Notes under the pieces: generated by a model
What the model saw: only the letters and a program-made list of their open reading frames with translations
Database searches by the model: none
Told to the model about the DNA's origin: nothing
NCBI RefSeq assembly: GCF_900111115.1
Contig: NZ_FOGD01000001.1
Location: forward strand, 366,910-430,909
DNA length: 64,000 nucleotides
Source of the DNA: Giesbergeria anulus
GTDB taxonomy: Bacteria; Pseudomonadota; Gammaproteobacteria; Burkholderiales; Burkholderiaceae_C
Reading direction: 5' to 3'
Program-made: the position numbers and the translations under genes
Shown here: piece by piece, positions 1 to 64,000 of the stretch
Layout of the letters: every line of letters starts with the position of its first letter
Numbering within the stretch: position 1 is the stretch's first letter

Positions 1-360
1 CAGGAAGCAAAGCAAGAGGCCAGACAAGAGGTGGCCCCTGCCGCCAAAGCAGCGATCACCAGCGCCGAAGCCGACACCGCCAAAACCCCTGACCCGCGTG
101 AGCAGCGCAAGCAAGAAGCCCAACTGCGCCAACAATTGGCGCAGAAGCTGCGCCCGTTCAAACGCGAACTAGAACAGGTTGAGCAGCGCATGGCTACGCT
201 AGGCACGGAGCGCAGCAACCTAGAACACCGCATGACCCAGCCTCTGGCCCCGGCAGACATTGCCGAGGTAGGCCGCAAGCTCAAAGCCTGCAACGATGAA
301 ATCGGTAGCCTAGAAGAGCGTTGGCTCGAACTATCAGCACAGATCGAAGCACACAGCTAA
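1..360 (+). CDS. ABC-F family ATPase, C-terminal end (partial)
   Basis: The reading frame is open from the first base and ends at the TAA at 358-360, so this is the 3' end of a gene that starts outside the window. About 119 residues are visible. The first ~35 are Gln/Glu/Ala/Lys-rich linker; the rest is a charged helical segment with the heptad look of the C-terminal coiled coil of ABC-F ATPases (Uup/YheS type), ending in a LEERWLELSAQIE-like helix. ABC-F proteins are soluble tandem-ATPase factors acting on the ribosome. No Walker motifs are in view, so the family call rests on the tail alone. It is followed at once by a strong terminator. Confidence 0.7.
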   Translation, partial: QEAKQEARQEVAPAAKAAITSAEADTAKTPDPREQRKQEAQLRQQLAQKLRPFKRELEQVEQRMATLGTERSNLEHRMTQPLAPADIAEVGRKLKACNDEIGSLEERWLELSAQIEAHS

Positions 361-370
361 AGCAAAAAAA

Positions 371-397
371 GGCCCGGTTTTCCGGGCCAATTTTTTT
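371..397 (+). terminator. Rho-independent terminator of the ABC-F gene
   Basis: A perfect GGCCCGG/CCGGGCC stem (371-377 with 382-388), a TTTT loop, then AA and seven T's. It lies 10 bases after the ABC-F stop codon. Confidence 0.9.
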
Positions 398-472
398 GTT
401 ACTGGCTGTCAACGCGGCCACATTGCCGTGCGTTGAAGGAGCATCACAGACACTTTTGCAGAGCAAACCACC

Positions 473-547
473 ATGAACTCCTTCACTATCCTTGCAGCTT
501 GGCCTGAAGACGAACGCGACCGCAAGCGCGCTCCCAGCCGTCTCTAA
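473..547 (+). CDS. possible 24-residue small protein
   Basis: An ATG-to-TAA frame encodes 24 residues starting MNSFTILAAW and ending in a basic, Arg-rich tail. It lies alone between the ABC-F terminator and a second terminator at 572-604, which is what an independently transcribed small gene or sRNA would look like. The Shine-Dalgarno signal is poor (GAGCAAACCACC before ATG). I recognise no family, so this is a weak candidate. Confidence 0.25.
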   Translation: MNSFTILAAWPEDERDRKRAPSRL

Positions 548-571
548 AGTACGTGTTTGGGGTTGCCCATG

Positions 572-604
572 AAAAAACCCCGCCAGAATGAAGCGGGGTT
601 TTTT
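572..604. terminator. bidirectional terminator
   Basis: AAAAAACCCCGC and GCGGGGTTTTTT flank a 9-base loop. The A-run on one side and T-run on the other let it end rightward transcripts and also the leftward phaB transcript, whose stop codon is at 627. Confidence 0.85.
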
Positions 605-626
605 GTGATTCAGTCCTAAAGACCGA

Positions 627-1364
627 TCAGCTCATGTGCAGGCCACCGTTGACCGAGAACTCGGCACCAGTAGCGTAGCCGCCTTCTTCCGAAGCCAGCC
701 AAGCAATGATCGAAGCGATCTCGCTGGGTTTGCCCAAGCGTTTGACGGGCACAGTAGCCACAATCTTTTCCAACACGTCAGGACGGATGGCATTGACCAT
801 ATCGGTACCGATGTAGCCAGGGCTGACGGTATTAACGGTCACGCCCTTGGTGGCCATTTCTTGAGCCAAGGCCATCGAGAAGCCATGCATACCGGCCTTA
901 GCAGCCGAATAGTTGGTTTGGCCCGATTGACCCTTTTCGCCGTTAACCGACGAAATGTTGATGATACGGCCCCAGCCCTTTTCTACCATGTCACCCACCA
1001 CTTGCTTGGTGACGTTGAACATGCTGTTCAGGTTGGTTTCAATCACTTGATCCCAGCCTTCACGGGTCATTTTCAGGAACATGCGGTCGCGGGTGATACC
1101 AGCGTTGTTGACCAGCACATCAATGCTGCCATGCTCGGCCTTGGCTTTGGCAAAAGCCTCCACGGTGGAATCCCAGTCACCCACATTGCCTACCGAGGCG
1201 TAGAAAGTGAAACCGAGTTCTTTTTGCTCGGCCAGCCACTTGGCATGGTCACGGGTAGGGCCGCAACCGGCAATGACGGTAAAACCATCTTTGTGCAGAC
1301 GCTGGCAAATGGCGGTACCGATGCCACCCATACCACCAGTGACGTATGCTACTTTTTGACTCAT
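627..1364 (-). CDS. phaB: acetoacetyl-CoA reductase PhaB
   Basis: A 245-residue short-chain dehydrogenase that reduces acetoacetyl-CoA to (R)-3-hydroxybutyryl-CoA with NADPH, the second step of polyhydroxybutyrate synthesis. The Rossmann glycine motif GGMGGIG is at residues 10-16, NNAG at 86-89, and the catalytic Ser139, Tyr152 and Lys156 (NYSAAKAG) are in place. The C-terminal NGGLHMS matches PhaB enzymes. A strong AAGGAG lies 8 bases before the ATG. It is the last gene of the minus-strand PHB group and is separated from phaA by an EAL-domain gene. Length is normal for the family. Confidence 0.97.
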   Translation of the reverse strand: MSQKVAYVTGGMGGIGTAICQRLHKDGFTVIAGCGPTRDHAKWLAEQKELGFTFYASVGNVGDWDSTVEAFAKAKAEHGSIDVLVNNAGITRDRMFLKMTREGWDQVIETNLNSMFNVTKQVVGDMVEKGWGRIINISSVNGEKGQSGQTNYSAAKAGMHGFSMALAQEMATKGVTVNTVSPGYIGTDMVNAIRPDVLEKIVATVPVKRLGKPSEIASIIAWLASEEGGYATGAEFSVNGGLHMS

Positions 1365-1487
1365 ATTTTCATGCTCCTTGTGAATAATTATGTAAACAGG
1401 GTCTCGCCCCCACTGTACCGAAGATTTGCGACAACGCAGTGAAGGTAAACACGGTATTGGGACATTTTTTGCACCTCAGGCCACGCC

Positions 1488-2258
1488 CTACGCCAGCGGC
1501 AGGCTTTCCCAACCGGGCCGGGCAAACCAAAAGCCTTGTTGGTAGCGTATGCCTACCGAAGACAGGTAGGCCGATTCTTGCGCCGTTTCTACGCCCTCAG
1601 CCACCATATCAATGCTCAGGCGTGAACACACCAAGGCAATGCCGCAGACAATGGCTTGGCGCACCGGGTCTTGGTCAACGTTGCGGATTAGCTCCATATC
1701 GAGCTTGAGCACATGGGGCTGAAAACGCACCAGCATATTCAGGCCCGCATAGCCCGCACCAAAATCGTCGATAGCTGTGATCAAGCCACAGCGGCGGTAT
1801 TCATTAAAAATGGATTGCAGGTGCTCGCCATTGCTCAGAGGCTCACCCTCCGTCACCTCAAACATGATCCGGTCGTGCGGGAAATTGAACTCAGCAGCCG
1901 CCTGCATGGTGGCGCGAATGCAGGTTTCGGCCCGATAGACGGCGTTGGGCAGAAAATTGATGCTCAAGCGGCAATCGGGGAGCTTGGCTAAACCCAAGCT
2001 AGAGGCCAACTCAATAGCCTTGACACGGCAGGCTTGGTCAAAGCGGTAGCGGTTCTCGTCATCCACCCAAGATAAGACCGTGGCAGCGCCCTCGCCACTG
2101 GTGCCGCGTACCAGTGCTTCATAGGCAAAAGGCCGACCCAACTCCAAATCCATGATGGGCTGAAAAGCCATCGTGAAATCAAAAGGCAACAGGGTTTTGT
2201 CGCGGCAAGCCACACAGCCCACCGGTACAAACGGTTGAGCAAAAACGGTCTGATTCAT
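1488..2258 (-). CDS. EAL-domain c-di-GMP phosphodiesterase
   Basis: A stand-alone EAL protein of about 256 residues, predicted to hydrolyse cyclic di-GMP to pGpG. The signature residues look intact: EAL in YEALVRG, the Asn of INFLPN, the Glu of FEVTE, the double Asp of AIDDFGAGY, the Lys of LKLD, the Glu of AEGVE and the final QGFWFARP. A CxxC (CVAC) precedes the domain and could bind metal or respond to redox. I chose the ATG at 2258; a TTG 15 codons upstream is also in frame. It sits between phaA and phaB, a hairpin separates it from phaA, and 123 bases separate it from phaB. That position suggests a link between c-di-GMP and carbon storage, which is inference. Confidence 0.88.
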   Translation of the reverse strand: MNQTVFAQPFVPVGCVACRDKTLLPFDFTMAFQPIMDLELGRPFAYEALVRGTSGEGAATVLSWVDDENRYRFDQACRVKAIELASSLGLAKLPDCRLSINFLPNAVYRAETCIRATMQAAAEFNFPHDRIMFEVTEGEPLSNGEHLQSIFNEYRRCGLITAIDDFGAGYAGLNMLVRFQPHVLKLDMELIRNVDQDPVRQAIVCGIALVCSRLSIDMVAEGVETAQESAYLSSVGIRYQQGFWFARPGWESLPLA

Positions 2259-2325
2259 ACTAGGATAAGTGTACGCTCGAGCTGGCACCATTGCAAAAAA
2301 CAAAACGTAAAAATTGCACCAAAAT

Positions 2326-2354
2326 GAAAAGCCGTGAACAAGTCACGGCTTTTC
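2326..2354 (-). terminator. hairpin terminator after phaA
   Basis: A perfect 12-bp inverted repeat (2326-2337 with 2343-2354), GAAAAGCCGTGA and its complement, with a 5-base loop. On the minus strand the stem ends in CTTTTC followed by ATTTTGG. It probably ends or attenuates the phaC-phaA transcript before the EAL gene. Confidence 0.7.
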
Positions 2355-2402
2355 GTTGTGCGGTAAATGAGCCAGCCAATGCTGGCCCCTATCTACGGCA
2401 AA

Positions 2403-3584
2403 TTAGCAGCGTTCGAGTGCCAGCGCTACGCCCATACCGCCACCGATACACAGCGAGGCAATACCCTTCTTGGCATTGCTACGCTGCATTTCGTGCAGCA
2501 GCGAGACCAAGATACGGTTACCGGACGCACCAATGGGGTGACCAATCGCAATCGCACCACCGTTGACGTTCACCTTGGCAGGGTCAATACCCAGTTCTTG
2601 GTTGACGGCAGCAGCTTGGGCGGCAAAGGCTTCGTTTAGTTCGAACAGGTCGATATCGGCAGCGCTCCAGCCAGCACGCTCAAGCGCCTTGCGGGTCGCG
2701 TACACCGGGCCCATGCCCATGATGGCGGGGTCAAGGCCGCTGGTGCCATAGGCGGCAATGCGGGCCAGAGGCGTCAGGCCCAAGGCAGCAGCCTTCTTGG
2801 CGCTCATCACCACGACGGCAGAAGCGCCATCGTTGATACCAGAAGCATTGCCAGCAGTAACGGTACCAGCCTTGTCGAATGCGGGGCGCAGGCCAGCCAG
2901 CACTTCAGCGCTGGTCTTGCGGTTCAGGTATTCATCAACGTTAAAGACAACGGGATCGCCCTTGCGCTGGGGAATGTTCACGCCAACGATTTCAGCTGCA
3001 AACTTGCCAGCGTCTTGTGCCGCAGCGGCCTTTTGCTGGCTGCCCAACGCCAGCGCATCTTGCATCTCACGGGTGATGCCGTACTGCTTAGCGACGTTTT
3101 CGGCGGTGATACCCATGTGGTACTGGTTGTACACGTCCCACAGGCCATCGACGATCATCGTGTCCTGCATTTTCCAGTCGCCCATGCGCTGACCATCGCG
3201 CGAGCCGTTGAGCACGTGCGGGCTGGCACTCATGTTTTCTTGACCGCCAGCGACGATGATGTCGCTGTCGCCGTGGGCAATGGCTTGGGCAGCCAAAATA
3301 ACCGACTTCAGGCCAGAACCGCACACAGCGTTGATGGTCAGCGCTGGGGTTTCTTTGGCTACGCCGGCCTTGAGCATGGCTTGGCGGGCGGGGTTTTGAC
3401 CAACACCAGCGGCCAGCACCTGACCCATGATGACTTCACCGACTTGATCGGGGGCCACGTTGGCACGGGCCAAGGCTTCTTTGATGACGATGCTGCCCAG
3501 CTCAGTGGCAGCAATCTTGGCCAGCGAACCACCAAACTTGCCCACAGCAGTACGGGCAGCCGAAACGATAACGATGTCTTCCAT
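2403..3584 (-). CDS. phaA: acetyl-CoA C-acetyltransferase PhaA
   Basis: A 393-residue biosynthetic thiolase that condenses two acetyl-CoA into acetoacetyl-CoA. The acyl-accepting Cys88 lies in [10 protein letters not shown], the catalytic His349 in [14 protein letters not shown], and the second catalytic Cys379 in CIGGGMG. Length is standard for the family. The gene begins 39 bases after phaC, so phaC and phaA form one transcript. AAGGAG precedes the ATG at 3584. Together with PhaC and PhaB it completes the path from acetyl-CoA to PHB. Confidence 0.97.
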
Positions 3585-3623
3585 AGTCTTCTCCTTGTTG
3601 TCAATGGGAAATGCTGCCTGAGA

Positions 3624-5330
3624 TCAGGCCTTTTGCTTTACATAGCGGCCTGGAGCCTGTTCAATCACCTTGAACTTGGCTCCATTGCCGTAGCCTTTGG
3701 GTGCAGCAACTTGCGCGCCCGCGTGCCCTTGCAGCCAGGTGCTCCAATCGGTCCACCAGCTGCCAGCATGTTCTTGTGCGCCGTCCATCCAAGCATCGAG
3801 CGTACCCGGCAATTGGCCGTCATCGCGTGTCCAGTGGCTGCGCTTTTTCTTGGCCGGTGGATTAATCACCCCGGCGATATGGCCTGATGCCCCCATGACG
3901 AAGCGTTTGGGGCCGGGCAAAATTTGCGTGCTGGCATAGGCCGAACCAATGGGTACGATATGGTCTTCACGCGAGCCATAGATATACACCGGCGTATCCA
4001 CGTTGCCCAAATCGACCTTTTGTCCACACACGGTCAGCTTGCCGGGCTTCATCAGGTTGTTTTCAAGGTAGGTGTTGCGCAGGTACCAAGCAAAGAAGGG
4101 GCCGGGCAGATTGGTGCTATCACTGTTCCAGTAGAGCAGGTCAAAGGCGGGGGGCGTTTCACCCTTGAGGTAGTTGCCCACCACGTAGTTCCAAACCAAA
4201 TCATTGGGGCGCAAGAAGCTGAAGGTGGAGGCCAACTCTTGGCCCTTGAGCAAACCGCCCTTGCCCAGTTGCATCTCGCGGAACTTGACGAAACTCTCAT
4301 CAATGAACACGTCCAAGATGCCGGTGTCAGTGAAATCCAAAAAGGTGGTGAGCAAGGTCAGGCTGGCTACCGGATCACGGCCCCGTGCTGCCAGCACAGC
4401 CAAAGCGGTGCTCAGGATCGTGCCACCAACGCAAAAGCCCAGCGTGTTGATTTGCTCGGCACCAGTGATTTGTTGCACTGTGCTGATGGCCTCAATAGCA
4501 CCGTCTTCAACGTAGTCGTCCCAGGTTTTTTGGGCCAGCTCGGCATCGGGGTTGCGCCAGCTCACCAAGAAGGTGTGGTGGCCCTGTGCTAGTGCGTAAT
4601 ACACCAGCGAGTTGGCCGGTTGCAAATCTAAAATGTAAAACTTGTTGATACAGGGCGGCACCAGCAACAAGGGGCGCTCGTACACCTTGTCAGTGAGGGG
4701 CTTGTATTCGATGAGCTGGAATAGCTCGTTCTCAAACACCACGGCACCTTCGGTGGTGGCGACGTTGCGGCCCACCTCAAACTGGCTCTCGTCGGTCATG
4801 GAAACATGGCCTTGGCGCAAGTCTTTGAGCAGATTTTGGATACCCTTGGTCAGGCTCTCGCCTTTGGTCTCGACCGCTTTTTTCTGCGCTTCGGCATTGA
4901 AGGCCAAGTAGTTGCTGGGCGACATGGCCGCCACCCACTGCTCTACGGCAAAGCGCACGCGGTTGTGGGTTTTTTCGTCAGCTTCAACGGCTTCGGCCAG
5001 CTCCATCAGGGTGCGGGCATTGAGCAGGTACATGGCTGCCGAGAAGGCCGAGACGGGGTTGGCTTTCCAGTCTGCACTGCTAAAACGGCGGTCTTGGGCG
5101 GCCACTTCTGCCGGAGCTTGCAGCCCTTGGTTCCAGAGGGCGCGGGCTTCTTCAAGATACTGCTGTTGTACCTGCTGGAGCTTTTCTGGGGCGATTTTGA
5201 GGGGCGCTACTGGCCCCGGCGTACCAGCGGCACCGATTTGCTGCAATGAGCGCAGCACCTGCGCGAGGTTATCACCGAAAATCTGCTGAAATTGCTGGGT
5301 ATTTTGGCCCCAAGATGCTTCAGAACTCAT
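3624..5330 (-). CDS. phaC: class I poly(3-hydroxyalkanoate) synthase PhaC
   Basis: A 568-residue PHA polymerase that joins (R)-3-hydroxyacyl-CoA units into granule-bound polyester. The lipase-like box GFCVGG carries the nucleophile Cys300; Asp456 (SREDHIVP) and His484 (SGHIAGVINPP) complete the triad. The N-terminal ~200 residues are the variable class I region. It leads the phaC-phaA unit and has an AGGAGA ribosome site directly before the ATG. It is divergent from the small membrane protein at 5442, leaving 111 bases for both promoters. No phasin gene or PhaR regulator is in the window. Confidence 0.97.
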   Translation of the reverse strand: MSSEASWGQNTQQFQQIFGDNLAQVLRSLQQIGAAGTPGPVAPLKIAPEKLQQVQQQYLEEARALWNQGLQAPAEVAAQDRRFSSADWKANPVSAFSAAMYLLNARTLMELAEAVEADEKTHNRVRFAVEQWVAAMSPSNYLAFNAEAQKKAVETKGESLTKGIQNLLKDLRQGHVSMTDESQFEVGRNVATTEGAVVFENELFQLIEYKPLTDKVYERPLLLVPPCINKFYILDLQPANSLVYYALAQGHHTFLVSWRNPDAELAQKTWDDYVEDGAIEAISTVQQITGAEQINTLGFCVGGTILSTALAVLAARGRDPVASLTLLTTFLDFTDTGILDVFIDESFVKFREMQLGKGGLLKGQELASTFSFLRPNDLVWNYVVGNYLKGETPPAFDLLYWNSDSTNLPGPFFAWYLRNTYLENNLMKPGKLTVCGQKVDLGNVDTPVYIYGSREDHIVPIGSAYASTQILPGPKRFVMGASGHIAGVINPPAKKKRSHWTRDDGQLPGTLDAWMDGAQEHAGSWWTDWSTWLQGHAGAQVAAPKGYGNGAKFKVIEQAPGRYVKQKA

Positions 5331-5441
5331 TTTTTCTCCTGAAATTGCGGATCACTCGCACGCGGCCACTGTTGCCCCGATTGTTGCTGACCACATGGTT
5401 ATGGTAACGCCCCTTTTTACTTTTTTAGCCTTGGAGCACGG

Positions 5442-5768
5442 ATGTATCTCGTAGTTATCGCATGGCTTTATGTCACCGTCATGATGGCGCTGGCCGAAGC
5501 CACCAGCAGCACTGGCTCCATACTGGGAGCCATCATCACCTTTGCACTCTATGGTTTGCTTCCTTTGTCGATTGTGGTTTATATCCTAGGCACACCGGGG
5601 CGGCGCAGGGCCATCCATGCCCAAGAAATGGCTGAACGTGCGCAAGAAGCGGCCACACGGGCTGCGGCAACAGCCACATCAACCAGCCTCATCACGCCAG
5701 ATGCAAGCGGCCATACGCCCACTGCTGCCGAGGGCAATGGCATCGCGCCGGTGCGAAAAGAACCGTGA
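5442..5768 (+). CDS. small two-helix membrane protein, unknown function
   Basis: A 108-residue protein with two hydrophobic helices (about 3-17 and 27-49), a basic GRRR turn at 52-55, and an Ala/Glu/Arg-rich tail predicted to be cytoplasmic. TTGGAG lies 6 bases before the ATG. I do not recognise a named family. The last ~90 bases overlap the 3' end of the convergent pgeF gene, and both ends look genuine. Divergence from phaC suggests shared regulation but does not show function. Confidence 0.7.
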   Translation: MYLVVIAWLYVTVMMALAEATSSTGSILGAIITFALYGLLPLSIVVYILGTPGRRRAIHAQEMAERAQEAATRAAATATSTSLITPDASGHTPTAAEGNGIAPVRKEP

Positions 5769-6530
5769 TGCATTAGCCACCGTACACCAAGGAGAGCTGC
5801 TGTCGTTGCCATAGATCTGCGTGATGCCCAAGGCGTGCAAGCGCTGGCGGGCCAGCGCCGCCAAATCGGCCCAATACTTGCCGACACCAGTACTGTGGGG
5901 CTGAAAATGCACGGCTGCCGCCGGTAGGCGGCTACAGAAGGCAGCGCGCACCTCTGGCCCTACTTCAAAGGCCGCAGGCCCAATGCACGGCCCTAGCCAA
6001 GCCAAAGTCGATGATGCCAGCGCTGCTTTGGCCGCTGGCGTCACCTCGCCCAGCACCTGAGCACAAAAGGCATCAAACACCGATTCGAGTACGCCATCCA
6101 CCAGCCCACGCCAGCCCGCATGGGCGGCGGCCACGGCGCGGCCTTGCCTGTCCGTGAGCAGCACCGGCAGGCAATCGGCCACCATGATGGTGCAAACTTG
6201 GCCGGGCGTGGTAGCCACACAAGCATCAGCACAGGTGCCATCGGACGAGCCGCCATCCAGATGAGCAGTTTGAATGCCATGCACTTGGCGCAGAAAAACG
6301 AGTTGGGCCTCTGGGGTATCGGCTTGCAATGCCGCTTGCAAACGCTGCCGGTTGGCCTGCACTGCCTCAGGTGCATCGCCGACATGGTCACCCAAATTGA
6401 AGCTGTCGTAAGGGGTGACACTGACACCCCCGGCACGGGTAGTACACAGGGCATGGATATGCGCCGGGGCAGGCCAATCGGGGCGTATCCAGTCAGGATG
6501 CCATGCAGCATTAACAGAAGAAAATGACAT
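5679..6530 (-). CDS. pgeF: PgeF/YfiH-type laccase-domain protein
   Basis: A Cu-oxidase_4 (YfiH) family protein of about 283 residues. Known members act as purine nucleoside phosphorylase/adenosine deaminase-like enzymes or remove mis-made muropeptide precursors (PgeF). The three metal ligands are present: His84 (RQVHG), Cys120 (VADCLPVLL) and His137 (AHAGWRG). The C-terminal FSHRRD...GRMAACIW motif is typical of the family, so the stop at 5679 is real although it overlaps the convergent neighbour by 90 bases. I took the ATG at 6530, because the family domain begins shortly after it and the frame upstream lacks family-like sequence. Confidence 0.9.
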   Translation of the reverse strand: MSFSSVNAAWHPDWIRPDWPAPAHIHALCTTRAGGVSVTPYDSFNLGDHVGDAPEAVQANRQRLQAALQADTPEAQLVFLRQVHGIQTAHLDGGSSDGTCADACVATTPGQVCTIMVADCLPVLLTDRQGRAVAAAHAGWRGLVDGVLESVFDAFCAQVLGEVTPAAKAALASSTLAWLGPCIGPAAFEVGPEVRAAFCSRLPAAAVHFQPHSTGVGKYWADLAALARQRLHALGITQIYGNDSSSPWCTVANASRFFSHRRDAIALGSSGRMAACIWRDEAG

Positions 6531-6612
6531 GCTCACCAGTGTAGCGGGCAAGCGTGGCACACTGTAGTAACCAAACACCTCCCCACTGTTCAAATTTTCC
6601 ATTGCTGCCACC

Positions 6613-7308
6613 ATGAGCTATGTTTTCCCCCCTGCCCCTGTCACCAGCGTGCCCGTGCAAGGCAGCAGTGATCGCTTTCCGGTACACCGCATTTACTGCG
6701 TCGGACGCAATTACGAAGAACATGCCAAAGAGATGGGCTTTACGGGCAGAGAACCACCGTTCTTCTTTCTCAAGCCCGCAGACTCTTTGGTGGTAGTAGA
6801 TGCTGGCACGACAGGCCAACTGCCCTATCCCAGCCTGACGAGTAATCTACACCACGAGATTGAACTCGTGGTGGCTATTGGCAAAGGCGGCAGCCACATT
6901 GCAGCTAGCGATGCCGCCGCGCATATCTTTGGCTATGCCGTTGGCCTAGACATGACGCGCCGCGACCTGCAAAACGACATGAAAAAGCAAGGCCGCCCTT
7001 GGTGCATTGGCAAGGCGTTTGAACACAGCGCCCCCATTGGCCCCATCACCCCAGCCGATCAGGCCGGTGCCGTGGCCGAGGCGGCTATCTGGTTGCAAGT
7101 CAATGGCGTAGAGCGCCAGCGCAGCCAGATTGCTCGCTTGATCTGGAATGTGGCTGAAACCATTGCGCACCTGTCTGCCGCGTGGGAACTGCAACCGGGC
7201 GACCTGATCTACACCGGCACCCCCGAAGGGGTGGGTGCGGTGGTGCGTGGCGATGTGCTCGAAGGCGGCATTGACGGACTAGGCACACTGAGCCTGCAAG
7301 TGGTTTGA
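6613..7308 (+). CDS. nagK: fumarylpyruvate hydrolase-like FAH family enzyme
   Basis: A 231-residue fumarylacetoacetate hydrolase fold protein. The metal-binding acidic residues appear in HHEIELVV and GLDMTRRDLQ, and the late GTPEGVG loop is present. The N-terminus (FPVHRIYCVGRNYEEHAKEMG) closely resembles NagK of the gentisate pathway as I recall it, which cleaves fumarylpyruvate to fumarate and pyruvate. A NagL-like isomerase is encoded at 10162, supporting that role. The gentisate dioxygenase gene is not in this window. It is immediately followed by the Nudix gene. Confidence 0.88.
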   Translation: MSYVFPPAPVTSVPVQGSSDRFPVHRIYCVGRNYEEHAKEMGFTGREPPFFFLKPADSLVVVDAGTTGQLPYPSLTSNLHHEIELVVAIGKGGSHIAASDAAAHIFGYAVGLDMTRRDLQNDMKKQGRPWCIGKAFEHSAPIGPITPADQAGAVAEAAIWLQVNGVERQRSQIARLIWNVAETIAHLSAAWELQPGDLIYTGTPEGVGAVVRGDVLEGGIDGLGTLSLQVV

Positions 7309-7325
7309 TTTTTCACCTTGACACC

Positions 7326-7874
7326 ATGAGCTTTCACCCCCCGATCAAGCACTGCCGCCAATGCGGTGCCCCCGTGCTCTACCGCCTGCCCGACGATGGC
7401 GACACCCGCCAGCGGGCTATTTGCACCGCCTGCCACACCGTGCATTACGAAAATCCACTCAATGTGGTGGGCACCGTGCCAGTGCTGGGCGACAAGGTGC
7501 TACTATGCCAACGCAATATCGAGCCACGCAAAGGCAAATGGACGCTGCCCGCTGGCTTTATGGAGTTGGATGAAACCACCGCCCAAGGGGCAGCCCGCGA
7601 AACCGTAGAAGAGGCGGGCGCGCAGTTTGAGCTGGGTGCGCTGTTTAGCTTGCTCAATGTGCGCCGGGTAGGCCAAGTACATTTGTTTTACCACGCCACC
7701 CTGCTCAACGACCAATTTGACCCCGGCAGCGAAACCATAGAAGCGCGCCTCTTTACCGAGGATGATATTCCTTGGGATGAGCTGTCGTTTCGCACCGTGC
7801 GCGAAACCTTACTGCGCTATTTTGCCGACCGGCGCGCTGGCCGGTTTGGCATTCACTGCGTCGATATCGAATAG
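7326..7874 (+). CDS. Nudix hydrolase with N-terminal zinc ribbon
   Basis: A protein of about 182 residues starting at the ATG at 7326. Two CxxC pairs (CRQC and CTAC) form a zinc ribbon, followed by a Nudix fold with a full Nudix box from GFMELDE through RETVEEAGA (G-x5-E-x7-REUxEExGU). Relatives hydrolyse nucleoside diphosphate compounds such as NADH or ADP-ribose; the substrate here is unknown. It lies 17 bases after the fumarylpyruvate hydrolase gene and is probably co-transcribed. A TTG at 7305 overlapping the upstream stop is a less likely start. Confidence 0.9.
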   Translation: MSFHPPIKHCRQCGAPVLYRLPDDGDTRQRAICTACHTVHYENPLNVVGTVPVLGDKVLLCQRNIEPRKGKWTLPAGFMELDETTAQGAARETVEEAGAQFELGALFSLLNVRRVGQVHLFYHATLLNDQFDPGSETIEARLFTEDDIPWDELSFRTVRETLLRYFADRRAGRFGIHCVDIE

Positions 7875-7884
7875 CCACACCCGC

Positions 7885-10014
7885 TCAGGCTACAGGGGAC
7901 GCAGCAGGCAGTATGGTGCCGCCCGTCTGCTCTAGCAAGCGGCCAAAATCGTCTTCACTCACCGGGCGCGAGAGCAGGTAGCCCTGAAACTCATCGCAGC
8001 CTTGGTAACGCAGAAAATCAAACTGGGCTTGGTTTTCTACGCCCTCAGCCACCACGGTTTTGCGCAAACTTTTGCCCAAAGAGATGGCAGCACGGGCAAT
8101 CATGGCTACCTCTTCTTCGTGCTCAATGCCGGTGACGAGAGAGCGGTCAATCTTGATTGTATCGAGCGGAAAGCGGCGCAAATAGCTCAAAGACGAGTAG
8201 CCGGTACCAAAGTCATCCATCGCCAAAGTCACGCCCAACGCCTTGAAATCACTGAGCACGGCCACGGCGCGCTCGCTGTCGCCCATAAACACCGACTCGG
8301 TGATTTCTAACTCGACTTGGCTGGCAGGCAAATCGGCCTCACGCAACAGCCCGGCGACTTGGGCCACGATATCGTCACTCAAAAACAATTGCGGTGACAG
8401 ATTAACCGCCATGCACAGCGGTTTGGCACGCTGCTGGTTCCAACGCCGGGCTGCCGCAAAGGCTTGGCGCAAGATAATGCGGGTCAGGGGCAAAATCAGG
8501 CCGGTTTCTTCGGCCACCGGAATAAAACGGTCGGGTGCCACAGCGCCCAATTCGGGATGCGTCCAACGCGCCAGTGCCTCTACGCCCACAATGCGCCGCC
8601 GGTGATCCACCTTGGGTTGGTAGTGAACGGTAAAGCTCTGGCTCTCTAAGGCGGCACGCATGGCGGCCTCGAGGTGCAGGCGCTCATCGGCTACGCGGTT
8701 GAGCTCACGGGTAAAGAACTGAAAATTGTTGCGTCCCCGATTTTTGGCGGCATACATAGCCACATCGGCATGTTTGAGCAAAATTTGGGCATCGTCGCCA
8801 TCGCTGGGGTACATGGCCACGCCCAAACTGGCCCCAACATGAAATTCACGCCCAGACAGCATGATGGGCCGGGCAATCTCTTTTAAGACCCGCTCTAGCA
8901 ACGAGATCACGCTGTAAGTACGATAGTGGTCATTGATGACCAACACAAACTCATCGCCACCCAAGCGGGCCACGGTGTCGGGGCTGCGCAGACACCCCGA
9001 TAAGCGGGCGGCCACCTCTTTGAGCAGCTCATCACCCGCTGCGTGGCCTAAGCTGTCATTGATGAATTTAAAGTTGTCCAGATCAATAAAAACCAGCGCC
9101 AAGTAATACCCCAAACGGGTAGCGCGGGCAATGCCCTGCTCGATGCGATCACCCAGCAGCACCCGGTTGGGCAGGCCGGTGAGCAAATCGTGGTTGGCTT
9201 GGCGCTCTAGTTGCTCTTGGTAGTGGCGGCGCTCAGAAATATCCTGCACCGTGCCTTCGTAGCAAATAAACTCGCCTTGGGGGCCAAGCACGACATGGGC
9301 GTTTTCAGAAATCCAGATGGAAGTGCCATCGCACCGATAGACTTCAGACTCAAAATTGAGCACCTGCCCTTGGGCCTGCATCAGCCGATGAAAGACTTCG
9401 CGGCGGCCCGGCTTGACGTACAAGCGCCGGTCGATGTCTGAGAGATCAGCCATGAGCGCATCGGCAGAGTCGTAGCCATAAATTTGCGCCAGTGCGGGGT
9501 TAGCTGCCAAGTAGTAGCCATCGCGGGTAGTCTGAAACACGCCCTCGCTGGCATGTTCAAAAATATGGCGATAACGCAACTCGGCGTGTTGAAGGGCATC
9601 GAGCGTGGCTTGGCGCTCCGTGATGTCTTCAATAAAGCCCTCCACCACCAGTGCTCCCTGCTCATCCAACACACCGACGCCACGCTCTAGCACATGCTTG
9701 ATTTGCCCAGACAGGGTGGTGATACGGTACTGGGCAGAGAAACGCTGGCCACTGCCTATGGCCTGTTCGATGATGTCGCGCACCCGATCGCGATCTTCAG
9801 GGTGAGTGATCTGCTCCCAAGAAGCGGTGTGGTTGCCCAACAGTTGGGTGGGGGCATAGCCACTCAGAGCCTCACAGCCTCGGCTGACAAACACCATCGT
9901 CCAATGTGCATCATTTAGGCAGCGGTAGGCCATCCCCTCTAGGTTGTTGACCAGCGTATCCAAGACACGCGAGCGGTTGACGGTTTCAGTGGACAGCAGG
10001 CTGGCGCGGCGCAT
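7885..10014 (-). CDS. PAS-PAS-GGDEF-EAL c-di-GMP turnover protein
   Basis: A protein of about 709 residues with two PAS sensor domains (roughly 10-130 and 140-260), a GGDEF domain and an EAL domain. The cyclase motif RLGGDEF is intact, and an RxxD inhibitory site (RSPD) lies five residues before it. The EAL half keeps VEALARW, MDDFGTGYSSL, IKIDRSLV and AEGVEN, so both synthesis and hydrolysis of c-di-GMP are possible. There is no membrane segment, so sensing is cytoplasmic. I chose the ATG at 10014; the frame stays open upstream but with unlikely sequence. It converges on the Nudix gene with only 10 bases between. Confidence 0.9.
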   Translation of the reverse strand: MRRASLLSTETVNRSRVLDTLVNNLEGMAYRCLNDAHWTMVFVSRGCEALSGYAPTQLLGNHTASWEQITHPEDRDRVRDIIEQAIGSGQRFSAQYRITTLSGQIKHVLERGVGVLDEQGALVVEGFIEDITERQATLDALQHAELRYRHIFEHASEGVFQTTRDGYYLAANPALAQIYGYDSADALMADLSDIDRRLYVKPGRREVFHRLMQAQGQVLNFESEVYRCDGTSIWISENAHVVLGPQGEFICYEGTVQDISERRHYQEQLERQANHDLLTGLPNRVLLGDRIEQGIARATRLGYYLALVFIDLDNFKFINDSLGHAAGDELLKEVAARLSGCLRSPDTVARLGGDEFVLVINDHYRTYSVISLLERVLKEIARPIMLSGREFHVGASLGVAMYPSDGDDAQILLKHADVAMYAAKNRGRNNFQFFTRELNRVADERLHLEAAMRAALESQSFTVHYQPKVDHRRRIVGVEALARWTHPELGAVAPDRFIPVAEETGLILPLTRIILRQAFAAARRWNQQRAKPLCMAVNLSPQLFLSDDIVAQVAGLLREADLPASQVELEITESVFMGDSERAVAVLSDFKALGVTLAMDDFGTGYSSLSYLRRFPLDTIKIDRSLVTGIEHEEEVAMIARAAISLGKSLRKTVVAEGVENQAQFDFLRYQGCDEFQGYLLSRPVSEDDFGRLLEQTGGTILPAASPVA

Positions 10015-10161
10015 ACAAAATGGAAAAATGGAAGCTCTCAAGAGGAAGGGATTCTCACCGAGAATGCTTGCATTAAACACGCAATTTTTATGCCTTGCTG
10101 GGACAAGCCACCGGCCAGCCCTCGATTGCACGGCCCACGCTACCACACATAGGTGGCAGGT

Positions 10162-10803
10162 TTAGCCAGCGTCGGGCTGCTGGGCCGGAGCGGCACGCTG
10201 GAAGGCATCCAGTTCGGCGCAAGCCTTGTCTACGGCAGCCACCAGCGGCCAGCGTGACAGATCCACCTTGAAGCGGCGGGCGCTCTCGATCTGCGGCACC
10301 AAATACACATCAGCAATGCTGGGCGCATCGCCAAAGCTGAAACGGCCCCGGTGCGGGTCTTGTGCCAACAGAGCCTCATAGGCGTCAAAACCGCTGCTGA
10401 TCCAAGTGCCACACCAAGCATTGATGGCATCTTCATTGGCACCGAATTGGTGGCGCAGGTATTCCAAAATACGTCGGTTATTGACCGGGTGAATATCGCA
10501 ACCAACGATAGCGGCGAGCGCCCGCACTTGCGCGCGCCCATAGGCATCGGCGGGCAGCAAGGCGGGCGTGGGGTGGGTTTCTTCCAGCCATTCAATGATG
10601 GCGGGCGACTGGATCAGCACTTGGCCGGACTCGGTAGCCAGCGCTGGCACCAGCATCTGCGGGTTGACGGCCTTGAACTCGTCTTTCAGATGCTGCTCGG
10701 TTCGCAAATCGACCGGGATATATTGTGTCTGCAGCCCCTTGAGGTTAAGCGCAATGCGCAGGCGGTGCGAGGTGCCACTACGGAAAAAGTTATAGAGTTT
10801 CAT
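10162..10803 (-). CDS. nagL: maleylpyruvate/maleylacetoacetate isomerase (zeta-class GST)
   Basis: A 213-residue glutathione S-transferase of the zeta type. The N-terminal RSGTSHRLRIALNLKG corresponds to the SSC-like catalytic motif; NPQMLVPAL and QSPAIIEWLEE bind glutathione; GCDIHPVNNRRILEYL is the family's C-terminal signature. It looks closer to NagL (maleylpyruvate isomerase of the gentisate route) than to tyrosine-pathway MaiA, and a NagK-like hydrolase lies at 6613. The reaction is cis-trans isomerisation of a maleyl- to a fumaryl-keto acid. The exact substrate cannot be settled from sequence alone. Confidence 0.88.
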   Translation of the reverse strand: MKLYNFFRSGTSHRLRIALNLKGLQTQYIPVDLRTEQHLKDEFKAVNPQMLVPALATESGQVLIQSPAIIEWLEETHPTPALLPADAYGRAQVRALAAIVGCDIHPVNNRRILEYLRHQFGANEDAINAWCGTWISSGFDAYEALLAQDPHRGRFSFGDAPSIADVYLVPQIESARRFKVDLSRWPLVAAVDKACAELDAFQRAAPAQQPDAG

Positions 10804-10840
10804 AGGTTTTCCCTGATTTCCTCGTTCAGATTAGACCAGA

Positions 10841-10869
10841 CTGACAAGCCGCACCGATACTGCTATGCT
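10841..10869 (+). promoter_or_regulatory. candidate sigma-70 promoter of katG
   Basis: CTGACA (10841-10846), a 17-base spacer and TATGCT (10864-10869), about 94 bases before the katG start. katG is usually OxyR-controlled, but I could not define a convincing OxyR site. Confidence 0.45.
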
Positions 10870-10950
10870 GTTTTACACATTAGGCAGCCGGTAGCCATAT
10901 GACCACAATCAGCTAAGGCCGCCTGGTGCAACCAAGACCCAGAATCCTAA

Positions 10951-13137
<2,187 letters not shown>

Positions 13138-13155
13138 CAGCCTGCATCGCACCCC

Positions 13156-14817
<1,662 letters not shown>

Positions 14818-14854
14818 ATCCTCATATCATGTAAGTCACATTCAAGGCGATAAC

Positions 14855-15925
14855 TCAATCGGCCTTGCGGGGGTCTAGTGCATCGCGCAGGGCATCGCCC
14901 ATGAAAGTGAGCAGCAGCAAAGTGACCACCAGCACCGCAAAGGTAGACAGCGAAATCCACCACGCATCAATGTTATTTTTGCCCTGACTCAATAGCTCCC
15001 CCAGCGAAGGCGTACCTGGCGGCACGCCCAACCCCAGAAAATCCAGCGATGTCAACGCCAAAATAGCTGCACTCATACGAAATGGCAAAAAAGTAACCAC
15101 GGGTGTCAAACTATTGGGCAAAATATGCCGCCAAATAATTTGGCCGTTGCTTACCCCTAATGCCCGTGCCGCTTTGACATAATCGAGCTGGCGGTTGCGC
15201 AAAAACTCAGCACGTACATAATCTGACAAGCCCATCCAGCCAAATAAACTCAGCAGCACCAATAACAACCCGATGCTAGGCGAGAGTACCGCACTAAAAA
15301 TAATCAGCAAATACAATTCGGGCATAGAACCCCAAATTTCTATCAGGCGCTGGGCGATCAAATCGGTCTTACCACCAAAAAATCCCTGAATCGCCCCCGC
15401 CACCACGCCCAGCACGACACCAGTAAAAGTCAATGCCAGCGCAAACAACACACTGACGCGAAAACCATAAAGCAACTGCGCCAGCAAGTCACGCCCTCGA
15501 TCATCAGTGCCTAGCCAATTTTGCCGCGAAGGAGCAGAAGGATTAGGAGCCTCAGCAAAATAATTAAGGGTATTGGGGCCGTAGGGATTGAGGGTGTAAA
15601 GCGCCCAATTGTCTCCTTGGGTGATGCGCTCACGGATGAACGGATCTAAATAATCCGTGGGCGTGGCAAAATCACCACCAAAGGTAGTTTCGGGGTAATC
15701 TTTCAGCATCGGAAAGTAGGTCTGCCCTTGGTAGCGTACCAGCAGCGGCCTATCGTTGCTCACCAGCTCGGCACACAAACTCATGAGCACCAAGGCGCAA
15801 AAAATAACCAAGCTCCAATAGCCTAAGCGCTGGCGCTTAAAACGCCGCCAAGCCCGCCGCGATGGCGACAAAGAGACTGAACTCACAGCACTAATCGAAC
15901 TTGACACGCGGATCCACCCAAACAT
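14855..15925 (-). CDS. yejE: YejE-type inner-membrane permease
   Basis: A 356-residue permease of the dipeptide/oligopeptide (DppC-like) class. A helix near residues 37-52 is followed by a large periplasmic loop containing NWLGTDDRGRDLLAQLLYG, then about five helices. The EAA-type loop (YVKAARALGVSNGQIIWRHILPN) contacts the ATPase. Its first 35 bases overlap the end of yejB, which points to translational coupling. A slightly later start is possible because the first ~20 residues are not conserved-looking. Confidence 0.92.
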   Translation of the reverse strand: MFGWIRVSSSISAVSSVSLSPSRRAWRRFKRQRLGYWSLVIFCALVLMSLCAELVSNDRPLLVRYQGQTYFPMLKDYPETTFGGDFATPTDYLDPFIRERITQGDNWALYTLNPYGPNTLNYFAEAPNPSAPSRQNWLGTDDRGRDLLAQLLYGFRVSVLFALALTFTGVVLGVVAGAIQGFFGGKTDLIAQRLIEIWGSMPELYLLIIFSAVLSPSIGLLLVLLSLFGWMGLSDYVRAEFLRNRQLDYVKAARALGVSNGQIIWRHILPNSLTPVVTFLPFRMSAAILALTSLDFLGLGVPPGTPSLGELLSQGKNNIDAWWISLSTFAVLVVTLLLLTFMGDALRDALDPRKAD

Positions 15926-16922
15926 AACAAAGATCGCTGATGAGCTTAGTCACCAACCCGATCAGCGTGAACAGGTACAAAGTACCCAGCACGACCGGAT
16001 AATCGCGTCGAATTACGCTCTCAAAGCTCAACAGCCCCAAGCCATCCAACGAAAACAGCGTTTCAATCAACAAAGAGCCAGTAAAAAAAGCGCCAATAAA
16101 GGCAGCAGGAAAACCGGTCACAATCGGAATCAGCGCATTGCGAAAGACGTGTTTATACAACACCTGCCGCTCAGATAATCCCTTGGCGCGTGCCGTAAGC
16201 ACATACTGTTTGCGGATTTCCTCTAAAAAGGCATTTTTAGTCAGCATGGCGGTCACAGCAAAACTACCTAAGACCATCGCTACGATTGGCAAGGTGATGT
16301 GCCAGAGATAATCAACAATGCGTGCGCCCCACGACAATTCTTCCCAATGGGCAGAGGTAAGGCCGCGCAGCGGAAACCATTGCAACTGGCCGCCAAACAC
16401 CACCAGCAGTGCCACCCCCAACACAAAACCAGGAATAGCATAGCCGACCAGAATCAACAGGCTAGTCACAAAATCGAAGCGCGAACCAGCCCGCACCGCC
16501 TTAGCGATGCCCAAAGGTACCGCCACCAAATAGCTGACAAAGAAAGTCCACAGCCCCAAGCTGATCGAGACCGGCAGTTTTTCTACAATCAGTTGCCAAA
16601 CTTCTTTGTTTTGAAAAAAGCTGCGCCCTAAATCAAAGCGGGCAAACTGGCCCAGCATTTGCACAAAGCGCTCATGCGCAGGTTTGTCAAAACCATACAA
16701 GGCTTTGATTTGCTCTAGGCGCTTGGGATCGACGCCCTGCGCCCCCCGGTAGGATAGGCCACCGCCTTCAGCCCCGCCGCCAGTGGCACCAGCTTTGGCT
16801 TCGGCCAGATACTGCTCTACCGGGCCACCGGGCACAAATTGCAGCACGATAAAGGTCAGCAGCAGCACGCCCAGCAACGTGGGCAGCATTAACAAAATGC
16901 GCTTGAGAATATAGGCAAACAC
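15891..16922 (-). CDS. yejB: YejB-type inner-membrane permease
   Basis: A 343-residue DppB-like permease. The first helix begins at once (MFAYILKRILLMLPTLLGVLLLTFIVLQF), then a long loop containing GAEGGGLSYRGAQG, which is characteristic of YejB, then five more helices. The ATPase-contact loop reads YVLTARAKGLSERQVLYKHVFRN. The start is just after the yejA stop and the end overlaps yejE, so yejA-B-E-F is one operon. Confidence 0.93.
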   Translation of the reverse strand: MFAYILKRILLMLPTLLGVLLLTFIVLQFVPGGPVEQYLAEAKAGATGGGAEGGGLSYRGAQGVDPKRLEQIKALYGFDKPAHERFVQMLGQFARFDLGRSFFQNKEVWQLIVEKLPVSISLGLWTFFVSYLVAVPLGIAKAVRAGSRFDFVTSLLILVGYAIPGFVLGVALLVVFGGQLQWFPLRGLTSAHWEELSWGARIVDYLWHITLPIVAMVLGSFAVTAMLTKNAFLEEIRKQYVLTARAKGLSERQVLYKHVFRNALIPIVTGFPAAFIGAFFTGSLLIETLFSLDGLGLLSFESVIRRDYPVVLGTLYLFTLIGLVTKLISDLCYVWVDPRVKFD

Positions 16923-16925
16923 CGC

Positions 16926-18743
16926 TCAAGGCCCTTTCTGTTCTGGCGCGGGCTTGACCCACCAAGTATCCATCACCCAGCCCTCACCACTGGTGTAAGG
17001 GGGTACGCTGGCAGGCAGCGCCAGCCGCCAAGCGTTGTAGGCCATGCGGTGCGTGGGGGCTGTCCACTGCGGAATCAGCACATGACTGTGAGCAATAGCC
17101 CGCTCTAGCGCGTGGCAGGCGGGTAAAAGCTGGGCTTCGGTTTTGGCGGCGGTCATGGCGGTAATAAAAGCATCCACCGCCGGATTTTTGACGCCAGAAA
17201 AATTGCCCGAATCTTCGGTATCGGCGGCTTGGCTGCCAAACAGGTCAGCAAACTCTTGGCCGGGGTTGTGCGTGCCGCCATAAGCAATGCTGGTGATATC
17301 GAAATCAAATTTTTGCAGCCGCTGCTGGTAGAGTGCAAAGTCTACCGAGCGAAAACGCAGCGTGATACCCAATTTTTCTAAATTGCGCATCCACGGGGCC
17401 ACGGTGCGCATCCCGCCCTCGTTGCTGTCCATGTATTCGAGCACCAGTGCTTGGCCTTGGGCATTGCGCAGGGCACCGTCGCGCACCTCCCAGCCCGCCT
17501 CTTTCAGCAATTGTTGCGCACGGCGCAAGTTGCCGCGCAAAGACTGCGGCGCATCGGTGCGCGGCGGCACAGTCATGGGGCCAAAGGCAGCAGCGGGCAA
17601 AGATGCACGCCAAGGCTCCATCAGGGCCAACTCTGCCGCTGTGGGCTGGCCTTGGGTAGCACAAGCAGTGTTGCCAAACAGCCCCTGCACGCGGGCATAA
17701 GAGCCATAAAACATCTGCCGGTTCATCCACTCAAAATCCACCGCCAGCCCCAGCGCCTCGCGCACACGCACATCTTGCAGCAATGGGCGGCGCGTATTGA
17801 GCACATAACTCTGGAAACCGGAGGGCAACTGGTGCCGAAACTCGCCCTTGACCAGCTCACCGGTATCAAATTTTTTGCCAGTAACACGCCGCGCCCAGTC
17901 TCCAGCGCTAAAAAAGCGCATCAGGTCAAACTCACCGGCTTTCAGGGCTTCTAGCCGGGCCGTGGCATCTTTGTAAATTTTGACGGTGATACGGTCAAAG
18001 TTGGCCGTGCCCCGGCGTACGTTCAAATCTTTGGCCCAATAGTGCGGGTCGCGCACGTAGGTGATGTCTCTGCCAAAGCGCACTGGGCCAATTTTGTACG
18101 GGCCACTGCCCAAAGGCTCATCCGTGACCACTTGGTCAAATGGCTTGGGTTTGCCACCTTCCACGCCCCAGTCGCGGCTAAACACTGGCAAGCCGCCCAC
18201 CGTCAAGGGCAGTTCGCGATTGGGTTTTTTGAAGCGATAACGCACCGTGCGCTCGTCCAGCACATCCACCCCAGCCACGTCGATGAGCATGGTTTTGTAC
18301 GCAGGCGAGGTGTGCGGGCCAATCAGGGTATCAAAGCTGTGCTTCACATCCAGCGCCAGCACCGGCTTGCCATGGTGAAAGCGCGCCTCAGAGCGCAAGC
18401 GGAAGGTGGCGCTCAGGCCATCAGGGGCCACCTGTATATCTTCCGCCAGCAGGCCATAGGCGGTAGCGGTCTCGTCCAGTGAACCGGCGAGCAAAGAATC
18501 AAACATCAATGGCGGCAAATACGCGGGCGCACTGCCCTTGATGGTGAAGGGGTTGTATTTATCAAAGGTGGAGGCTCTAGAGTTGCTCACCAAGCGCAAC
18601 TCGCCGCCCTTGGGTGCTTGCGGATTCACATAGCTAAAGTGGCTAAAGCCTGCCGGGTATTTAGGGCTGCCCCACAGCGCATAGCCATGCGCCGCCCAAG
18701 CTGGGGCCGCTACACAGAATAAAGAGAGAAACAAACAGCGCAT
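16926..18743 (-). CDS. yejA: YejA-type periplasmic peptide-binding protein
   Basis: An extracellular solute-binding protein family 5 member of about 605 residues. I chose the ATG at 18743 because it begins a clean signal peptide (MRCLFLSLFCVAAPAWAA, cleavage before HGYALWG). The mature protein starts with the YejA-typical ALWGSPKYPAGFSHFSYVNP and keeps LVSNSRASTFDKYNPF and YDITSIAYGG-like segments. It delivers peptides to YejB/YejE. It is first in the operon and divergent from fabI. Confidence 0.93.
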   Translation of the reverse strand: MRCLFLSLFCVAAPAWAAHGYALWGSPKYPAGFSHFSYVNPQAPKGGELRLVSNSRASTFDKYNPFTIKGSAPAYLPPLMFDSLLAGSLDETATAYGLLAEDIQVAPDGLSATFRLRSEARFHHGKPVLALDVKHSFDTLIGPHTSPAYKTMLIDVAGVDVLDERTVRYRFKKPNRELPLTVGGLPVFSRDWGVEGGKPKPFDQVVTDEPLGSGPYKIGPVRFGRDITYVRDPHYWAKDLNVRRGTANFDRITVKIYKDATARLEALKAGEFDLMRFFSAGDWARRVTGKKFDTGELVKGEFRHQLPSGFQSYVLNTRRPLLQDVRVREALGLAVDFEWMNRQMFYGSYARVQGLFGNTACATQGQPTAAELALMEPWRASLPAAAFGPMTVPPRTDAPQSLRGNLRRAQQLLKEAGWEVRDGALRNAQGQALVLEYMDSNEGGMRTVAPWMRNLEKLGITLRFRSVDFALYQQRLQKFDFDITSIAYGGTHNPGQEFADLFGSQAADTEDSGNFSGVKNPAVDAFITAMTAAKTEAQLLPACHALERAIAHSHVLIPQWTAPTHRMAYNAWRLALPASVPPYTSGEGWVMDTWWVKPAPEQKGP

Positions 18744-18879
18744 GCGACAATTCTGCACCACGTTTGCCGCCGTGGCTTTGCACAATTTTGGTGCGTACAG
18801 CGGGCCTCTGGCTCCAACGGTGGCCGACTCCTTACCTTCTGCCAATTTTTTATTCTTTTTTTGATACAGGGGAACCACC

Positions 18880-19677
18880 ATGGGTTTTTTAACCGGCAAA
18901 AAGCTGCTCATCACCGGCGTGCTGTCCAACCGCTCCATTGCCTACGGCATTGCCAAGGCTTGCCACGCCCAAGGCGCAGAACTGGCTTTTAGCTATGTGG
19001 GTGAGCGCTTCAAGGGCCGGATCACCGATTTTGCCGCCGAATTTGGCTCCAATTTGGTGTTTGATTGCGATGTGGCGGATGATGCGCAAATTAACCAACT
19101 CTTTGCCGACTTGGGCGCAGCTTGGGGCCAATTTGATGGTTTTGTGCACAGCATTGGCTTTGCCCCACGCGAAGCCATTGCCGGTGATTTTCTCGATGGC
19201 CTGAGCCGCGAAAACTTCCGCATCGCCCACGACATCAGTGCCTACAGCTTCCCAGCCATGGCCAAAGCAGCCCTGCCTTACCTGAACGATAAATCAGCCC
19301 TGCTGACGCTGTCTTATTTGGGTGCGCTGCGCGCGATCCCCAACTACAACACCATGGGCTTGGCCAAGGCCAGCCTAGAGGCCAGCGTGCGCTTTTTGGC
19401 CGAATCGCTGGGGCCACGTGGTATGCGCGTCAATGGCATCAGCGCTGGCCCCATCAAAACGCTGGCAGCCAGCGGCATCAAAGATTTTGGCAAACTGCTG
19501 GGCACGGTAGCCAATGCCTCGCCGCTGCGGCGCAATGTCACGATTGAAGATGTGGGCAATGTGGCTGCGTTTTTGTTGTCGGACTTGGCCGGTGGTGTCA
19601 CCGCAGAAATCACCTATGTCGATGGTGGCTTTAGCCAAACAGCGGGCCTGAGCCGCGACAGCGAATTGCTGGCTTGA
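18880..19677 (+). CDS. fabI: enoyl-[acyl-carrier-protein] reductase FabI
   Basis: A 265-residue NADH-dependent enoyl-ACP reductase that performs the last reduction in each fatty acid elongation round. The N-terminal [13 protein letters not shown] cofactor motif and the catalytic Tyr146, Tyr156 and Lys163 are present with the Y-x6-K spacing of FabI. Conserved [14 protein letters not shown] follows. It is the only gene of fatty acid synthesis in view and is divergent from yejA over 136 bases. Confidence 0.97.
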
Positions 19678-19707
19678 CCATTTACCAGTTGCCAGCACAC
19701 TAAACTC

Positions 19708-22700
19708 ATGAGCACCCACACAGCACCCCTGCCCCTTAGCAAAAATCAATGCCTCAAAGAATGGCTTTTGCTGCTGTCTGGGTTGCTGTTGCTGGGTAGT
19801 TTTATTGGCTGGTCTCTTTGGACGGAACACAAAGAAACCACCCAGCGCGAGCGCCAACGCCTGCAAAGTCAGGCGCAGATAGTGCACGACAACCTAGGCC
19901 GCCAATTAGAGGCCATCAATATGGCCTTGCTAGATGTGCGTGACACCGTGCCCCGCTGGCGCAGTGCGCCAGAGCAACTGGCACAGGCCAACCAGCAGTT
20001 GCGCACCATCGCCAACGCCATGACAGGCATTCGCACCATGACGGTACTCAACGCCCAAGGCATTGTTGAGGCCGCCAGCCGTGCAGAAATTATTGGCCTC
20101 GATTACAGCCAACGCAACTATTTTCAAGCGGTGCTGTCCACCCCCAATAGCAGCACCCTCTATGTTGGCGCACCTTTTACCACCACACTCGGCGTGTGGG
20201 CCATGAACGTGGTGCGCATGATCTCTGACGCCGATGGCCGTTTTGCGGGCATCGTCAGCGCAACACTAGACCCGCAAGAGTTTCAGGTGCTGCTCAACTC
20301 GGTGCGCTATGCCCCAGATATCTGGTCATCGCTGGCCCACGGCGATGGGGTCAATTTTATGATGGTGCCCAACCGGCCAGAGCAATCGGGCAAAGATTTG
20401 GCCCAGCCCAGCTCTTTTTTCTCGCAACACTTGGACAGCGGCCTGAGCAGCAATATCTTTACAGGTACTGTCTACGCTACGGGTCAAATAGGGATGCTAG
20501 CCATACACACCATACACCCCCCCAGCTTGAATATGGACAAGCCCTTGGTGGTGGCTGTAGGGCGTGATCTGGAGGCTATCTATGCCGATTGGCAAGCAAG
20601 CGCCAAAGAAACGCTTCTGCTGTTTAGCCTGCTGGCTCTAACGGCCTGCGTCGGCCTCTGGCTGCTACAAAGCCGGCAACAGCGTGCTTGGCTCGTCTAT
20701 GTCAACAACCAAACCGCACTAGACAAGCAAGCCACGGCCCTTGAAGAGCGTTGGCAGGCCGTGATCAATGCCACCAACCAAGGTGTCTGGGACTGGAACA
20801 CGCAAACCAACCAAGTATTTTTCTCCTCCGTCTGGAAATCGATGCTCGGTTATGCCGACAATGAAATTGGAGACCAGCTAGACGAATGGACTTTACGCCT
20901 GCACCCAGACGACCGTGAGCAAGTCTATGCCGACCTGCAACCACACTTAGACGGCAAAGTGGCGTTCTACCAAAACACCCATCGGGTACGCTGTAAAAGC
21001 GGCGGCTATAAATGGATTTTGGATCGGGGCTGCGTCATTGAGCGCGACAGCAACGGCAAGCCAGTGCGGATGGTGGGTATACGCACCGATGTCACCGAGC
21101 AACGCGAACAACAACAACGCCTGCAACGGCTGGCCGAAAACTTGCCCGGCTTTCTCTACCAATACCGCCTCTGTCCTGATGGGCACACCGACATGCCCTA
21201 CGCCAGCCCCGGCATTGAGGATATTTATGGTGTCAGCCCGGAGCAAGTACAAGCAGACGCCAGTCCAGCCTTGGAGCGCATTCACCCCGACGATCAGGCG
21301 CGGGTGCTGGCCAGCATTGAGCAATCGGCCAAAAACATGAGCCCTTGGCACGATGAGTACCGGGTGCTGCACCCCACGTTGGGCGAGCGTTGGGTTAATG
21401 GACAAGCCACGCCACAACCTTGCGACGGCGATTGCATACTGTGGCACGGCTATAACTACGACAGCACAGAGGCCAAAGCCAAGAGCTTGGCACTGCAAAA
21501 AACCGAGCACCTCATGCGCTACATGCTCGATGAGATGCCCATTGGACTGTGCCAAGTCAATGCCAAAGACCAAATTTACTTTCGTAACCGGCGCTTTACC
21601 GAACTGGTAGGCTACAGCGAGGCACAAACCCCCACCCTGACTGCTCTGCGCACCTTGCTACACCCCGATGCACAATACCGCACCGAAAGCTACCAAGCGT
21701 GGATAGAAGCCGTTGACGAGGCCGCACAAACTGGCCGTGAAATCCCACCACAAACATTTTTGTTCTACACCGCCAACGGCCAAGAGCGCACAGTGCAGGT
21801 GGGCGGCATTCGGTTTAACGACAACATACTGATCACCTTTATAGACCATACCGCGCAAAAACAGTACGAAGCCCAACTGCGCCAAGCCAAAGACGCCGCC
21901 GAAGCCGCCAGCCAAGCCAAGAGCGCCTTTGTGGCTAACATGAGCCACGAAATTCGTACCCCCATGAACGCCGTGCTGGGCATGTTGCAATTGCTACAAC
22001 ACACGCAGCTCGATGCCAACCAGCACGATTACACACAAAAAGCCCAAGAAGCAGCCCGATCTTTGTTAGGCATCATCAACGATATTTTGGACTACTCCAA
22101 AGTGGAGGCAGGTAAGCTGGCGCTAGAGACGGTGCCTTTTCGTATGGACCAAGTGCTGCGCAACCTGTCAGTGCTGGTATCTGCTGCTTTGCAGCACAAA
22201 AACATCGAAATGGTGTTCAACATTGACCCACAACTGCCCACCGTCCTGCATGGCGATGGGCCACGACTGCAACAGGTGCTGCTCAACCTGAGCAGCAATG
22301 CCATCAAGTTCACCGAGCATGGCGAAATTGTGTTGCAACTGCGGGTGATAGACACCGATGCCCACCATGCCCGCATTGCTTTTTGCGTGCGTGACACTGG
22401 CATTGGCATTGCACTCGATAGACAACAAGCGATTTTTGAGAGCTTTACCCAAGCTGAAAACTCTACGAACCGCCGCTATGGCGGCACTGGCTTAGGGCTG
22501 GCTATCTGCCAATCGCTGGTCAGCGCCATGGGCGGGCAACTAAGCGTAGAGAGCACGCCGGGCCAAGGTAGCTGCTTTAGTTTTTGTCTTGATTTTTTGC
22601 GCGATGCCGAAACACTGGCACAAGAACAGCAAATCACACAGCAAGAACACAGCATACCCACCGCGTCAGGGCTACATGTCTTGATTGTCGATGACCACGC

Positions 22701-24144
22701 CACCACCCGCGAAGTGCTGTTAGACATTACCCAGTCTTTTGGCTGGCGCGCCGTCGCCGTGGGCAGTGGCAGCGAAGCCCTTGAGCAGACGCGCAACACC
22801 GCACTCACCGATCCTTTCGACTTGGTGTTATTGGACTGGATGATGCCCGGCATGGATGGTTGGGCCACCTTAGAGCAACTGCGCAACCTCTCTCCTGCGG
22901 GCAACTCAGCCAAGGTACTGATGGTCAGTGGCCACGGACGCGAATGGCTAGAGCAGCGGCAAAACACACAAGTACAGCTGCTCGATGGCTATGTGGTCAA
23001 GCCGTTTACGCCCTCCTCGCTGCTCAATGCCGCCATTGAGGCCACCAGTGGGCGGCGACCACCGCTGCCTGCCACCACCAGCCCGGTCATACAGCAGCCA
23101 CTCAAAAACTTACGCATTTTGCTGGTAGAAGACAACCTGCTGAACCAACAGGTGGCGCGTGAACTACTGCTCCATGCCGGAGCGCAAGTGCGAGTAGCCA
23201 ACCACGGCCAAGCAGCCATCGATTTCCTGCAAGAGCAGCCCGATGCCTACGATGTGGTTTTGATGGACATCCACATGCCAGGCATTGATGGTTACCAAAC
23301 TACCCACGTCTTGCGTCAAGACCTGCAACTCACACTGCCGATCATTGCCATGACCGCCAACGCGATGGTCAGCGACCGCGAAGCCTGCCTTGCCAGCGGC
23401 ATGAATGACCATGTCGGCAAGCCGTTTGACATTCAACACTTAGTGACGGTGTTGCGCCACCATTGTGGCCTAGAGAACCTGTCCAACACCCCCAAAACAG
23501 CCACCGACCGCAGCGCAACCACCCAGCAGGATTTGCCCGACTACCCTGCCGAGATGAATTTGCCCCAAGCCTTGGCCCGTGTAGACAACAACCGCGCACT
23601 CTATGCCAAACTGGCACGTAGCTGTGCGCTAGAACAAGCCGATACCCTGAAGCTGGCCGCACAATACTGGCGCAATGGCGATCATGAGGCAGCATTGCGG
23701 GCTATACACACCCTGAAGGGCTTATTGGCTACTTTGGGTGTGCAAGCACTGGCCGATCAAGTGGCGCAAGCCGAGGCCACCCTGCACCACATGGCCGCCA
23801 CTGAAGCAGATATTCAACCCTTGCTGGCGGCGCTAGAAGCACCCTTACAGGTGCAGCTACGGCTGTTGCAGCAACTGGCCGAACAACTGCACCCGGCCGC
23901 CATACAGGCCCGCACAGTGGCACACCACTGCACCCCACAACGCTTGCGCGAACTGCTGCAAGCGCTGCACGAGCCACTGGCCAAACGCCAATTGCGCGCC
24001 CGCAAGCTGCATGAAACCCTACAACAAGAAACCGCCGGACTGGACATAGCAGAACTGGCCTTACTAGCCACCGCCGTAGAACGGCTGGACTTTAAAACGG
24101 CACTGGAACTGGTCGATGAGTTATTGGCAAAAACCACCGCCTAA
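19708..24144 (+). CDS. hybrid sensor histidine kinase (Cache-PAS3-HisKA-HATPase-REC-REC-HPt)
   Basis: A 1478-residue membrane phosphorelay protein. A helix near 12-33 and a second near 300-317 enclose a periplasmic Cache-like sensor domain. Three PAS domains follow (about 347-465, 471-590, 600-720). The dimerisation helix has the phospho-accepting His747 in [15 protein letters not shown]; the ATPase domain has the N-box [11 protein letters not shown] and GTGLGLAI. Two receiver domains carry Asp1043 (LLDWMMPG) and Asp1187 (LMDIHMPG), and an HPt domain carries His1334 ([13 protein letters not shown]). The complete relay resembles BarA/EvgS types. No partner response regulator is adjacent, so its output is unknown. 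Confidence 0.94.
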
Positions 24145-24165
24145 GGGCCTCAGCGGTGGACTAAC

Positions 24166-24189
24166 CAACAGCAACAGCAACAGCAACAG
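24166..24189. repeat. (CAACAG)4 microsatellite
   Basis: Four exact copies of CAACAG lie in the 54-base gap between the convergent histidine kinase and phosphoribosyltransferase genes. A 7-bp inverted repeat, CCACCGC/GCGGTGG (24134-24140 with 24153-24159), overlaps the kinase stop codon but has no T-run. Confidence 0.85.
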
Positions 24190-24198
24190 TGCTGGCGG

Positions 24199-24723
24199 TT
24201 AGAGCCGCCATTTCTCCAACAGCTTTTCGGGCGGCATACTGTCGTACACCTCAAACGGCTGGTGGATCCACGGGTTGCTAGGCAAAAAATCGACAGAATA
24301 GTCGGCAGTAAAAGACGATACCCCCTTCGTCCAGATCACAGCACTGCGCAAATCAGTAATGGGAGGGTAGTTGCTGCGCAACATGTTTATGACGGCGTGC
24401 AAGGTCTTACCTGTGTCGGCCAAATCATCAACCAACAGCACCCGGCCTGCAATCTCACCCTGCGGTGTGGTGATAAAGCGAGCAATGTCCAAATAACCCT
24501 GCACCGTACCGGCTTCGGCACGGTACGAGCTGGTGGACATGATAGCCAGCGGCTTATTAAAGATGCGACTGAGCATATCGCCCGGACGCAGCCCACCACG
24601 GGCCAAGCACAAAATAGTGTCAAACTCCCAACCAGAGCGATACACCTTGAGAGCCAGCTTTTCAATGAGGCTGTGGTACTCATCGTAACTCACGTAGAGA
24701 TGCTTACCATCTTCTGTCAACAT
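24199..24723 (-). CDS. phosphoribosyltransferase (purine PRT family)
   Basis: A 174-residue type I PRTase. The PRPP-binding loop is VLLVDDLADTGKTL (about residues 95-108), and the early CLARGGLRPGDMLS segment is the family's PPi loop. It resembles xanthine/hypoxanthine-type salvage enzymes, joining a purine base to PRPP, but the base specificity cannot be read. It is downstream of purA on the same strand with a 50-base gap, which fits purine metabolism. Confidence 0.88.
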   Translation of the reverse strand: MLTEDGKHLYVSYDEYHSLIEKLALKVYRSGWEFDTILCLARGGLRPGDMLSRIFNKPLAIMSTSSYRAEAGTVQGYLDIARFITTPQGEIAGRVLLVDDLADTGKTLHAVINMLRSNYPPITDLRSAVIWTKGVSSFTADYSVDFLPSNPWIHQPFEVYDSMPPEKLLEKWRL

Positions 24724-24773
24724 AAGGACTCCTCATTGACGGGGCCATGCTGGCCCGGTTGCACAGGACGGAT

Positions 24774-26168
<1,395 letters not shown>

Positions 26169-26174
26169 TCAAAT

Positions 26175-27326
26175 TCACTCAATGGCTTGCACGATCCAGC
26201 GGCCATCAATGCACGCCAGTTCGCGGTCACAGCGGAACGCATCCGCCTCAGACGCTTGGCCCGCAAGGACACAAACGACGATTTCTCCCTGACGGCGCAA
26301 GTCGGCCACCAGATTGCTCAACTCAGGCTCGTTGCTCCAAGGTGCCCGAATGGCCAAGCGCTGCGACTGCTCAGGCAGGGCTTGTACCAGTTGTTTGATG
26401 TCTAGGCTAAAGCCCGCTGCTGGACGGTTGCGGCCAAACACAGCACCGACTTCGTCGTAGCGGCCACCACGCACCAAGGCATCACTGGCACCTTGGGCAT
26501 AGATAGAAAAACGCACACCGCTGTAATAGGCATAGCCGCGCAAATCGGCCAAATCAAATGTGACCCGATCCGTACCGATATGCGCCATGACGGCCCGCAA
26601 CTGGGCCAGCGGCTCTTGCACCCCCGGCAGATGGCTAAAGGCTTTGGCTGCGGCATCGAGCACGGAATGATCGCCGTACAACTGCAACAGCACCTGTAGG
26701 CCCTCGCGCGAGGCAGCAGGAAAATCGCACGTGAGGGCACGCAGTTCGCTGGCATCTTTGGCCGCCAAAGCGGCATGGACTTGGCGCAACCGAGCGGCAT
26801 CGGCTGGCACGCCAGTCAATAAACTGCGCACGATGCGTACGTCGGCCAAATCAACACTGACCCGGTCAATACCCGCGCCTTGCAGGCAGTTAAGTGCCAG
26901 TTCTACGGCTTCTAAATCGGCTTGCAAACCAGCATGGCCGTAAATTTCGGCACCAAACTGCAAGGGTTCGCGGGTGGCATGGGGGCGGTCAGGCCAAGTG
27001 TGCAGCACCGAGCCGCAATAGCACAACCGGGTTACACCGGGGCGATTGAGCAAATGGGCGTCGATACGGGCCACTTGTTGGGTGGTATCGGCGCGCAGGC
27101 CCATCATGCGGCCAGAAATTTGATCGACCAGCTTATAGGTCTGCAAATCTAGCGCCTCGCCGGTGCCTGTGAGCAGCGACTCTAAGTGCTCTAGCAACGG
27201 CGGCGTGACCAATTCGTAGCCGTAGCTGCGGGCGGTATCGAGCAGGCCACGGCGGAGCTCCTCAATATGCCGGGCCTCGCAAGGCAACACATCGGCAATG
27301 TAATCCGGCAAAACCCAGGCAGACAT
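26175..27326 (-). CDS. hisZ: ATP phosphoribosyltransferase regulatory subunit HisZ
   Basis: A 383-residue histidyl-tRNA-synthetase-like protein that lacks aminoacylation function and activates short-form HisG in the first step of histidine synthesis. The class II core motifs remain ([48 protein letters not shown]). It starts [15 protein letters not shown], typical for HisZ. hisG is not in this window. It leads the hisZ-purA-PRT unit and lies downstream of the terminator of the tRNA-Ser gene. Confidence 0.95.
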
Positions 27327-27417
27327 GGAGGAACGCTTCGCTGTTAAAAACGAGATTCTACCGGCTCAAGGTGACTCTGGAGAGTCCGCACCAGAAATTT
27401 GGCTGCTGGCGCGTTGG

Positions 27418-27453
27418 AAAAAGCCCGTCCGCTGGCTACAGTGGACGGGCTTT
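27418..27453 (-). terminator. terminator of the tRNA-Ser gene
   Basis: An 11-bp stem AAAGCCCGTCC/GGACGGGCTTT (27420-27430 with 27443-27453). On the minus strand the transcript ends with a run of five U's. It begins 12 bases after the CCA end of the tRNA and closes that transcript before hisZ. Confidence 0.88.
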
Positions 27454-27464
27454 GTGCTATGGGG

Positions 27465-27794
27465 TGGCGGAAGGTCAGGGATTCGAACCCTGGAGGGCGG
27501 TAAAGCCCTGCCGGTTTTCCTTACCTGCTATGGTTTTCACCACCAAGAACATGCAAAACATGCCTTGTTTGGGGTCTGGACTTTGCCTTCACCGTGGCCT
27601 ACAAAGGGCTTTAGGTGGGAGCCGTCAAGTCTCTACACGTTCTGCCTCTTTAGATAAAAAAGGGCAGCTTCGCTCGGCGTTACCTCAGCATACGCTAGGG
27701 GCTTCTCCGAATTTGACTCCTTACAGCCTATGCGTTTCCACATAGGCGCTCGATTGAACAAGACCGGTGCAATCGACCACTCTGCCAACCTTCC
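27465..27794 (-). tRNA. serT: tRNA-Ser(UGA), split by a group I intron
   Basis: The two exons are 27760-27794 (35 nt) and 27465-27519 (55 nt, with encoded CCA); joined they give a 90-nt serine tRNA. The acceptor stem GGAAGGT/ACCTTCC is perfect, with G73 then CCA. The D stem is GCA/TGC, the anticodon stem CCGGT/ACCGG with loop CUUGAAA (anticodon UGA), the long variable arm AGGGC/GCCCT, and the T arm CAGGG-TTCGAAT-CCCTG. The anticodon region matches bacterial tRNA-Ser(UGA) exactly (CACCGGTCTTGAAAACCGGC). The gene is interrupted by 240 nt between U34 and G35. It decodes UCA (and probably other UCN codons), so splicing should be essential unless another copy exists. Confidence 0.93.
27520..27759 (-). 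ncRNA. group I intron (Azoarcus-like, IC3 type) in tRNA-Ser
   Basis: The insert starts with G after exon U34 and ends with G (omega-G) before G35, as group I splicing requires. Paired regions can be drawn: P1 from exon CUU with GAG at 27751-27749, giving a U-G splice pair; P2 27747-27739 with 27734-27726, capped by GAAA; P3 GGAG (27720-27717) with CTCC (27621-27618); P6 CTGCC (27667-27663) with GGCAG (27646-27642); P7 ACTT (27630-27627) with AAGT (27583-27580); P8 CACC (27617-27614) with GGTG (27593-27590); P9 TGGT-GAAA-ACCA (27542-27531). Long core stretches such as GTCAAATTCGG, AACGCCGAGC, GTGTAGAGACT and GAAGGC match the Azoarcus tRNA-Ile intron as I remember it. There is no room for an endonuclease. 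Confidence 0.9.
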
Positions 27795-27803
27795 GCAGCC
27801 TAG

Positions 27804-27809
27804 ATTGTA
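27804..27809 (-). promoter_or_regulatory. -10 element of the tRNA-Ser promoter
   Basis: TACAAT on the minus strand ends 9 bases before the mature tRNA 5' end. A good -35 box at 17 bases was not seen (GAAGAG at that position). Confidence 0.4.
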
Positions 27810-27878
27810 ACCACTTTACAGGCACCCTCTTCAGTCAGTACCAAAGGTGCGGCACCATGCCAACTACCACTGTGGCTT

Positions 27879-30338
27879 TCAAGCGCTAGCCGCCCCCAAT
27901 GGGCGGGGGGGTTGTGCCAACAGCAAGAACAACACCGTGGCCCCCAAATAGAGCAGTCCGGTAATCGCCAACCCCGACGCCGCGCCCACTGAGGCAAACA
28001 AAGCACCAATCAACAACGGGCCAATCATCTGGCCGAGTTTGTCTGCGGCCCGCTGCACACCCATCGCTTTGCCCATGCCCATCTCTTGCACCGCGTGCAA
28101 ATTGAGGGCAAAGGCAGACTGCGCTGCCCCCGCCAAGGAACTGGCCAACCCCAGTGCAAAAACCGACAAGGTGATAGCAAACAGGCTGTTGTCAAAAAAC
28201 AGATAAATCATGCCCAGCGACCCAACCAGCCCCCCCAGCACGATAAATTTCTTTTTGCTGTCCGAGGCATCGACATAGCGGCCCAAAAATGGCCCCAGAT
28301 AAATCACTGACAAGCCATAGATCATCATGATGCGACCAATACTGGACTGGCTCACCCCCTGATCGACCAAAAACAGCGGCAGTGTGAAATACAGCAGCCC
28401 CACTTGGGCCACCGAAAAAGGCACCACACTGCCCAGCATCAGCAAGGCAAAGTTTCGATCACCCAGCAGTTGCCGCACACTGGGCCAATCGAGTTTGCGT
28501 GAGGGCTGCACCGCTTGCGCACCCATGCCACTGGGCAACCCAAAATAAGGACGCATGTACATCAGCACAAACAGGCCGGGCAACAAACTCAGGGCCGCAC
28601 TGAACAAAAACACCATGGTGTAACCGACTTGCTGTGCCAGCATGGCCCCCACAGCACTGCCACAAATATGGCCCGCAAAAATACCGGCCACCAAATGCGC
28701 CATGCCTTGGGCGCGGGTCTGGGGCGTAGCCCAGAGCACGATAAAGCCCTGAATCCCCATCCAAGCCAAGCCATAACCCGCCCCCACCAACGCCCGTGCC
28801 ATCATGAAAGTCCAGACGTTGTCCGCAGCACTGGAAAACAAGGCCCCAGCCAAGCTAATCACCACACCAGCAAGAAACGGCACATGCCAACCACGGCGGT
28901 CTGTCAGGGCACCCGCCACCAGCGCCGTGACCAGCGCGCACAGCATTTCTACCGACAAAGGTAGTGCCAGCACGACATGCTCCGACAAGCCCAGAATCGG
29001 GGTGTAAATCTCCCGCATGCGCAGTGGGATAAAAGACAGGGGCAAGGCCCAAGCCAACAGCAACAAAAATGCCGTTGGCCGCCCCAATACATGGCGACCA
29101 TCATCTGATGGGGTGGGCTGTGGCTGATTCGCAGGCTGTGCCGCTGGGGGCTGACGACGCATCAACACCCCAAGCAAAACAAAAAGCTCAATCACCCACA
29201 GGATAGACAGCAATACCACGGTGCCAGCATCAAGCAAACGCTGGCGCGCCCCAGCAGCGATGGCCGCACCATCCAGATGCACCCGCAAACTGCCTATTTG
29301 TGGCCCGCCTGCGACGTGGAAAGCGGTAGTCAGATCGAGTGCCGAATCCAGCGGTAGCGCTGGCGGTCGCTTTTCTAAGCGCCCCTCCCGATCAACACGG
29401 TACAGCACCGCACCGTCGGCAGCCTGAATCTCCATATAGCCAATTTCTGCGGCCTCATCCATGACACGCTTAAACGGTGCCTCAATGCCCACCAAGCGCT
29501 CGATATGTACGCCCTTATCAAACAAGCGTTGAAAGTCCCGGCCCAAGCGCTGCACAGCGATCTTGGCCGTTTCTTGTACAGCCCCTAGGTACTGCTGGTG
29601 AAAGGTGTGGATGCTGTCCCAAGAGTACACCCCTTGCGCCAGCACCACGACCACAATCGGCAAAGCAAACAAGCGCCAACGGCTCTGGGTACCCATACCA
29701 CTGGCATCACCACTGATTCGCAACAAAGACAAGCCAGCCAACAACACCAAGGCCGCCAGCAAGGCTACCAGCGCCAGCACCAGTACATTGCGCCCCAGAT
29801 GTTCAGACACTGCTTGGGTGATGGTGGCCTCGTGTACCGTCATGGTCAACGCCCCAGCCATCTGGCCCTCGCGGCCTTGGATGGGAAAGACCAGATAGTG
29901 GCGTCCCTGTAACTTGTCCACCACGGGTTTGCTAGCTGCCAGCGTACGGCGCACACTGGTGGCCAAATCGTCCCGCACTGGGGCTTGTCCCACACTTTGG
30001 ATCAAAACCCCTTGCGCATTGGTGACGGCCACGCTAGCAACGGCTGGCAGGTCTTTTTGAATTTGGGTCAGGGTGGCTTTTAGGCCATAAAACTGCTCAA
30101 TCGGCTTACCAAAACTGATGGCCCCCTGAATACGCAGCGCCCAGTCGTGCCCCACCATACGCACTGCGGCGGTGGTCGATTCAAACTGAACCTTGTGCAA
30201 AGCTGCCAGCGTCAGTCCGCCATTGAGCAGCAACACTAACAGTAAAACGGCAAAAAATGCCACAAACAAACGCAAGGTACTCTGGCGCGGTGCAGGAGAA
30301 GGGTTTTGCAGTGCCGGATTAGATGCAGCAGAAGTCAA
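27879..30338 (-). CDS. Cache-sensor/MFS transporter fusion
   Basis: An 819-residue fusion. Helix 1 (21-46), a periplasmic sensor-like domain (about 47-182), helices 2 and 3 (184-206, 222-239), a second periplasmic domain (about 240-368) and helix 4 (370-393) come first. After a Pro/Gln linker, a 12-helix major facilitator domain runs from about 420 to 815. The MFS part keeps DRRGWHVPF after helix 2 and RALVGAGYGLAWMG, typical of drug/metabolite exporters. It is the last gene of the GCS2-SpoIIE-SBP operon, 36 bases after the binding protein gene, and starts with TTG behind an AGAGAG site. Direction and substrate of transport are unknown. Confidence 0.82.
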   Translation of the reverse strand: MTSAASNPALQNPSPAPRQSTLRLFVAFFAVLLLVLLLNGGLTLAALHKVQFESTTAAVRMVGHDWALRIQGAISFGKPIEQFYGLKATLTQIQKDLPAVASVAVTNAQGVLIQSVGQAPVRDDLATSVRRTLAASKPVVDKLQGRHYLVFPIQGREGQMAGALTMTVHEATITQAVSEHLGRNVLVLALVALLAALVLLAGLSLLRISGDASGMGTQSRWRLFALPIVVVVLAQGVYSWDSIHTFHQQYLGAVQETAKIAVQRLGRDFQRLFDKGVHIERLVGIEAPFKRVMDEAAEIGYMEIQAADGAVLYRVDREGRLEKRPPALPLDSALDLTTAFHVAGGPQIGSLRVHLDGAAIAAGARQRLLDAGTVVLLSILWVIELFVLLGVLMRRQPPAAQPANQPQPTPSDDGRHVLGRPTAFLLLLAWALPLSFIPLRMREIYTPILGLSEHVVLALPLSVEMLCALVTALVAGALTDRRGWHVPFLAGVVISLAGALFSSAADNVWTFMMARALVGAGYGLAWMGIQGFIVLWATPQTRAQGMAHLVAGIFAGHICGSAVGAMLAQQVGYTMVFLFSAALSLLPGLFVLMYMRPYFGLPSGMGAQAVQPSRKLDWPSVRQLLGDRNFALLMLGSVVPFSVAQVGLLYFTLPLFLVDQGVSQSSIGRIMMIYGLSVIYLGPFLGRYVDASDSKKKFIVLGGLVGSLGMIYLFFDNSLFAITLSVFALGLASSLAGAAQSAFALNLHAVQEMGMGKAMGVQRAADKLGQMIGPLLIGALFASVGAASGLAITGLLYLGATVLFLLLAQPPRPLGAASA

Positions 30339-30374
30339 AATAGCTCTCTGAGAGCAGCAGCCAATGCGGTTCGA

Positions 30375-31538
30375 TCACTCGATTTTCTGAAAAATCTCAT
30401 CACACGCCAACAAAATATCGACTGGCGGGTCGTAGCTGATGGCTTCGGCTACTTTCAGGTTCAAGGCAATCTTGGCCGGAGCCAGCCAGATTTGCGACAG
30501 TTGACGCGGCTTGGCACCATTAAAAATGCGTGCAATGGTTTCGGCATGAAAATGCCCAACATAGGTGTAGTTGCCTTGAGCGACACTCATCAGCACCCCC
30601 CGCTTGACTTCGCCTTCGCCCAGCATAGAAAACGACGGGCGTTGATAGCGCATCAGCGGCTTAACCACCTTAGGCAAAGACTGGCTATTGAGCCCCCGAT
30701 GCACCGTGAGATACACCGCATCGACTTCCTTGCTAAGTTTTTCGTAGCAAGCCACCACCTTGGCCTCGGCCTCCTGTTGGGGCACATCATTGAAGGGCGC
30801 CAAACAGCGCACCACCTCAAACTTGCGCGCCTTGGCCGTGCGCTCAATCGCATCCACAGCAGCAAAGGTTCTGCCTTCAGGAGAGTCCTCGTACACCAGC
30901 CCCAGCTTGTGAAAGCCAATGATGTCGTGGAAAAGCTCTATCTGCCTTGCATAGCGGTCTGGCTCGACCTTAGCATGGACATGATCGCGCCCAGAGTCTT
31001 GCGCACTGGTAACAATATGGGAGCCAATCGGGTCGCTGGTAGAAGCCACCACCACAGGCACTTGGTGTTGGTCAGTGGCTAAATCTTGGCCCGCCCAAGT
31101 GCCCATTGCAATGACCAGATCGATATCACGCTTGCTGGCCAAACGACCAATCAACTCTGCCTTCACTTTGGGGCGCAAGTCCCGATCAAAGTTGCCTGCG
31201 CTGTAGTAGCCATCAGGAATAAACTCCACATAACGGCTTTTAGCATTTTTGACCAGATAGGCCCAAAATCCACCGGGTGTGGAGTTGTTGTGCTCTGGAA
31301 TATCTAGTGGCTGAATCCAGCCCAGTGCCACCATGCCACGCACGGTGGCTTTCAGGATGACCTCATAGTCGGGGTATTGCCCGCCCTCGTAGTAAGCTAT
31401 TTTCCATTTACCGCCCGGTTTGGCTTTGGGCAAGGTAGAAAAAGTTACTGTTTTAGGGGCATCTGCGGCCAGTACCGGTGCCGGGCCAGCCACACACAGC
31501 GCCAGCATCCACAACATGCCGTGCAAAAAACGTTTCAT
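30375..31538 (-). CDS. ABC-type periplasmic substrate-binding protein (orphan)
   Basis: A 387-residue exported protein with a signal peptide (MKRFLHGMLWMLALCVAGPAPVLA, cleavage before ADAPK). The fold looks like the ABC_sub_bind family (PF04392 type): WKIAYYEGGQYPDYEVI, DLVIAMGTWAGQDLA, VPVVVASTSDPIGSHIV and KLGLVYEDSPEGRTF correspond to its alternating strands. Its ATG overlaps the SpoIIE gene stop as ATGA. No ABC permease or ATPase belongs to this operon, so it may feed the sensor/phosphatase or the MFS fusion rather than an importer; alternatively it could share the importer at 35237-38015. Confidence 0.85.
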   Translation of the reverse strand: MKRFLHGMLWMLALCVAGPAPVLAADAPKTVTFSTLPKAKPGGKWKIAYYEGGQYPDYEVILKATVRGMVALGWIQPLDIPEHNNSTPGGFWAYLVKNAKSRYVEFIPDGYYSAGNFDRDLRPKVKAELIGRLASKRDIDLVIAMGTWAGQDLATDQHQVPVVVASTSDPIGSHIVTSAQDSGRDHVHAKVEPDRYARQIELFHDIIGFHKLGLVYEDSPEGRTFAAVDAIERTAKARKFEVVRCLAPFNDVPQQEAEAKVVACYEKLSKEVDAVYLTVHRGLNSQSLPKVVKPLMRYQRPSFSMLGEGEVKRGVLMSVAQGNYTYVGHFHAETIARIFNGAKPRQLSQIWLAPAKIALNLKVAEAISYDPPVDILLACDEIFQKIE

Positions 31539-33556
31539 AGGCTTGCTTCTGCTTCTTTCTCTGAAGAACGTGCCGCTCCTTGGAAGCGCACCGCCACTAT
31601 GGTGATGTCATCGGACTGTTCGGCCCCTGTAGCATGGGTACGCACATCGGCCATGATGTCCTGCACGATCTGCGCAGCAGTGCGCTGATGGCACTGGGAA
31701 AAAAGTTGGTGCAGGCGCTCATTGCCGTAAAGCTGATAGTCGGCATCCATCGCTTCATTAACGCCATCGGTATACAACAGCAAGCAATCGCCCGTGTGCA
31801 GCTGGGTTTGCATCAGGGTAAATTCAACATCATCGACCACCCCAGCCGCTGGGCCACTGATGCCCCGCAATATTTCCATCTGCCCCCCTTGGCGCAGCAC
31901 CAAGGGTGGGCTGTGCCCGGCATTAGCGAACAGGATATGGCCTGTGCGCACATCAAGCACCCCAATCACCAACGTGACAAAAATACAATTGGGATTATCA
32001 CGACTCAGATCAGCATTGACTCTGCGCAGCATCTGCGCTGGGTCTGACTCACGCTCAGAGGCCACCCGGATGAGCGCCATCGTAATAGCCATAAACAATG
32101 CCGCAGGCACGCCCTTGCCCGAGACATCGCCAATCGTAAAGCACAGGTGATGTTCGTCCAGAAAATAAAAGTTGTAAAGATCGCCACCAATCTCCTTGGC
32201 GGGCACCACCGTAGCAAACAGATCAATCTCAGCCCGCTCTGGAAAGGCAGAGAACATCTTGGGCAGCAGATCCATCTGGATATCGTGGGCCACATTGAGT
32301 TCGCTCTCGATGCGCTGGCGCTGTGAGATGGCCTGCATCAGCCCACGCACATTCTCATGCAGCTTGTTTTCCATAAAAACAAAGGCCCGCGCCAAGCGCC
32401 CAATCTCATCCTTGCGCTCCAGTGGCAGCAGGGCATGACCATCATTGCTCTGGTCAGCGGCAAAATCGGTGTTAGGCAGACCGATGGCATAGTCGGTCAG
32501 GCGGTTCAAGGGACGGGTAAGGTAATGCGCAAAAAGATAAGCCAACACCAATCCGATACTCAAGGCAGCCAGCAAGATGCCCCCCAGACGGGTCATCAAG
32601 TGATGAATAGGGCGCTGCATGGCCTCTACCGACACCAAGGAGGCAATGTACCAGTCAAACGGTTTGATATAAACGGCCCGCCCCTCCAGAGCCATGCTGT
32701 TGGGCAAACTCAAGCCAATAGCCAGTCCGGTGTTTACTTGGGCCAGCTTGCGCAACTCATCAATGGTTTCTACAGACACTTGAGAATACGGCTGATCTTT
32801 TGGAGGCACCACCATCGCGCCCCTACCATCAAAAATAAACACTACCCCACGCCCGTTAGTCAGAATATAGGGCAAATTGCTGATCAGCTCACTGCGCAAC
32901 TGGTCTAACTGGCGCGCTACTTGCGCCTCAACCCGCCCCACATCACCCACAATACCAATCAGCCACTTCCAACGGCGATGTTGCACAAAATGGGCAAATT
33001 TGGCTTGCGTGTTCCCATCTGCGCCCATCCAATGAAAAGACAAGAAAGTCTCACCAAACCGGTCACTTTCTTCCCAAGCCGCAGAAGCCACTTTGCGCCC
33101 TTTGATGTCGTGTAGCTCCTGCAAGGTGCCACCGATTTGGCTGGGTATGGGCGAGAGCAGCACGCGCTGTTGTGCATCGAGCACTAACAAAAAGTTGCTA
33201 TGACCTGGGAGAATTTCTGCCAGCCAACGCTGGGCCATCGCTTGTGCCGCCGACTCACTGACAGCGCCTTGGTCTACCAGTTCGACAAAATGGTCAAGCG
33301 TGGACTGGATCAATTGCGCAAACTCACGCGACTCTTGTTTGCGCGTTTGTATGGTCTCTACCTTGTTTTGCAGCAAGGTGTGATAGCGCCCCCGGATATT
33401 GTCCTCTACCAGTTTAAGCACGTTATGTACGGCACGCGCTTCTGCATCGGTAATTTCTTGCTCTAGGGCGTTTCGGGCAGCACTCATGGTGATGCCCGCA
33501 ATGATGCCCACGACAAGAATGAGTGCCAAGAAAATCCGGGTCTTGATGGAGTTCAT
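31535..33556 (-). CDS. Cache-HAMP-SpoIIE (PP2C-type) phosphatase
   Basis: A 673-residue membrane protein. Helix 1 is at about 5-25, then a double Cache-like periplasmic sensor to about 320, helix 2 (325-345), HAMP (about 346-395), a coiled coil, and a SpoIIE phosphatase domain (about 430-660). The metal-binding aspartates are present: Asp459 in GGDLYNF, Asp477 in GDVSGKG, Asp597 in YTDGVNEA, and Asp649/650 in QSDDITIV. Such proteins dephosphorylate a partner, often an anti-sigma-factor antagonist, but no STAS or anti-sigma gene is nearby. The ATG at 33556 overlaps the upstream GCS2 stop (ATGA), and its own stop overlaps the next ATG in the same way. Confidence 0.9.
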   Translation of the reverse strand: MNSIKTRIFLALILVVGIIAGITMSAARNALEQEITDAEARAVHNVLKLVEDNIRGRYHTLLQNKVETIQTRKQESREFAQLIQSTLDHFVELVDQGAVSESAAQAMAQRWLAEILPGHSNFLLVLDAQQRVLLSPIPSQIGGTLQELHDIKGRKVASAAWEESDRFGETFLSFHWMGADGNTQAKFAHFVQHRRWKWLIGIVGDVGRVEAQVARQLDQLRSELISNLPYILTNGRGVVFIFDGRGAMVVPPKDQPYSQVSVETIDELRKLAQVNTGLAIGLSLPNSMALEGRAVYIKPFDWYIASLVSVEAMQRPIHHLMTRLGGILLAALSIGLVLAYLFAHYLTRPLNRLTDYAIGLPNTDFAADQSNDGHALLPLERKDEIGRLARAFVFMENKLHENVRGLMQAISQRQRIESELNVAHDIQMDLLPKMFSAFPERAEIDLFATVVPAKEIGGDLYNFYFLDEHHLCFTIGDVSGKGVPAALFMAITMALIRVASERESDPAQMLRRVNADLSRDNPNCIFVTLVIGVLDVRTGHILFANAGHSPPLVLRQGGQMEILRGISGPAAGVVDDVEFTLMQTQLHTGDCLLLYTDGVNEAMDADYQLYGNERLHQLFSQCHQRTAAQIVQDIMADVRTHATGAEQSDDITIVAVRFQGAARSSEKEAEASL

Positions 33557-35073
33557 GGGCTGCTGAAAATGGGAGGGCAAGGCACCGCAAGCGCCTGCCG
33601 TGCCTGAATGAGAGCCTGCATTCTAGCGTTGGGGCTGCCCTGCAAGCTGGCATAAGTGGCCAACGCACGATCAGCGCCATTACAACCTTGGCGCAATACT
33701 TGTTCTGGATAGGCCAACATCCAAGTCTCGGTGCTGTCGAGCCCAGCACCAGCCAGCTCCAGCACGTCTTGGCAAAGCGCACGCACCGTCAAGGAACCCA
33801 CCTTGCCTTGCAAGCCTTCTTGCATGGCCGCCGCACGCAAGGCAGGCCATATGGCCCAAGGCCAGCGGGCCACCCACCGACTGGCCTGTTCCAGATTGCG
33901 CAGCAAACCACACTGCAAGGCACTGGGGGCAATCACCACCGAGGCCCCCAGCACATCACCGCCTTCCATAATGTCGCGATCTGGAAAGTTGGCCCCTGGT
34001 GCACGCCCTTCGATGTAACAATAGGCCAAATGGGCCTCCAGCAGGGCTTCAAATTGCTCTGGGCTTTGCCAAGCAGCCCAAAAGCTCTCCAACGAAGGTG
34101 TTTGGTGCAAACCATATCGGATGCGCGCATCCAAAAAATGGGCAAACTGCTGAAACACCAGATGATCCACCGAGGGGTACACCGTAGTGGCGTTATTGTG
34201 TTGTAGGTGCAGTGCTGACCACAACGGCTGGCGCAAATAATCGAGTAAAGCCGGATCACCCACCACGCGGGCCATGTTAGGCGCACCCTTATAATCGCTA
34301 CTGGTGCCATAGGGCACTGGCTGCATACGACTATCTCTACCAAACATCCACTCGAAATAATCGCGCAGATGGGCAAAAGGCCGGGTGGGGAGGCGATGGA
34401 GCCGATCATCAGCGGCAAAACGCGCAGTACTGAACATACGCGGCCACAATGTCAGGCGGTTTTCCTTGTATGCTGTGATCTGGCCGTTTTCAAACGGGCT
34501 GTTGGCAAACAAGGCAATAAAGGCTGGGCTGGCGGCCAATATGACATTAAGGGCCTGTACAGCCTTGGACAGCGGCACCCCAGTAGTGGGGCCGTTTTGC
34601 GCTTTGGCATCAATACCAGCGCTATGGCTCCAGCCACGCTCACGCACCCAGTAATCGTAAATGGCCTTGGGGGCGCGGATGCGTTGGTAGGCCTGCTCAT
34701 CAATCGCCATGGCGGGGTGCTGCGAAAAATTGAGCAGCACAGCATCCTCTTGGGCCAAGGTGGCCAGTACATCGGCCACTTCGTCTCGAATCCAGCCATG
34801 CAGGGTATTTAAACCGCCGGGCTGCTCGACCGTACCCAAAGGCCCCAAGGCACTTTCTAGGTTGTTAAAACCATTGTCCACCGAGCTGTAGCCACGCTGA
34901 CCAGCCACTCCCACAGGCTGGCCGTTGTGGGCCAACTCTAAGCTGGCCGACTCTCCCCGCGCCTGTCTACGGATATACAAGTGAGGAAAAAACTGTTCAA
35001 CAGCATACGAAGCACCATCGCTGCGCCGAGCCACCACCATCTCCAGCTCGACTCCCAATGATGGCGATAGCAT
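33553..35073 (-). CDS. GCS2-type glutamate-cysteine ligase-like protein
   Basis: About 506 residues from the ATG at 35073, placed just before the family's N-terminal PSLGVELEM motif; a GTG 28 codons upstream is also in frame. The GxExE glutamates (Glu9, Glu11), SVDNGFNNLESALGPL, LNFSQHPA and the FANSPFENG...ENRLTLWPRM segment match the GCS2 carboxylate-amine ligase family, ATP-dependent enzymes joining an amino acid or amine to a glutamate carboxyl. The substrate cannot be read, and the enzyme may not be the housekeeping GshA. It leads a four-gene operon with the SpoIIE phosphatase (ATGA overlap), the orphan binding protein and the Cache-MFS fusion. Confidence 0.75.
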   Translation of the reverse strand: MLSPSLGVELEMVVARRSDGASYAVEQFFPHLYIRRQARGESASLELAHNGQPVGVAGQRGYSSVDNGFNNLESALGPLGTVEQPGGLNTLHGWIRDEVADVLATLAQEDAVLLNFSQHPAMAIDEQAYQRIRAPKAIYDYWVRERGWSHSAGIDAKAQNGPTTGVPLSKAVQALNVILAASPAFIALFANSPFENGQITAYKENRLTLWPRMFSTARFAADDRLHRLPTRPFAHLRDYFEWMFGRDSRMQPVPYGTSSDYKGAPNMARVVGDPALLDYLRQPLWSALHLQHNNATTVYPSVDHLVFQQFAHFLDARIRYGLHQTPSLESFWAAWQSPEQFEALLEAHLAYCYIEGRAPGANFPDRDIMEGGDVLGASVVIAPSALQCGLLRNLEQASRWVARWPWAIWPALRAAAMQEGLQGKVGSLTVRALCQDVLELAGAGLDSTETWMLAYPEQVLRQGCNGADRALATYASLQGSPNARMQALIQARQALAVPCPPIFSSP

Positions 35074-35236
35074 GGGCGCTGACAGGTGATGGGTATGAAT
35101 TTCTGACCTCCGGGTGATGAAAACGGCAGACAGGAAGATGTGCCCTATCTTAGACACTCCACTTCTGACAAGGCAAGCCCAAAAGTGGCAGCTCCAGTAT
35201 GCCCGCCTTCCAAGGACAAAAAACCAGCTCGATCAC

Positions 35237-36031
35237 TTAACCCAACAACAAGGCATCATCGGCCAGCTTTTCGCCGCGCACTTTTTCAAACATCTGTAGC
35301 AAATCGGGCACATCCAAACGCTGGCGCTGCTCGCCCGACACATCCAATACCACTTGGCCTTGGTGCAGCATCACGGTACGCTGGCCGACATCCAGCGCCT
35401 GGCGCATACTGTGAGTGACCATCATGGTGGTGAGTTGGTTTTCGGCCACGATACGCGCTGTCAGTTGCAGCACAAAATCGGCGGTGCGCGGGTCTAGTGC
35501 GGCGGTGTGCTCATCGAGCAGCAGAATGCGCGATGGCTGCAAGGCCGCCATCAACAAACTCACAGCTTGGCGTTGCCCGCCTGAGAGCAAGCCAATGCGG
35601 TCGGTCAGGCGGTTTTCCAGCCCCAAGCCCAAGGTGGCCAAACGGGCGCGGAAGGTCTCGCGCTGGTGGGCCTTAACGGCACTGCGCAAGCCACGGATGG
35701 TGCCGCGCTCTTGCGCCAGCGCCATGTTTTCTTCAATGGTCAGGTCTTCACAGGTACCGGCCATCGGGTCTTGAAATACCCGTGCCACCCGCAAAGCTCG
35801 TGCCCACACTGGCTGGCGCGTGACATCGCTACCATCAATGCTGATGGTGCCGCTATCGACCCACTGGTCACCAGAAATAGCATTGAGAAAGGTGGATTTA
35901 CCAGCACCGTTGGAGCCGATGACAGTGACAAACTGCCCAGCCGGAATGCTCAGGGACATACCGCGCAAAGCGCGGGTTTCGATGGGTGTGCCGGGATTGA
36001 AAGTGAGTTGGAGGTTTTTGGCGCTCAACAT
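35237..36031 (-). CDS. ABC transporter ATP-binding protein (ABC_sub_bind-type importer)
   Basis: A 264-residue ABC ATPase with Walker A GSNGAGKST, signature LLSGGQRQAVSLLMA, Walker B ILLLDEHTAALD and the switch histidine TMMVTHS. The DEHTAALD Walker B is characteristic of the ATPase in TrpXYZ-like importers. It follows the permease gene by 21 bases. Reported substrates in this family include tryptophan or tyrosine; here the substrate is unproven. Confidence 0.9.
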   Translation of the reverse strand: MLSAKNLQLTFNPGTPIETRALRGMSLSIPAGQFVTVIGSNGAGKSTFLNAISGDQWVDSGTISIDGSDVTRQPVWARALRVARVFQDPMAGTCEDLTIEENMALAQERGTIRGLRSAVKAHQRETFRARLATLGLGLENRLTDRIGLLSGGQRQAVSLLMAALQPSRILLLDEHTAALDPRTADFVLQLTARIVAENQLTTMMVTHSMRQALDVGQRTVMLHQGQVVLDVSGEQRQRLDVPDLLQMFEKVRGEKLADDALLLG

Positions 36032-36052
36032 AGCAAGGTTCTCCGGTACGCT

Positions 36053-36943
36053 TTATTGGGGGCGGCGTGCCGCTAGTTTGCGTTTAAGCTGGGGAATGAC
36101 CAGCGCCACCGTCACCAACAAGGCGGTGACCAAATTCAGGTCTTGCGCCTTGAGGCCGATGAAATCGCTGTTGAGGGCCAGCGCAATAAAAAAGCGATAG
36201 ACAATCGCGCCAATCACCACGGCCAATGTGGCCAACACCAGCTTGCGCGATGGCAAGATACTCTCGCCCACAATCACGGCTGCCAAGCCAATGACAATGG
36301 TGCCAATGCCCATAGAAATATCCGCGCCGCCTTGGGTCTGGGCAAACAGAGCACCCGCCAATCCCACCAAGCCATTGGATACTGCCATCCCTAACAGCAC
36401 CATTGCACCAGTATTGATGCCTTGGGCGCGAGCCATGCGCGCGTTCGAGCCGGTGGCCCGAATAGCCAAGCCGCGCTCAGTGGCAAAAAACCAATCCATC
36501 GCCAGCTTGGTAGCCAGCACGATCACCGCCAAAATCAAGGGTCGGGCCACATAATCACTCATACCCTCTGGTTGCAACAAGGTCAGCAACGTGGGGTCGT
36601 TGATAAGGGGCACATTGGGGCCACCCATGATGCGCAAATTGATCGAGTACAGCGCAATCATCATCAAAATGCTGGCCAGCAAATCCATGATTTTGAGCTT
36701 GACGTTAAGCCAACCCGTAATCAGTCCGGCCAGCGCACCGGCAGCCATTGCCGCCAAGGTAGCCACATAGGGATTGGTACCTGACGAAATCAATATAGCG
36801 CAGACGGCACCACCGAGCGGAAAACTGCCATCGACCGTCAGGTCTGGAAAGCGCAGCAAGCGGAACGAGATAAACACGCCCAGCGCCACAAGGCTAAAGA
36901 TGAGGCCGATTTCAACGGCACCCAACAGGGAAAAAAGGGACAT
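36053..36943 (-). CDS. ABC transporter permease (branched-chain/TrpY-like)
   Basis: A 296-residue permease with about eight helices, starting MSLFSLLGAVEIGLIFSLVALGVFISFR and including LRFPDLTVDGSFPLGGAV, the hallmark of permeases paired with ABC_sub_bind proteins. I chose the ATG at 36943; the longer frame upstream reads through the intercistronic hairpin and has no family resemblance. It lies 21 bases upstream of the ATPase gene. Confidence 0.9.
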   Translation of the reverse strand: MSLFSLLGAVEIGLIFSLVALGVFISFRLLRFPDLTVDGSFPLGGAVCAILISSGTNPYVATLAAMAAGALAGLITGWLNVKLKIMDLLASILMMIALYSINLRIMGGPNVPLINDPTLLTLLQPEGMSDYVARPLILAVIVLATKLAMDWFFATERGLAIRATGSNARMARAQGINTGAMVLLGMAVSNGLVGLAGALFAQTQGGADISMGIGTIVIGLAAVIVGESILPSRKLVLATLAVVIGAIVYRFFIALALNSDFIGLKAQDLNLVTALLVTVALVIPQLKRKLAARRPQ

Positions 36944-36960
36944 GGTGCAACGGCAAGGAA

Positions 36961-37001
36961 GCAAAAAATAAAGCAGGAGCCAGACATTGCATGACTCCTG
37001 C
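36961..37001 (-). terminator. intercistronic terminator/attenuator
   Basis: A GCAGGAG/CTCCTGC stem (37001-36995 with 36979-36973 on the minus strand), a 15-base loop, then TTTATTTTTT. It lies between the binding-protein gene and the permease gene, a common way to make more binding protein than membrane parts. Confidence 0.7.
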
Positions 37002-37049
37002 ACAGCAGAAGGGGCAACCAGTACGGCACCCCGACAAAACAACGCTACT

Positions 37050-38015
37050 TTACTTCACGACTTGGGCAGCAGACTTGATGAGGGCCTCTGACAACTTGAC
37101 GCCCTGTTTTTCTGCCGCGCCGGGATTGACAAACAATTCCATTTTTGTACTTACTTCGGGCTTGATGTCACCGGGCTTCTCACCCTTGAGGATACGAACC
37201 ACCATGCGGCCTGTTTGTTCGCCCAAATCGCGGTAGTTGATGCCAAAGGCCGCCACGGCACCACGCTTGACGCTGTCGGTATCGGCAGCCACCAAGGGCA
37301 ATTTGGCTTCTTGACCCACCTTGACCAAAGCCTCGTAGGCCGAGACCACATTGTTGTCGGTGCTGGTGTAAATCACATCCACCTTGCCGATCAGGCTGCG
37401 CGCAGCGCTGCCCACGTCCACCGAGCGCGGCGCAGCCGCCTCGACCAAGGTCATGCCCAGCTTGGGCAGCAGTGCCTGCAACTGCTTAACCACCACCACC
37501 GAGTTAGCCTCGCCGGGGTTGTAAACCATACCGACGCGCTTGGCACCGGGCACCACTTGTTTGACCAAGTCCATTTGTTTGTCCAGCGCCAGCAGGTCTG
37601 ACACCCCGGTCACATTGGTTTTGGATGGCTCCCAACTGGCCAGCAGCTTGGCAGCCACCGGGTCGGTCACGGCAGAAAACACCACCGGCACCGTTTTGCT
37701 AGAAGCCACCACGGCTTGGGCCGAGGGGGTGGCAATGGCCACGATGGCATCAGGCTGGTCGCCAATAAACTTGCGTGCAATTTGTGCTGCCGTGCCCGTG
37801 TTGCCTTGGGCGCTCTGGTATTGCCACTTCAGGTTTTTACCCGATTCAAAGCCTGCCTCTTTCAGCGCTGCCTGCACACCGTCGCGCACTGCGTCCAGCG
37901 CCGGATGCTCCACAATGGCAGTAACAGCCACCGATTTTTGTTGGGCGCTGGCCGGAGCCACTGCCGCTACCGCCAAAGCAATAGCACCGAAAGCCATCCA
38001 AGGCAATTTTTTCAT
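37050..38015 (-). CDS. ABC transporter substrate-binding protein (ABC_sub_bind family)
   Basis: About 321 residues from the ATG at 38015, which starts a clear signal peptide (MKKLPWMAFGAIALAVAAVAPASA before QQKSV). The mature part has the family's VTAIVEHPALDAVRDG start, then IARKFIGDQPDAIVAIATPSAQA, VPVVFSAVTDPVAAKL and RVGMVYNPGEANS. It is the first gene of a complete importer with the permease and ATPase genes downstream. It belongs to the same general family as the orphan binding protein at 30375. Confidence 0.92.
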   Translation of the reverse strand: MKKLPWMAFGAIALAVAAVAPASAQQKSVAVTAIVEHPALDAVRDGVQAALKEAGFESGKNLKWQYQSAQGNTGTAAQIARKFIGDQPDAIVAIATPSAQAVVASSKTVPVVFSAVTDPVAAKLLASWEPSKTNVTGVSDLLALDKQMDLVKQVVPGAKRVGMVYNPGEANSVVVVKQLQALLPKLGMTLVEAAAPRSVDVGSAARSLIGKVDVIYTSTDNNVVSAYEALVKVGQEAKLPLVAADTDSVKRGAVAAFGINYRDLGEQTGRMVVRILKGEKPGDIKPEVSTKMELFVNPGAAEKQGVKLSEALIKSAAQVVK

Positions 38016-38033
38016 CACGCAACATCTCCAAGG

Positions 38034-38058
38034 TAAAAATGGCCTGCACAACAGGCCA
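38034..38058 (-). terminator. terminator of the ETF-QO gene
   Basis: GGCCTG (38041-38046) pairs with CAGGCC (38052-38057) around a 5-base loop. On the minus strand this is followed by ATTTTTACC. It lies between the ETF-QO stop and the start of the ABC importer operon. Confidence 0.7.
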
Positions 38059-38077
38059 ACAAAGCGCAAGGCACGGT

Positions 38078-39784
38078 TTACATGCCAGAGTAGTTGGGGC
38101 CGCCACCGCCTTCGGGCGTCACCCAGACGATATTTTGCGTCGGATCTTTGATGTCGCAGGTCTTGCAATGCACACAATTTTGCGCGTTGATTTGCAAGCG
38201 CTGGGCACTGCTGCCTTTGGCCTCATCGGGCACAAACTCGTACACCCCTGCCGGGCAATAGCGCGTCTCTGGGCCAGCGAATTTTGCCAGATTGATATTC
38301 ACGGGCACGCTGGCATCTTTCAATGTCAGGTGGGCAGGCTGGTTTTCGGCATGGTTGGTGTTGCTGATGAACACGCTAGACAGGCGGTCAAAGGTGAGCT
38401 TGCCATCGGGCTTGGGGTAGTCGATGGGGGTGCATTCTGACGCTGGCTTGAGGTAGGCGTGGTCGGGTTTGTCGCGGTGCAGCGTCCAAGGGATATTGCC
38501 CTTGAGCACAAACTGCTCTAGCCCGTTCATCACGGTGCCGACGGTCAAGCCCTTCTTAAACCACGCCTTAAAGTTACGCGCCTTGTTCAACTCGGTGTGC
38601 AGCCAGCTATTTTCAAAAGCACGCGGGTAGGCACTCAACTCATCGTGCTGGCGGCCTGCCACCAAGGCATCGTAGGCGGCTTCGGCGGCCAACATGCCGG
38701 TCTTGATGGCGGCATGGCTGCCCTTGATACGGCTGACATTCAAGTAACCAGCATCACACCCCACCAAGGCCCCACCGGGAAACACGGTTTTAGGCAATGA
38801 GAGCAAACCACCGGCGGTAATGGCGCGCGCGCCATAGCTGATGCGCTTGGCCGGTTTGATGCCTTGTTCGGCGTTGCCTTCAAGGTAGTAGCGGATGTTG
38901 GCGTGCGTCTTCCAGCGTTGGAATTCTTCAAACGGGCTCAGGTACGGGTTGCTGTAGTCCAGCCCGGTGATAAAGCCCAGTGTGACCTTGTTGTCTTCCA
39001 TGTGGTACAGGAACGAGCCGCCGTAGGTGTTGCTGTCCATCGGCCAACCTGCGGTGTGCATCACAAAGCCGGGCTGGTGGCGTTTGGGGTCAATTTCCCA
39101 TAATTCTTTGATACCGATACCGTAGGTTTGTGGATCGCGGCCTGCGTCCAGATGGAACTTGGCGATGAGCTGTTTGCCCAAATGGCCGCGTGCGCCCTCA
39201 GCAAACAGGGTGTACTTGGCGTGCAGTTCCATACCGAGCTGAAAATCGCCAGTAGGCTCACCTTCTTTGCTGATGCCCATGTTGCCGGTAGCCACACCCT
39301 TGACCGAACCATCATCGTTGTACAACACTTCAGCAGCGGCAAAACCGGGGAAGATTTCTACGCCCAAATTTTCGGCCTGCTGGCCTAGCCAGCGCGTCAC
39401 GTTGCCCAAACTGACAATGTAATTGCCGTGGTTTTGAAAGCATTGCGGCAGCAAAAAATCGGGGGTACGAATGGCCGATTTTTCGCCCAAAAAGATCATC
39501 GCGTCTTCGGTCACGGGCTGGTTCAGTGGCGCGCCCAGTTCTTTCCAATTGGGGAGCAACTCCGTCAGGGCCTTGGGGTCCATGATGGCCCCCGATAGGA
39601 TATGCGCGCCCGGCTCCGAGCCTTTCTCTAGCACCACCACAGAGACGTCTTGGCCTTTCTCTGCCGCCAATTGCTTGAGGCGAATGGCAGCAGATAGGCC
39701 CGCAGGCCCGCCCCCCACCACGACCACGTCGTATTCCATCGCCTCGCGGGGGCCGTACTCGGCCAAGATTGCTGCATTATTCAT
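38078..39784 (-). CDS. electron transfer flavoprotein-ubiquinone oxidoreductase
   Basis: A 568-residue inner-membrane-associated FAD/4Fe-4S enzyme that passes electrons from ETF, reduced by acyl-CoA and other dehydrogenases, to ubiquinone. The FAD-binding GGGPAG lies at residues 24-29. The C-terminal cluster ligands are in CPAGVYEF and NCVHCKTC, ahead of the conserved QNIVWVTPEGGGGPNYSGM end. Length is normal. It stands alone on the minus strand and is divergent from the TSUP gene over about 280 bases. Confidence 0.96.
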   Translation of the reverse strand: MNNAAILAEYGPREAMEYDVVVVGGGPAGLSAAIRLKQLAAEKGQDVSVVVLEKGSEPGAHILSGAIMDPKALTELLPNWKELGAPLNQPVTEDAMIFLGEKSAIRTPDFLLPQCFQNHGNYIVSLGNVTRWLGQQAENLGVEIFPGFAAAEVLYNDDGSVKGVATGNMGISKEGEPTGDFQLGMELHAKYTLFAEGARGHLGKQLIAKFHLDAGRDPQTYGIGIKELWEIDPKRHQPGFVMHTAGWPMDSNTYGGSFLYHMEDNKVTLGFITGLDYSNPYLSPFEEFQRWKTHANIRYYLEGNAEQGIKPAKRISYGARAITAGGLLSLPKTVFPGGALVGCDAGYLNVSRIKGSHAAIKTGMLAAEAAYDALVAGRQHDELSAYPRAFENSWLHTELNKARNFKAWFKKGLTVGTVMNGLEQFVLKGNIPWTLHRDKPDHAYLKPASECTPIDYPKPDGKLTFDRLSSVFISNTNHAENQPAHLTLKDASVPVNINLAKFAGPETRYCPAGVYEFVPDEAKGSSAQRLQINAQNCVHCKTCDIKDPTQNIVWVTPEGGGGPNYSGM

Positions 39785-40065
39785 CGGGAAATCTCGCTTA
39801 ATAGTGGGATAGCAAAAACAGAATTTGAACAGACCTGACGCTTGGCTGACGATTGACGTACACGTAAGGTTAAGCCAGAGATTTTATGCCGCACTGTGCT
39901 GCTACCTGGCTTGACGTCGGTTTCTTTTTTTGGGGGCTGGTCGGACTCTGGCTCCTATGGCACTGACACTAAAACATTTCACCGCTCTTTATATGCATTT
40001 TTTTACATATAAGAAGCACAAAACAATCGTTTGCTTTTATATGAAGGGCCGCTACATTCGCCGCC
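39785..40065. promoter_or_regulatory. divergent intergenic region with TTATATG half-sites
   Basis: This 281-base gap separates ETF-QO (minus) from the TSUP-cys operon (plus). It holds three TTATATG copies: 39989-39995 and its inverse at 40006-40012, making a 24-base palindrome-like element around a T-run, and a third direct copy at 40037-40043, 23 bases before the TSUP start. An AT-rich paired site in front of a sulfate assimilation operon could be a LysR-type (CysB-like) operator; that assignment is inference. Confidence 0.4.
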
Positions 40066-40869
40066 ATGCACGATTTTGCGTTTATTTTTGCTGGATTTGC
40101 CGTCGGACTGATTGTCGGACTGACTGGCGTGGGCGGCGGCTCGCTGATGACGCCTATTCTGATTTTCTTTTTTGGCATCAAGCCACACATGGCTATCGGC
40201 ACTGATTTGCTATTTGCCGCCTTCACCAAGCTGGGCGGCACCGTCAGTCTGGCCCGCCAACGGCTGGTGCCTTGGCGCGTCGTCGGCATGTTGTGCGCTG
40301 GTAGCATTCCGGCAGCACTGGCCTCGCTGTGGTTGTTGCGCTCTCTGGGGCCAGCCAGCGCGCAAGCGCAACACATCATGACCACCACCTTGGGCGTCGC
40401 CCTGCTGCTGACGGCAGCAGCCACCCTCTACAAGGTGATTGCTTTTTCGCACGCCAAACAGGCCATCGACCATGCTGCCCGGCTGGCCAATCCGGCACTA
40501 GCCACGCGACCACGCCATTGGAGCCTACCAGTGCTACTGGGGGCCGTGATTGGTACCTTGGTCACTTTTACCTCGGTGGGGGCCGGTGCTGTAGGCGTCA
40601 CCGTGCTGCTGCTGGTGTATCCGCTGCTGCCGCTGCCACGCATTATTGGTGCCGATATTGCCTACGCCGTGCCTCTGACGATGGTGGCGGGCTTGGGCCA
40701 TGCCTCACTCGGTTCGGTCGATTGGCCGCTGCTAGGTTTGTTGTTGGCAGGCTCGTTGCCCGGCATCTGGTTAGGCTCGCGTCTCGTCTCCCACGCTCCA
40801 GAGCGGTTTATCCGCTCGGCGCTTTCCGTATTGCTCGCTTGGGCGGGCGCCAAACTGATTTTGATTTGA
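40066..40869 (+). CDS. TauE/SafE (TSUP) family permease
   Basis: A 267-residue protein with about eight helices in two repeated halves. The family's glycine motif GLTGVGGGSLMTP appears early, and its counterpart SVGAGAVGVTVLLL appears in the second half. TSUP proteins move sulfur-containing anions such as sulfite or sulfonates. It lies 10 bases before cysI, so a role in sulfate/sulfite movement is likely; direction is unknown. No ABC or SulP sulfate transporter is in the window. Confidence 0.88.
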   Translation: MHDFAFIFAGFAVGLIVGLTGVGGGSLMTPILIFFFGIKPHMAIGTDLLFAAFTKLGGTVSLARQRLVPWRVVGMLCAGSIPAALASLWLLRSLGPASAQAQHIMTTTLGVALLLTAAATLYKVIAFSHAKQAIDHAARLANPALATRPRHWSLPVLLGAVIGTLVTFTSVGAGAVGVTVLLLVYPLLPLPRIIGADIAYAVPLTMVAGLGHASLGSVDWPLLGLLLAGSLPGIWLGSRLVSHAPERFIRSALSVLLAWAGAKLILI

Positions 40870-40879
40870 TTTTTGTCTT

Positions 40880-42652
40880 ATGTACCAATACACCGACTTT
40901 GACCGACAGTTCGTCCGCCTGCGCGCCGACCAATTCCGCGACCAACTCAATCGCTGGCAAACAGGCAAGCTGAGCGAGGACGATTTCCGCCCGCTGCGCC
41001 TGCAAAATGGCTGGTATGTGCAGCGCTACGCCCCCATGTTGCGCGTGGCCGTTCCCTATGGCGAAATTGCCAGCCGCCAACTGCGCGTGTTGGCCACCAT
41101 CGCCCGCGATTACGACACGCCCGAGGCTGCCGTGTTCCAAGAAGCCATGACCGGCCAAGGCAAGCTGGGCACCACCTTTTTGCCCAAAAATTGCGCCCAC
41201 TTCACCACCCGCACCAATGTGCAGTTCAATTGGATTCCGCTGTCCAAATCTGCTGATGTGATGGACTTGCTGGCCAGCGTAGACTTGCACGGCATCCAAA
41301 CCAGCGGCAACTGCATCCGCAACACCACCACCGATGCGCTGGCCGGTATCGCAGTGGATGAAGTGGTCGATCCACGCCCCTACGCCGAAATCATCCGCCA
41401 GTGGACAACCCTGCACCCCGAATTTGCCTTCTTGCCACGCAAATTCAAGATCGCCATTACCGGCGCTACGGAAGACCGCGCTGCCAGCGCTTGGCACGAT
41501 GTGGGCCTGCAACTGGTCAAAAATGCCGCCGGTGAAGTGGGCTTTAAGGTGTCGGTGGGTGGTGGTATGGGCCGCACTCCCGTGATTAGCAGCGTGATCC
41601 GTGAGTTCCTGCCTTGGAACCAGATCATGAACTACATTGAGGCCATTGTGCGCGTGTACAACGAGCAAGGCCGCCGCGACAACAAATACAAAGCCCGTAT
41701 CAAAATTTTGGTCAAGGCCGAAGGCCAAAGCTACTTTGACGCCGTGGAAGAAGAATTCCGCCAGATCGTCGAGATCGACGGTGGCCCGCACACCATTCCG
41801 CAGGCCGAATTGGATCGCGTGGCGGCTTGCTTTGTACCCCCCGTGCTGGCCGATGTGCCCGCCATTGACCCCGCCACCCTGACCGCCCAACTGCAAGCCC
41901 AAGGCGCAGAGCACCCGGCCTTTGGCCGCTGGTTGGCGCGCAACGTCCATGCGCACCAAAACCCGCAACTGCGCGCCGTCACACTGTCGTTCAAGCGCCC
42001 CGGCCAAGCCCCCGGTGATGCCACTGCCGACCAGCTCGACGCCTTGGCCGCGCTGGTGGACAAATACTCCGCCGGTGAAGCCCGCGTGACCCACGACCAA
42101 AACGTGCTGCTGCCTTGGGTGCATGGCAGCCAATTGTTGGCGCTGTGGCAAGAAGCCAAGGCGCTGGGGCTGGCCAGCGCCAATGTGCAACTGCTCACCG
42201 ACATGATCGCCTGCCCCGGCGGCGACTTCTGCGCACTGGCCAACGCCCGCTCGTTGCCTCTGGCCCAAGCCATCACCGAACGCTACCAAGATTTGGACGA
42301 GCTGGACGACATTGGCGAGATTGACCTGCACATCAGCGGCTGCATCAACTCCTGCGGCCACCACCACAGCGGTCATATCGGCATTTTGGGTGTCGATAAG
42401 GATGGCAAAGAGTGGTACCAAATCACGCTGGGCGGCTCGGACGGCTCGCGCTTGTCCGGCCCCGCCGTGGCCGGTAAAGTCATTGGCCCCTCGTTCTCTG
42501 CCGCCGAAGTGCCCGCCGTGATCGAAGCCGTGCTCACCACCTACCGCGACCAGCGCCAGCCGCGTGAGCCTTTTGTCGATACCGTGCGCCGTATCGGCTT
42601 GGATGCCTTCAAGCAGGCCGCCAATGCCGTGCGTATCCCGGTGGCCGCCTAA
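40880..42652 (+). CDS. cysI: sulfite reductase haemoprotein CysI
   Basis: A 590-residue nitrite/sulfite reductase that reduces sulfite to sulfide. The four cysteines that bind the 4Fe-4S/sirohaem centre are in CPGGDFC and SGCINSCGHH. Duplicated ferredoxin-like and sirohaem half-domains are present (CIRNTTTDALAG, GGGMGRTPVI). It lies in a TSUP-cysI-DUF934-cysH-cysD-cysN run. No flavoprotein subunit (CysJ) is seen; the DUF934 protein or ferredoxin may supply electrons, as in related bacteria. Confidence 0.95.
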   Translation: MYQYTDFDRQFVRLRADQFRDQLNRWQTGKLSEDDFRPLRLQNGWYVQRYAPMLRVAVPYGEIASRQLRVLATIARDYDTPEAAVFQEAMTGQGKLGTTFLPKNCAHFTTRTNVQFNWIPLSKSADVMDLLASVDLHGIQTSGNCIRNTTTDALAGIAVDEVVDPRPYAEIIRQWTTLHPEFAFLPRKFKIAITGATEDRAASAWHDVGLQLVKNAAGEVGFKVSVGGGMGRTPVISSVIREFLPWNQIMNYIEAIVRVYNEQGRRDNKYKARIKILVKAEGQSYFDAVEEEFRQIVEIDGGPHTIPQAELDRVAACFVPPVLADVPAIDPATLTAQLQAQGAEHPAFGRWLARNVHAHQNPQLRAVTLSFKRPGQAPGDATADQLDALAALVDKYSAGEARVTHDQNVLLPWVHGSQLLALWQEAKALGLASANVQLLTDMIACPGGDFCALANARSLPLAQAITERYQDLDELDDIGEIDLHISGCINSCGHHHSGHIGILGVDKDGKEWYQITLGGSDGSRLSGPAVAGKVIGPSFSAAEVPAVIEAVLTTYRDQRQPREPFVDTVRRIGLDAFKQAANAVRIPVAA

Positions 42653-42675
42653 AAAATACAGTGGATGATCGCCCC

Positions 42676-43065
42676 ATGAACTTTCAGATTCTTGCTTCTG
42701 CCAGCCACACCCCGCCCGCCGAAGGCGACACCAGCGCTGTGGCCCTACCCAACGATGCCGATGCCTTGGCCTTGCCCTTGGACGGCGTGACCCGCATTGA
42801 CCTGCACTTTCCTGCCTTTACCGATGGTCGTGCCTTTAGCCAAGCCTATTTGCTGCGCCGCCGCCGGGGCTTTAGCGGCGAAATCCGCGCCACCGGCGAT
42901 GTGCTGATCGACCAGTTGGTGCAAATGCAGCGCACGGGCTTTAGTTCTGCCGTACTGAAAGAAGGCGTAGATGCCGCCGACGCCCAGCGCCAGTTTGCAC
43001 GCTTTCAAGGCTTTTACCAAGCAGATGCCGTACAAGCCAAACCTATTTTTGTCTTGGAGCCCTGA
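42676..43065 (+). CDS. DUF934 protein of sulfate assimilation
   Basis: About 129 residues starting at the ATG at 42676; a GTG five codons upstream is possible. It has the DUF934 pattern IDLHFPAFTDGRAFSQAYLLR...GFSGEIRATGDVLIDQL...GF. Members almost always sit between cysI and cysH in betaproteobacteria and are assumed to help sulfite reduction; no activity is established. Its TGA overlaps the next ATG as TGATG, so cysH translation is coupled. Confidence 0.9.
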   Translation: MNFQILASASHTPPAEGDTSAVALPNDADALALPLDGVTRIDLHFPAFTDGRAFSQAYLLRRRRGFSGEIRATGDVLIDQLVQMQRTGFSSAVLKEGVDAADAQRQFARFQGFYQADAVQAKPIFVLEP

Positions 43066-43823
43066 TGACTAGCAGCCTGCTTTCACGCGGTGCGCCCGCC
43101 AAAGCCACCACGGTTCACGCCCGCCCCAGTGCCGACTTTGCCGCCAAGCTAGAGCAAACCCGCGCCCTGCTGCAGCAAGCGGCGGCCTTGGGTGCGCCGG
43201 GTGCCGTGACCCAAGCCTCTAGCTTGGGTGCCGAGGATGTGATCATCACCCACCTGATGAACGCGCTGGAGCTGGATATCCCGGTGTTTGTGCTGGAAAC
43301 TGGCGCACTGCACACCGAGACTCTGGCCCTGCTGGAGCGCACACAAGCGCACTCGCGCGCGCCCATCGTCGTCTATAAGCCTGAATTTGATGCAGTCATC
43401 CAGTTCATCCGCCAAAACGGCCAAGATGCGATGTACCGCAGCATTGAACTGCGCAAAGCCTGCTGCCAGATTCGCAAGATGGAGCCACTGGCCCGCGCAC
43501 TGGCAGGCAAGCAAGGCTGGATTACCGGCCTGCGCCGCGAACAATCCAACGCCCGCGCCGAGGTACCCGCCATTGACACTTCCGAAGTGGTGTCCAAGGG
43601 CCTGACCAAGTTCAACCCCCTGACCGACTGGACGCTGGGCGACGTCTGGCACTACATCGCCGAAAATCAGGTGGACTACAACCCTCTGCACGACCAGTTC
43701 TTCCCCAGCATTGGCTGTGCGCCCTGCACCCGTGCCATCAGCTTGGGTGAGGACTTCCGCGCCGGACGCTGGTGGTGGGAAGACGAAGCCGCCAAAGAAT
43801 GCGGCCTGCACGTCAAGAATTGA
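43065..43823 (+). CDS. cysH: adenylyl-sulfate (APS) reductase CysH
   Basis: A 252-residue thioredoxin-dependent reductase yielding sulfite. It has both cysteine pairs that bind a 4Fe-4S cluster in APS reductases: Cys133-Cys134 (KACCQ) and Cys218/Cys221 (CAPC). The catalytic Cys246 is in ECGLH near the end. The presence of the cluster motif, and the absence of an APS kinase, argue for APS rather than PAPS as substrate. Confidence 0.95.
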   Translation: MTSSLLSRGAPAKATTVHARPSADFAAKLEQTRALLQQAAALGAPGAVTQASSLGAEDVIITHLMNALELDIPVFVLETGALHTETLALLERTQAHSRAPIVVYKPEFDAVIQFIRQNGQDAMYRSIELRKACCQIRKMEPLARALAGKQGWITGLRREQSNARAEVPAIDTSEVVSKGLTKFNPLTDWTLGDVWHYIAENQVDYNPLHDQFFPSIGCAPCTRAISLGEDFRAGRWWWEDEAAKECGLHVKN

Positions 43824-43837
43824 TTGGAAAACGCACT

Positions 43838-44770
43838 ATGAATGCCCGTATCGACACCTCTGCGCTGAGTCACCTCAGCAACCACCACCTTGACGCCTTG
43901 GAAGAAGAAACCATCTTCATCCTGCGCGAAGTGGCCGCCGCCTTTGAGCGCCCAACACTGCTGTTTTCGGGCGGCAAAGATTCATTGGTGATGCTGCGCT
44001 GCGCCGAAAAAGCCTTTGGCGCGGGCCGCATCCCGTATCCACTGTTGATGATCGACACAGGTCACAACTTCCAAGAAGTGACCGATTTCCGTGATTTGCG
44101 CGCCAAAGAATTGGGCGCAGAACTGATCGTGCGCAGCGTCGAAGACTCGATGGCCCGTGGCACCGTGCGCTTGGCCCACCCCGGCGAATCGCGCAACGTA
44201 CACCAATCGGTGACGCTGCTCGAAGCGATTGAAGAATTCCGCTTTGACGCCTTGATCGGCGGTGCCCGCCGTGACGAAGAAAAAGCCCGCGCCAAAGAGC
44301 GCATTTTTAGCCACCGCGACAGCTTCGGCCAATGGCAACCCAAGGCCCAGCGCCCCGAACTTTGGACGCTGTTCAACACCCGGCTAGCTCCGGGCGAGCA
44401 TTTCCGTGTCTTTCCGATCAGCAATTGGACAGAACTGGACGTCTGGCAATACATTGACCGCGAAAATATCGCTCTGCCCAGCATCTACTACACGCACCAG
44501 CGCGAAGTGGTTGATCGCCGTGGCCTGTTGGTGCCCGTCACCCCCCTGACGCCACCCAAAGACGGCGAAGAAGTGGTCGTGCGCGATGTGCGCTTTCGTA
44601 CCGTGGGCGACATCACCTGCACCTGCCCAGTCGAAAGTTTGGCCGCTACGGCAGGCGAGATCGTCATTGAGACCTTGGCCGCTGATGTCAGCGAGCGCGG
44701 TGCCACGCGCATGGACGACAAGACCAGTGATGCCTCGATGGAAAAGCGCAAGAAAGACGGATACTTCTGA
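43838..44770 (+). CDS. cysD: sulfate adenylyltransferase subunit 2 CysD
   Basis: About 310 residues from the ATG at 43838. This PP-loop ATP sulfurylase subunit makes APS from sulfate and ATP. The PP-loop is LLFSGGKDSLV; DTGHNFQE, IGGARRDEEKARAKER and the closing SDASMEKRKKDGYF are typical CysD sequence. It is 14 bases after cysH, and its TGA overlaps the cysN ATG (TGATG). Confidence 0.96.
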   Translation: MNARIDTSALSHLSNHHLDALEEETIFILREVAAAFERPTLLFSGGKDSLVMLRCAEKAFGAGRIPYPLLMIDTGHNFQEVTDFRDLRAKELGAELIVRSVEDSMARGTVRLAHPGESRNVHQSVTLLEAIEEFRFDALIGGARRDEEKARAKERIFSHRDSFGQWQPKAQRPELWTLFNTRLAPGEHFRVFPISNWTELDVWQYIDRENIALPSIYYTHQREVVDRRGLLVPVTPLTPPKDGEEVVVRDVRFRTVGDITCTCPVESLAATAGEIVIETLAADVSERGATRMDDKTSDASMEKRKKDGYF

Positions 44771-46092
44771 TGACTACCCCCGACAACACCCCTATCTCCG
44801 CCCTGCGTTTTATCACCTGCGGCTCGGTCGATGATGGCAAAAGCACGCTGATTGGCCGCCTGCTGGTCGATAGCAAAGCCGTGCTGCAAGACCACTTGGC
44901 CGGTGTGCAACGCCAAGGCGAAACCGATTTGGCCCTGCTCACCGATGGCCTGTCGGCAGAGCGCGAGCAAGGCATCACCATCGACGTCGCCTACCGCTAC
45001 TTTGCCACCGAAGCGCGCAAATTCATCATTGGCGATGCCCCCGGCCACGAGCAATACACGCGCAACATGGTCACGGCGGCCAGCAGCGCTGATGCCGCTG
45101 TGGTGCTGGTCGATGCCACCAAGCTTGATTGGCAAAACCCACAGCTCACGCTGCTGCCGCAAACCCGCCGCCACAGCCTGCTGGCGCATTTGCTGCGCGT
45201 GCATTCGCTGGTGTTTGCCATCAACAAGCTCGATGCGGTGGCCGACCCAGCCTTGGCTTGGAAACACATCAGCGCCGCCTTGGATGCTTTCTCCAACGCT
45301 GCGGGCATTGACGTGCATACCACCGTGCCCATCTCGGCGCTCAAGGGCTGGAACGTGGTCGATGCCCAGCCGGGTTGGTGCGGCTATACCGGCCCGACCT
45401 TACTGGAAATTTTGGAGCAATTGCCCAACACCCCCACCGATACCAATTTGCCCTTGGCCTTCCCGGTGCAATGGGTAGAAAAGTTTCACGACTCCGCCGT
45501 CACCACCCAAGGGCGGCGCGTGTTCTGGGGCCGGGTGGCGGCGGGCAATGTGGCCGTGGGCGCTGAAGTGCAAATCTTCCCCAGCGGCCAAAAAGCTGTG
45601 GTGGCCCAAGTCATTGATCATGCCCGTCAGCCCGGCAGCGTAGCGGCTGGATTGAGCGCAGGCATCACGTTAGACCGCGAAGTCGATGTCTCACGCGGCG
45701 ACTGGATTGTGGCCGCTCCGGTGGCTGCTGCCGTGGCCGAAGACGATTTCGACACCCCCGCCGCCGTCAGCCCTTGGCCGGGCCGCAAGGAGCTGTCTAC
45801 CACCATCGCTTGGATGGATGACGAGCCACTGGTGGCAGGCCGCACCTACTGGGCACTGCACGGCCACCGCTGGGTCAAAGCCAAGGTGCGCCGCGTCGTG
45901 CACAAACTCAATATCAACACCTTGGCCGAAGAAGAAGCCACCCAGCTCGAACCCAACGCCATCGGCCATGTCGAGCTACTGCTGCAAGAAGCCCTGCCCG
46001 CCGCCCCATTCACACAAGCCCGCGTGTTGGGCTCGTTGATTTTGGTCGATACTGCCAGCCACAAAACAGCAGCTGCCGTACTGGTGAACTAA
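44770..46092 (+). CDS. cysN: sulfate adenylyltransferase subunit 1 CysN
   Basis: A 440-residue GTPase partner of CysD. The P-loop is GSVDDGKSTLIGRLL; the later G motifs are DAPGHEQYTRNM and NKLD. It ends without a fused APS kinase (CysC) domain, consistent with an APS-reducing pathway. It is the last gene of the operon and is followed by a terminator. Confidence 0.96.
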   Translation: MTTPDNTPISALRFITCGSVDDGKSTLIGRLLVDSKAVLQDHLAGVQRQGETDLALLTDGLSAEREQGITIDVAYRYFATEARKFIIGDAPGHEQYTRNMVTAASSADAAVVLVDATKLDWQNPQLTLLPQTRRHSLLAHLLRVHSLVFAINKLDAVADPALAWKHISAALDAFSNAAGIDVHTTVPISALKGWNVVDAQPGWCGYTGPTLLEILEQLPNTPTDTNLPLAFPVQWVEKFHDSAVTTQGRRVFWGRVAAGNVAVGAEVQIFPSGQKAVVAQVIDHARQPGSVAAGLSAGITLDREVDVSRGDWIVAAPVAAAVAEDDFDTPAAVSPWPGRKELSTTIAWMDDEPLVAGRTYWALHGHRWVKAKVRRVVHKLNINTLAEEEATQLEPNAIGHVELLLQEALPAAPFTQARVLGSLILVDTASHKTAAAVLVN

Positions 46093-46116
46093 CCCTTACG
46101 CACCCGCTCCACCGCT

Positions 46117-46144
46117 GCCTCCCCACTGTGGGGAGGCTTTCTTT
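46117..46144 (+). terminator. terminator of the sulfate assimilation operon
   Basis: A 9-bp stem GCCTCCCCA/TGGGGAGGC (46117-46125 with 46129-46137), a 3-base loop and TTTCTTT, 25 bases after the cysN stop. Confidence 0.9.
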
Positions 46145-46204
46145 ATCCATCGCCAGTGAAAACTCCTAAAATCACGGGTTTTCACCGCTCCCACAAAAAA
46201 TCCC

Positions 46205-46534
46205 ATGACCCACGTTGTTTCCGAAAACTGCATCAAGTGCAAATACACCGATTGCGTGGATGTGTGCCCGGTGGACTGCTTCGTTGAAGGCCCGAACATG
46301 CTGGTCATCAACCCAGACGAGTGCATCGATTGCGCCGTCTGCGTGCCCGAGTGCCCCGCCAACGCCATCTTTGCCGAAGAAGACCTGCCCCCCGCCGAGT
46401 TGGCCTTCATCAAAATCAATGCCGACCTGACCAATGCTCCCGGCTGGAAGGCCATCACCAAGCGCAAGGCCGCCTTGCCCGATGCTGACGCTTGGAACGG
46501 CCAGCCGGGCAAGCTCAAAGAGCTGGCACGCTAA
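46205..46534 (+). CDS. fdxA: 7Fe ferredoxin FdxA
   Basis: A 109-residue ferredoxin carrying one 3Fe-4S and one 4Fe-4S cluster. The cysteine motifs are [17 protein letters not shown] near the N-terminus and [12 protein letters not shown] in the middle, followed by the typical C-terminal extension ([17 protein letters not shown]). It is 30 bases upstream of a ferredoxin-NADP reductase-like gene, its likely electron partner. Confidence 0.95.
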
Positions 46535-46564
46535 GGCTTTTCAGTCGCCATCCACAGGCCCACC

Positions 46565-47641
46565 TTGCCTACCGTTGCGCCCCCCGCTACTGGCATCATC
46601 AGCACCGATGCACTGGTTATTGGTGCTGGGCCAGTGGGTTTGTTTCAAGTCTTTCAGCTGGGGCTGCAAGGGCTGCAAGCGCATGTCATTGATGCCTTGC
46701 CACAACTCGGTGGCCAATGTGCCCAACTGTATGGCGACAAGGCCATCTACGACATTCCAGCCCTGCCCAGTTGCAGCGGTCATGAATTGGTGCAACGGCT
46801 GGTAGAGCAGTGCGCACCCTTTGCCCCACAATGGCATTTGGGTGAACTGGTCAGCAGTCTGTCCAAACAAGCCGATGGCCGCCTAGAAGTCATTACAGCG
46901 CAAGGCACCAAACTGGTGGCGCGCACTGTGTTCATCGCCGCAGGTGTTGGGGCCTTCATGCCACGTCCGCTGCAATTGGCCGGGCTAGAGGCTTTTGCGG
47001 GCCAACAGGTGTTTTACTCTTTAGACGATACCGATAGGCTCACCGGCCAGCATGTGCTCATTCATGGCGGTGGCGAGGCGGCGGTCTCGCAGGCGCTCGA
47101 ATGTGCCAGCCTACCCGCAGCCCAACGCCCGGCCAGCATCACCCTACAGCATCGGCGCGATGCCTTTGAGGCCCCGGCAGAGATGCTGGCGCACCTCCAG
47201 ACCCTGCGCCAAAGTGGCGAAGTGCAAGTGGTTATCGGCCAAATCACCGGCCTAGAAAGCCAAGCAGGCCTGCTCACGGGTCTGAGCCTGCTCGCCCCCG
47301 ATGGCAGCACCCAGCGCGTGGGCTTGGATGTGCTACTGGTACGCTTGGGGCTGCTGCCACGTTTAGGGCCGGTGGCCGACTGGGGCTTGGCGCTAGAACG
47401 CAAGCAACTCCAAGTCGATACTGCCACCTTTGCTACCAATGCCCCTGGCATTTATGCTGTAGGCGACATCATCACCTACCCCGGCAAACGCAAACTACTA
47501 GTCTGTGGTTTTCATGAGGCCACCTTGGCCGCTTTTGCCGCCGCAGAATACTTAGCAGGCCATACGCTTGCGCTCGAATACACCAGCAGCAGCCGTCGGT
47601 TGCAACAGCGCCTAGGCGTGCAGGAAACCCCAAGGCCATAG
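46565..47641 (+). CDS. ferredoxin-NADP reductase, thioredoxin-reductase-like type
   Basis: A 358-residue flavoprotein with FAD-binding GAGPVG (about 20-25), LGGQCAQLYGDKAIYDIP, a second nucleotide site HGGGEAAVS, and GDIITYPGKRKLLVCGFHEA near the end. The absence of a CxxC redox pair rules out thioredoxin reductase, and the pattern fits the YumC-type ferredoxin-NADP reductases. The start is TTG at 46565, since no ATG precedes the FAD motif. It follows fdxA, supporting electron flow between NADP(H) and this ferredoxin. Confidence 0.85.
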   Translation: MPTVAPPATGIISTDALVIGAGPVGLFQVFQLGLQGLQAHVIDALPQLGGQCAQLYGDKAIYDIPALPSCSGHELVQRLVEQCAPFAPQWHLGELVSSLSKQADGRLEVITAQGTKLVARTVFIAAGVGAFMPRPLQLAGLEAFAGQQVFYSLDDTDRLTGQHVLIHGGGEAAVSQALECASLPAAQRPASITLQHRRDAFEAPAEMLAHLQTLRQSGEVQVVIGQITGLESQAGLLTGLSLLAPDGSTQRVGLDVLLVRLGLLPRLGPVADWGLALERKQLQVDTATFATNAPGIYAVGDIITYPGKRKLLVCGFHEATLAAFAAAEYLAGHTLALEYTSSSRRLQQRLGVQETPRP

Positions 47642-47671
47642 TACGTAGTGCCATATGCCGTAGTGCCATAG
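47635..47671. repeat. tandem 15-bp direct repeat
   Basis: GCCATA(GTACGTAGT)GCCATA(TGCCGTAGT)GCCATAG: two and a half imperfect 15-bp units spanning the stop codon of the reductase gene and the start of the short gap before the next gene. Function not evident. Confidence 0.7.
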
Positions 47672-47719
47672 AAGAGCCCTAAAATCGGCATACCTCCAAT
47701 CTAGCAATGTGTCGTGCGC

Positions 47720-50593
47720 ATGGATCTGTCTGTCAATGAAACCACCATGCCCCGATTGCATCTGATCGGGACACTCAGCCTACTCTTGGTAGTCACGCTG
47801 GCAATGGCTGGTTTCTTTTCTTGGCAAAGTGTGCAAAACCACCGCGCCGCGCTAGAGCGCATCGAAACAGTCATCCATCAGCAGCAGCGGACACGCCTGA
47901 GGAGCGAGACACAATCGGCGGTAGATTATTTAGAATTTTTGCGCCAGCGCACCGAAAGCGTACTACGCCGAAGTATCGTCGAGCAAGTGGACGTTGCCAT
48001 GCAAATGGTCGAAGCCATCCATGCACGTGAGTCGGCTCATCGTCCAGCAGCAGAGGTACAACGGCTGATCCGTGAAGCGCTGCGGCCTGCCCGCTTTTTT
48101 GAGGGTCGGGGCTACTTCTTTATTGATGATATGGATGGCAGCTTTGTGCTCTTGCCTACAGCGCCGCAATACGAAGGCCGTGCAGGCATTGACAACCGCG
48201 ACGGTACCGGGCATTACATCATGCGCGGCCTGATTGAGGCCGCCCGCAAACCTCAAGGCGAAGGTTTCTCACGCTATCAGTGGTATCGGCCTGATGCACC
48301 ACAAACCATGGCCGAGAAAATGGCCTATGTACGCCTCTTTGAGCCTTACCAATGGCTGATTGGCACTGGTGACTACCTTTATGAATGGGAAGACCGGCAA
48401 AAGAAGGAAGCGATGCAGCGTCTGCGTGCGCTGCGCTTTGGCTCCAGTGGCTCTATTGGTTTACTCGATCGCGATGGACGCTCGCTCATTAGCCCCAACA
48501 ATCCGGCCCTCGAAGGACTCAAGCCAGAGCAAATGCCTGCGCATGAGAGAAAAGCACTGCAAACCCTTTTTGCCACCGCTCAAGCCGGTGGTGGCTTTGT
48601 AGAGTATGACTGGCCCCGGAAAAAATCCCCAGATGACAGCAACACCGAAGTGGGCCGGAAAACCGCCTTAGTCAGTGTTTATGAACCTTGGGGTTGGATC
48701 ATAGTCACCACCACCTTCAATGACGAGTTGCAGTCCACCCTGCACGCTGAAACCTATGCCCAAGAACAAGGCAACAGTCAACAGCGCTTACAACTGGCCT
48801 TGGTGCTGGCAGCAGTCGCTGCCTTGGGCATCATGGGTTCCTTTGTTTTTTCTCGGTGGTCCAAAAAACTGTTTGCCCGCTACCACCAAGAACTGGCACA
48901 AGCACAAGCCGACTTACGCATTGCCGCCATTGCTTTCGACTCTCAAGAGGGCATTTTTGTCACCGACCCCCAAGGCGTCATTTTGCGGGTCAATCACTCC
49001 TTTACAGACATCACCGGCTACCCCGCCGAAGAAGCCATTGGACAAACACCCGCACTGCTGAAATCGGGGCGGCATGACGCACACTTCTACCAAAAAATGC
49101 GCGACACCGTCAACCACACTGGTGGTTGGCACGGAGAGGTGTGGAACCGACGCAAAAATGGCACCATTTTTCCAGAATGGCTGACCATCACTGCCGTCAA
49201 AACCGACGATGGCACCGTCACCCACTATGTCAGTACCCTGACCGACATCACCCAGCGCAAAGCCGCCGAAGAAGAAATCCGCCACCTCGCCTACTACGAT
49301 GCCCTGACGCAATTGCCCAACCGCCGCCTGCTGCTTGACCGGCTGCAACACGCACTGCTCAACAGCCGCCGTACGGGCCGCCAAGCAGCACTGATGTTCA
49401 TTGATTTAGACCATTTCAAGCTCATCAACGATACCCAAGGCCATGACAAAGGCGACATCCTGCTGCAAGAAGTGGCCCAGCGCCTACTCCAGACCGTGCG
49501 TGCCAACGACACCGTTGCCCGCCTTGGAGGCGATGAATTTGTGGTGTTACTAGAAGACCTCAGTCCTGAGGTAGATGAAGCGGCGGCCGAAGCCACAGTA
49601 GTGGCAGAAAAGGTTTTGGACGCTGTGGCACAGGCATGGATGCTCGATGGCAACGAAATCAAAAGTTCTTGCAGCATTGGCGTTGTGCTGTTTACCGACA
49701 GCAATGCCAGTGCAGAAGACCTGATGAAACATGCGGATCTGGCCATGTACCAAGCCAAAGAATCCGGTCGCAATACTGTGCGCTTCTTTAATCCACAAAT
49801 GCACGAGTCCATTGTCAAGCGCGTGGCGCTAGAAAAAGACTTGCGCACCGGCCTAGAACGACAGCAGCTGTTCCTGCTCTACCAAGCCCAAGTCAACACC
49901 CACGGGCACATTTTGGGCGCAGAAGCACTGGTACGCTGGAACCATCCCCGGCATGGCTTGGTATCACCGAACGAATTTATCCCGTTGGCTGAAGACAGTG
50001 GTCTGATTTTGCCACTGGGCCAGTGGGTACTGCACGCGGCCTGTGAGCAACTGGCACGTTGGGCGCAAGAGCCAACCCATGCTCACCTGACACTGGCCGT
50101 CAATGTCAGTGGTCGACAACTGCGCCAGCCCGATTTTGTTCAGCAAGTGCTAGACACCCTGAAAAAGACAGGTGCACCGCCCCAGCTGCTCAAGCTAGAG
50201 CTGACCGAGAGCCTACTGCTAGACAACCCACAAGATGCCATCACCAAAATGATGGCACTAAAGAAGCATGGCGTCGGCTTTTCGCTGGATGATTTTGGTA
50301 CAGGCTATTCGTCTTTGGCCTATCTGCGCCGCCTGCCCCTGAGCCAGCTCAAAATTGACGGCAGTTTTGTCCGCGACTTGGTCTCAGAACCACGGGCTGT
50401 AGCGATTGTGCGCACTATCGTCACACTAGCCGACAGCTTGGGGCTGCAAGTGATTGCCGAAGGGGTAGAAACCCAAGAGCAACGCGAGAGCCTAGCGCAC
50501 AATGGCTGCCACACCTACCAAGGCTATCTTTTCAGCCGCCCTGGTACCGTGCAAGAACTCGAAATCATGCCTCAGCCTAGGCTGCCCACATAA
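47720..50593 (+). CDS. Cache-PAS-GGDEF-EAL c-di-GMP turnover protein
   Basis: About 957 residues. Helix 1 (about 15-35) is followed by a long periplasmic double Cache region with FFEGRGYFFIDDMDGSFVLLP and a second SGSIGLLDRDGRSLI part, helix 2 near 357-378, one PAS domain (about 395-510), GGDEF and EAL. RLGGDEF is at residues 602-607 with an RxxD inhibitory site (RAND) before it. EAL residues are intact (AEALVRW, LDDFGTGYSSL, KIDGSFV, AEGVET). Both activities are possible and are probably tuned by an external ligand. The ATG at 47720 is preferred to a GTG two codons earlier. Confidence 0.92.
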   Translation: MDLSVNETTMPRLHLIGTLSLLLVVTLAMAGFFSWQSVQNHRAALERIETVIHQQQRTRLRSETQSAVDYLEFLRQRTESVLRRSIVEQVDVAMQMVEAIHARESAHRPAAEVQRLIREALRPARFFEGRGYFFIDDMDGSFVLLPTAPQYEGRAGIDNRDGTGHYIMRGLIEAARKPQGEGFSRYQWYRPDAPQTMAEKMAYVRLFEPYQWLIGTGDYLYEWEDRQKKEAMQRLRALRFGSSGSIGLLDRDGRSLISPNNPALEGLKPEQMPAHERKALQTLFATAQAGGGFVEYDWPRKKSPDDSNTEVGRKTALVSVYEPWGWIIVTTTFNDELQSTLHAETYAQEQGNSQQRLQLALVLAAVAALGIMGSFVFSRWSKKLFARYHQELAQAQADLRIAAIAFDSQEGIFVTDPQGVILRVNHSFTDITGYPAEEAIGQTPALLKSGRHDAHFYQKMRDTVNHTGGWHGEVWNRRKNGTIFPEWLTITAVKTDDGTVTHYVSTLTDITQRKAAEEEIRHLAYYDALTQLPNRRLLLDRLQHALLNSRRTGRQAALMFIDLDHFKLINDTQGHDKGDILLQEVAQRLLQTVRANDTVARLGGDEFVVLLEDLSPEVDEAAAEATVVAEKVLDAVAQAWMLDGNEIKSSCSIGVVLFTDSNASAEDLMKHADLAMYQAKESGRNTVRFFNPQMHESIVKRVALEKDLRTGLERQQLFLLYQAQVNTHGHILGAEALVRWNHPRHGLVSPNEFIPLAEDSGLILPLGQWVLHAACEQLARWAQEPTHAHLTLAVNVSGRQLRQPDFVQQVLDTLKKTGAPPQLLKLELTESLLLDNPQDAITKMMALKKHGVGFSLDDFGTGYSSLAYLRRLPLSQLKIDGSFVRDLVSEPRAVAIVRTIVTLADSLGLQVIAEGVETQEQRESLAHNGCHTYQGYLFSRPGTVQELEIMPQPRLPT

Positions 50594-50625
50594 TGGTGGT
50601 GTTTTTCTCGAAAGGAGTTTGCCCT

Positions 50626-51093
50626 GTGTTGTCTTTGTCTCGTCGTCTTGCGCTATCGCTGCTTACCTATAGCACACTCACCTGCCTGATGGCCAACCCA
50701 GCTCAAGCGCAAGCACAAGAGTTTATTAGCGTCAAAGGTGCTGGTGCCAACGTGCGTGAGCAACCCTCCACCAAAGCCACCACTCTGTGGGAATTGAACG
50801 ATGGCTACCCATTGCAAGTCATTCAGCGCAAAAGCGACTGGCTACAAGTCAAAGACTTTGAAGCAACGCTAGGCTGGATTTATGCCCCACGCACACAAAA
50901 AGTACCCCACATGGTCATTACGGCCAAGGTAGCCAACTTGCGTGCCGGCCCCACCCAACAGCACAAAGTCGTGAGCAAACTCGAAGCACAAGAAATTGTC
51001 AAGACGCTCAAAAAATCCAACGACTGGGTACAGGTGGAGCGCAGCAACGGCCAACAGGGTTGGATTGCCAGCAACTTGGCTTGGGGCTGGTAA
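50626..51093 (+). CDS. exported bacterial SH3-domain protein
   Basis: About 155 residues starting at GTG 50626, which has AAAGGAG 8 bases upstream; an ATG at 50593 lacks such a site. A signal peptide ends at AQAQAQ. Two SH3_3 domains follow: GANVREQPSTKATTLWEL...W and VANLRAGPTQQHKVVSKL...GWI. Such proteins usually bind cell-wall or protein partners in the periplasm. The coding start overlaps nothing, but it follows the GGDEF-EAL gene closely and may be co-transcribed with it. Confidence 0.85.
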   Translation: MLSLSRRLALSLLTYSTLTCLMANPAQAQAQEFISVKGAGANVREQPSTKATTLWELNDGYPLQVIQRKSDWLQVKDFEATLGWIYAPRTQKVPHMVITAKVANLRAGPTQQHKVVSKLEAQEIVKTLKKSNDWVQVERSNGQQGWIASNLAWGW

Positions 51094-51104
51094 AGCAGTT
51101 AGTT

Positions 51105-51959
51105 CTAAACGCTGTGCAGCCGCTGCGCCACTGGCGCATAAGCATGATTAAGCGGGCCGTGGCCGTGCCCAGTGCGTACCCCAGCACCTGCAGCAATAGC
51201 CCCCAAAATATAGCCACGCGCCTGCTCCACGGCTTGGGGCAAGCTGTAGCCCAAGGCCAAATACACGGTCAGCGCCGAGGACAGGGTGCAACCCGTGCCA
51301 TGGCTGTTGGCCGTGGCAATGCGCGGCGACTGTAGCTGTAACGTTGCACCATTGCGCTGCACCAGTACATCCACCACGGTATCACCCACCAAATGCCCAC
51401 CTTTGAGCAACACAGCAGGCGCACCCAATTTCAGCAAGGCATGGGCGGCGGCCTCTAACGCCTTTGGGCCATCAATCGCATAGCCTAGCAACAATGCAGC
51501 CTCATCGAGATTGGGCGTGACCACCTGCGCCAACCCAAACAACTCCTGCACCAGCACCTGTACCGTCTCGCTGGCCATCAGGCGGTCGCCGCTGGTGGCT
51601 ACCATCACTGGGTCACACACCACATGGGGCAACTGGTAGTGGCGGATGGCATCGGCCACTACCTGCACCACTTCGGGTGAATGCAACATGCCAATTTTGA
51701 CGGCGTCCACCCCAATATCCTCCACCACAGCAGCAATCTGGGCCTGCAAAATAGCGGGCGGCACGCCATGAATAGCACGCACCCCTTGGGTGTTTTGCGC
51801 CGTAATGGCCGTGATGGCCGTCATGCCGTAGCAGCCCAACGCACTGAAGGTTTTCAGATCAGCCTGAATACCAGCCCCCCCCCCACTGTCTGAACCGGCA
51901 ATCGACAAGACCCGCACATAGCGAGGAGAGATTTCAGAAGTCGCAGCAGAGATTGACAT
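51105..51959 (-). CDS. thiD: hydroxymethylpyrimidine/phosphomethylpyrimidine kinase ThiD
   Basis: About 284 residues from the ATG at 51959. It phosphorylates HMP and HMP-P in thiamine pyrimidine synthesis. SIAGSDSGGGAGIQADLKTF is the ribokinase-like N-terminal motif, followed by CDPVMVATSGDRL, VTPNLDEAALLLG and the catalytic GTGCTLSSAL. The longer frame upstream reads toward the riboswitch region and is unlikely to be coding. It is divergent from thiO-S-G-E, which carry the riboswitch. Confidence 0.94.
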   Translation of the reverse strand: MSISAATSEISPRYVRVLSIAGSDSGGGAGIQADLKTFSALGCYGMTAITAITAQNTQGVRAIHGVPPAILQAQIAAVVEDIGVDAVKIGMLHSPEVVQVVADAIRHYQLPHVVCDPVMVATSGDRLMASETVQVLVQELFGLAQVVTPNLDEAALLLGYAIDGPKALEAAAHALLKLGAPAVLLKGGHLVGDTVVDVLVQRNGATLQLQSPRIATANSHGTGCTLSSALTVYLALGYSLPQAVEQARGYILGAIAAGAGVRTGHGHGPLNHAYAPVAQRLHSV

Positions 51960-52072
51960 GAAGAGATTCCAGAAAAACTGGCTACCCACCATCGTGATAG
52001 CCAAGATCAGATTGTGGCGTATGCGCCAAGTCAAACCTGACTGCACCGGGCTGTGATGTAATCCTATGAGGA

Positions 52073-52159
52073 CGAAACAGGGGTGTCTGCCCAAGCGGCG
52101 CGGACTGAGAAACACCCTCCATCACCCGATCCAGATCATGCTGGCGTGGGGAGCTTTCG
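52073..52159 (+). promoter_or_regulatory. TPP riboswitch (THI element)
   Basis: Outer stem P1 CGAAA/TTTCG (52073-52077 with 52155-52159). Inside are the conserved GGGGTGTC, CTGAGA (52105-52110), ACACCC, and the pyrophosphate-side CCAGATCATGCTGGCGTGGGGA. It ends 41 bases before the thiO ATG. When thiamine pyrophosphate binds, expression of thiO-thiS-thiG-thiE should fall. No clear terminator follows, so control is probably at translation initiation. Confidence 0.95.
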
Positions 52160-52199
52160 ACACCGGCACACGCCCGTTTTGTCCTTGGATTTCCTACCA

Positions 52200-53300
52200 A
52201 TGGACAAACCGATGATCTCTCCCTCCTCTTCGTTTGTGATTCTGGGCGCGGGCCTGATGGGCCGCTTGCTGGCGGTGGCGCTGGCCCAGCGCGGCCACAC
52301 AGTCAGTGTTTACGATGCCCAAGGCCCCTGCGGTCAGGGCAGCGCCGCCCGCGTGGCCGCTGCCATGTTGGCACCCTTAGCAGAATCGGCCATCACGGAA
52401 CCCGGCGTGGTTCGCATGGGCGAATACGCCCTGACGCGCTGGCCGCAATTGCTGGCAGAGTTGCAACAACCGGTGTTTTTTCAGCAAAACGGCACGCTGG
52501 TAGTCTGGCACCGCCAAGACGCCACCGAAGCTGCACGCCTGCGCCGCCTCTTTGAAACCACCAGCCGCACTATTGCAAGTCTGCCCATCATGGAGGTACT
52601 TGACAGCGCACGCATGGCCGACATCGAACCAGCGCTGGCACAGCGCTTCCATCAGGGCCTGTATTTGCCCGGTGAGGGCCAACTGGACAACCGCCAGTTA
52701 CTGGCCGCACTAGAGCAACAAATGCTTGCGCTGGGCGTGACCTGCCACTGGAACACGGCAAAATCTCCGGCAGACTTCCAACCCGGTGCCAGCGGACAGC
52801 CAGACTGGCTGCTCGACTGCCGTGGCTTGGGTGCGCAGCCACAATGGCCTGCCTTGCGCGGCGTACGCGGCGAGGTAGTGCGGGTGCATGCCCCCGATGT
52901 CACCTTGCAGCGCCCGACCCGGCTGGTGCATCCACGTTACCCGATCTATATCGCACCGAAAGAAGATCACCTGTTTGTCATTGGGGCCACCGAAATCGAA
53001 TCCGACGATATGTCTCCGGCCAGTATGCGCTCGGCCCTAGAGCTAATGAGTGCGGCCTACGCCGTCCATCCCGGCTTTGCCGAAGCGCGCATCTTAGAAA
53101 TTGCTACCCACTGCCGCCCCACCCTGCCCGATAACTTGCCAGCAGTACGCCAAACTGCACCGCGCACCTTGGAAGTCAATGGGCTGTACCGCCACGGCTT
53201 CATGATCTCGCCAGCACTGCTCGATGTGGTGTTAGAACTGCTGACCACCGGCCAATCTATCCTAGCCCCCCGTTTTGATCTGCGTATCGATTTGCCATGA
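52200..53300 (+). CDS. thiO: glycine oxidase ThiO
   Basis: About 366 residues. This FAD-dependent oxidase makes the imino-glycine used for the thiazole ring of thiamine. The FAD motif VILGAGLMGRLLAVALAQRGHTV starts at about residue 13, followed by GSAARVAAAMLAPLAE and the DAO-type GLYRHGFMISPALL end. The ATG at 52200 was chosen because the frame upstream lies inside the riboswitch. Its TGA overlaps thiS ATG (ATGA). Confidence 0.94.
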   Translation: MDKPMISPSSSFVILGAGLMGRLLAVALAQRGHTVSVYDAQGPCGQGSAARVAAAMLAPLAESAITEPGVVRMGEYALTRWPQLLAELQQPVFFQQNGTLVVWHRQDATEAARLRRLFETTSRTIASLPIMEVLDSARMADIEPALAQRFHQGLYLPGEGQLDNRQLLAALEQQMLALGVTCHWNTAKSPADFQPGASGQPDWLLDCRGLGAQPQWPALRGVRGEVVRVHAPDVTLQRPTRLVHPRYPIYIAPKEDHLFVIGATEIESDDMSPASMRSALELMSAAYAVHPGFAEARILEIATHCRPTLPDNLPAVRQTAPRTLEVNGLYRHGFMISPALLDVVLELLTTGQSILAPRFDLRIDLP

Positions 53301-53494
53301 ACCTGACCATCAACCAGCAAGCCCACCACCTGCCCGACACCTCCACCGTGGCCGATGCCATCACCGCTATCGATGCCCGCCCGCCGTTTGCGGTGGCGGT
53401 CAATACCGTATTCATCCCCAAAACCCAATACACCCAGCATCGCCTGCACGCGAATGACCAGGTAGAAATCATCTCCCCCGTCACTGGGGGTTAA
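53297..53494 (+). CDS. thiS: sulfur carrier protein ThiS
   Basis: A 65-residue ubiquitin-like protein ending in the Gly-Gly that is adenylated and converted to thiocarboxylate for thiazole synthesis (ISPVTGG). It starts by ATGA overlap with thiO and is followed 4 bases later by thiG. Confidence 0.95.
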
Positions 53495-53498
53495 GGCC

Positions 53499-54311
53499 AT
53501 GCAAAACCATCCCACCTCTGACGATCCTTTGGTACTGTACGGTCAGGTGTTCCACAGCCGCTTGCTGCTGGGCACCTCGCGCTACCCTTCTCCCAGCGTG
53601 CTAGAGGCCGCTGTGCAACGCGCCCGCCCTGCAATGGTCACTGCCTCGCTACGCCGCCAAGGCAGCAACCCCGCAGAAAACGGCCAGCGTTTCTGGGAGC
53701 TGCTGCGCCAGCTGCAAGTGCCCGTACTGCCCAACACCGCAGGCTGCCACAGCGCACAAGAAGCTATCACCACCGCACAGATGGCCCGTGAAGTGTTTGA
53801 CACCCCGTGGATCAAGCTCGAACTGATTGGCGATGACTACACCCTGCAACCCGATACCCTCCATCTGGTCAGTACCGCAGAACACCTGATCCGTGAGGGT
53901 TTTCAGGTGCTGCCCTACTGCACTGAAGATTTGGTGGTGTGCCAGCGTTTGGTGGATGTAGGCTGCCAAGCCGTGATGCCTTGGGCGGCTCCGATTGGCA
54001 CCGGGCGCGGCCCCGTCAATCCTTACGCTTTGCAACTGCTGCGCGAACGCCTGCCAGTACCGCTGTTAGTGGATGCAGGCTTGGGCCTACCCTCGCACGC
54101 CTGCCAAGTCATGGAATGGGGCTATGACGGTGTGCTGCTCAATACCGCAGTAGCCTTGGCACAAGACCCGGTCTCGATGGCTGGTGCTTTTGCCGATGCC
54201 GTACAGGCCGGGCGCACTGCCTACCGCTCTGGTGCCATGCAGGCCCAAGATGCCGCCCAAGCCAGCACCCCAGTGCTGGGCACCCCTTTCTGGCACCACG
54301 ACACCCCATGA
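53499..54311 (+). CDS. thiG: thiazole synthase ThiG
   Basis: A 270-residue TIM-barrel enzyme that assembles thiazole phosphate from DXP, ThiS thiocarboxylate and imino-glycine. The Schiff-base Lys106 is in [41 protein letters not shown] and [10 protein letters not shown] are conserved. It overlaps thiE by ATGA (54308-54311). Confidence 0.96.
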
Positions 54312-55210
54312 CCTCACAGCAGATTGACACCTTAGCGCAAGAGATCGTGCGCCAGCACAGTCACACCTTTGCACCCTGTACGCCACAACCGGTACCCGCC
54401 ACGACCGAGCCATCGCCCATCTATCAGGCGGCCTTGCAAGCCTGTAGTACGCTGGGCTTTATTGCGCCCGATGCCCAATGCTTGGCTAGGGCTTGGCTGG
54501 CACAAACCAAGCGCGCGGGCAGTTTTGATCCCAGCCACTGGCCTGATACCGCAGAGGATTTTGGCCTACAAGCGCGGCCACAGCCCACCCATTTTGCCCC
54601 GTGTCCACACGCTCTGGGCTTGTATGCCGTGCTACCAGATGCCCAATGGGTGGGGCGTATGGCCCGCGCCGGTGTACCTACAGTGCAATTGCGTTACAAA
54701 TCAGAAGATGCCTGCGCCATCGAGCAAGAAGTGCAAGCGGCGGTACAAGCCGTCCAAGGCACGGCAGCGCGTTTATTTATTAACGACCATTGGGAGGCCG
54801 CACTGGCTGCAAAAGCCTATGGCATCCATCTGGGCCAAGAAGATTTAGATGCCATGCGCCCTGAAGACCTAGAACGCATCCGAACTGGAGGCTTGCGTTT
54901 GGGCGTTAGCACCCACGGTTATGCTGAGATGGTGCGCGCTGATGCTGTAGGCCCCAGTTATATCGCCTTGGGTGCTGTGTTTCCTACCACCCTCAAGCGC
55001 ATGGCAACAGCACCACAAGGGGTGGCACGGTTGGCAGCCTACGTAGGGCTCATGCAGCACTACCCCTTGGTAGCCATTGGTGGCATTGGCATAGAGCAAT
55101 TTGCCTCTATTCGCGCCACAGGTGTAGGGTCTATTGCCGTAGTCAGGGCTGTGGTCAATGCGCCCCAGCCCGAAGCTGCTGCCACTGCACTGCTACAGGC
55201 GATGGCCTAA
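54308..55210 (+). CDS. thiE: thiamine-phosphate synthase ThiE with N-terminal extension
   Basis: A 300-residue protein. Residues from about 100 to 300 are a normal Thi[70 protein letters not shown] and the closing [12 protein letters not shown]. The first ~100 residues are extra, helical-looking and of no family I recognise. The enzyme couples HMP-pyrophosphate with thiazole phosphate. It is the last gene of the riboswitch operon; thiC is absent from the window. Confidence 0.93.
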
Positions 55211-55228
55211 GCCACCGCCCTTTGCAGC

Positions 55229-55504
55229 TTAACGAGGGGCTGGCTGGTCTACTGGTGGCGTAACAGCATGGTTACGGCCATTGACAGCAGGTAGCAGGCT
55301 CTTTTCCACCAGCGTCTTGTTGATCTCGATGCCCTGACGATAGTAATCGTTGCTGACGACAGGGTCAGGGGTCTTAATGGCCAGCCACAGCGTGTAGAAC
55401 CCAGCCACAATCACGATGGCTGGCCCGGCCAAAATTAACCAAACATAGCCAAATTTCCACCACGGTGGCGCTACCAAATCAGGTTTATTCGTAAGCGTTG
55501 TCAT
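55229..55504 (-). CDS. ccoH: FixH/CcoH-like cbb3 assembly protein
   Basis: A 91-residue protein with one helix (about 16-46) after PPWWKFGYVW, and the FixH-type SNDYYRQGIEINKTL segment on the outer side. It is shorter than rhizobial FixH and has a Pro-rich tail. It is last in the cco operon, 22 bases after ccoG. FixH-type proteins help mature or stabilise the cbb3 oxidase. Confidence 0.88.
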   Translation of the reverse strand: MTTLTNKPDLVAPPWWKFGYVWLILAGPAIVIVAGFYTLWLAIKTPDPVVSNDYYRQGIEINKTLVEKSLLPAVNGRNHAVTPPVDQPAPR

Positions 55505-55526
55505 TCATTTATCCTTAATATCGGCA

Positions 55527-56972
55527 TTAACGGGGTACCAAGAACACAGATTTTTCTGTCAATTGCGCATCACCATTCACCGTTTGAATATCAAAGTAGA
55601 ACGGATGCGAACCCGAAGGCATAGAACCATACGGAATTTGCAGACGCACCGGAACCCAGCGCGATTGGGCAGCATCAATCTGCACCTCAGTCTCTGAAGC
55701 TACTTCTAGCCCATCCAGACCATGGGCCGAGATGCGATAACGTTGCGATGCTTCAGTGGCATTCATAATTTGCAAGCGATAAATATTCTCCAACTTACCA
55801 CCTGCCACAATCCGAGACAAGGCAGCGCGATCACGCACCACATCAACCTTGAGCGGTGTACGCATCACCAAGCTGACCAGCATAGCCACACACAAAGAGA
55901 TCAAAATAGCACTGTACACCAACACCCGTGGCCGGAATACACGCCGCATGATTTGCGATTGGCTCCACCCCTGAGCCACCCCATTTTGGGTAGAGAAACG
56001 CACTAATCCCTTGGCGTAGCCCATTTTATCCATCACAGTGTCGCAAGCATCTACACACAAGCCACAGCCAATACATTCGTATTGCAAACCATTGCGAATA
56101 TCAATCCCCACCGGACATACCTGCACACACAAGGTGCAATCAATACAATCACCCAATCCCTTGGCTTTGTAATCAACTGTTTTATTGCGTGGGCCACGCT
56201 TTTCACCACGGGCAGTATCGTAGGTAACAATCAAAGTGTCTTTGTCAAACATGGCGCTTTGAAAGCGCGCATAGGGACACATGTATTTACACACTTGCTC
56301 ACGCAGGAAACCTGCATTGCCATAGGTGGCAAAACCATAAAATCCTACCCAGAAAAGTTGCCAAGACCCTTGCAAAGCCATCAGTTCTGAACCTAATTCA
56401 CGGATAGGAACAAAATAACCAACAAAGGTAAAACCTGTCCAAGCTGCAATCGCGACCCACAAAAATTGCTTGAGCGATTTTTTCCAGATTTTTTCAAATG
56501 TCCAGCCACTGTTGTCTAGCCGCACACGGGCACTGCGGTCTCCTTCGACCTTGTGCTCTATCCACATAAAAATCTCGGTATACACCGTTTGTGGACAAGA
56601 AAAACCGCACCACAAGCGCCCCGCTACGGCTGTAAATAGAAACAGCGACAAGGCCGAGATAATTAACAATCCGGTCAGGTAAATAAAGTCTTGCGGGTAC
56701 AGTACCAGACCAAAAATATAAAAGCGCCGCGCTCCCAGGTCAAACAGCACCATCTGGCGCTGCCCCCACTCAATCCAGGGCAGACCATAAAAAACAAGCT
56801 GGGTCAGGAAAACCATGACCCAGCGCCAACGTGCAAAAAATCCAGAAATTGAACGCGGATAAATCTTTTTTTGTGCCGCGTACAATGACACAGTTTCTTG
56901 ATCGGAATTAGATTCTGCTGCTACAGGCTTGATCGGAATGATCTTTTGCTGTTTTCCGTCAGAAGGTTGCAT
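55527..56972 (-). CDS. ccoG: cytochrome c oxidase accessory protein CcoG (FixG/RdxA)
   Basis: About 481 residues. Five helices and two 4Fe-4S motifs are visible (GDCIDCTLCVQVCPVGIDIR and CIGCGLCVDACDTVMDKM), plus the helix-borne CGFSCPQTVYTEIF. A C-terminal Ig-like domain closes the protein. CcoG is a copper reductase needed for cbb3 copper loading. The ATG at 56972 is preferred over an upstream TTG. It follows ccoP by 71 bases. Confidence 0.95.
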   Translation of the reverse strand: MQPSDGKQQKIIPIKPVAAESNSDQETVSLYAAQKKIYPRSISGFFARWRWVMVFLTQLVFYGLPWIEWGQRQMVLFDLGARRFYIFGLVLYPQDFIYLTGLLIISALSLFLFTAVAGRLWCGFSCPQTVYTEIFMWIEHKVEGDRSARVRLDNSGWTFEKIWKKSLKQFLWVAIAAWTGFTFVGYFVPIRELGSELMALQGSWQLFWVGFYGFATYGNAGFLREQVCKYMCPYARFQSAMFDKDTLIVTYDTARGEKRGPRNKTVDYKAKGLGDCIDCTLCVQVCPVGIDIRNGLQYECIGCGLCVDACDTVMDKMGYAKGLVRFSTQNGVAQGWSQSQIMRRVFRPRVLVYSAILISLCVAMLVSLVMRTPLKVDVVRDRAALSRIVAGGKLENIYRLQIMNATEASQRYRISAHGLDGLEVASETEVQIDAAQSRWVPVRLQIPYGSMPSGSHPFYFDIQTVNGDAQLTEKSVFLVPR

Positions 56973-57043
56973 AGTGCAATTTCTCAAAAATCACTGGCAC
57001 TTACAGCGGGTGGTGCCCGAAGGCACCACCAAGGCTAACGAAA

Positions 57044-57970
57044 TTAGCGGGTAGCCGTAGCACCCGGTTTATTCGACAGTCCCCAGACATAAGCGGTCAG
57101 TACGCTCAGCTGCGCTTCCGTCAACTTACCAGTGCCCGCTTGTGCAGGCATTTGGTTGACCTTGCCATTATTGATCATTGCAGTGATCGCTGCTTCGCCC
57201 CAACCGTGCAACCAGATGTCATCGGTCAGGTTGGGTGCGCCCACTGCCTGCATACCCTTGCCATCCGAACCGTGGCAAGCAGCGCAAGCCACAAATTTGG
57301 ACTTGCCTTGCGAAGCACGCAAGGAATCGTGTGGGCTGCCAGATAGGCTCAAAACATAATGGGCCAGATTGCGTACATCTTCTGGAGTACCCACAGCAGC
57401 GGCCATAGGAGGCATCATGCCAATACGGCCCTTGTGCAGGGTTTCGCTGATTTTCTCGGGGGTACCACCATGCAACCAATCCTTATCGGTCAGATTAGGA
57501 AAGCTCTTGCTACCGCGTGCATCAGAGCCGTGGCATTGTGCGCAATTGTTCAGGAACAAACGCTCACCAATCGCCATCGCCTCTGGGTCACCCGCCATTT
57601 TCTCAGGGGGCATAGAAGCAAAACGGGCATACAAAGGCTCCAGTGCCGTATTAGCTTCGGCCACTTCTTTGTCGTAAGCACCGTACTGGCTCCAACCAGC
57701 CTTGCCTTGGTAAGCGCCCAAACCAGGATAGAGAGCCAAATAACCCAAAGAGAAAATAACAGTCAAAACAAACATCCACATCCACCAACGTGGCATGGGG
57801 TTGTTCATTTCGCGCAAATCGCCATCCCAGACGTGGCCGGTGGTGTTGTCGCTGGCAGAGGCTACCTTTTTGCGTGCGGTCATCCACAACAAAAGCAGGC
57901 AACCAAAGATACCGACGATGGTAATTCCGGTGACAAAAATCGACCAGAAATTGCTAGTGAAGTCACTCAT
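57044..57970 (-). CDS. ccoP: cbb3 oxidase dihaem subunit CcoP
   Basis: A 308-residue subunit with an N-terminal helix (about 10-30), a second helix near 61-82 after the conserved HVWDGDLREMNNPMPRWW, and two cytochrome c domains with haem motifs CAQCH and CAACH; distal Met ligands lie in GMMPPM and NQMPA. It passes electrons to CcoO/CcoN. It starts 23 bases after ccoQ. Confidence 0.97.
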   Translation of the reverse strand: MSDFTSNFWSIFVTGITIVGIFGCLLLLWMTARKKVASASDNTTGHVWDGDLREMNNPMPRWWMWMFVLTVIFSLGYLALYPGLGAYQGKAGWSQYGAYDKEVAEANTALEPLYARFASMPPEKMAGDPEAMAIGERLFLNNCAQCHGSDARGSKSFPNLTDKDWLHGGTPEKISETLHKGRIGMMPPMAAAVGTPEDVRNLAHYVLSLSGSPHDSLRASQGKSKFVACAACHGSDGKGMQAVGAPNLTDDIWLHGWGEAAITAMINNGKVNQMPAQAGTGKLTEAQLSVLTAYVWGLSNKPGATATR

Positions 57971-57993
57971 AGTGTGTTCTCGTTCTGGTGGCT

Positions 57994-58131
57994 TTAGTCT
58001 TGCAGAAAGGGCAGTTGGGCTGCTTCGTCAAACTGCGATTGATTTTTACGGGCGTAGGCCCAAGCCCAGATGCCAATAAAAATAACGAAGGAGATCAGCG
58101 TAACCCCAACGCGCATGGTGGTGATGTCCAT
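57994..58131 (-). CDS. ccoQ: cbb3 oxidase subunit CcoQ
   Basis: A 45-residue protein found by translating the ccoO-ccoP gap: MDITTMRVGVTLISFVIFIGIW..., a single helix (about 8-26) followed by YARKNQSQFDEAAQLPF, the usual CcoQ tail. CcoQ stabilises the CcoNO-CcoP complex. It begins 14 bases after ccoO. Confidence 0.93.
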   Translation of the reverse strand: MDITTMRVGVTLISFVIFIGIWAWAYARKNQSQFDEAAQLPFLQD

Positions 58132-58145
58132 GGCCAAATCCTTTC

Positions 58146-58778
58146 TTATTTGAGCGCTAGGCCCAGAACTTGGAGGTAAGCAACCACAGCTTCCATCTCG
58201 GTCTTACCCTTGATTTCTTCGGGTGCAGCAGCAATTTGCTCATCGGTATAAGGCACGCCTACCTTGCGCAAGGCAGCCATGTGCGAACCAATGGTTGCAG
58301 AATCGACCACATTTTTTTCCAACCAAGGATAGGCTGGCATGTTGGACTCAGGCACCACATCACGCGGATTGTTCAGGTGGATACGATGCCATTCGTCGCT
58401 GTACTTGCCGCCTACGCGGTGCAGGTCAGGGCCGGTACGCTTGCTGCCCCATTGGAAGGGGTGGTCGTACACAAACTCACCCGCTACCGAATAGTGGCCG
58501 TAACGCAGGGTTTCGGCACGGAAGGGACGAATCATCTGCGAGTGGCAGTTGTAGCAACCCTCACGCAGATAGATATCGCGGCCAGCCAGTTGCAACGAGG
58601 TATAGGGCTGCAAACCCTTGATCGGCTCGGTGGTGGACTTTTGGAAGAACAGCGGCACGATTTCCACCAGACCACCAAAGGCAATCACGATCACGATCAG
58701 GACGATCATGAGGAAATTGTTGGTTTCAATGGTTTCGTGGGAAAAGCCTGTCGAGGCGCTATGGTTGTTATCAGACAT
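58146..58778 (-). CDS. ccoO: cbb3 oxidase monohaem subunit CcoO
   Basis: A 210-residue subunit with one N-terminal helix (about 23-45) and a single haem c motif CYNCH in [15 protein letters not shown]. Conserved [20 protein letters not shown] and the Met ligand region SNMPAYPWL are present. It is 18 bases after ccoN. Confidence 0.97.
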
Positions 58779-58796
58779 GAAATAGCTCCTCGATAC

Positions 58797-60239
58797 TCAA
58801 GCGTGGGCTGGCTGCACGGCAGGAATGGCCACCGTAACGGAACGACCGGAAGTCGCCGTCATGACAACGTTCCAGAGCATCATGACCATACCTGTGAGGT
58901 AAAGCACGCCACCTGTAAAGCGGATCACATAGAACGGATAGGTAGCCTTAACGCCTTCAACGAAGGTGTAAGTCAGGGTGCCGTCGGCATTGACCGCACG
59001 CCACATCAGACCTTGCATCACACCAGCAATCCACATTGCAGCAATGTAGAGCACGATACCAATCGTGGCCAACCAGAAGTGGACTTCAACGGCCTTGACG
59101 GAGTGCATTTTTTCTTTGCCAAACAAACGGGGAACCAAGTAGTACATGGAACCCATCGTGACCAAGCCGACCCAACCCAGGGCACCTGCATGGACGTGAC
59201 CGACAGTCCAGTCGGTGTAGTGGCTCAGGGCGTTGACCGTCTTGATGGCCATCATGGGGCCTTCAAAGGTAGACATACCGTAGAACGACAGCGAGACGAT
59301 CAGGAAACGCAAGACGGGATCGTCACGCAGTTTGTGCCAAGCGCCAGACAAAGTCATGATACCGTTGATCATGCCGCCCCAGCTGGGAGCCAACAGAATC
59401 AGGGAGAACACCATACCCACCGATTGCGTCCAGTCGGGCAACGCTGTGTAGTGCAGATGGTGTGGGCCAGCCCACATGTAAGTGAAGATCAGCGCCCAGA
59501 AGTGAACGATAGACAAGCGATAGCTGTAGACTGGACGGCCTGCCTGCTTGGGGATGAAGTAATACATCATGCCCAAGAAACCAGCGGTCAGGAAGAAACC
59601 CACCGCATTGTGACCATACCACCACTGCACCATAGCATCTTGCACACCAGCGTAAGCCGAGTAGCTCTTCATCATGCCAGCAGGAATAGCAGCACTGTTG
59701 ACGATGTGCAACACAGCCACGGCCAAGATGAAGGCACCGTAGAACCAGTTGGCCACATAAATGTGGCGCACTTTGCGAATGCCGACCGTGCCAAAGAAAA
59801 CGATGGCATAAGACACCCAGACCACAGCGATCAGAATGTCAATGGGCCATTCGAGTTCGGCATACTCTTTACCTTGGGTGTAACCCAGAGGCAAGCTGAT
59901 AGCAGCGGCCAAAATGACCAACTGCCAGCCCCAGAAGGTAAAGGAAGCCAGTGGGCCAGCAAACAGGCGCACTTGGCAGGTGCGTTGCACCACATAGTAG
60001 CTAGTGGCAAACAGCGCGCTGCCGCCAAAAGCAAAAATCACTGCATTGGTATGCAGTGGGCGTAAGCGGCCATATGTAAGCCACGGGATGCCAAAGTTGA
60101 GTTCGGGCCACGCAAGCTGGGCGGCGATGATGACGCCAACCAGCATGCCAACCACCCCCCAGACCACGGTCATGATAGAAAACTGCCGCACAACGGTGTC
60201 GTTGTAGTGCGCAGCATCTGCTTGTTTCGGTATATCCAT
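58797..60239 (-). CDS. ccoN: cbb3 oxidase catalytic subunit CcoN
   Basis: A 480-residue, ~12-helix haem-copper oxidase subunit that reduces oxygen at low concentration and pumps protons. Conserved histidine-bearing segments are visible ([59 protein letters not shown]). The ATG at 60239 has AAGAGGTG 7 bases upstream. An FNR-type promoter lies directly before it. It is the first gene of ccoN-O-Q-P-G-H. Confidence 0.97.
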
Positions 60240-60264
60240 AGTGCACCTCTTGATTTCAGGGAGA

Positions 60265-60305
60265 ATAATAACCGGAGAAGGCGTGATGTCTTTGACAGTG
60301 GTCAA
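60265..60305 (-). promoter_or_regulatory. FNR/Anr-type box and -10 element of ccoN
   Basis: The palindrome TTGACagtgGTCAA (60292-60305) fits the FNR consensus TTGAT-N4-ATCAA in position and symmetry. On the minus strand a TATTAT -10 element (60270-60265) lies 31 bases from its centre, the spacing expected for a class II FNR promoter centred near -41.5. The predicted start of transcription is about 60258, some 19 bases before the ccoN ATG. Confidence 0.8.
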
Positions 60306-60306
60306 G

Positions 60307-60444
60307 TCAATTGTCGCGAAGAATACGCTCGCCTTCTTGCTCGATGTTTTCAAACTGTCCACGGTAGACCGCCCACCACAGACCCAGCAAGATCATCAAC
60401 ACCAACACCACAGACAAGGGAACGAGCAAATACAGGATGTCCAC
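60307..60444 (-). CDS. ccoS: cbb3 oxidase maturation protein CcoS
   Basis: A 45-residue protein with GTG start at 60444: [20 protein letters not shown], one helix, then [20 protein letters not shown], the CcoS signature (hydrophobic helix followed by FENIE-type acidic tail). GGAGGG lies 6 bases before the GTG. It begins 17 bases after the ccoI stop, and its own stop abuts the FNR box of ccoN. CcoS is needed for cofactor insertion into CcoN. Confidence 0.93.
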
Positions 60445-60461
60445 AGAACGCCCTCCATCGG

Positions 60462-62858
60462 TTAAACAACTGCATGGGCAGTGGGCTGCACAGCAGCCAC
60501 TGGAGGCTCCAGCGACGGCAAAGGCAAGGAAAGACGAGCGGCATTGAGCACCACGAGGAGCGAGCTCAATGCCATTCCCAGCCCAGCCAGCCAGGCAGGC
60601 ATGTATCCGGCCACGGCCAGCGGTACGCTCAAAGCGTTATAGCCTGCTGCCCACCACAGGTTCTGACGCACCACACGCAAGGTGCGGCGTGCCAGCAACA
60701 CCGTCTGGGGAACCAGCCAAAGCTGATCCCCCAAAACGACGAAATCAGCCTTCGATTGTGCCAGCGCCACCGACTTACCAAAGGCAAAAGACACATGGGC
60801 CCCGGCAAGCACTGGCCCATCATTGAGACCATCACCCACCATGACCACATGCCGCCCTTGGGCTTGCAGGGTTTGGAGGGTTTCCAATTTGTCTTGGGGT
60901 GTGCAACCAGCACGCCACAAGCTGATGCCAGACTGCGACGCCACACGGGCCACGGCAGCCTCTTGGTCACCAGAAAGCAACTGCACAGCAATGCCAGCAG
61001 CCGCCAAGGCACGCACAGCACCAGCAGCTTCAGCGCGCAAGTCTTCGGCCAAATCGAATCGGGCCAACTCCACAGGGGCAGCATTTTCTGGCTGACGCAC
61101 TAAATACACCTGCTGGAGCACAGCATCTTTTGCAATGGGTGCTTGGGTATGGCGCTCAGACCCCAACAAGACCCGACTGGCAGGCCACTGGCCTTGGGTA
61201 TCGTGTACCCATGCTGTCAGGCCGTGCCCTATGGATTCTTGTACCTCAGAGACCTGCCAGCGCGACGGCGTTGGTAAGCCCTCGGCCTTAGTTACCACAG
61301 CGCGGGACACCGGATGCAGGGAATGGCACGCCAATGCCGCCGCCAGCGCCAGCGCATCGGCCTCAGACAGCCCAGCCACTGGATGCACCCCAGAGACCCA
61401 CATGCCATCACGGGTCAGGGTGCCAGTTTTATCAAACACCAGTGTATCGACACTTGCCAGCGCTTCTAGCCCTTGCAAATTGCGCACCAAGACCCCTTGG
61501 CGCGCCAAAGCGCCTGCCGCAGACAGCATCGCCACCGGCGTAGCCAAAGACAAAGCGCAGGGGCAGGTAACGATCAGCACGGCCACGGCCACCATCAAAG
61601 CATGGGCCGGATCGGTAGGCCACCACCACAGTGCAGCCGCGCCAGCGGCCAGCAGCACCGCCACCAGAAAAGGCCGTGCTACTTTGTCTGCCAGTTGGGC
61701 GAGACGCGGTTTTTGCAAGGATGCACTTTCCATCAAGGCCACAATCTGACCAAATCTGGTAGCAGCCCCGGTACCCTGCACCAGCACCAGCACCGCTGAT
61801 TGCAGGTTGTAGCTGCCTGCCGTGACCATGCTGCCTTCGGTGCGCAGCACTGGGGTGGACTCGCCAGTTAACAGGGCCTCATCGGCCAGAGTTTGACCTG
61901 AAACAATCTGCCCATCGGCAGGAAAAGCCTCTCCCGGTAGCACGCGCACGGTGTCTCCGGCCACCAGACGGCGCACCGCTACCCGCTCAAAACTGCCATC
62001 CGGGTTGCGCCGCTCCACGCTGTCGGGCAGGCGGTTCATGACTGCCTCTAGGGCACCGGCGGTGCGGTCGCGCAGGCGCAACTCCAGCCAACGCCCCGTG
62101 AGCAGGAAAAAGACAAACATGGTGAGGGAGTCAAAAAACACCTCACGCCCAAACGGCCCGGACGGATCGAATGTGCCTGCCGTACTGACGACAAAGGTAA
62201 TCACCATGCCCAAAGCCACGGGCAAATCCATGCTCACGCGGCGCTGACGGATATCGCGCAGGGCGCTGGTAAAGAATGGCCCACAGGCAAACAACACTAC
62301 AGGCAGCGAAATTACCCAAGAAGCCCAGCGCAACAACGTTTCCATCTCTAGCGTGAGATCACCGGGGGCCGCGACATAGGCAGGCCACGCATACATCATC
62401 ACCTGCATCATGCAAAAGCCTGCCACCAGCCAGCGCCACAGGGCGCGGCGGTTTTCACGCCGACGCTGCTCGCGGGCCAAAGCATCCATGGCGGGCAGCG
62501 CGCCATAACCCGCTTTGCGCACCGCAGCCACCCATTGCGAAGGCAATACTCGGCACGGCTGCCAAACCACACGCGCACGCTGGGTAGCTGCACTGACTTC
62601 TGCCTGCATCACTCCCGGAACAGACTGCAAGGCATCTTCGATGGTCAGGGCGCAGGCGGCGCAGTGCATACCCTCCAGCACGACATGGGACTCCCACGGG
62701 CCACTCTCAGGGCCAGCTGGGGCCGCCAACTCGGTACAGGGACGCCCAAAGGCGGGCCACTCTTGGGGATCATCTAACAGCGCATGGAGGGTGCTGCCTG
62801 CCGCTGCACCATCAGCGGCATGACCCGGTGCAAAGGCATTCTCGGAATTCGTGGACAT
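60462..62858 (-). CDS. ccoI: copper-exporting P-type ATPase CcoI
   Basis: A 798-residue P1B-type ATPase delivering copper for cbb3 assembly. An N-terminal region has CTELAAP and a heavy-metal domain with GMHCAAC (about 62-68). Eight helices follow; the metal path motif is TCPCALSLATP, the phosphorylated Asp is in DKTGTLT, the HP motif is in SLHPVSRAV, and GDGLNDGPVLA closes the catalytic core. Its place upstream of ccoS-ccoNOQP identifies it as CcoI/FixI rather than a copper-detoxifying CopA. Confidence 0.95.
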   Translation of the reverse strand: MSTNSENAFAPGHAADGAAAGSTLHALLDDPQEWPAFGRPCTELAAPAGPESGPWESHVVLEGMHCAACALTIEDALQSVPGVMQAEVSAATQRARVVWQPCRVLPSQWVAAVRKAGYGALPAMDALAREQRRRENRRALWRWLVAGFCMMQVMMYAWPAYVAAPGDLTLEMETLLRWASWVISLPVVLFACGPFFTSALRDIRQRRVSMDLPVALGMVITFVVSTAGTFDPSGPFGREVFFDSLTMFVFFLLTGRWLELRLRDRTAGALEAVMNRLPDSVERRNPDGSFERVAVRRLVAGDTVRVLPGEAFPADGQIVSGQTLADEALLTGESTPVLRTEGSMVTAGSYNLQSAVLVLVQGTGAATRFGQIVALMESASLQKPRLAQLADKVARPFLVAVLLAAGAAALWWWPTDPAHALMVAVAVLIVTCPCALSLATPVAMLSAAGALARQGVLVRNLQGLEALASVDTLVFDKTGTLTRDGMWVSGVHPVAGLSEADALALAAALACHSLHPVSRAVVTKAEGLPTPSRWQVSEVQESIGHGLTAWVHDTQGQWPASRVLLGSERHTQAPIAKDAVLQQVYLVRQPENAAPVELARFDLAEDLRAEAAGAVRALAAAGIAVQLLSGDQEAAVARVASQSGISLWRAGCTPQDKLETLQTLQAQGRHVVMVGDGLNDGPVLAGAHVSFAFGKSVALAQSKADFVVLGDQLWLVPQTVLLARRTLRVVRQNLWWAAGYNALSVPLAVAGYMPAWLAGLGMALSSLLVVLNAARLSLPLPSLEPPVAAVQPTAHAVV

Positions 62859-62959
62859 GCAGCGAGCTTACCCCTTTTGCGTGCCATACTGCCCCGCCTG
62901 CGTTATTTTCCCTACTGGCCTAGTACAGCTGCAGGCATGGTTTTTTGAGAGGATTTTGC

Positions 62960-63403
62960 ATGTACCAATGTATTTTGATTGCCACCGATGGTTCCGAGCT
63001 TTCTGAAAAAGCCGTACAGAGCGGCCTGTCACTGGCGGCCTTGGCGGGTGCCAGCGTGATTGCCCTGAAGGTGGTGCCACGCTATCCGCGCAGCTATTTT
63101 GAGGGCGGCTTGCCTGTGGATGCCCAAGACATTGAGCGCATCGAAAAGCAGTGGGATGACGCCGCCCACAGTTTGATCGAAAAGATCAAGGCCGATGGCG
63201 CAGCACAGGGCGTGACCGTGCAGCCGGTGCTGGCCAAATCTGACTTGGTAGCTGAAGCCATCATTGCCGCCGCCAAAAAGCACGAATGCGATTTGATCGT
63301 CATGGCCTCGCATGGCCGCAAGGGCATACAGCGGCTGCTGCTGGGAAGCGAAACCCAGCACGTCTTAACCCATTCGCACGTGCCGGTGCTGGTACTGCGT
63401 TAA
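62960..63403 (+). CDS. universal stress protein, UspA family
   Basis: About 147 residues from the ATG at 62960, which has GAGAGG 7 bases upstream. The fold begins YQCILIATDGSELSEKAV, and the nucleotide-binding G-x2-G-x9-G-S/T motif is HGRKGIQRLLLGSETQHVL, so it is an ATP-binding type. Divergent from ccoI over about 100 bases, it may share oxygen-related control, though no FNR box was found here. Confidence 0.93.
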   Translation: MYQCILIATDGSELSEKAVQSGLSLAALAGASVIALKVVPRYPRSYFEGGLPVDAQDIERIEKQWDDAAHSLIEKIKADGAAQGVTVQPVLAKSDLVAEAIIAAAKKHECDLIVMASHGRKGIQRLLLGSETQHVLTHSHVPVLVLR

Positions 63404-63412
63404 ACCAAGCCC

Positions 63413-64000
63413 TCAGCCCCGGCACAGGCTCTCAACCTCGCGCGAGGCGGCCACGCGCCCTTGGGCCAGCAAGCTGCGGTGCTTATCAATGCGCTTGAGG
63501 TCGTAGAGATAGTTGACCATCAGGCCATAGGATTGCTTGATGCCCTTGGCAGACGGATCACCCGCCCAATTGAGCCGCTCGACACGGGCACCATTGCCCA
63601 AGTGAAAGCGGGCCACGGGGTCAAGGGGTTTGCCCGCTTGTAGCTCCTGTGTCAGGTAGTAGGCTGCACACTGCAACAGCCATTGGCCTAGCGGTGATTT
63701 AGCCTCTACTGCCAAAGGCTTGTCTAAAGCGGCCAGAAGATGTGTGGCCTCCAAGGCTTGCGCTGACTCCAGCCCCAAGGCTCGCGCCAGCTCGGTGCGG
63801 CGTTTTTCCGTCAGTGCTTGCAACCTTGCATCGGCCTGCTTGCCCAACCAAGCACGCAGCCCCGGAATGGGGGAAAGCGTGGCAAAGGTACGCAAACGCG
63901 GAAACTCTGCCGATAGCGTCTCTACGACGTGTTTAATCAAAGAGTCGCCAAAGCTGACGCCGCGCAGCCCGACTTGGGTGTTGCTGATGGAATAAAAAAT
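63413..64000 (-). CDS. malonyl-CoA decarboxylase, C-terminal part (partial)
   Basis: The frame is open to the right edge, so the gene starts outside the window. About 195 residues are seen. FYSISNTQVGLRGVSFGDSLIK, ATLSPIPGLRAWL and ARFHLGNGARVERLNWAGDPSAKGIKQSYGLMVNYLYDL are conserved in the catalytic domain, including the His and Asn of HLGNGA. The enzyme converts malonyl-CoA to acetyl-CoA. It converges on the universal stress gene with 9 bases between them. Confidence 0.92.
   Translation of the reverse strand: MFYSISNTQVGLRGVSFGDSLIKHVVETLSAEFPRLRTFATLSPIPGLRAWLGKQADARLQALTEKRRTELARALGLESAQALEATHLLAALDKPLAVEAKSPLGQWLLQCAAYYLTQELQAGKPLDPVARFHLGNGARVERLNWAGDPSAKGIKQSYGLMVNYLYDLKRIDKHRSLLAQGRVAASREVESLCRG

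Follow-up and report, generated by a model that had tools for sequence, protein, structure and literature searches.

Four adjoining minus-strand genes of Giesbergeria anulus, found in a 64-kb window (the whole stretch of 64,000 nucleotides that was analysed), code for a GCS2 ligase, a dCache-HAMP-SpoIIE phosphatase, a PF04392 binding protein and a sensor-MFS fusion, and are encoded together and kept together across bacteria. The product, the direction of transport and the signalling role are what we infer from these genes: the cassette would make, export and sense an amino-acid-derived molecule in a LuxP/LuxQ-like manner, using an exchangeable synthase, with cell-cell or self signalling as its simplest use. 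We consider the chances of this explanation to be even.

Gene layout and the GCS2 ligase

The four-gene set had been proposed in a first-pass annotation of the same DNA, and an ORF check of the window bore it out, with all four ORFs present on the minus strand (Table 1). The letters also agree with the two ATGA overlaps described there and with the 36-base gap (30339-30374) between the binding-protein and MFS genes.

Table 1. Features of the cassette and its surroundings in the window.
Feature	Position	Strand	Evidence
TrpX-like/permease/ATPase ABC set	35237-38177	-	Pfam
GCS2-family carboxylate-amine (amide) ligase, 506 aa	33553-35073	-	Pfam, alignment
ATGA overlap, GCS2 stop / SpoIIE start	33553-33556	-	sequence
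dCache-HAMP-SpoIIE (PP2C) sensor phosphatase, 673 aa	31535-33556	-	Pfam, motifs
Cache domain of the phosphatase	about 32792-33472	-	
HAMP domain of the phosphatase	32381-32536	-	
PP2C domain of the phosphatase	31583-32158	-	
ATGA overlap, SpoIIE stop / binding-protein start	31535-31538	-	sequence
PF04392-type binding protein, 387 aa	30375-31538	-	Pfam
Sensor-MFS fusion, 819 aa, TTG start	27879-30338	-	Pfam, AlphaFold2, fold comparison

The ligase matched the GCS2 family (PF04107) with an E-value of 1.2e-9 and 38.4 bits, above the gathering score of 21. Residues E9, E11, E73, E355 and R357, which we take to be catalytic, did not vary among 16 aligned sequences, gaps being tolerated in at most two rows. 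Against the NCBIfam glutamate-cysteine ligase and YbdK models, the protein scored at most 24 bits where the cut-offs are at least 176. In a search of 398 genomes of the phylum, GCS2 matches were found in 193; apart from the window's own, all of the matches listed were weak (best E 1.8e-9), and we set these aside as ordinary glutamate-cysteine ligases. That search was uninformative on co-occurrence, and two new surveys were thus started, one with the unrelated protein X5 and one with the sensor half of the MFS fusion.

The SpoIIE sensor phosphatase

The second gene encodes a protein with Pfam matches to SpoIIE (E 5.5e-51), dCache_2 (4.1e-19) and HAMP (1.4e-6). It carries the PP2C motifs GGDL, GDVSGKG, TDGV and DDIT intact. 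When 27 SpoIIE sequences were compared, the window protein and 15 others matched all four patterns, while ten matched two; the five of these that were inspected had the variants GDVSDKG or GDVSHKG and DDIA. The SpoIIE match in locus L037 was too short for motif scoring.

STAS/RsbW partner-switch genes adjoin several other copies of the cassette, and a STAS and HATPase_c_2 gene pair is found elsewhere in the Giesbergeria anulus genome, none lying within the 64-kb window itself. Such genes are likely candidates for STAS/RsbW partners of the window phosphatase.

The binding protein and the upstream ABC set

The binding protein was assigned to ABC_sub_bind (PF04392, E 3.1e-15), and its start looks signal-peptide-like by eye. 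It is 23% identical to a TrpX-like paralogue from the same genome and reached 63.1 bits with the NCBIfam TrpX model, against a strict cut-off of 390 that the genome's own TrpX-like protein (252.7 bits) also falls short of. Among 19 hand-chosen neighbours of binding-protein genes, the membrane sensors comprised, as family counts, 12 with a kinase ATPase, three chemoreceptors, three SpoIIE proteins and one GGDEF protein, which supports that the binding protein is encoded with membrane sensors.

The first-pass annotation remarked on a binding protein lacking an ABC transporter, which holds within these four genes; a complete set of TrpX-like, permease and ATPase genes nevertheless lies on the minus strand 163 bases upstream of them. 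Between 35073 and 35237 this strand has no listed promoter- or terminator-like site, and in the window the set may be co-transcribed with the cassette. As the missing cassette transporter it was rejected, since its TrpX-like and permease genes are not carried along with other copies: neither had a match beside the 13 GCS2-type loci, where generic ATPase matches occurred only in L039 and L041.

This ABC set is one argument for an uptake and catabolic system, in which the MFS protein imports an amino-acid compound, the enzymes degrade it and the sensors regulate the process. Amino-acid binding for uptake is a role of PF04392 proteins, and DUF1611/DgcN, one of the enzymes found in other copies, is linked to D-Glu use, both of which fit such a role. 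The set is, however, not conserved next to other GCS2-type copies, GCS2 and Ddl-like proteins belong to families established as ATP-using ligases rather than degradative enzymes, and no recurrent catabolic gene family was found among the neighbour clusters identified. We therefore hold uptake and catabolism to be very unlikely.

The sensor-MFS fusion

The fourth protein matched MFS_1 with an E-value of 9.7e-43. In its AlphaFold2 model (pLDDT 82.3), a transmembrane helix, a small beta-sheet domain and a further transmembrane helix occur in this order twice, followed by the transporter, a layout resembling two single-Cache-like modules (residues about 86-169 and 286-355) ahead of an MFS region (about 412-813). 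The designation of the sensor half as Cache thus gained from the two-module topology, but lost from the lack of any Pfam Cache match in this half and from a profile match to the Cache region of the SpoIIE protein that was weak (26%, hhalign). A sub-threshold dCache_1 match was seen in a split homologue of the fusion, and the sensor half had no PDB sequence match. Judging by the model, the sensor domains are likely Cache-like.

By profile and fold, the MFS half is a DHA1-like MFS transporter. In fold comparisons, whose rows for the fusion model span residues 409-818 only, its closest matches were VMAT2 (Z 38.7, rmsd 3.2, 386 aligned residues), SotB, NorA and MdfA, with other MFS groups trailing VMAT2 by a few Z units (SLC37A4 at Z 37.4, MCT10, URAT1, sialin, and the peptide importer PepT at Z 33.4). 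The initial proposal had allowed for either export or import; export is favoured by the closest folds of the model, although the list leaves the direction undecided because facilitators and importers are also among the matches.

The same four closest folds would suit a detoxification system that senses a harmful amine or amino-acid analogue, modifies it by a ligase, acyltransferase or racemase and expels it through the MFS protein, as would the exchangeable modifying enzymes and the patchy, mobile distribution described below. Racemases and D-Ala-D-Ala-type ligases are, on the other hand, better suited to synthesis, and a dedicated binding protein and an elaborate membrane sensor would in our judgement be unusual for resistance, which makes detoxification an unlikely explanation.

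Conservation and distribution of the cassette

The full four-gene set was found in 11 of 69 binding-protein loci, and GCS2 together with the sensor-MFS, SpoIIE not being required, in 13 of the 69 (the SpoIIE gene is absent from L043 and L047). The four-gene sets span alpha-, beta- and gammaproteobacteria and occur in four gene orders; environmental carriers of the full set include Pseudothauera rhizosphaerae CC-YHH848 and Chitinilyticum piscinae 4Y14. A further copy lies on the Aureimonas plasmid pAU20a, the only one of 72,556 plasmid records in which the GCS2 gene was found. Parts of the cassette recur as the sub-operons SpoIIE-SBP and MFS-GCS2 (L033, L041, L042 and L044-L046), L040 retains only the SpoIIE and binding-protein genes, and L034 has a GCS2 homologue lacking the other three. 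On phylogenetic trees, binding proteins accompanied by GCS2 group together.

When the survey was started from X5, the sensor-MFS and binding protein were found at 14 of 17 X5 places, both being absent from L158, L161 and L165. Starting from the sensor-MFS, a binding protein was encoded near 25 of 30 further places; the remaining five were L195, L201 and L202, and L200 and L223, which lie at contig edges. Eight of these 25 binding proteins shared just 28-34% identity with the queries (L197, L204, L205, L208, L211-L213, L224), and a label search of the first 25 further places found a SpoIIE or Cache-kinase gene at only eight.

That the four products belong together had been read from the gene overlaps, and the neighbourhood survey upholds it: the genes recur as neighbours elsewhere rather than being rarely so, in distant groups and several gene orders, and in L038 the MFS and SpoIIE parts are joined in a single ORF. 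The cassette is thus not a local accident. The operon is rare, GCS2 being found in one of 120 family, two of 300 order and two of 26 same-genus genomes, and its being missing from most relatives is what could be expected of chance neighbours that share no common task; yet three surveys with separate starting points all show it recurring in distant groups and in varying gene order, which contradicts this, those begun with X5 and the sensor-MFS doing so for the binding protein and sensor-MFS, and we deem chance most improbable. The distribution is patchy, and in the favoured explanation the four genes are one copy of a horizontally mobile cassette. Within the reach of the search the set matched no characterised system, and full-text searches of an open-access library turned up no description of it.

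Exchange of the enzyme and family X5

The chassis of binding protein, sensor-MFS and SpoIIE or kinase sensor is retained in Desulfobacteria and some gammaproteobacteria, whereas the enzyme differs. GCS2, X5, Ddl-like, AstA or DUF1611 proteins occupy this position, often together with amino-acid racemases or DapF-like epimerases; such racemases or epimerases also co-occur with GCS2 in L206 and L207, and formyltransferase variants are found as well. DUF1611/DgcN bears the name of an N-acetyltransferase. Of the 33 binding-protein loci that have a sensor-MFS, 31 encode one or more of six amino-acid enzymes, compared to four of the 36 that lack it. GCS2 and X5 never share a locus (0/69 binding-protein loci, 0/17 X5 places). 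The glutamyl compound first suggested as the ligase product is therefore not required, because other copies carry different enzymes and racemases instead.

X5 could not be placed in any Pfam or NCBIfam family, giving only stray single matches, and had neither a PDB sequence match nor a Foldseek match at E ≤ 0.001; for 11 X5 members, no BshC sequence profile was listed at E-values up to 10. The X5 model aligned with the BshC fold 4wbd by the second aligner only (Z 16.0, rmsd 4.2, 377 aligned residues), the runners-up being 1irx (Z 11.7) and others at 5.1 or less. The model thus suggests a resemblance to BshC in overall fold.

Both GCS2 and this BshC-like fold recall cysteine-adding enzymes of thiol biosynthesis, and a DapF-like racemase next to an MFS exporter recalls CntK and CntE of staphylopine (PMC7438024). 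Such parallels would fit an exported metal- or redox-active small molecule, an opine-type metallophore or low-molecular-weight thiol, built by ligase and racemase and exported by the MFS protein, with the binding protein and sensor detecting the loaded form and adjusting production. An importer is not a constant partner, though: ABC ATPase matches, mostly generic at 24-31%, occur in some loci (one cluster in 10 loci, and L039, L041, L074, L077, L080, L082, L084, L087 and L102). Neither a TonB receptor among the scanned proteins nor a CntL or CntM homologue among the Pfam-scanned neighbours, a part of all neighbours, was named, and the AstA, DUF1611 and formyltransferase variants are unlike chelator synthesis. 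A molecule of this kind is accordingly rather unlikely, but together with detoxification it is the main rival of the signalling explanation.

Proposed mechanism and implications

In the signalling explanation, the ligase would couple an amino acid through an amide bond to another small molecule. Export of the product would fall to the MFS protein, whose two periplasmic sensor domains may act as a gate. Once outside, the product would be caught by the binding protein and handed on to the dCache sensor, much as LuxP works with LuxQ, whereupon the SpoIIE domain of this sensor would dephosphorylate a STAS protein and shift a STAS/RsbW-type switch. Because the chassis carries different enzymes in other bacteria, each lineage may have its own molecule.

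More tentatively, and as a proposal somewhat likelier to fail than to hold, we suggest an undescribed, diversified family of signalling cassettes, in which a PF04392 receptor, a Cache sensor whose output is a phosphatase or a kinase, and a sensor-MFS exporter form a fixed chassis, combined with an exchangeable amino-acid-modifying synthase (GCS2, BshC-like X5, Ddl-like, AstA or DUF1611, with racemases) making a lineage-specific amino-acid-derived signal, perhaps containing D-amino acids. To our knowledge, few signals are known for Desulfobacteria, Competibacter relatives and plant-surface alphaproteobacteria. If true, these groups would have private-language signalling with a parts list and named candidate synthases, the signal could be found via the media of ligase and exporter deletions, and both the unnamed family X5 and the sensor-transporter fusion would gain a task.

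Comparison with known systems

The closest TrpXYZ relationship is that of the binding protein, which shares the PF04392 superfamily with this ABC importer; the cassette differs in having no permease or ATPase and in its low TrpX score. X5 is similar to BshC of bacillithiol biosynthesis in modelled overall fold, and differs in sequence profile and gene context. The cassette version with a DapF-like racemase and an MFS protein is like the opine zincophore clusters (CntK/L/M/E), from which it is set apart by amide ligases, a dedicated sensor and the CntL/CntM result above.

SiaABCD and Rsb-type switches combine a membrane PP2C (SpoIIE) phosphatase, a STAS-like protein and a kinase (PMC7647112). 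The cassette likewise has a membrane PP2C phosphatase, and genes for candidate STAS/RsbW partners adjoin several of its copies. Unlike in SiaABCD, the candidate kinase is of the HATPase_c_2 type, the module is coupled to a ligase, a transporter and a binding protein, and the SpoIIE protein scores 78.9 bits with the NCBIfam SiaA model, far under the cut-off of 700.

LuxP-LuxQ, TorT-TorS and XylFII-LytS each pair a periplasmic binding protein with a sensor kinase (PMC6321045). By analogy, the cassette binding protein, which is similarly encoded with a membrane sensor, would act on that sensor. It differs from these systems in that the binding protein is of the PF04392 type, the sensor is a dCache protein with SpoIIE or HisKA output, and the cassette includes a candidate synthase as well as a sensor-MFS of its own.

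The four-gene operon and its predicted products

The ATGA overlaps that the first-pass annotation had described at both junctions of the first three genes, and the 36-base gap before the fourth, were confirmed in the window sequence. Since all four PP2C patterns are found in the SpoIIE domain and the acidic and arginine positions of GCS2 are invariant in an alignment of 16 sequences (gaps tolerated in at most two rows), both the ligase and the phosphatase look active from their sequences. The binding protein has a start that by eye resembles a signal peptide, and shares 23% identity with a TrpX-like protein of its own genome, part of a complete ABC set 163 bases upstream of the operon. The same annotation had noted a binding protein without an ABC transporter, which holds for the four genes but not for their surroundings; this ABC set is not conserved beside the operon in other loci.

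Features of the operon and the adjacent ABC set (window coordinates)
Feature	Position	Strand	Basis	Remark
GCS2 ligase	33553-35073	minus	ORF and Pfam	
dCache-HAMP-SpoIIE phosphatase	31535-33556	minus	ORF and Pfam	
PF04392 binding protein (SBP)	30375-31538	minus	ORF and Pfam	
MFS fusion (sensor-MFS), 819 aa	27879-30338	minus	ORF and Pfam	
TrpX-like/permease/ATPase ABC set, complete	35237-38177	minus, as operon		directly upstream

Elsewhere in the window, the opposite strand carries at 19708-24144 a gene for a hybrid histidine kinase of 1478 aa, in which a Cache-like domain, PAS and two receivers are recognised; no connection to the operon was seen. Just downstream of the operon, a stretch at about 27740-27830 resembles by eye a serine tRNA over its 5' half; ARAGORN found no tRNA anywhere in the window.

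The model of the MFS fusion (pLDDT 82.3; 25 aligned sequences) shows, ahead of the transporter, two successive copies of one arrangement, in which a small beta-sheet domain lies between two TM helices. Of the proposed Cache-MFS fusion, the topology is thus retained as a predicted layout of two single-Cache-like modules, while sequence tests do not prove Cache; a dCache_1 match in a split homologue was below threshold. The nearest folds to the transporter half were VMAT2 (Z 38.7), SotB, NorA and MdfA (33.4); further MFS groups, importers among them, scored in the same range. In L197, L202, L203, L211 and L214 the protein is apparently encoded by two genes, one for the sensor alone and one that contains the MFS part. 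At L038:4746-9200, sensor-MFS and Cache-SpoIIE form a single open frame of 1484 codons in a metagenome assembly, where a sequencing slip is possible.

Conservation and gene order

Scanning genome contigs with a two-row alignment of the binding protein yielded 69 loci; since it relied on two peptide patterns, the scan leans towards close relatives. Many of the loci lie on short contigs, and L103 matches marginally (28%). A tblastn search with the genes of the window placed GCS2, the binding protein and sensor-MFS together in 13 loci (L035-L039, L041-L047 and L101). The SpoIIE gene was also present in all of these except L043 and L047, fragmented in L036 and L037, and L040 held just SpoIIE and the binding protein. 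The suggested conserved co-occurrence was thereby recovered, with 11 of 69 loci holding all four families. Four gene orders were seen, the window and plasmid copies included: GCS2>SpoIIE>SBP>MFS (window, L035, L036, L039, L101), GCS2>SBP>MFS>SpoIIE (L037, L038), SpoIIE>SBP converging on MFS>GCS2 (L042, L044-L046 and plasmid locus L033) and MFS>GCS2 diverging from SpoIIE>SBP (L041). Sensor and binding protein recur as one pair, transporter and ligase as another, in keeping with one half for sensing and one for making and exporting. The Aureimonas plasmid copy, L033, is annotated near hybrid-kinase/response-regulator and type VI secretion genes.

To look for STAS and RsbW-like genes in 70 loci and the window, profiles were built from neighbouring genes of both kinds (five STAS, three RsbW-like). 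STAS genes were found in eight loci (L036, L039, L041, L046, L052, L060, L062 and L101; five are profile seeds), a ninth, weak match lying inside a long frame of a different kind in L040, and RsbW-like genes in five (L036, L039, L041, L046 and L101; three are seeds). The profiles found neither in the window; its genome has a STAS/RsbW pair on a different contig, and two strong SpoIIE domains, the cassette's included. We infer that these proteins are putative partners of the SpoIIE sensor. All four PP2C patterns were present in 16 of 27 SpoIIE sequences and two of the four in ten from Desulfobacteria, five of which were inspected and carry near variants (GDVSDKG or GDVSHKG, DDIA); the L037 match was too short.

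Phylogeny and local origin

In a quick tree of 97 binding proteins, the GCS2-linked members come together in a single 16-row group (SH-aLRT 97), in which alpha-, beta- and gammaproteobacteria are intermingled; 15 rows have GCS2, and L040 represents an apparent loss. GCS2 presence required 2 changes on this tree versus 14.2 in shuffles. With 28 rows added, among them five Desulfobacteria loci with GCS2, all 20 GCS2 rows fell within 21 rows on a weak branch (64), the next larger set (26 rows) having a support of 98. This fits a single lineage of GCS2 that travels as a unit. L037, filed as a cyanobacterium, nests with Competibacteraceae, and its bin is probably mislabelled.

The flanks of the operon are ordinary: to one side lie a histidyl-tRNA-synthetase-like hisZ, adenylosuccinate synthetase and a phosphoribosyltransferase, to the other the ABC set and ETF-QO. 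Five genomes of the same genus (L188-L192) have a series of genes, by their translations taken to be hfq/hflX/hflK/hflC-like, that stops at hisZ, and cassette genes were not found in about 13 kb upstream. In a sixth genome (L187) different genes occupy the site, again with no cassette. Of 26 same-genus genomes, two have GCS2, the window's own and G1037; at wider ranks it was found in one of 120 family genomes and in two of 300 order genomes, the second being L034, with a GCS2 homologue (44%; 9916-11391) but none of the other three cassette genes. The lack of the cassette at the site in these relatives and the rarity of GCS2 in genus, family and order make the operon look recently and rarely acquired. 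The neighbours of the L034 homologue appear by eye to be type III secretion-like genes and a patatin-like protein.

Alternative enzymes with the same binding protein and transporter

Version B of the cassette, hosted mostly by Desulfobacterota, gammaproteobacteria of marine hosts and Hahella, combines the binding protein and sensor-MFS as in the window with a DapF-like epimerase (PF01678), an Orr-like Ala_racemase_N protein, X5 and sometimes a Ddl-like ATP-grasp ligase; as sensor it has either a hybrid histidine kinase with dCache or a SpoIIE protein. X5, found in place of GCS2, has about 530 aa (e.g. L049:11170-12870) and matched no Pfam or NCBIfam family. Its confident model (pLDDT 84.9) gave no Foldseek match in the PDB at E<=0.001; a second structure aligner ranked Bacillus subtilis BshC first (Z 16.0, rmsd 4.2, 377 aligned), followed by class I LysRS (Z 11.7; rest <=5.1). 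Among its invariant residues are H94 and G96, together with a stretch resembling GTxFFWG. BshC is a putative cysteine-adding enzyme in bacillithiol synthesis, and because the X5 model resembles it, GCS2 and X5 may have similar jobs on unrelated folds.

Of the 69 binding-protein loci, 16 contain X5 and 13 contain GCS2; X5 was also seen in L158-L174. These further places derive from a set of 241 genomes belonging to the class of G785, among which 21 have X5; 17 places were read with flanks, excluding six in loci already covered and two G925 fragments. GCS2 and X5 never shared a locus (0/69 and 0/17). Sensor-MFS and binding protein were both present at 14 of the 17 places (7 kb from X5 in L172), the others being L158, L161 and the short L165, and at 11 of the 14 a sensor accompanied them, of the SpoIIE type at nine and of the Cache-kinase type at two.

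Of the same 241 genomes, 48 carry the MFS protein's sensor half. At 30 places, all outside loci covered earlier, a binding-protein homologue was present in 25, eight with just 28-34% identity to the queries, and missing at L195, L201 and L202, as well as at L200 and L223, where the MFS gene is at the contig edge. By label search, GCS2, DapF-like, racemase, Ddl-like or DUF1611 genes were found at 13 of the 30 places, L223 among them, and SpoIIE or Cache-kinase genes at 8 of the first 25. Pfam confirmed DUF1611, Ala racemase, DapF-like and GCS2 members, identified AstA in L212 and a formyltransferase in L203, and gave no family for one neighbour each in L204 and L215. L206 bridges the GCS2 version and version B, since a full alanine racemase and a DapF-like epimerase share this locus with GCS2; L207 resembles it and looks like a similar bridge. 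Between binding protein and sensor-MFS, proteins of about 410-440 aa, judged alike by eye, are encoded at L204:6425-7654 (no Pfam match), L205:11263-12492, L208:6466-7698 and L213:5146-6480, and are perhaps another exchangeable enzyme.

At bit-score cut-offs of 80 and 200, at least one of six amino-acid enzymes was found in 31 of 33 binding-protein loci with sensor-MFS (exceptions L052 and L056) versus 4 of 36 without, a group including short contigs and L103; these four are the X5 loci L057 (with an MFS fragment at its edge), L061, L072 and L075. Binding-protein neighbours were listed for 33 loci with no or little sensor-MFS, and 19 membrane-sensor-like ones picked by hand comprised 12 kinase ATPase, three chemoreceptor, three SpoIIE and one GGDEF/EAL protein, counts that assume each protein was counted once and, through hand selection, give no rate for all loci. 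The binding-protein family is thus linked to signalling beyond the cassette copies.

Functional interpretation

That the genes form a working unit is close to certain. A receptor-like protein, a transporter and a sensor stay constant, and what varies is a set of enzymes that act on amino acids. Exchange of the synthase on a fixed chassis is expected of a signal family in which each lineage has its own molecule, and less of a nutrient system. Signalling is our first choice among the readings, with an even chance of being correct. A metallophore or thiol product and detoxification are less probable alternatives; CntK and CntE are the racemase and MFS protein of a metallophore cluster. No description of this gene combination was found in a search of open full-text papers, as judged from search listings. 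Binding-protein/sensor pairs (PMC6321045), SpoIIE-type partner switches (PMC7647112) and metallophore clusters with a racemase and an MFS transporter (PMC7438024) are each well known.
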